NCBI RefSeq assembly: GCF_000003605.2 | Contig: NW_003152254.1 | Coordinates: 106,530 to 131,088, forward strand | Direction: 5' to 3' | DNA: 24,559 bases | Source of the DNA: Saccoglossus kowalevskii | Taxonomy: Eukaryota > Hemichordata > Enteropneusta > Harrimaniidae | Part shown: piece by piece, positions 1-24,559 of the stretch | Layout: each line of letters begins with the position of its first letter | Numbering within the stretch: position 1 is the first letter of the stretch | Notes under the pieces: generated by a model | Database searches by the model: none | What the model saw: the letters and a program-made list of their open reading frames with translations, nothing else | Told to the model about the DNA's origin: nothing | Translations under genes and position numbers: made by a program

Positions 1-2450
1 GTCCCTATAATGTAACTTAAACTACTTATACATTTCTTAACTTAAATGTAAACATACAAGGTTGTATGAGATAATTAATTCACTAACTTTATTTCATTCA
101 AAACTCTAAATCACTTAGTTATCTTTCGACAAGTTTTGACGATGTCAACGCGACGTCAGAATGTTCGAATATTTAATAAGGAAACATGTTTTGTTTACAC
201 AGGGAGCTATGGGTAATAGCATGCTTATATGCCGTAAAACATGTTGAAAAAGCGGCATGCAATTTTAGCGGATGGTGGTAAAATGACGTAATAGCGAAAT
301 GTTGATTTAGCGAATCTCTCTTGTCATTGTTGATTTCTTTGTTTGGCGGCCATTTTGAATTGATAACAAAATCATTAGCGACATCTAGAATTAGCGAATC
401 AATTCTCTCGCTAAATTCGCGAAAAAGACGTGCTCGCGAAAAAACATGTTTTACATTATACTTTTGATCCAGAATTATGGGAACCAGAACTAGAAATTGG
501 TTCACTGAAATACACATGGATTATTTATTACCTGTTAATTGTTTTTAAGGGAAGGAAGGAGTGTATTGGTGTTGAGAAAGAAGATCATGTAGATGCGTGT
601 GAAGGGAGCTATGAAAGAATGGGTGGTGATGACAGACTTTGGTAATAAATATCCATTAAACATGAATTTCAAGAGATTCATACTAAGTTGAAGTGTGTGT
701 AGATGTAGATGAGAGGATAGCCGGATATTAAGCCCTCAATCGACTAACCAAACATTCCTTTCTTTTTTTAACAGTCTATCTCATATAAGACTGTACACAG
801 ACTGTCACGTCGCGGTTATTCTTTTTATTGTAATTTGTTTTCAAGTGGAATATACTAAGGGTTGATGAAAAATTGTCAGTGATACTTTGCGATAACGCAT
901 ATACGTTTAATAAAAGGTTACAGTCGGGATCTGTACATATTACTACTATGTTGTACTATTTTTACTTTTTTTTTAAATATGGAAATAACATTTTATTTCC
1001 CCACTCTCAACATAAACTGTCATTCGTTTTATGACAAAGACCATTGAGCGACATGACAATTGACATATTTTGTTTTAATCCACGAATAATCCAGTATAAT
1101 CTCTTTTTACATCATGAAATTGTGAAATTCATTCGTTTTTTGGAAGAAAAACACATAATACAGAAAAAATATAATTGCTATATTATCTATATTTGTGTCT
1201 TTTATTTGTCTGAAAGGGCTGATTGAAATTACAAAGTATGTAGTTTGTTTAACAACTCATGTATGAACAATAAATTTAGTAAATATGATTTTACTTGATA
1301 AAAATACTGTATTTTTCTGCATAAAAACGAAAGAATTCCACAATGCCGAAAACGAAAAGTCTTTGTTTGCAGTGTTATCATTCAAATCGCATACGGCATT
1401 GAAGCTCTCGCTTTAAATTCCGATTGCTGATGAAAAATGTATCAACATAATGTCCATAACTCGTTATTATAGTAAGCTGACTTGCGTTGGAATAAAACTG
1501 GATTACATTTGTGACAACGCGATTGATCAGGAAATATTGCCGGCGACCGTTATACTGTTGGGGTCAAATCAGTTTGAATGTTTCATTGTTTTGGGTGATG
1601 TACATCACTACAGCTGTTTACAGTTGTCTAATCATTTACTAATGATTTTTGTTTGCATTCTAGTTAATTTTGCACAGTGTTTGGTTTGAAGCCTCAACAT
1701 AAGTGAGGCGGTTACTAAATAAAAGACACTTTGCTGGGAAAGATGCAGCTATGAACACATTTGTTGGAAATGAAAAAACAATATTCAATATAAGGACAAC
1801 AATTGCAAAATCTTATGAAATCTCATTTTAAATAAAAAGTATTATTTTCTAGTTTGTGATAATTGAGGGAAAACCAACTACACAGTTACACTTGATATCA
1901 TCCTGGCCAATAACGGTGATGGTGGTGATATGAAAAAAAAACAAGAATCCAAATTCTCATCAATGTATTGACGCGACTCGAACTTCTCACTGATAAATTG
2001 AACGAATTATCTGAGATCAACGTAAATTAGCAAGAAATCAATAAATTGTCATCAATAGAATGAGAATATGATGTATTGCCAAAATGCCGGAGAAGTGTCC
2101 ACTTCTCACACCAAACCAATTTGAGGTGCGAGTGAAAATACTAAATAATACCACAGTTTTATCATACTGCAAATCAAATCTGCTATAGTTGCAATAAGAA
2201 TAACTATTTTTATACCGAAGAAATTAAAAATAAATAGTTCGTTGCAATAGTAAAACAACGGAACGGTAACTGAACACCATATGGTATGGTAATTCTCGAG
2301 CTTCTCTTTAGCGCAAACACGTGCAAATCGACGACTGAACAAAAATTTTAGACTTCAAAGGCAATTGAACCATTGACCGGTGCCAGTGATTTTTTTTCTC
2401 GTACACTGTAATTGTTTGTTCATTATTTCCTCCAGTTAGCACGCCGTCAG
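1..2450. other. Region with no recognisable gene
   Basis: Several frames of 60-114 codons occur, but none shows splice-bounded or domain-like content. Bases 290-450 repeat TTAGCGAA and CGCGAAAAA motifs, a composition common in mollusc mobile repeats; this is a weak resemblance only. The rest is AT-rich intergenic sequence. Confidence 0.4.
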
Positions 2451-2454
2451 TCAA

Positions 2455-2574
2455 TATAAAAGGCCAGTTCTGATTGGCTGTTGCTATTTTGGAGGTGTAG
2501 TCCCGGGTTCAGTGATGACAGTGGGTGTCTGCTAAGTTATTTACGCAAACCTGATATATACACTTACTAACATG
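2455..2574 (+). promoter_or_regulatory. Possible core promoter with TATAAAAGG
   Basis: TATAAAAGG at 2455-2463 is a consensus TATA box, with an inverted CCAAT (ATTGGCT) just downstream. A start would be expected near 2485. An ATG at 2572 opens only 23 codons. No gene on this strand could be followed, so this may be chance or part of a repeat. Confidence 0.25.
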
Positions 2575-2808
2575 AACCAGGAGTTAAATTTGTCGCAGCT
2601 GGGGTTATGTATTGAGCCCTGCATGATCTCTCGATATGCGTGAAATCATTGAATGTAAAAGGTGTGTAAATATGCCTATACGTAACTTATCATTTTTATA
2701 TTGCAATACTGCTCTAAGTATTTATTTTACCGTTTTTTATTAATTCGGTAACCACCTCCTGTATTAACATTTACCTTTGACGGTTCAGTGGTCGGATTAA
2801 AGTGCGGT

Positions 2809-3081
2809 AGTCGTCGCGCTGCGCATGTGCGAGATATATGGGTCTCATGTAAACAAAGATGGCGACTTTGACTGTTGCGCAGATAAACGAGTACGAACTA
2901 ACACGTTTCCAAGCTTTAATTAAGTAATTTTCATGTTATTGGAAGGTATCGATGGAGTCACCGGTGGTAATCAGTGCAAGTCGTGCCCAGGTCAAACCTC
3001 ATACTTGTGATTTCCATTCGAAAAGCGCATTGGATTGTGGGAAAATTAACACAAATGTCGCACATGCGCAGAGCGACGACT
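2809..3081. mobile_element. Short inverted-repeat element (MITE-like), 273 bp
   Basis: The 24-bp ends (2809-2832 and 3058-3081) are inverted copies with one mismatch: AGTCGTCGCGCTGCGCATGT on the left against AGTCGTCGCTCTGCGCATGT on the right arm. No transposase frame lies inside and no clear target duplication was seen. It contains AAACAAAGATGGCGAC, which resembles a YY1-type site. Confidence 0.55.
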
Positions 3082-3992
3082 GTCAAAAATGAAGGGTTGT
3101 AAATCTCGGCCTTAGACAACTTTGAATCTGTGCCTAGCTTATAACTTTAGTTCTGTCTATCATATATCCACCACTGAAAACAAGTTTTACTGCTAGGTTA
3201 GTGAATTTTATTTCAATATTAAAACAAAGATTCGGTAGTACATTCTGACCTGTCACTCTTTAGCATCTGTGTACCATCAGAACGTGCACGCAGATGACCA
3301 TAAACACCAGTGTTGAGATTTCACCTTAGCCTCAGGTACACTTTTGAAAAACACAACACATGACACATGAACAAGTAAAAACAAATTTGGAAATAAGAAC
3401 ATATCAACCAAGATTAAAAGTTAAAAATAAACGCATTTTAAAACTAAACGGCAAACCTCTACCCCAACTGCAAAATGCTTACATGCACTGTCTTCGTTGA
3501 TCACCCCTACAACGTAATCAAATAGCCCATGTCTTAAGAAAAGTCACTTCTGAACAAATTAAGAAAATTCGTTTATGTCTTTTGAGTTGTTTTGCAATGG
3601 TGAAAAATCGTTAGTAGAATCAAGACGTCTACTAAAATCTAATCGACTAGTCTTTGTATCCATTACAAACTTACATTACATTTATAAAATGTTCTTAGAT
3701 ATTTTCTTGTCATTACCATTGGATGACATTAATTATTTGAACTGTTTTACTAACAGAATGTACAACTGTTGCTGTTCCCTTTAAAAAGTGATAATAAATT
3801 TACAACCTCAAGGTTATTCTTGGCTACTCTAACAGTAACTTATACTTTTTCAAGTAAAAAAACTAACAAACAAATATTCTATGTACTTTGCTATGTTTAT
3901 ATAACAATAACACATGTACAGTTCTGACAGCCGAAGAAACACTATCATTAGAAAAAGTAAACACACCAGTATTCACTTTGAACAAAACATAA
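3082..3992. other. Gene-free stretch 3' of the adaptor gene
   Basis: It probably includes the 3' UTR of the minus-strand gene at its right side. No poly(A) signal of canonical form was found. Nothing else is recognised. Confidence 0.4.
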
Positions 3993-4183
3993 TTAGATCT
4001 GTATCAACTCTAAATTGGTTTTCAATTGTCGGAGAGCCTCTTTCTTCTTCCGGATTTTGTCTTCCTGTGAAGCATCGCTGCTCGTGATTTGCGTCATTTC
4101 GATATTGAATTCTTTCATCAGTGCAAAATAAAGTGCTTGATCTCTAATGGTTGCCCTGGATAGACCAATAGGCACAGGGATAT
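3993..4183 (-). CDS. Terminal exon: helical C-terminus
   Basis: Acceptor TGTGTTTCAG leads into phase 1, with 62 further codons and a TAA at 3993-3995. It reads IPVPIGLSRATIRDQALYFA, then MKEFNIEMTQI, and ends in a charged helix, KIRKKKEALRQLKTNLEL. I do not recognise a domain. No canonical AATAAA appears on this strand in the next 400 nt; a TATAAA variant lies at 3896-3901. The mature 3' end is therefore unplaced. Confidence 0.8.
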
Positions 4184-7100
4184 CTGAAACACAAATACAA
4201 CACTTAATATTATTAGCCAATGTTTCATCATTTATTAATCATATCTAGACTTGATTTGATGAATATTTAAATAGCATAATTTTAAATCAATTTGAAACAG
4301 TATATTTTTTCTTTCTGATATTTAATGTCATCTTATGAGAGCGATAATTCGGAATATCAAATGATTCCATAAAAGAATCGAACATGATTTGAAATTTGGG
4401 AGAGGTGAATGACCAGTGACAATTCCATGAATTGCGCTGGAGACATCGACACCACTGTACATTACACAGCACTGCAATCTAAAACAATGATACCCTAGTT
4501 TTGTCTCCGAATACAATACAATACAATACAACATAATTTGATTTGCCAAGGCTACTAAATTGACATTGACCGGATATTCTATTGATTCAGCTCTTGAGCT
4601 AACTGATAACAGTTCAAAACGTGCATAGAATGGCAATCGCGTCTGTGTCACGGGGATTAAAAATAAAATTAAGCAGAAATTGTCATATTCATAGACGGCA
4701 CACACCTGAATTCAGCCAAGCAGTTTATCAGTCTTTGAAGTAAAACTAGAATTCTCCATCAACTAACACAATCGTGTGATCCTAACAATATTAACCTGGA
4801 TATTCACTCGCCCCTCACTGTGAATTAAAGATGTTATTCTATGCCTGGGCAAATGGCTATGTCAATAATTTATTAACTAATTGTCAACAATATCAACATG
4901 TGTATAAGACCAATTAATATTTTTCTATATTAGTGTGGTTTTATACAAGTTGTTTAGTTTAATGATTCTTTCTGGTGACAATACACAGTATGATATTTTG
5001 CCAAGCATGAATCCACAAGAGTGATTGTACTTACCAGTGAATGGGTGTTTATCTTTTCGAATTTTAGTTCGTCCTGTAGGTATAATAACATTTTGCAGAG
5101 AAATGAGACATTGGTTCATCAGAAATCAATCTCAGTTATTTAAATTTAAATCAATTATCAAGTTAATTATGTGTCACAGCTTGTGACGGTAAAGCGTTGC
5201 TGTCACCACACAGCCCCGTAAACGAACAATTTATTCACACGCGTCATTCCGTCGAATGGGACCCACACGGCGCGGTACGATGACTATAGTGCTTAAATCT
5301 TAGCCAGGTGTTCTAGAAAGTATTTGCTATCCAATAAATATGTAACGCAAATGTGGATAATATACCTGCGTGATTATGTTTGGATATATAACAGCGAAAT
5401 TCGTCATGATTGCAGGGGAAACGATGTGGAAGATTGCCTATATGGCACTGATCGATATTGTAATCACCAAATTATTTACTTCTTTACAGATTATCACCAA
5501 ATATAATCGCTTGTTTGTTGAGCTGGTTGAAACGAGTGAAGCCATGAGCTAGTTCATCCACGAACCGGAGTCGAGTGTATAATACAGCCCCGGGAATAAA
5601 GCCTAGTGTCAAATAAATCTAAGTGTCGTTAGGACGCTTACAAATCATATGCTAATTTTCGGTAACCAGACATGACAACTAAGCGCGTCGGTGAACATGT
5701 ATTTTGCAGTTTAAGTATTACCTTTATTTTTATACGAGTTTAAACTCTCTGTCAAATTATTTCGAATTAGTCTAAGTCCCCTATTCGAGTAGAAGTTGTT
5801 ATTTGATATGGATTTTTTTTTCTCCACGTACAGTTCGAACGTACATAAAATGGTGACGTTTAAGGCGAACCATGTGACGTTTACCGTAATATTTCACACT
5901 ACACGACACAGTCAAGTGTAATAAGCGCAAACACATCCACGTGTTATCGGTACATATCCTCTTCACAAAATTACTGATTTCTATTGTGCCACAATGCATA
6001 GCAATCTATATATCAAATGAATGCTTGGAGCATTAGTTTAGTATTTTCGCAAAAACAGCTACAAACAAAAACGACAAAATAGCGGATAATTATAACGTAC
6101 AGTCATATTTCATGATCTATTTCGCATGACATGACAGGCAACCATTTACAGTGAAAATTCAGTCGTTTTACCAAAAATTAGAGCAAACCTATTTCAGTAA
6201 GAATAATAATTTGTAAGACACTTGTTTTCTACTCGGAATTAAAACCATCACAATAACCAGAGTGAATAGTATAATATTGCGTTTAAGTCTGGTTGGTTAT
6301 ATAATGTATTGTACCTAAAGTGAATAGACAACATGACAAAATCGTTCATTTAGTTTAACAGTAATTTCATTTAATTTCATTTAATTTAATTACGTACCTT
6401 TTTCTTTAAATGTTTTCACCTTCTCAATAAGATCTTCCCTGCCGGCTCCTTTCAGAAGCTTATATAGAAATCTGAAGTTGTTTTCAGATATAAGACCCTC
6501 ATCTGACAGGGTGAACAAGAATACTGCTGCATCAGGAAAGTATTTCCTTAAACACTCCAGATCTGGTCGTTTCCGTACCGCCAGGCGCTTCATCCTCTCA
6601 AGAGATTCTGTGGTAATCACCATGATAAAACTTGAGACTTAAATTTATCATCAACCATAAAGCTAATACTCGTATATCGAATCTCAAAAACAATAAACAC
6701 AGTTCATCAAATATTCGTCAAACGGTTTTGCCAGGATGAAAAGCTCGGAAATATTTTGGGCCAAAATAAATGGAACAAGCATGGCCGGAATAAATTTTAA
6801 ATCAAATTTGGTGTTAAGTGTTGCCCATTATACAGTTGTCGGGGATTGTTCATGTCGTTGCTAGTCAATTACTAACACTGATTTAGTTATTTAGATATCT
6901 TCTAAATAGACATGGGTTTGAACCAAGAAAAAATGGTATTTTGGATCTTTAGTGGCCAGCAATTTCGGACACCCCAAGGGCTAGGTATATGTACAGTAAC
7001 ATTAAAATGAATATAAATTGCACCTTACATGCAGACATACTTGCAAACATACGTGCGCGCGCATAAAAACAAAAAAATACTATACCCAACAAATCGACAA

Positions 7101-10100
7101 AAACACTCACCCATACGCCCATAGTTAGTGTGGCTGCGTTGAGCCTACCTACGCAATTCAGCGTTTTTCAAGAAGGCAAATCATGGTGTTAACTTGCTGA
7201 GAACTGATCGGAAATGCTAATTTGGAGGTGAGTTTAGCCATTAGTATAAACAAATGGTAGATTTCATAGGTAATTACGATTGTAGAACACAATTTATTCG
7301 AGTAAATTACGTAAATGTAATAACATGTAAAAAATAAAGACACACTTTGAAGGCGGCGTTACCGTCCTGCCAGCCACCCGTCCTGCCAGCCAGCGTTCAT
7401 GCCGTGCCAGGATGCGTCTGTGCCATGCAAACAGATGCGGGGCAATTAGTTTACAGCATTATTTAATTGTATGATATCATCAAATGCAGCTTGAATGCTA
7501 ATCACCCACCTCATTTATTTGTAATTTGGGGAAAAAAATAAAGGTAATTACAGATATCCACTTGAGTTTTGTTTAAGAAGTCAAAAACATGTTTTAAATT
7601 ATTTGTCGTCACCACAAACATGGCACGGGTAACAGAGAATTTAGTACAACGATTCCGTGTATTGTCCAACTACTTGCCAGTCTGTAAACATTTCATTGTA
7701 TTTGTCTCTCAAAATCCAGGCTTGTACCCTGCCATCGGGTAGAGATGATTTTTATGTCGTACTGTCACGGTGCAATACAATACTGAGATCAAATATTAAA
7801 AAAGTATATGAAACTTGAGTAAATTTGTTCCAAGATGGTGTATGAAATGAAAACATGTATAGAGAATAACTTTGTATCTAATGCTATAGCGAGCAATTCA
7901 GCAGTTTGGACGTATGGTTGTGATTCTGCTCGTCTTCGACTCCTACATTTATTGGTTATAAATAAATCACATGTTAATAATATTTATTTGGGTTTGATTT
8001 TAGAAGTAATTGGCCAATATAGTTATTGAATGCGTGAATGTGATAATCATGGGCAAAACATTTTTAACGTAATAGAAGCCGTGTGTTTGCCTTTTTAATG
8101 TATCTTGTTCATCCTGAGCCTGCACAAAAATAGGAGTTGACATGAAACATTTTATTTGGCAAAGAACCAGGCATAAAAAATATTGTACATGTTGACAGGG
8201 ATAATAACTTTTCAGGTTTGGACTATCCTATAGTCAATGACCAAACGTAAATTGAGACGCGACTCCAGACGAGATCAAACGACCGTTAACTATTCATATG
8301 CAATCGCTTTTGAAAAAGTGTTGTCAAATATGAATCAACTAAATTTGAAGTTTAGGCAACGAATGAAGGTACGGATATTTAGTAAAAATACATTCTTAGT
8401 AAACTAATAATGAGCAATGCAAAAAAATAGTCATATTAATGTTCTGATATATAGGCATTTGTCGTTGTGACATTTTTGGTATATGTGCTACTAATTTCAC
8501 AAATACAAATTTTAGCAATCATTTGAATTTTTCATGTGAAAAATTGCAAAAAACGCTTATAAACCTTTTTTTATAAGTCCCGATCACAGGTATCAGACAT
8601 TTGGGTTTTAAATCAGTTTTTGGTTGGTCACGTACGTGGCTTGCTAGCCATTTTGAATTTATTCTAAACCATTTATTATCATGTATATTGATATACACTT
8701 GTTAAGAACGATTGGTGAATAAAATGTGTGAAACTCACCATAAGAAAGTGCCATACCCAGTTGTTCAATAAACACGTCGATGTCATCATCATCACCTAAT
8801 TAAATATACAAACAATTGTCATTCTAATCATAAGTTATATAAATAAAATAACATCTTACCTCATTCATTATGTACCAAATATCTCATGTTTAATACAAAT
8901 TACATAAATAATTATTAAAAGCATTACATTCGTTTATTATTTAAAGAAAACAACAGTTCCACGTCGTACAGTAATGTGTTATCGCCAAACATCGTGAGAT
9001 TATTTTGACTGATTCATGTAAGTGGTTTACAAGTATTGTGAATTGTGAATAATTTGAACAGTGGCAGCTAAAGCAAAATTGAGTTGCACCAATACCATGA
9101 CCCAAACATGCACATGTCATTTTCACTTGGGAATTTATGAATAATATGTCCCAATATTAATGGCCCCAGGAATAAACAAGAACGTACGTAAACTGTTTAT
9201 GTCATGTGTTCATGAAATAGTGATACTACATACAACTGATGTGATGTCTGGCACTCATAGATTGTAATGTTATAACTGACTGCGAGATAAATGTGTGAGA
9301 TATAAAAATATATACATCATCGCAATGTAATACAGTTCTTGAACAAGTGAAGGAATTCCAATTTGATATATCATTCTGAAACATAGCTTAGAAAGACAAT
9401 TGTTCAAGTTTTGTACAGATAAGTCTTAATGAAGTGTATAATGTTTTTTTTTACAACTTGGATTCGTGCTACATTGTTGCCATTCCGGGATGTAAACTCG
9501 TTCTTACAATTAAATAAATACAACATTAGTATATTAGGCCCATTTTATATGATATTTCCATTGTGTACATGCGACGCAAAACTTAATATATTGCCAAATA
9601 TTTTGATTTCAATTATTTCTATGGAATAGCAAATTTAGTATTTTTTGTCAAATTTGTAATTCATTATTAGTATCTGTGTGTTTACATTTCCGCGAATTAA
9701 CATTATAGCATTTTACGTCTGGCCAAATAAATACGTGGAATCATTAATTACTAAGGACCTGGCGTAGAATTGGGAATTACTCCAGATAAACAAATGTCCA
9801 ATTCGGGAACAGAATAATAGTATATTTGGTTATTGATGAAATAGTAGGACGCCACCAGACGGTCTGACTTAGCAAGTGCTTTGTGTTTCTCTCATGAAGT
9901 TGACGCTGATTGTGCACAAAGGAAGCCGCTCATCCCGCCATTGGATGGGGGCACATCGTGTACGTGGTGTTTACAAAGGATGTGGAGATGATCCGTGGTA
10001 CATCGTGGCCAATAATAAAATGATTGGTTGTCCAACTGTGGGAGTGTCTTTTATTTCTGTGCTAATTATGCAACATCAAAGTCCCGCCATTTATTTTTCG

Positions 10101-10860
10101 TGGTTGTTCGATCATAATCGTCCGCACCCGTATCGGGAGTTTGGTTTACTATGTTGGTCGCTCGACGCCATATTTACCGTTTACCGCCATAAGTTCGGCC
10201 ATTTAAAATCATATTCTGGACAAGATTCTTATCAATTAAATAGTCTGCTTCCATTGCTGCTTCAAATCATTCAGAAACTAGTAGCGCAAAAATCGCGCAA
10301 ATTCATTTTACCACAACTTTACAACGATTTTCACACATACACCAGTTAATTCCGTTATCCAATGGTTGAAGCAATTTCACAACGACCAGACACGCCTCAA
10401 AACAGATGACGAGATTTGGCAGGATCGGCCAATGCGCATGCGTATAAAACAGCTGGTACTAATATCCAGATTTTATAATTTCCTAATAACTTATTTTGCG
10501 CTCGTACAATGCAAAATACATATTTAATTAGATTGTTTGGCCATCAAGTGCCATCCTATGGCGCCCAATTCATATATCACCAATACCATAGTACAGAGTT
10601 ATGTCAACAGCGGGTCAAAAATAAGACTTATATACTAAATTTGTATTTAATTAATTGTAAGGATAAGCTTACATCGTGAATTGGCCACGATGTACCATGG
10701 ATCAACTTGGCGCATGAAGATGCTCGACTAGGTGGTAATCTGCAATAACAAATATATGTTTTCTATTCTCACTTACTATTGCTGTCACTTTCAGAATGTA
10801 AAACATCACGACTTGTACTTGGAGTTACAGATTCACTCATCGAGAAGTGTCCTTGGAAAA

Positions 10861-10939
<79 letters not shown>

Positions 10940-13900
10940 ANNNNNNNNNNNNNNNNNNNNNNNNNNNNNNNNNNNNNNNNNNNNNNNNNNNNNNNNNNNN
11001 NNNNNNNNNNNNNNNNNNNNNNNNNNNNNNNNNNNNNNNNNNNNNNNNNNNNNNNNNNNNNNNNNNNNNNNNNNNNNNNNNNNNNNNNNNNNNNNNNNNN
11101 NNNNNNNNNNNNNNNNNNNNNNNNNNNNNNNNNNNNNNNNNNNNNNNNNNNNNNNNNNNNNCAGACTGATGCCATTTGGCTGGATGTTATTTTGAATCGA
11201 TTTTGGACATAAATACTATTTGTATGCAGGTATCACTGACTCTCGGCTCGCCATGTATTCTTCGATTTTAGTGGGTAAAGGATATTTTGTATGAAATCTT
11301 CCACAAGTTGTACACATTCTATCAATAGATAGGCCACTATAGCACTCATCCAATCATCTCCATCAATAGAACCAGAGGATAGTCTAATTGCATTGTAGTC
11401 TGGCAATCTTGCTAGACATTCGGCTACAAAATCGTCACCTAAAGGATCTTCAAAGTTGTTATCAGGATAAGCAAATCACTAAAAATAAACAGGGTTGAAT
11501 CTACAACCACCAAAATGATGGCTAAAACTATGTGCTGTCACCCCCCCCAAAAAAAAACAAAAAAAAAATCATTACAAAAAAGTAATCAGATAAAACGGAA
11601 AGAAAACGAAAAACTAACAGTTGCGTTTCGCAACGGTATTTTATTTCCGTCGCGCGTTATAGCATTCAATTTATTAAAAAAAAAGTGTTCGCATGTGATG
11701 TCAATAACCCTGGATGTCAATGTTGGTGAAAATGTTTACCCCATATAAGGGAAAAATCGAATGGACGCTAGTTCTGTTGTTGTTCCTACTGTTGTATACA
11801 TATTTGTAAACAGATCGTGAAGCATCATACAATTCGTAACTTCATCTCAACTCAATGCCTCGCAAAGTGTAATTGGTATGACGATAACCCTCTGGGAGAA
11901 CATCCTCTCTATAGCAACAATATACTAACCTTTTTTTGGCATCTTTTGCTTCACCAGTGAGACAGAGCTTTTAGCTTTAGGTTTTGTACCTGTAATCATG
12001 ATGAAAAAATATTGACTAATGTATATAAACAAATATTACTCAATAGCACCAATAAGATCAAAACTACATATGACAATTTGCAAGTCGCCTAGTGTGGAAT
12101 TTTAACTGAAGAACGCCATTTCACCAGCCAATCGACTCTGCTGGCAACGGAGCTTAATGGGATACAGGGTAACACTAGCCATGCGGCTACCAAATGTACT
12201 AAGCATTTAATCTTTCATGTGGCATAGTAACGACATGGTATTGGTTGCAAAAAGCAGAAATTAATTATTTAAATGTCAAGTTTGTATATTAACAACATTA
12301 CACGAAGTAGGTACGATGGATTAATGAAGTCCATATATTTGACACACAAATTATCAATTACTTTGTACATTCGTGGGCTATCCTTGCCTGTAAACGAGAG
12401 CCACGAAAGCTTGAATGCTTAGTACATTTGGGATATTTTTTTCTCCATTGTATCCCAGTTTGCTTCACTGATACTATCTGCTGGTTGGAGCGATATTTAA
12501 TCGAACACTAAGCGATTTGCAATTGATACACTTCATTCATCTGACACTATTCATGTTTTCATTATCATCACTCAACCATTATCCGTTCTATTTTTCAATC
12601 AGATCTAGTAACATCGGTAAAATACTCTTTGGACATTTAATTAATTCGTATTGACTAGGCATGGAGAAATGCTAAACATTTTATTTTAGATATTTTGTAG
12701 GGTACAAATGAATGTATATTTGAGCCTTGGTATCTTGAATACCCTTGCATGAATAAAACAATACTATCCGACGAATACAAACAAGTTCAAATATTCATTT
12801 AGTCTGATAAATATCCCCAATGCAAAAGGTGTATAAATGAACTTATTGACTACTTAGCTTCAAGTCCTAATCTTGGTGGTCATTCCGATTTGAAAGAACA
12901 AAGTTCAGACTACTTATTTGAACAACGTATCATTAGAATTCCAAAGAGTCAGTTGCATAACATTAAACAACGCCTGTGTCAACAAAGGTTTCAGTCACCC
13001 CCATCTTCAAAACATAAAATTTACCTTTTCTGGTGTCAGAGCTACTTTGATCTGAAAATTCACCATATTCCTTATATTCTTCATCTTCATTATCTTCTAT
13101 ATTAAATACACAAAAGTTCATATTAAATTGTATCTAATCAAAATGCATTATTTTTTCAACTTAAATGTCGCATACGACTTATTTACCACTTCCGCGTCAC
13201 TGAGAATTTTCTAGAACCGTACTGGTTCTGGGTGGAATATTCTAGATTTTTTTAGAAACTGGTTAAATAGGTAATATAACACTGTAGGAGGCACTAGAAG
13301 GTAACGGAACATTCTAGAAATTTGTAGTAAGTGCCAGACTCATTATGTATGCTGATGTAATGGTATATTTATAGACAGTGGAGGTATATATAGGGTTGTT
13401 CAGCACTGAGTTCAGATCGGAGATCTCGTTGAATTGTATTGGAGTTTAAGTATCTAGTTATTGGAGTAGTGGAGTTTTACCGCGTTATTGTACTTGATGT
13501 TTGCAGAGTATAATAATACCAGTACCAGTTGAAACCTCATCTGTTGGCTCCGTGTTCGTATTTTATCATTTTGTTACTGTTGCCATTTTGGTATTTGAAC
13601 CATCACACCTGTAGTATACCAATTACGGTAATATTACGTTGCGTGTGACATTAAAGTTATTAAACTATGTACCAATTTTATCAATACACATTTGTACAAA
13701 CATTTTGACAACCCTGTTTTCAAGTGAAGAAAATTACTATAGTCTAGTCAACTCCAGTTATTGCATATTTCATAAATTTGAGCCACATGTGTAAATACAG
13801 TATATACAAAACACAGTGTCTACAAGTACACTTATGCACAGTTAACACACTGCCAAGTTTGGTATAACGCATGAAAGAAAAACCGATAAATTATTGGAAA

Positions 13901-16900
13901 ACAATCGCAGGTATTGATTTTAATTCTAGATTCTGGAGAACGAATTTGAAATTATATTCATTGATTTCAGGAATGTATTGCGTGAATGAGAACAACAACA
14001 TTGTAGTACACTTGTCAATAACGAAAAGATTAGCACACATAAGTTTAGTGGCACAGTGGATGAACTTCCAATGTTATTGCACATCAATCTCGAGTCGATA
14101 TCAGACATTTTAAAACAGAGAATGAAATATAACAGCCTTATGGTATACTAAGTCCTTTGCCTGAAGTAATATACTGTGGTAGAAAATACACTCACTCACC
14201 ACTTGATGTTTCCTCTTTTTCAGCGGTGTCCATATCTACACCGAGAAAATAGTCAGGTAATACAGTAAGTTAATTTATCATACATAGATGCATATGTACA
14301 GATACATACACACACTCACATAAATCGTATAGCACATCACCACACAATAAGTTGCCAGTTTGAAAAAATCTGGTCAGATCAATTTTGACAATATCAATTA
14401 TAAATTCTAGCATAAATAAACGACTACAGCAATTGCAAGACAATTTTTGCTCACCACCAAGTGTTTCCTCTTTTGCCTTAATGTCTTTACCTACATAAAA
14501 AAAATACTTCTTGTTGAGTGCTGTATAAACAAAGCACTCTCAAGACTAGTTTTACTACTTTAAAAAAAAATGCCAAAAAGTTTACTCACCGCTTATTTTT
14601 CCTTGTATTTCATCAGTGCCTTTACCTAAATGTAGAAATTAGAATCCAAGATTTATCTAATGTAACCAACACAAATTATACTAGATATACGCAATCGCCG
14701 CATGACGTCCAGAATATTTACCTGAAATGGTTAGAAAATTGCAAGAAATCGTTTACTCAATGTGTAACATTTCCTTTTTTTCGGTCGTCAGGTACGAATT
14801 GTATTGGTTAAATCGGAGGGTTTGTCATCTGCGCATGCGACGATAACGCATGCTAAAATAGCGAAGGCTCATGAGTAGACGCTTGTTTGTAAATAACGAC
14901 ACGCTATTGCCGTTTGCCGCGCGTGACTCCCCGCTTTAATTTACATATATGCTGACATTTTTGTTTGTTATCCACATTAACCGTATTGCACATCACCACA
15001 CAATAAGTTGCCAGTTTGAAAAGGTTTGAACAGACCAATTTTGACAATATCAATTATTAATTTCAAAACATAAAATTTACCTTTACTGGTGTCATAGCTA
15101 CTTTGATCTGATAATTCACCATACTCCTTATATTCTCCATCTTCGTTATCATCTATATTAAATACACACAAGTTCACATTAAATTGTATCTAATCACAAT
15201 GCCTATCACAATATTTTTTAACTTAAAGTTATTTTATCAATACACATTTGTACAAACATTTTGACAACCCTGTTTTCAAGAGAAGAAAAATAACTATAGT
15301 CTAGTCAACTCCAGTTATTGCATATTTGATATATTTGAGCCACATGTGTAAATACAGTATATACAAAACACAGTGTCTACAAGCACACTGATGCACAGTT
15401 AACACACTGCCAAGTTTGGTATAACGCATGAAAGGAAAACCGATAAATTATTGGAAAACAATCGCAGGTATTGATTTTAATGCTAGATTCTGGAGAACGA
15501 ATTTGAAATTATATTCATTGATTTCAATAATGTATTGCGTGAATGAGAACAACAACATTGTAGTACACTTGTCAATAACGAAAAGATTAGCAGACATAAG
15601 TTTAGTGGTACAGTGGATAAACTTCCAATGTTATTGCAAATCAATCTCGAGTCGATAACAGACATTTTAAAATAGAGCATGACTTGTTTTCATCAAGTGT
15701 TTCCTCTTTTGCCTTAATGCCTTAATGACTAGTTTTACTACTTTAAAAAAATGGTTTACTCACCGCTTATTTTCCCTTGTGTTTCATCAGTGCCTTTACC
15801 TAAATGTAGAAAATAGAATCTAAGATTTATCTAATGTAACTGAACACAAATTATACTAGATATATGCAATAGTGGCATGACGTCCAGCATATATACCTGA
15901 AATGGTTAGATTATTGCATGAAATCGTTTACTCACCGTGTAAAATTTCCTTTTTTTCGGCTGTGTCTTTACCTAATCATGAAGACAGAGAGTAGTCAGGT
16001 ACGAATTTTATGGTTAAAGCGGAGGGGTCGTCACCTACGCATGCGCGGAAATTGAATCAACGATTCGATTAATCGACGACAACAACGCATGCTAGAACGC
16101 AAAGACTCATAGGTAGACGCTTGTTTATAAACAATGATACGCTATGGCCGTTTGCCGCATGCGCAGGGGCTGACTCCCCCGCTTTAATTCACATATATGC
16201 TGATCCTTTTGTTTGTTATCAACAGCCTATCTCTGCACGTTTAATTTCAATATTTACATCATTTGGTCAAATTTATACTGATAATATGAGGTTATTACGA
16301 AGATACCTCAAAGTATGCACGAAGACAATACAGCTGGAGTATCGACGTGCGACGTACTGTCTGAGTGTATACTTTGAGGTATTCTCGTAATAACCTTATT
16401 ATTATACATCTTTTCCTTCCAAGGATACATAATGGGAATGCCGAAATCCAAAATGATTAGAACAGAATCATCGAACTTCTTTCTGTGGGTCCATGTTTGT
16501 TTTTTATTATAAGAGAACGCTTAAGCGCGTAATGATTCCATATTTCGAATTTCCTAATATGGCAAGATGAAAATACCCTAAAAATACCACTGTAATGGCG
16601 TTACGGTGACAGATGTATAATAATAGTAATTATGGAATAATGATAAATCCCAAATAATGATAAATCCCAATCTCACTGACAGTGTTTTCTTGTGTTCAGC
16701 AGTGGATTTACATAAACAGAAGGAATACACATTATAATATATAAATTGTAATATATAAACAGTATGAAAGTCAAATGTGCATATTGTTAGTTGTAGTATA
16801 GATAGGGCTGATTTAAGAAAATTTAAGAAAATTCATTTTTATTATGACCGATTCCGTGTATCAATTATAGGCCAAGTTCAACTTCATACTCACCGACTAC

Positions 16901-19900
16901 TGGAAAATTGGAAATTGTTGCTATTAATTTCAGCACTTGTATCTGTGTTTTCGGATCAAAATCGTCATATTCGTGTAGAAGGCGGTTGATGGTATTTCTT
17001 ATTAGATACACGTTCGTAGTCAACCGATTAATCAATTCGTTCTTCATTTCAATCTTTTCTTGAAGTTCTTCTATTTTCCTGTCTGCTTCAGTTGGCATTT
17101 CACGAGGTTTGGACTACGACGCAAGAAGAGTAGCTTATGAGAACATTTACAGTTTATAATGTACACCACATTCATTATAAAACGAGCCATGCATGGCACA
17201 GTCCCCGTTAGTTATCAAATTTAAGATGTATAGTTTTGTTTATAGTAATATAGCTGATGATTTTTTTAAATAATAAATGGCATTCAGTCATTTCGTATCT
17301 GATCGTCGACCATTTTGATTCGGATCGTCAAAACAATACAACTGCATATCTATGACATGATGTATAATGAATATATAAAATTCGAACATAATCAGTCAAA
17401 GCACGTTAGAGATATGGCTATAGAATCGGATTCATTCATTCAAAAAACAATCAATTAATTATGTATCAACACAACAATAAGGAGGATGTATTAAATTTAT
17501 AATTCTCCTCTTTAATAGTTAGTTACAGAACATATAAGCATCTTTATATTTAGGAGTTGCTATATTTGAATCAATTACTATGAATATTTGCTCGAGGATT
17601 TTTTTTCAATATTTTTCACGGAATTATTGAATTTGTGATTTTCCGACACCAATATTCAACGTCACAGAAAACAAATACCGATACTTGCGTTTAATTGTAT
17701 ATATGTATCCGTTGAACGTCTGTCCTGCACCTCCAAGTCTAAACATTCATACATTTGTCCTTTCCGGATGCGCGTTCTGGTATCAGCATGACAAACCCGT
17801 TCAGCCTCCAAACCTACCAAAGTAATCAGAGGACAGCGACATTGTTAATACATACATATTTTGTTCAAATATATATGTCAACAAATTGGTGATAAGGTAG
17901 CGGGTATAATGTATGATACAGCAAAGCATACATTTTACATAAACCTATATTTATTTTGAAGAGAATGAATCTGCTTATTTTGAACATGTTTTAAAAGTTA
18001 TTTGATGGATTATGCATAATTTGGGGATAATAATGAATCTGTATCTAAAAGTACAACCAATTTATTACAATTTTATAAATGTTACATATGTACTGGGGCA
18101 TTTATAGTTATAATCTTGCTCAATAAATTTGGTATTGATTGCAAACATATGCAGATGATTTATCTTGGCAGTTTAATCACAACTTGAATTACCACGGTGC
18201 ATTTCAACTTTGTTTATCTTGTTTAATATTATGGTTGTGAATTTTTGAATAATAAAAATTCCAGAGTCATTCTCTTCACAAACAAACAAGATTACCAAGA
18301 GCCATGGAATTACTGTGCAAAATAGTCACGGTTATGCAACTGAGCTGACTCCATAGTACAGCATACTAGTAACAATGTCAAAACCGATGTGATTGCCATT
18401 GTTAAAGCTGCAACATGTGTTTGTTTTCTTCAGAAATTGAGCAACCAATAAAACTATCGTTTCTATAGTGATTAGCAAATTAAAAACAAATCATCGACCT
18501 TTGAAGCATCGAAAACCAAAGCAAATCAAACTATTTAAATATTTTTTGACAATGACATTTACCCTCTGCATGCAGAGTTTGGTCGGGATGGAGGTGTTAT
18601 TCGTTATTTGATATCGATACTAACATACACATGAACATATATCTCAAGAAATATTCAAAATTTGCATTGTATCAATATTGATTTTGAAAAAAACAAATCG
18701 TAAATTTTGTTCTCTGTGATTCATCATTACTTTGTGGCAAACATATCAATTAAAATTGTGCGTCTGCAAAAATTTGCATATGAATGAATTAAAATGCCAG
18801 ATTAACCAATCATTGGAAAAAAATACTAGTGAAAATAACTTCTATATCTTACAATTGCCAGAACGAGGGCATGGCGTTCTGTCATATCATCAATTGATAA
18901 CAATTTAACTTTGGGAATATACAGGCAGAAATATTATATGTAGACAAAGCACTCTTTACCTTCAAAAAATGTCTTTGCCCACTTAAGATGCCTGAGATCC
19001 ATAGTCACTGATATACGTATATTTTGATCAACATCCTCTTTCGCCAGTATTGCTTTCATCTCATCTGTTATCAATAGTTGTGTCATCTTCTCTTCCAATT
19101 CGCCGAATACTAGTGCATGTGTCAGTGATATTACGCCACCCACTGAGAAACATCTGACAATCAGAATTATGCTGCCCTCTTCAATTTTTTCTATCTGTTG
19201 CTGAAGCTCGAATATTACTTGCCGAATCTGTGATAGCTTTTTGTGGTTACCACCTTTCATGATGATTTTCATTTGATTCTCGAAAGCTTTTACAAGTAGG
19301 TCGTGGTATTTCGCCAACATATTTTTTTTAATATTCATGTCAAGCCTAAAATCTAATAAAATACATAGGCATGCATGTTACCATAATTAAATATTGCCAG
19401 TTAACTGTAATGTAGTGAGTTAGTGAGTTAGTGAGTTAGTGAGTGAGTGAGTGAGTGAGAGACAGCTAGCTATGCACCTAGTAACCTAGTAATAATTGTT
19501 GATGTTTTGGATATCTTATGTGTTCAACTCATAAAACACTCAGGTTTTGTATACATAAACAATTGCCCCTTGTGCTCAATAGTTGCAGTCTAATTTAAAG
19601 TTTGTTTCTAAGTTTGTGGCCGATGGTGTCCAACCTATTATAATCCAACTTTCCGAATAACAAATATTTCACAAAACAAGTCCGATAATCACTTACAGCA
19701 ACTTCTACCTTTCTGAGATTTAGTGTTCGATGATATCGTCGATATTCGTCTCTGCTTTTCTGCAAAAAAAAAACAAAAAAAACGAAAGGCGTCATTGTAA
19801 ATTATTTGGAAATGACATTCAACCCGGTATATTTATGAACGAGCGCACCTTCATCTATAATACAGAAAGTGTACACAAAGTGATTGTGTCTGTGATATGT

Positions 19901-21164
19901 TTTAAATTGTATGTTTGTATTAGGGACCATATGATTGGGGTCACATTTGCGAAATTTCAATCTTTGGTATTTTACATTCAAAATGGAACATAATTTGCCT
20001 TGGATGAACTGCATATACTTGTTCGCCCCGAGAATATTGTTTTGATTTTTGGTATGAATTTATTTTTAACCAAAGACACCACTAATGTACATTAATTTGC
20101 TTCACTTTGCTTTTAGTTAATATTTCGGATGCATGATAGCATGATACATATAAACTGTGCTTACTGGAATTGGGTAAATGTGATTTACCGTTTTTGTTGC
20201 GTTCTCCCACGAAACGTTCAACCTCCTCAACAAGATCTTGTCGTTTAGCCAGTTGCAACATACTGATAAGATTATCCATATTATTTGTAGATATTTTTCC
20301 ATTTTCAGCAAGTGCTGTTAACAATCCGGCTGCTGAATTGCATTTTTCAATTTTATTTTGTGATAATAATGGAACTGACAATCTTTTCATCTGATCTAGC
20401 TCATCTGTAAGTAAAGTAAAAAAAGAAGCAATATTAGTGAATACTAACTTTTATTCCGGTATACGCACGTCCATCATTTTTCCGTTAAGTAGAAGATAAG
20501 AAAAAAGGTGATATTCGGTGATTTATTTGTTTATATTCACTTAGTATTCACAAAGTATTATAATAATTGTTCAAGATTTATTAAATAGACAGTGTAGAGT
20601 CTGGGTTTGTTTCAGCTTTTAGTTGATTCGTTACTGTTTTACAATACCCGATCTATAGAAGTGTTTGTTTACTAGGAGTCGTAAATCATTTAATTAATTG
20701 AACATTTTGTGTCAAGTGTGACTTTCATTATGGTTTCTAATTCACAGTGAATTATATCGTTACATTATTACATTACTAACGAACGTTTGTATTTTTTGTA
20801 ACAGTAAATTGAATAATGTTTTGGGGAATTAGTTACATTATCTGACTGTGTCAGATCGTAATATATTTTATGTTCTGTTTTATATTATCTAGTTTGATTT
20901 GATTTGATATGCATGTGATATACCGGCGACAATGATTTAATATAATTTAATATCAATGTGGTCAGGTCAACTGGGCTACAAATAACCAACAATAATATTA
21001 CTTAACACATGGAAGAAGTGTTGAATGAAAGTGTTGTCCCATGACACAATGAGTTGTTATATAGTGTATGAATATCAAAACAAAGTCTTACCACCCCTTA
21101 TATTCCCTCCAATATCTTCAATAAATTCAGCAAGTGGATCTAACTCCGTTGAAGATGAATCCAT
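3993..21164 (-). CDS. Split gene: DED - TRADD-N-like - coiled coil - microexon linker - DED adaptor (whole span)
   Basis: This is the union of the exons listed separately. Joining them gives one open frame of about 608 codons (629 with the optional exon 19697-19759). Every internal exon starts and ends in phase 1 with AG/GT borders, which is strong internal support for a single gene. Residues about 8-90 form a death effector domain (DED), about 150-227 a TRADD-N-like domain, about 228-265 a coiled coil, about 291-443 a charged linker, about 446-530 a second DED, and 546-608 a helical tail. No signal peptide or membrane segment is visible, so a cytosolic adaptor is likely. By family knowledge, DEDs stack on other DEDs (FADD, caspase-8 type) and TRADD-N binds TRAF-type partners; a role in death or NF-kB-type signalling is inferred. 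It could still be two genes meeting in the linker, but the unbroken phase pattern argues against that. Confidence 0.75.
4184..5034 (-). other. Intron between the 39-nt exon and the terminal exon
   Basis: AT-rich intron of 851 nt with a short ATACA run at 4508-4530. Nothing else is recognised. Confidence 0.6.
5035..5073 (-). CDS. 39-nt basic exon after DED2
   Basis: Acceptor ACCTACAG and donor GTAAGT bound 13 codons in phase 1-1, reading RTKIRKDKHPFT after a split Gly codon. It links DED2 to the C-terminal exon. Confidence 0.7.
5074..6397 (-). other. Intron after DED2
   Basis: Intron of 1324 nt. A short TTTAATTTCA repeat lies at 6364-6388 next to the donor. No exon with phase 1 borders was found inside. 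Confidence 0.6.
6398..6607 (-). CDS. Helices 2-6 of DED2
   Basis: This 210-nt exon is entered after ACCACAG in phase 1 and leaves at AAAAG with donor GTACGT in phase 1. It starts SLERMKRLAVRKRPDLECL, continues through AAVFLFTLSDEGLISENNF and LYKLLKGAG, and carries RxDL as R-E-D-L at about residues 519-522. MKRL stands at the same place as in DED1 and the upstream intron falls at the same alignment point, so the two DEDs share an origin. An alternative acceptor, with the exon starting at 6637, keeps the phase and would add 10 residues. The ATG at 6623 is in frame but is probably not used as a start. Confidence 0.85.
6608..8738 (-). other. Intron splitting DED2
   Basis: Intron of 2131 nt. It holds a small direct repeat of CGTCCTGCCAGCCA near 7364-7393 and the palindrome CACGTACGTG at 8629-8638. 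No further exon is supported. Confidence 0.6.
8739..8795 (-). CDS. Helix 1 exon of DED2
   Basis: Acceptor TTAATTAG and donor GTGAGT bound 19 codons in phase 1-1, reading DDDDIDVFIEQLGMALSY. It matches the role and spacing of exon 1 (FIEQLGMAL beside FIEDIGGNI) and joins in phase to the exon at 6607. Confidence 0.8.
9990..10703. mobile_element. 714-bp element with 24-bp inverted ends
   Basis: GATCCGTGGTACATCGTGGC at 9990 is repeated inverted at the right end (10680-10703) with one mismatch over 24 bp. Next to the right end ACATCGTG and CACGATGT also form an 8-bp stem (10671-10693). The interior is richer in GC than its surroundings and holds an open frame (9876-10349, starting outside) with no recognisable domain. 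A non-autonomous DNA transposon in the intron before DED2 is the simplest reading. No target duplication was identified. Confidence 0.45.
10777..10851 (-). CDS. 75-nt Ser/Thr-rich linker exon
   Basis: Acceptor TTTTCCAAG and donor GTAAGT bound 25 codons in phase 1-1, reading HFSMSESVTPSTSRDVLHSE and then SDSN. The T-rich tract before the acceptor is supplied by the AAAT microsatellite that runs into the assembly gap. The internal ATG (MSES) could start a shorter product, but the splice phases fit both neighbours. Confidence 0.65.
10858..10940. repeat. AAAT microsatellite ending in an assembly gap
   Basis: About 20 uninterrupted AAAT (AAATA-type tetranucleotide) units run directly into the unknown bases at 10941. 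The true array length is therefore unknown. On the minus strand it forms a T-rich tract just before the acceptor of the exon at 10777-10851. Confidence 0.95.
10941..11161. other. Assembly gap (221 N)
   Basis: Unknown bases within the intron between the exons at 11930 and 10777. An exon could be hidden here. Confidence 0.98.
11233..11475 (-). other. Orphan 80-codon open frame beside the gap
   Basis: Open from 11475 to a TGA at 11233-11235, this frame reads in part ECLARLPDYNAIRLSSGSID and GDDWMSAIVAYLLIE. It looks more protein-like than other intronic frames. An AG at 11439-11440 (CCTTTAG then GTGAC) would allow phase 1 entry, so it could act as an alternative last exon of the adaptor gene. 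A second minus-strand frame ending at 11216-11218 overlaps it and also looks protein-like (MCTTCGRFHTKYPLPTKIEE), which points instead to a decayed insertion of unknown origin. I recognise no family. Confidence 0.35.
11476..11929. other. Intronic, low-complexity A-rich stretch
   Basis: Runs of C and A (11540-11585) and general AT-rich sequence. No exon is supported. Confidence 0.5.
11930..11989 (-). CDS. 60-nt basic linker exon
   Basis: Acceptor ATTACAG and donor GTTAGT bound 20 codons in phase 1-1, reading TKPKAKSSVSLVKQKMPKK. It is lysine-rich, in contrast with the acidic exons before it, and could serve as a nuclear or membrane-surface targeting patch. No second copy was seen. Confidence 0.7.
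11990..13024 (-). other. Intron between the acidic and basic linker exons
   Basis: Intron of 1035 nt. No repeat or exon was recognised. Confidence 0.55.
13025..13096 (-). CDS. 72-nt acidic linker exon, copy 2
   Basis: Acceptor AATATAG and donor GTAAAT, 24 codons, phase 1-1, reading EDNEDEEYKEYGEFSDQSS and then SDTRK. It is the duplicate of 15081-15152. The shared core EYKEYGE-x-SDQSS could be a protein-binding or phosphorylation motif, which is inference only. Confidence 0.8.
13166..13650 (+). mobile_element. Solo-LTR-like insertion, 485 bp
   Basis: The element starts TGTCGCA and ends GTGACA (TG...CA) and is flanked by the 5-bp direct repeat TTAAA (13161-13165 and 13651-13655). The duplicated block at about 15225 has the same flanks with a single TTAAA and no insert, a clean empty site. 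Inside are two full heat-shock-element triplets (13204-13216 and 13307-13319), one partial (13235-13247), and a TATATATA box (13385-13392). No internal retroelement region is present, so it is a fossil single LTR, or just possibly a promoter-bearing DNA element. It is younger than the block duplication. The family is unknown. Confidence 0.6.
13204..13319 (+). promoter_or_regulatory. Cluster of heat-shock-element motifs
   Basis: GAATTTTCTAGAA (13204-13216) and GAACATTCTAGAA (13307-13319) both match GAAnnTTCnnGAA exactly. GAATATTCTAGAT (13235-13247) matches two and a half units. They lie 70-180 bp upstream of the TATA box at 13385, a normal spacing for a heat-inducible promoter. Confidence 0.6.
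14200..14235 (-). CDS. 36-nt linker microexon (MDTAEKEETSS)
   Basis: Acceptor GGTGTAG and donor GTGAGT, 12 codons, phase 1-1, entered through a split Asp codon. DTAEK is shared with the exon at 15936 and KEET with the exon at 14455. No counterpart is left in the upstream block. Confidence 0.76.
14455..14490 (-). CDS. 36-nt linker microexon (KDIKAKEETLG)
   Basis: Acceptor TATGTAG and donor GTGAGC, 12 codons, phase 1-1. Its core is shared with the fossil at 15689-15730. GGAAACA near its end is also present in the exon at 14200, showing that the two microexons are themselves related. Confidence 0.76.
14590..14625 (-). CDS. 36-nt linker microexon (KGTDEIQGKIS)
   Basis: Acceptor ACATTTAG and donor GTGAGT, 12 codons, phase 1-1. 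It is the duplicate of 15764-15799 with two base differences. Confidence 0.78.
14757..14785 (-). pseudogene. Fossil of the KDTAEKKEILH microexon
   Basis: This is the counterpart of the live exon 15936-15971 in the other duplicated block. The donor GTGAG has become TTGAG, and about 30 bases holding the first codons and the acceptor are deleted. It cannot be spliced as an exon. Confidence 0.65.
15081..15152 (-). CDS. 72-nt acidic linker exon, copy 1
   Basis: Acceptor AATATAG and donor GTAAAT bound 24 codons in phase 1-1, reading DDNEDGEYKEYGELSDQSS and then YDTSK. It is strongly acidic and rich in Ser and Tyr, as expected of a disordered, phosphorylatable linker. Its paralogue is 13025-13096, with about seven base differences, most of which change the amino acid. 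Confidence 0.8.
15689..15730 (-). pseudogene. Fossil of the KDIKAKEETLG microexon
   Basis: The core (15691-15719) is almost identical to the live exon at 14455-14490. The donor GTGAG is gone, and the acceptor side carries a short repeat of ATTAAGGC in place of the AG-GTAAAGAC border. The matching region for the exon at 14200 is also missing next to it, so a deletion probably removed part of this block. Confidence 0.65.
15764..15799 (-). CDS. 36-nt linker microexon (KGTDETQGKIS)
   Basis: Acceptor ACATTTAG and donor GTGAGT bound 12 codons in phase 1-1. It differs from its paralogue at 14590-14625 at two bases, one silent (GGG/GGA) and one changing Thr to Ile. The flanking intron sequence is duplicated with it. 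Confidence 0.78.
15936..15971 (-). CDS. 36-nt linker microexon (KDTAEKKEILH)
   Basis: Acceptor GATTAG and donor GTGAGT bound a 12-codon, phase 1-1 exon. After the split Gly codon it reads KDTAEKKEILH. It belongs to the same family as the exons at 14200, 14455, 14590 and 15764. Its counterpart in the second duplicated block (14757-14785) is broken. Confidence 0.75.
16281..16405. repeat. 125-bp foldback hairpin
   Basis: The arm 16281-16320 (GGTTATTACGAAGATACCTC at its centre) pairs with 16365-16405 over about 40 bp with few mismatches. Inside, AGACAATAC and GTACTGTCT extend the stem. TA bases flank the arms. It may be a small TA-inserting MITE or, on either strand, a precursor-like hairpin RNA. 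It lies in the intron after the coiled-coil exon. Confidence 0.65.
16408..16676 (-). other. Intronic stretch without features
   Basis: Part of the intron between 15971 and 16894. It contains a short direct repeat, AATGATAAATCCCA, at about 16638-16669. Nothing else is seen. Confidence 0.5.
16677..16707 (-). pseudogene. Decayed microexon copy
   Basis: This stretch aligns with the 36-nt linker exons: TTTATGTA before it, GAAAACACT inside it and GTGAGA after it. The acceptor dinucleotide is AA instead of AG and the body is about 31 nt, so it would not keep the frame. It is read here as a dead member of the microexon family, the first one after the coiled-coil exon in transcript order. Confidence 0.5.
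16894..17082 (-). CDS. Coiled-coil exon
   Basis: This 189-nt exon is entered after GAAGCAG in phase 1 and ends at GTCG with donor GTGAGT in phase 1. It begins RKIEELQEKIEMKNELINRL, a clear heptad-like helix, and continues with LIRNTINRLLHEYDDFD and a second hydrophobic helix, VLKLIATISNF. It directly follows the TRADD-N-like domain and may oligomerise the protein. An ATG 16 nt before the acceptor opens the same frame (17098), so an internal promoter could also start here, but the phase match to the preceding exon favours splicing. Confidence 0.75.
17083..18959 (-). other. Intron between the TRADD-N-like and coiled-coil exons
   Basis: Intron of 1877 nt, AT-rich, with a slightly GC-richer stretch at 17700-17840. 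No exon or repeat was recognised. Confidence 0.6.
18960..19352 (-). CDS. Exon encoding a helical segment and a TRADD-N-like domain
   Basis: This is the longest exon (393 nt). It is entered after TTATTAG in phase 1 and ends at GAAG with donor GTAAAG, again in phase 1. The first 50 or so codons form an amphipathic helix region (LSQIRQVIFELQQQIEKIEE). The rest begins EEGSIILIVRC (strand), then LTHALVFGELEEKM (helix), then LLITDEMK, and ends NIRISVTMDLRHLKWAK (strand and helix). This order, with a Gly-Ser-hydrophobic strand, a short helix ending in a Gly-Glu-Leu type turn and a final I-x-V-x-M strand, resembles the ferredoxin/RRM-like N-terminal domain of TRADD and its many invertebrate relatives. 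The assignment is by motif memory only. A weaker acceptor 7 nt further in (exon start 19345) would give a different phase and does not fit. Confidence 0.72.
19412..19460. repeat. GTGA / TTAGTGAG microsatellite
   Basis: Three to four TTAGTGAG units pass into pure GTGA units. It lies in the intron before the TRADD-N-like exon. Confidence 0.9.
19697..19759 (-). CDS. Probable optional 63-nt linker exon
   Basis: The borders are good: a long T tract then TGCAG before it, and GCT then GTAAGT after it. Entered in phase 1 it is open and leaves in phase 1, giving a basic Ser/Thr/Lys linker that includes KQRRISTISSNTKSQK. At 21 codons it can be skipped without shifting the frame, because exon 2 also splices in phase to the exon at 19352. 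A different frame of the same bases reads KSRDEYRRYHRTLNLRK and looks more protein-like, but it needs a phase 0 entry that no good donor in exon 2 provides. Confidence is moderate for the exon and lower for its frame. Confidence 0.5.
20189..20404 (-). CDS. Exon 2: helices 2-6 of DED1
   Basis: This 216-nt exon enters after TTACAG in phase 1 and leaves at GTAAAT in phase 1. Joined to exon 1 it completes a death effector domain: an acidic helix 2 (DELDQMKRL), a hydrophobic core (AAGLLTALAENGKIS), and the RxDL motif as R-Q-D-L at about residues 79-82, followed by VEEVERF. An acidic residue in helix 2 together with RxDL is the charge triad typical of DEDs. A second donor (CCA, then GTAAGC) lies 24 nt further on, with the exon ending at 20165. 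It keeps the same phase, so an 8-codon longer form is possible. Confidence 0.85.
20405..21091 (-). other. Intron splitting DED1
   Basis: Intron of 687 nt, at the same alignment point as the 2131-nt intron in DED2. It contains a 7-bp stem, ATCTGAC/GTCAGAT, near 20840-20856. Nothing else is seen. Confidence 0.6.
21092..21164 (-). CDS. First coding exon: start codon and helix 1 of DED1
   Basis: The ATG at 21164 has a strong animal start context (A at -3, G at +4). It opens 24 codons reading MDSSSTELDPLAEFIEDIGG and then NIRG. The exon ends at a GTAAGA donor in phase 1. The stretch PLAEFIEDIGGNI fits helix 1 of a death effector domain. A likely acceptor, TTTTCACACAG, lies 16 nt before the ATG (its last G is 21181), so the exon probably begins at 21180 with a short 5' UTR and a further untranslated exon upstream. 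The second DED begins with a very similar exon at 8739-8795. Confidence 0.8.
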
Positions 21165-21180
21165 TTTATATCTTCCGTGT

Positions 21181-21823
21181 CTGTGTGAAAATATATCAAA
21201 ATATATATCAATTAAATTAGGTAGTCTACACAATGTGAATAGTGTTCATAGTCGACATAACAAGTGATGTCATTATCGCTCACAAACGCATGCTTAATTC
21301 CAGACATGATCGACGATTTTAAAATTAGTTGACACATTAATCTTGCCTAAATTAATTTCCCGGTAAGACAATGTTAATGTTGCTGTTGTACTCCGAATTA
21401 TGTTGGCCAGTATCACATAATTTGTTCAACAACATGCACATGTATGCATTCACACCGTAAGTATACTAAAAAATAATGCGTCTGTCACGAACAAACGAAT
21501 ACAACTGAATAGTAATATTTTCCACGACATCAAATTTCAGGAATTATGCGATTGTGTAAACATGGAATTCATCGCATTTACTCTATGAACGGCGTCTCAT
21601 AGCCATCATCTCCCATTACACTTATTTGCACATTGTAGCACAAATTAAACCAACACAATAATATGTGTTTTCAATTAAGTGACTACCATGTCACAACACT
21701 CAACGTCAAACGACTTTATATTGGTTGGCGTCAGTCTTCCTGGTTCATGCCCTTTTCAACAAAGTAATAGATTGCGAAAATCCAATATAATGAGTGAGTC
21801 TATCATGTATATTACTACTTACC
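21181..21823 (-). promoter_or_regulatory. Possible 5' UTR intron: donor at 21823, acceptor at 21181
   Basis: On the minus strand a near-perfect donor (AGAGAAAG then GTAAGTAG, first intron base 21822) lies 640 nt upstream of a good acceptor (TTTTCACACAG, last base 21181) just before the start codon. The pair suggests an untranslated first exon ending at 21823. No TATA box is evident upstream of it, and the promoter is not located. Confidence 0.35.
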
Positions 21824-21906
21824 TTTCTCTAAAAATTATATTATGCACAGTCTTTACACATTACACAACATAACAAGCTAGTAGAAGGCAACGAATCCAG
21901 CACGCT

Positions 21907-22335
21907 GTAAGTATCGAACGACGATGTGACCTATGATCTCCACCAATTGTGCAGACGTCCTTGAAAGGGCAAGTAAAACCATAACACATCTTGCTTATAT
22001 TTGCAGCGCCTTATTCGTACCGACCAAAACTATGTCAATAATCTCGATCTAGGTCTAATAAAATCATCAAATTCTCGGAAGTCAGATAAAAATAAATAGC
22101 TCACAATAATATGTAAGTATCGGAAGACGCAGCGGTAAGACCTCTGAATTCCACCAATTGTTTAGACGTTCTTGAAAAGGCAAGTAATCCCACAACACAC
22201 CTTGTTACTTGCAGCGCCCTACTCGTACATACCACAATCAAGCCAAGACTCTACGTCCCATTGAAATCGTCAAATATTCGGGATTAAGGTAAAAAGAAAT
22301 GACTCTCAATAACACAATCGGGAAAACCATAACAC
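21907..22335. repeat. Diverged tandem duplication, period about 206 bp
   Basis: GTAAGTATCG begins a unit at 21907 and again at 22113. Each unit continues with CCACCAATTGT, a GACGT-CTTGAAA segment, a CTTGCAG or TTTGCAG, and CGCC-TA-TCGTAC. A third partial copy (AAAACCATAACACAT) begins near 22321. Translations of the units are not conserved, so this is a non-coding repeat. Confidence 0.65.
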
Positions 22336-23534
22336 ATATTTGGGTATGTCTAGCTGCCAGAGTGATACGTAGGCGACATGTAATGGTGCGCATACAACTA
22401 GTACTATACACACAACGATGTATAACAATGTCAATTGTATTAAAACGGAGTCAATGATTTTCATGGTTCAGTCAAGGTAGATAGTAAATATTCGTTTGTA
22501 TTAGATGAAATATACAACCACAGTTTAATCTTTAATCACCATATATATACATTTACATCGGACTTTTGCTTTTAATATCCAGATGCTCTATCTAGTATTC
22601 TCAGAACTGTAGTACATACGTATATTTTGGAATTATGATGGGTAGACTAGGGGTGGTTGAACTATTGTTCTACCTCAGCCGAATAAACTGCATGTACACG
22701 TGTACAATTCGGGTTTGACTTGAGCAAATTCTATCTCTGTGGTTTGAAGCAGGCCAATTGATACTGCGATAAAATAGATTGAAACAAATGAAGGAGTATG
22801 AGTAATGTATCGCTTATCTAATGAAACTTCTGGAAATCGTGATCGTTAGTGTGTGAAAGATTTTTGTTTTGACACCCCTCAAAATGTATGGGATTCTCGG
22901 ACGATCGATTTGGGCAGCCCGAACGCAAACAATCTATTGAAGTCACGTTGAAATTAGCAATTAATAGTTCTTTTTTTTAAATTTCACTGTAATTTTATTA
23001 GTATAAATAGGGTCGACGAGGTTTTATTTTGGCCATCTACTCGACCTCGTGGCATCCTAGTATTATAATCGTACAACGTATAACTAAACAACGAAATGTA
23101 AGTGATATCCTTGCCCATGGTATCAAGAGTATTAGCAAGCTGTATGAATAAGTGATATCACATGATCAACTCCCATACTCTAATGGTAATTTATACTAAT
23201 TTATAAATACATAAGTGAAAGCGTATTTGTTGTTTTTTCACCCGATCCTGTTCGATCCATACCTTTGAAACGAGGTCATGTCTTATGGTGTCATGCTATG
23301 GGAAGGCATGACACCAATCATATGCTACCATACCACTCTATGTCAATCGATTGTATTGCGAAGGGGATGACACCACATAATAGACACTGGTCGGCGCGAT
23401 GTAATCCACTAACCCTTTGATCTGTTGGGTCAATGTACGGTTTGTGGGTGGGATTCAGCCATGTACAGTTAATTGCAATTATATATACTTTGATAATCAA
23501 ACGTTTTTGCGTTTCTTTGGTGAATTGATAAGCG
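22336..23534. other. Intergenic stretch with small hairpins
   Basis: It contains the 14-bp perfect palindrome TGTACACGTGTACA (22693-22706, with an E-box core), a TATAAATA motif at 23002-23009, and a perfect 11-bp stem, TGGTGTCATGC/GCATGACACCA, with a 9-nt loop (23286-23316). No gene is supported. Confidence 0.5.
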
Positions 23535-24240
23535 TAAAATGACCATTATTTTGTATTTTCAAATCATGCGAATCGATTGTTTGAAATCACTCCTATCAAC
23601 ACCTATCGCATTAAGTCAATCGTTTCCGTAAGACAGCGATTGACACCACGCCATTACGATTCGCGTGCACAAAGAATCCGCATTTAGGTCATTTTATTAT
23701 TCTAGCTGGACCTCTTGTACGTATAAGTTTTCGTAGATACATAAACTTTTATAAACGACAGAGTTTACTCGTATTTCATTGACACCATAAATAGCCGAAA
23801 ATTACTATTATTGAATTTTTCAAATCATGCGATTTAATCGTATGAAATCACTTCTATCAACATCTATCGCGTTATGTCAATCGTTTCCTTAAGACAGCGA
23901 TTGACATAACGCCATTACGATTCGCGTGCACAAAGAATCCGCATTTAGGTCATTTTATTATTCTAGCTGGACCTCTTGTACGTATAAGTTTTCGTAAATA
24001 CATAAACTTTTATAAACGAATTTACTCGTATTTCATTGACACCCCAAATAGTCTAAAATTACCATTATTGAATTTTTCAAATCATGCGATTGAATAGTAT
24101 GAAATCACTCCTATCAACACCTATCGCGTTATGTTAATCGTTTCCGTAAGACAGCGATTGACACCACGCCATTACGATTCGCGTGCACAGTGAGCCTTTA
24201 TTTAGGTCACTGTGTGATTCTTTGCTCGATCTTTTGCATG
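23535..24240. repeat. Tandem array, unit about 260 bp, about 2.7 copies
   Basis: AAATCATGCG recurs at 23561, 23822 and 24079 (spacing 261 and 257). Each unit holds CAATCGTTTCC and CAGCGATTGACA, which form a GTCAATCG/CGATTGAC stem, followed by CCATTACGATTCGCGTGCAC. Copies 1 and 2 are close. Copy 3 diverges at its end, where CACAGTGA/TCACTGTG (24186-24214) makes a new hairpin. Satellite-like. Confidence 0.85.
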
Positions 24241-24559
24241 TTTTCATCGTAAATACATGTTTTTGCATTCTCGAATCATAGTATTATGATTATTCGTGTA
24301 GTGTGAATTCCTCTGAATGCAATGTTGTAAGATGTCCACCCCTACATTAACAATGGTTTCTTCTTTGTCACGTGATTGACTTCTCGCTGCGAGTTTTTTA
24401 GTTGACAAAGCATTGAGGTGAGTAACCAGTGTTACTGTTATCATTGTTAGCTAAATTACTCGTGTGAATAGTGCCCGTCTCAAACACCACTTCATGTATT
24501 GACGAAGTAAAATACTTCAAGGTACTTCCATCATGACCAACCGTTCACCCATTATAACT
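24241..24559. other. End of window, no feature recognised
   Basis: AT-rich sequence after the tandem array. The short frame here has no recognisable content. Confidence 0.4.

Follow-up and report, generated by a model that had tools for sequence, protein, structure and literature searches.

The question raised by this locus is whether the 24,559-nt stretch of Saccoglossus kowalevskii DNA analyzed here (hereafter the window) encodes one long adaptor with a DED at each end, as a preliminary description proposed, or more than one gene. From its sequence and from comparison with the rest of the genome, we conclude that the window probably holds two neighboring minus-strand DEDD-like genes, each built as a DED followed by a TRADD-N-like domain and each belonging to a family that is expanded in this genome. 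Gene A begins at 21164 and probably extends to 11233; gene B runs from 10840 to 3993 and carries a DED and, of the TRADD-N domain, no more than the first half.

The preliminary description came without an exon list, and the 18-exon chain discussed below is a reconstruction made here on the minus strand, on which all exons lie, with splice sites scored by a matrix built from 13 paralogue exons. Fourteen internal exons of this reconstruction have an open frame flanked at either end by phase-1 GT/AG borders; phase 1 is also found at the first donor and the last acceptor, which brings to 16 of 18 the exons that fit a phase-1 chain. Under the same filters, 28 candidate phase-1 exons are found on the minus strand vs. 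7 on the plus strand (nested alternatives counted). The proposal that all borders of the 18 exons are in phase 1 thus holds for these 16 rebuilt exons, and it is not confirmed at the borders between exons 4 and 5 and between exons 14 and 15.

Exon 1 (21092 to 21164), which resembles paralogue first exons, encodes the initial Met and DED helix 1 (MDSSSTELDPLAEFIEDIGGNIRG) and ends in a phase-1 donor at 21092 (score 5.5). Helices 2 to 6 follow in exon 2 (20189 to 20404; acceptor 13.3, donor 6.4), and the two exons together match the Pfam DED family (PF01335) with 47.6 bits, over the curated cut-off of 35.9. A short phase 1-1 linker exon 3 (19697 to 19759; acceptor 13.3, donor 4.0) leads to exon 4 (18960 to 19352; acceptor 4.4, donor 6.6), which contains a full TRADD-N-like domain and matches the profile of its paralogues with an hhalign probability of 99.0 (E 4.5e-18). 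By exon order, therefore, the DED of gene A lies N-terminal to its TRADD-N, and the predicted chain is DEDD/DEDD2-like in this arrangement. A genome search with exon 4 recovered eight places, itself included, and an NCBIfam search with exons 1 to 4 returned one row, far below its cut-off.

To which type the TRADD-N-like domain belongs is best seen from the family. In Pfam, exon 4 scores 13.5 bits for TRADD-like_N (PF20694; cut-off 23.7), which is the second of four families listed, none of them over its own cut-off; and taken alone against human DEDD, exon 4 reaches an hhalign probability of only 4.8%, so that any DEDD-type membership runs through the family. The human DEDD sequence used here scores 50.4 bits for DED and 52.9 bits for TRADD-like_N in Pfam. 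Two TRADD-N family profiles, A1 and A2, match the C-terminal domain of this sequence at 91.4% and 93.95%, respectively, levels reached by 0 of 150 shuffles in either case, and the paralogue profile matches it at 93.6% without the window rows and at 94% with gene A (0 of 150 shuffles). These profile matches, above the shuffled controls, indicate a DEDD-type TRADD-N domain. TRADD as the nearest relative is unsupported by sequence: its score is equaled by 20 of 150 shuffles with A1 and by 1 of 150 with A2, where the probability is 1.1%. The TRADD-N-like domain of the preliminary description is thereby borne out, as one of DEDD type and not clearly near TRADD, and so are its two DED exons, which Pfam places at 20189 to 20404 and 6398 to 6607, the second under the cut-off.

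Structure-based searches were also performed. AlphaFold models of the gene A TRADD-N exon and of its paralogue on contig C1348 are of low confidence (pLDDT 72 and 78, pTM 0.47 and 0.46). With the first model, Foldseek had 0 matches at E <= 0.001, and no TRADD chain is among the structure matches listed for the low-confidence models. Neither model brought an informative match or confirmed the RRM/ferredoxin-like fold of TRADD-N, and the result points neither to sameness with that fold nor to a difference from it. PDB sequences compared with profile A1 gave 13 rows with a best E of 0.17, none of them a death-signalling protein.

The genome searched for paralogues comprises 572 Mb in 4830 contigs and contains 67 places that match the DED at E <= 0.001. 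Using the Pfam family and three TRADD-N exons as queries, we found 18 distinct TRADD-N-like places at E <= 0.1, a count that includes weak ones, fragments, and one gene that looks NCOA6-like. Eleven of the 18, both window units included, have a DED on the same strand within 3.5 kb upstream, and a twelfth (C1613, at 87.7 kb) has an upstream DED fragment detected by a local profile at 48 bits. A genome search with Pfam TRADD-like_N at E <= 0.1 does not have the window among its matches; on seven paralogue exons the same family gave one score of 12.8 bits (cut-off 23.7) and no match at E <= 1 for the other six.

The surroundings of several paralogues contain further domains. On C4 (L026) a DED–TRADD-N gene, and on C4178 (L021) DED–TRADD-N genes, are followed by coiled-coil-like and NHL-propeller exons, with an NHL score of 72.5 bits on C4 and a propeller match in two pieces on C4178. 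A TPR exon (37.7 bits) comes close after the paralogue TRADD-N on C1348, and on C4347 (L029; 7966 to 9270) a GT4-conflict glycosyltransferase exon (56 bits) precedes a TRADD-N-like exon. Contig C9 (L020) shows a candidate DED–TRADD-N–DED arrangement at 2405 to 5320, where the TRADD-N donor scores 12.1 and is followed by a helix-1-like exon that lacks a Met (acceptor 10.4) and then by a DED exon; more DED-like ORFs lie at 7243, 9160, and 12265 (the last on joined L020 and L032), with 27.6, 86.9, and 17.7 bits, the second of these being itself part of the training set. A third DED match on the window's own contig (C4225:222520-222747) lies ~91 kb past the upper end of the window. Elsewhere in the assembly, the mitochondrial contig C4830 (L033) carries COX1 and ND1 on opposite strands, with AGA, a stop in the vertebrate mitochondrial code, used twice as a sense codon in ND1, and with AAA at lysine-type and ATA at isoleucine-type sites. 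The AGA codons speak against the vertebrate code and for a non-vertebrate host, and the AAA usage speaks against the echinoderm code.

Downstream of its TRADD-N exon, gene A is harder to define. Exon 5 (16894 to 17113) is coiled-coil-like by eye, has no second genomic copy at E <= 0.1, and has an uncertain border to exon 4. The top acceptor in this stretch, at 17113 (score 2.4), is in phase 0 for the coiled-coil-like frame, and a join from exon 4 to it runs into a stop four codons on; acceptors in phase 1 that would keep the frame score −2.2 to −7.9, vs. a median of −1.4 for all AG. Next in the reconstruction are five mini exons of 36 nt, namely exon 6 (15936 to 15971; phase 1-1), exon 7 (15764 to 15799; a copy of 14590 to 14625), exon 9 (14590 to 14625), exon 10 (14455 to 14490; weak donor, 2.1), and exon 11 (14200 to 14235), all with modest acceptor scores (1.1 to 4.1), together with two of 72 nt, exon 8 (15081 to 15152; a copy of 13025 to 13096) and exon 12 (13025 to 13096; acceptor 8.9, donor 9.8). 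A basic exon 13 of 60 nt (11930 to 11989; acceptor 7.0, donor 9.0) leads to exon 14 (11233 to 11438), the probable last exon of gene A, whose frame is open up to an in-frame TGA at 11233 to 11235. Searches with exon 14 gave no Pfam match at E <= 1 and no second genomic copy at E <= 0.1.

The linker of gene A is fast-changing, and its region has undergone recent duplications, with copies 85 to 97% alike. Within 13006 to 16224, these duplications (300 nt at 97%, 141 nt at 93%, 117 nt at 90%, and others) have copied mini exons and intron sequence together. Within the two duplicated mini-exon pairs, 9 of 108 bases differ, with codon differences that are replacements in five cases and silent in three; between the intron copies, 14 of 391 bases differ over three stretches, a count that leaves aside a fourth stretch (12 of 117) mixing intron and a degenerate exon copy. 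The duplicated mini exons are no better conserved than the intron copies and show no sign of constraint. An inverted repeat with 46-nt arms (85% complementary) around a 22-nt spacer, possibly a small mobile element, lies nearby at 16286 to 16399.

These features bear on whether gene A ends just past its TRADD-N domain, through splicing from exon 4 to 17113 and the stop four residues on, in which case exon 5, the mini exons, and exon 14 would belong to another transcript or be noncoding. Such an ending, which is compatible with two genes, would use the best acceptor available, has an AATAAA 258 bases beyond the stop reached via 17113, and would agree with the lack of constraint seen in the mini-exon pairs; yet a coiled-coil-like exon stands at the same place, after the TRADD-N exon, in five paralogue genes on four contigs (by eye), and the splice sites of exons 12 and 13 score well. 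We consider this shorter form of gene A rather unlikely and retain the longer one, ending at 11233, as the probable structure.

Between the two halves of the window lies a run of 221 N (10941 to 11161), adjoined by an (AAAT)n array at 10858 to 10940. Immediately beyond it, exon 15 (10777 to 10851; acceptor 3.2, donor 4.7), the probable first coding exon of gene B, contains an ATG at 10838 to 10840 and encodes MSESVTPSTSRDVLHSESDSN (MSES...SDSN), followed by a phase 1-1 exon (8739 to 8795) with an acidic run and DED helix 1, DDDDIDVFIEQLG. In four paralogues (genes 1 and 2 on C4178 and those on C1613 and C4), a single first exon encodes the Met, an acidic stretch rich in serine, and the first helix of the DED; the start of gene B has this same make-up, but one intron splits it. 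Helices 2 to 6 lie in the exon at 6398 to 6607, which with its neighboring exons gives a Pfam DED match of 28.8 bits (E 1.5e-6), below the cut-off of 35.9; its nearest other DEDs are on C408 (40%) and C4178 (37%).

The last exon of gene B (3993 to 4183) encodes the first half of a TRADD-N domain and then TAA. It aligns with the first half of the C4178 TRADD-N exon at 41% over 63 of 63 residues (E 1.2e-12) and with C4 at 38%, and reaches 95.4%, a level attained by 0 of 150 shuffles, against a profile of paralogues from which the window rows were left out. Used as a genome query, the C4178 exon recovers it in turn (E 1.8e-7, with one internal TAA); Pfam TRADD-like_N (PF20694) does not match the half exon at E <= 1. 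Two DED–TRADD-N units are therefore present in the window, and the second of them is truncated. Alignment z values for this exon fall from C4178 (19.8) and C4 (14.7) through C1348 (8.6) and C1613 (3.9) to gene A (−0.5). The second unit is not a close copy of gene A, and its likeness to C4178 and C4 rather than to gene A points to a DED–TRADD-N ancestry of its own. It also follows that the DEDs at both ends of the preliminary description are not confirmed, since the chain finishes in half of a second TRADD-N exon.

Gene B could be a decaying pseudogene rather than the source of a working short protein, a reading likewise compatible with two genes. Its TRADD-N domain stops half-way where the paralogues continue, and its DED scores under the Pfam cut-off; on the other hand, all four of its rebuilt exons have an open frame and phase-1 borders, and their acceptors score 3.2 to 10.4. 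Decay is thus a real possibility, although we think it somewhat the less probable of the two states.

Whether the two units are joined in one transcript turns on the region around the N run. In a single gene of 18 exons, the chain would read DED, TRADD-N, coiled coil, linker, DED, and half TRADD-N, would have arisen by in-frame capture of a downstream DED–TRADD-N gene through phase-1 exons, and could bridge two death-signalling assemblies with its two DEDs. Since all borders would be in phase 1, read-through splicing would keep the frame, and the phase-1 borders of the 16 fitting exons are in line with this; moreover, the exon 15 frame is free of stops upstream of its ATG up to the N run, the ATG itself has T at −3, and the DED–TRADD-N–DED chain on C9, with its Met-less helix-1-like exon, is plausible enough that a fused chain in the window keeps a small chance of its own. 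Against it stand the weak links at 4/5 and 14/15 and the stop in exon 14: a fusing join requires the sole phase-1 donor just ahead of the TGA, which scores 1.3, vs. 5.3 for the weakest of the 13 training donors and a 75th percentile of 1.6 among all GT. Three more donors of the chain score below 5.3 (exon 3 at 4.0, exon 10 at 2.1, and exon 15 at 4.7), and because other exons of the chain score modestly too, we treat the splice scores as weight and not as decisive. The second DED–TRADD-N unit, furthermore, belongs to another subgroup, and its DED is preceded by a start-like exon.

It is this start, with Met, serine-rich and acidic stretches, and helix 1 as in the four paralogue first exons, that makes two tandem genes likelier than one chain. 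Tandem layouts occur elsewhere in the family: C4178 has two start exons in tandem ~11 kb apart, gene 2 there having an in-frame stop seven codons ahead of its Met, and on C1613 three TRADD-N places share a strand. It counts against two genes that within 500 bases past either stop there is no AATAAA or ATTAAA, the nearest being at 582 (gene A) and 781 (gene B), and any promoter or poly(A) site separating the units would be concealed by the N run. On balance, the sequence leans against both DEDs being in one transcript, and the single chain of the preliminary description, which we consider improbable, is not supported, given the half TRADD-N last exon, the separate start-like exon of the second DED, and the two weak splice links. 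Two adjacent genes remain the reading we favor. In the flanks (L030 and L031; 9.9 kb and 9.5 kb), four ORFs of at least 90 aa were read by eye, and Rfam gave 0 matches at the gathering score. A tandem array of ~260-nt units (2.5 to 3 copies, 68 to 94% alike) occupies 23531 to 24276 of the window.

The order DED then TRADD-N has been described before. The vertebrate proteins DEDD and DEDD2 (FLAME-3) share with the window genes an N-terminal DED followed by TRADD-like_N; gene A differs from them by its added coiled-coil-like exon and repeat-rich linker, and gene B lacks half of the second domain. Among the literature matches listed, a single paper, by Kaur et al. (2021; PMC8195603), takes up TRADD-N gene families in its title or opening. 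It treats a DED plus a TRADD-N as the constant core of expanded DEDD2-clade genes and gives such expansions for cnidarians, oysters, brachiopods, echinoderms, hemichordates, and amphioxus; the flanks vary, with GT4 and TPR among them, and the order GT4 before TRADD-N is listed. The Saccoglossus genes share with that account the core, the variable flanks, and the lineage-specific expansion, and NHL (C4), TPR (C1348), and GT4 (C4347) exons are found here near paralogues. Gene A fits it too, with its coiled-coil-like exon and linker in the variable position, although no effector domain was recognized in gene A and gene B is truncated. The paper places TRADD, which carries a C-terminal Death domain, and DEDD2 in one TRADD-N superfamily (PMC8195603), yet TRADD gave no clear sequence match here. 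Most likely, then, the window genes are additions to an already described marine-invertebrate family and not one new two-headed adaptor.

DEDs form homotypic assemblies and recruit partners of the FADD, caspase-8, or FLIP type. We suggest that gene A may encode an adaptor whose DED would contact other DED proteins (of FADD, caspase-8, or FLIP type) homotypically, while its TRADD-N and coiled coil might bind a second partner or cluster it. If the gene B protein is made, it could act as a modifier with a DED alone, joining or capping DED assemblies but giving no TRADD-N output; alternatively, gene B may be a decaying copy.

With this locus, one more invertebrate genome is seen to hold expanded DED–TRADD-N genes. 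It illustrates how such modules may spread, as DED and TRADD-N units surrounded by phase-1 introns and laid out in tandem, an arrangement in which truncation or read-through fusion can occur without a frame shift. The candidate DED–TRADD-N–DED gene on C9 may show the gene-capture step in cleaner form than the window does, and gene B would offer a natural way to ask if a DED that lacks its TRADD-N partner can serve as a modifier.
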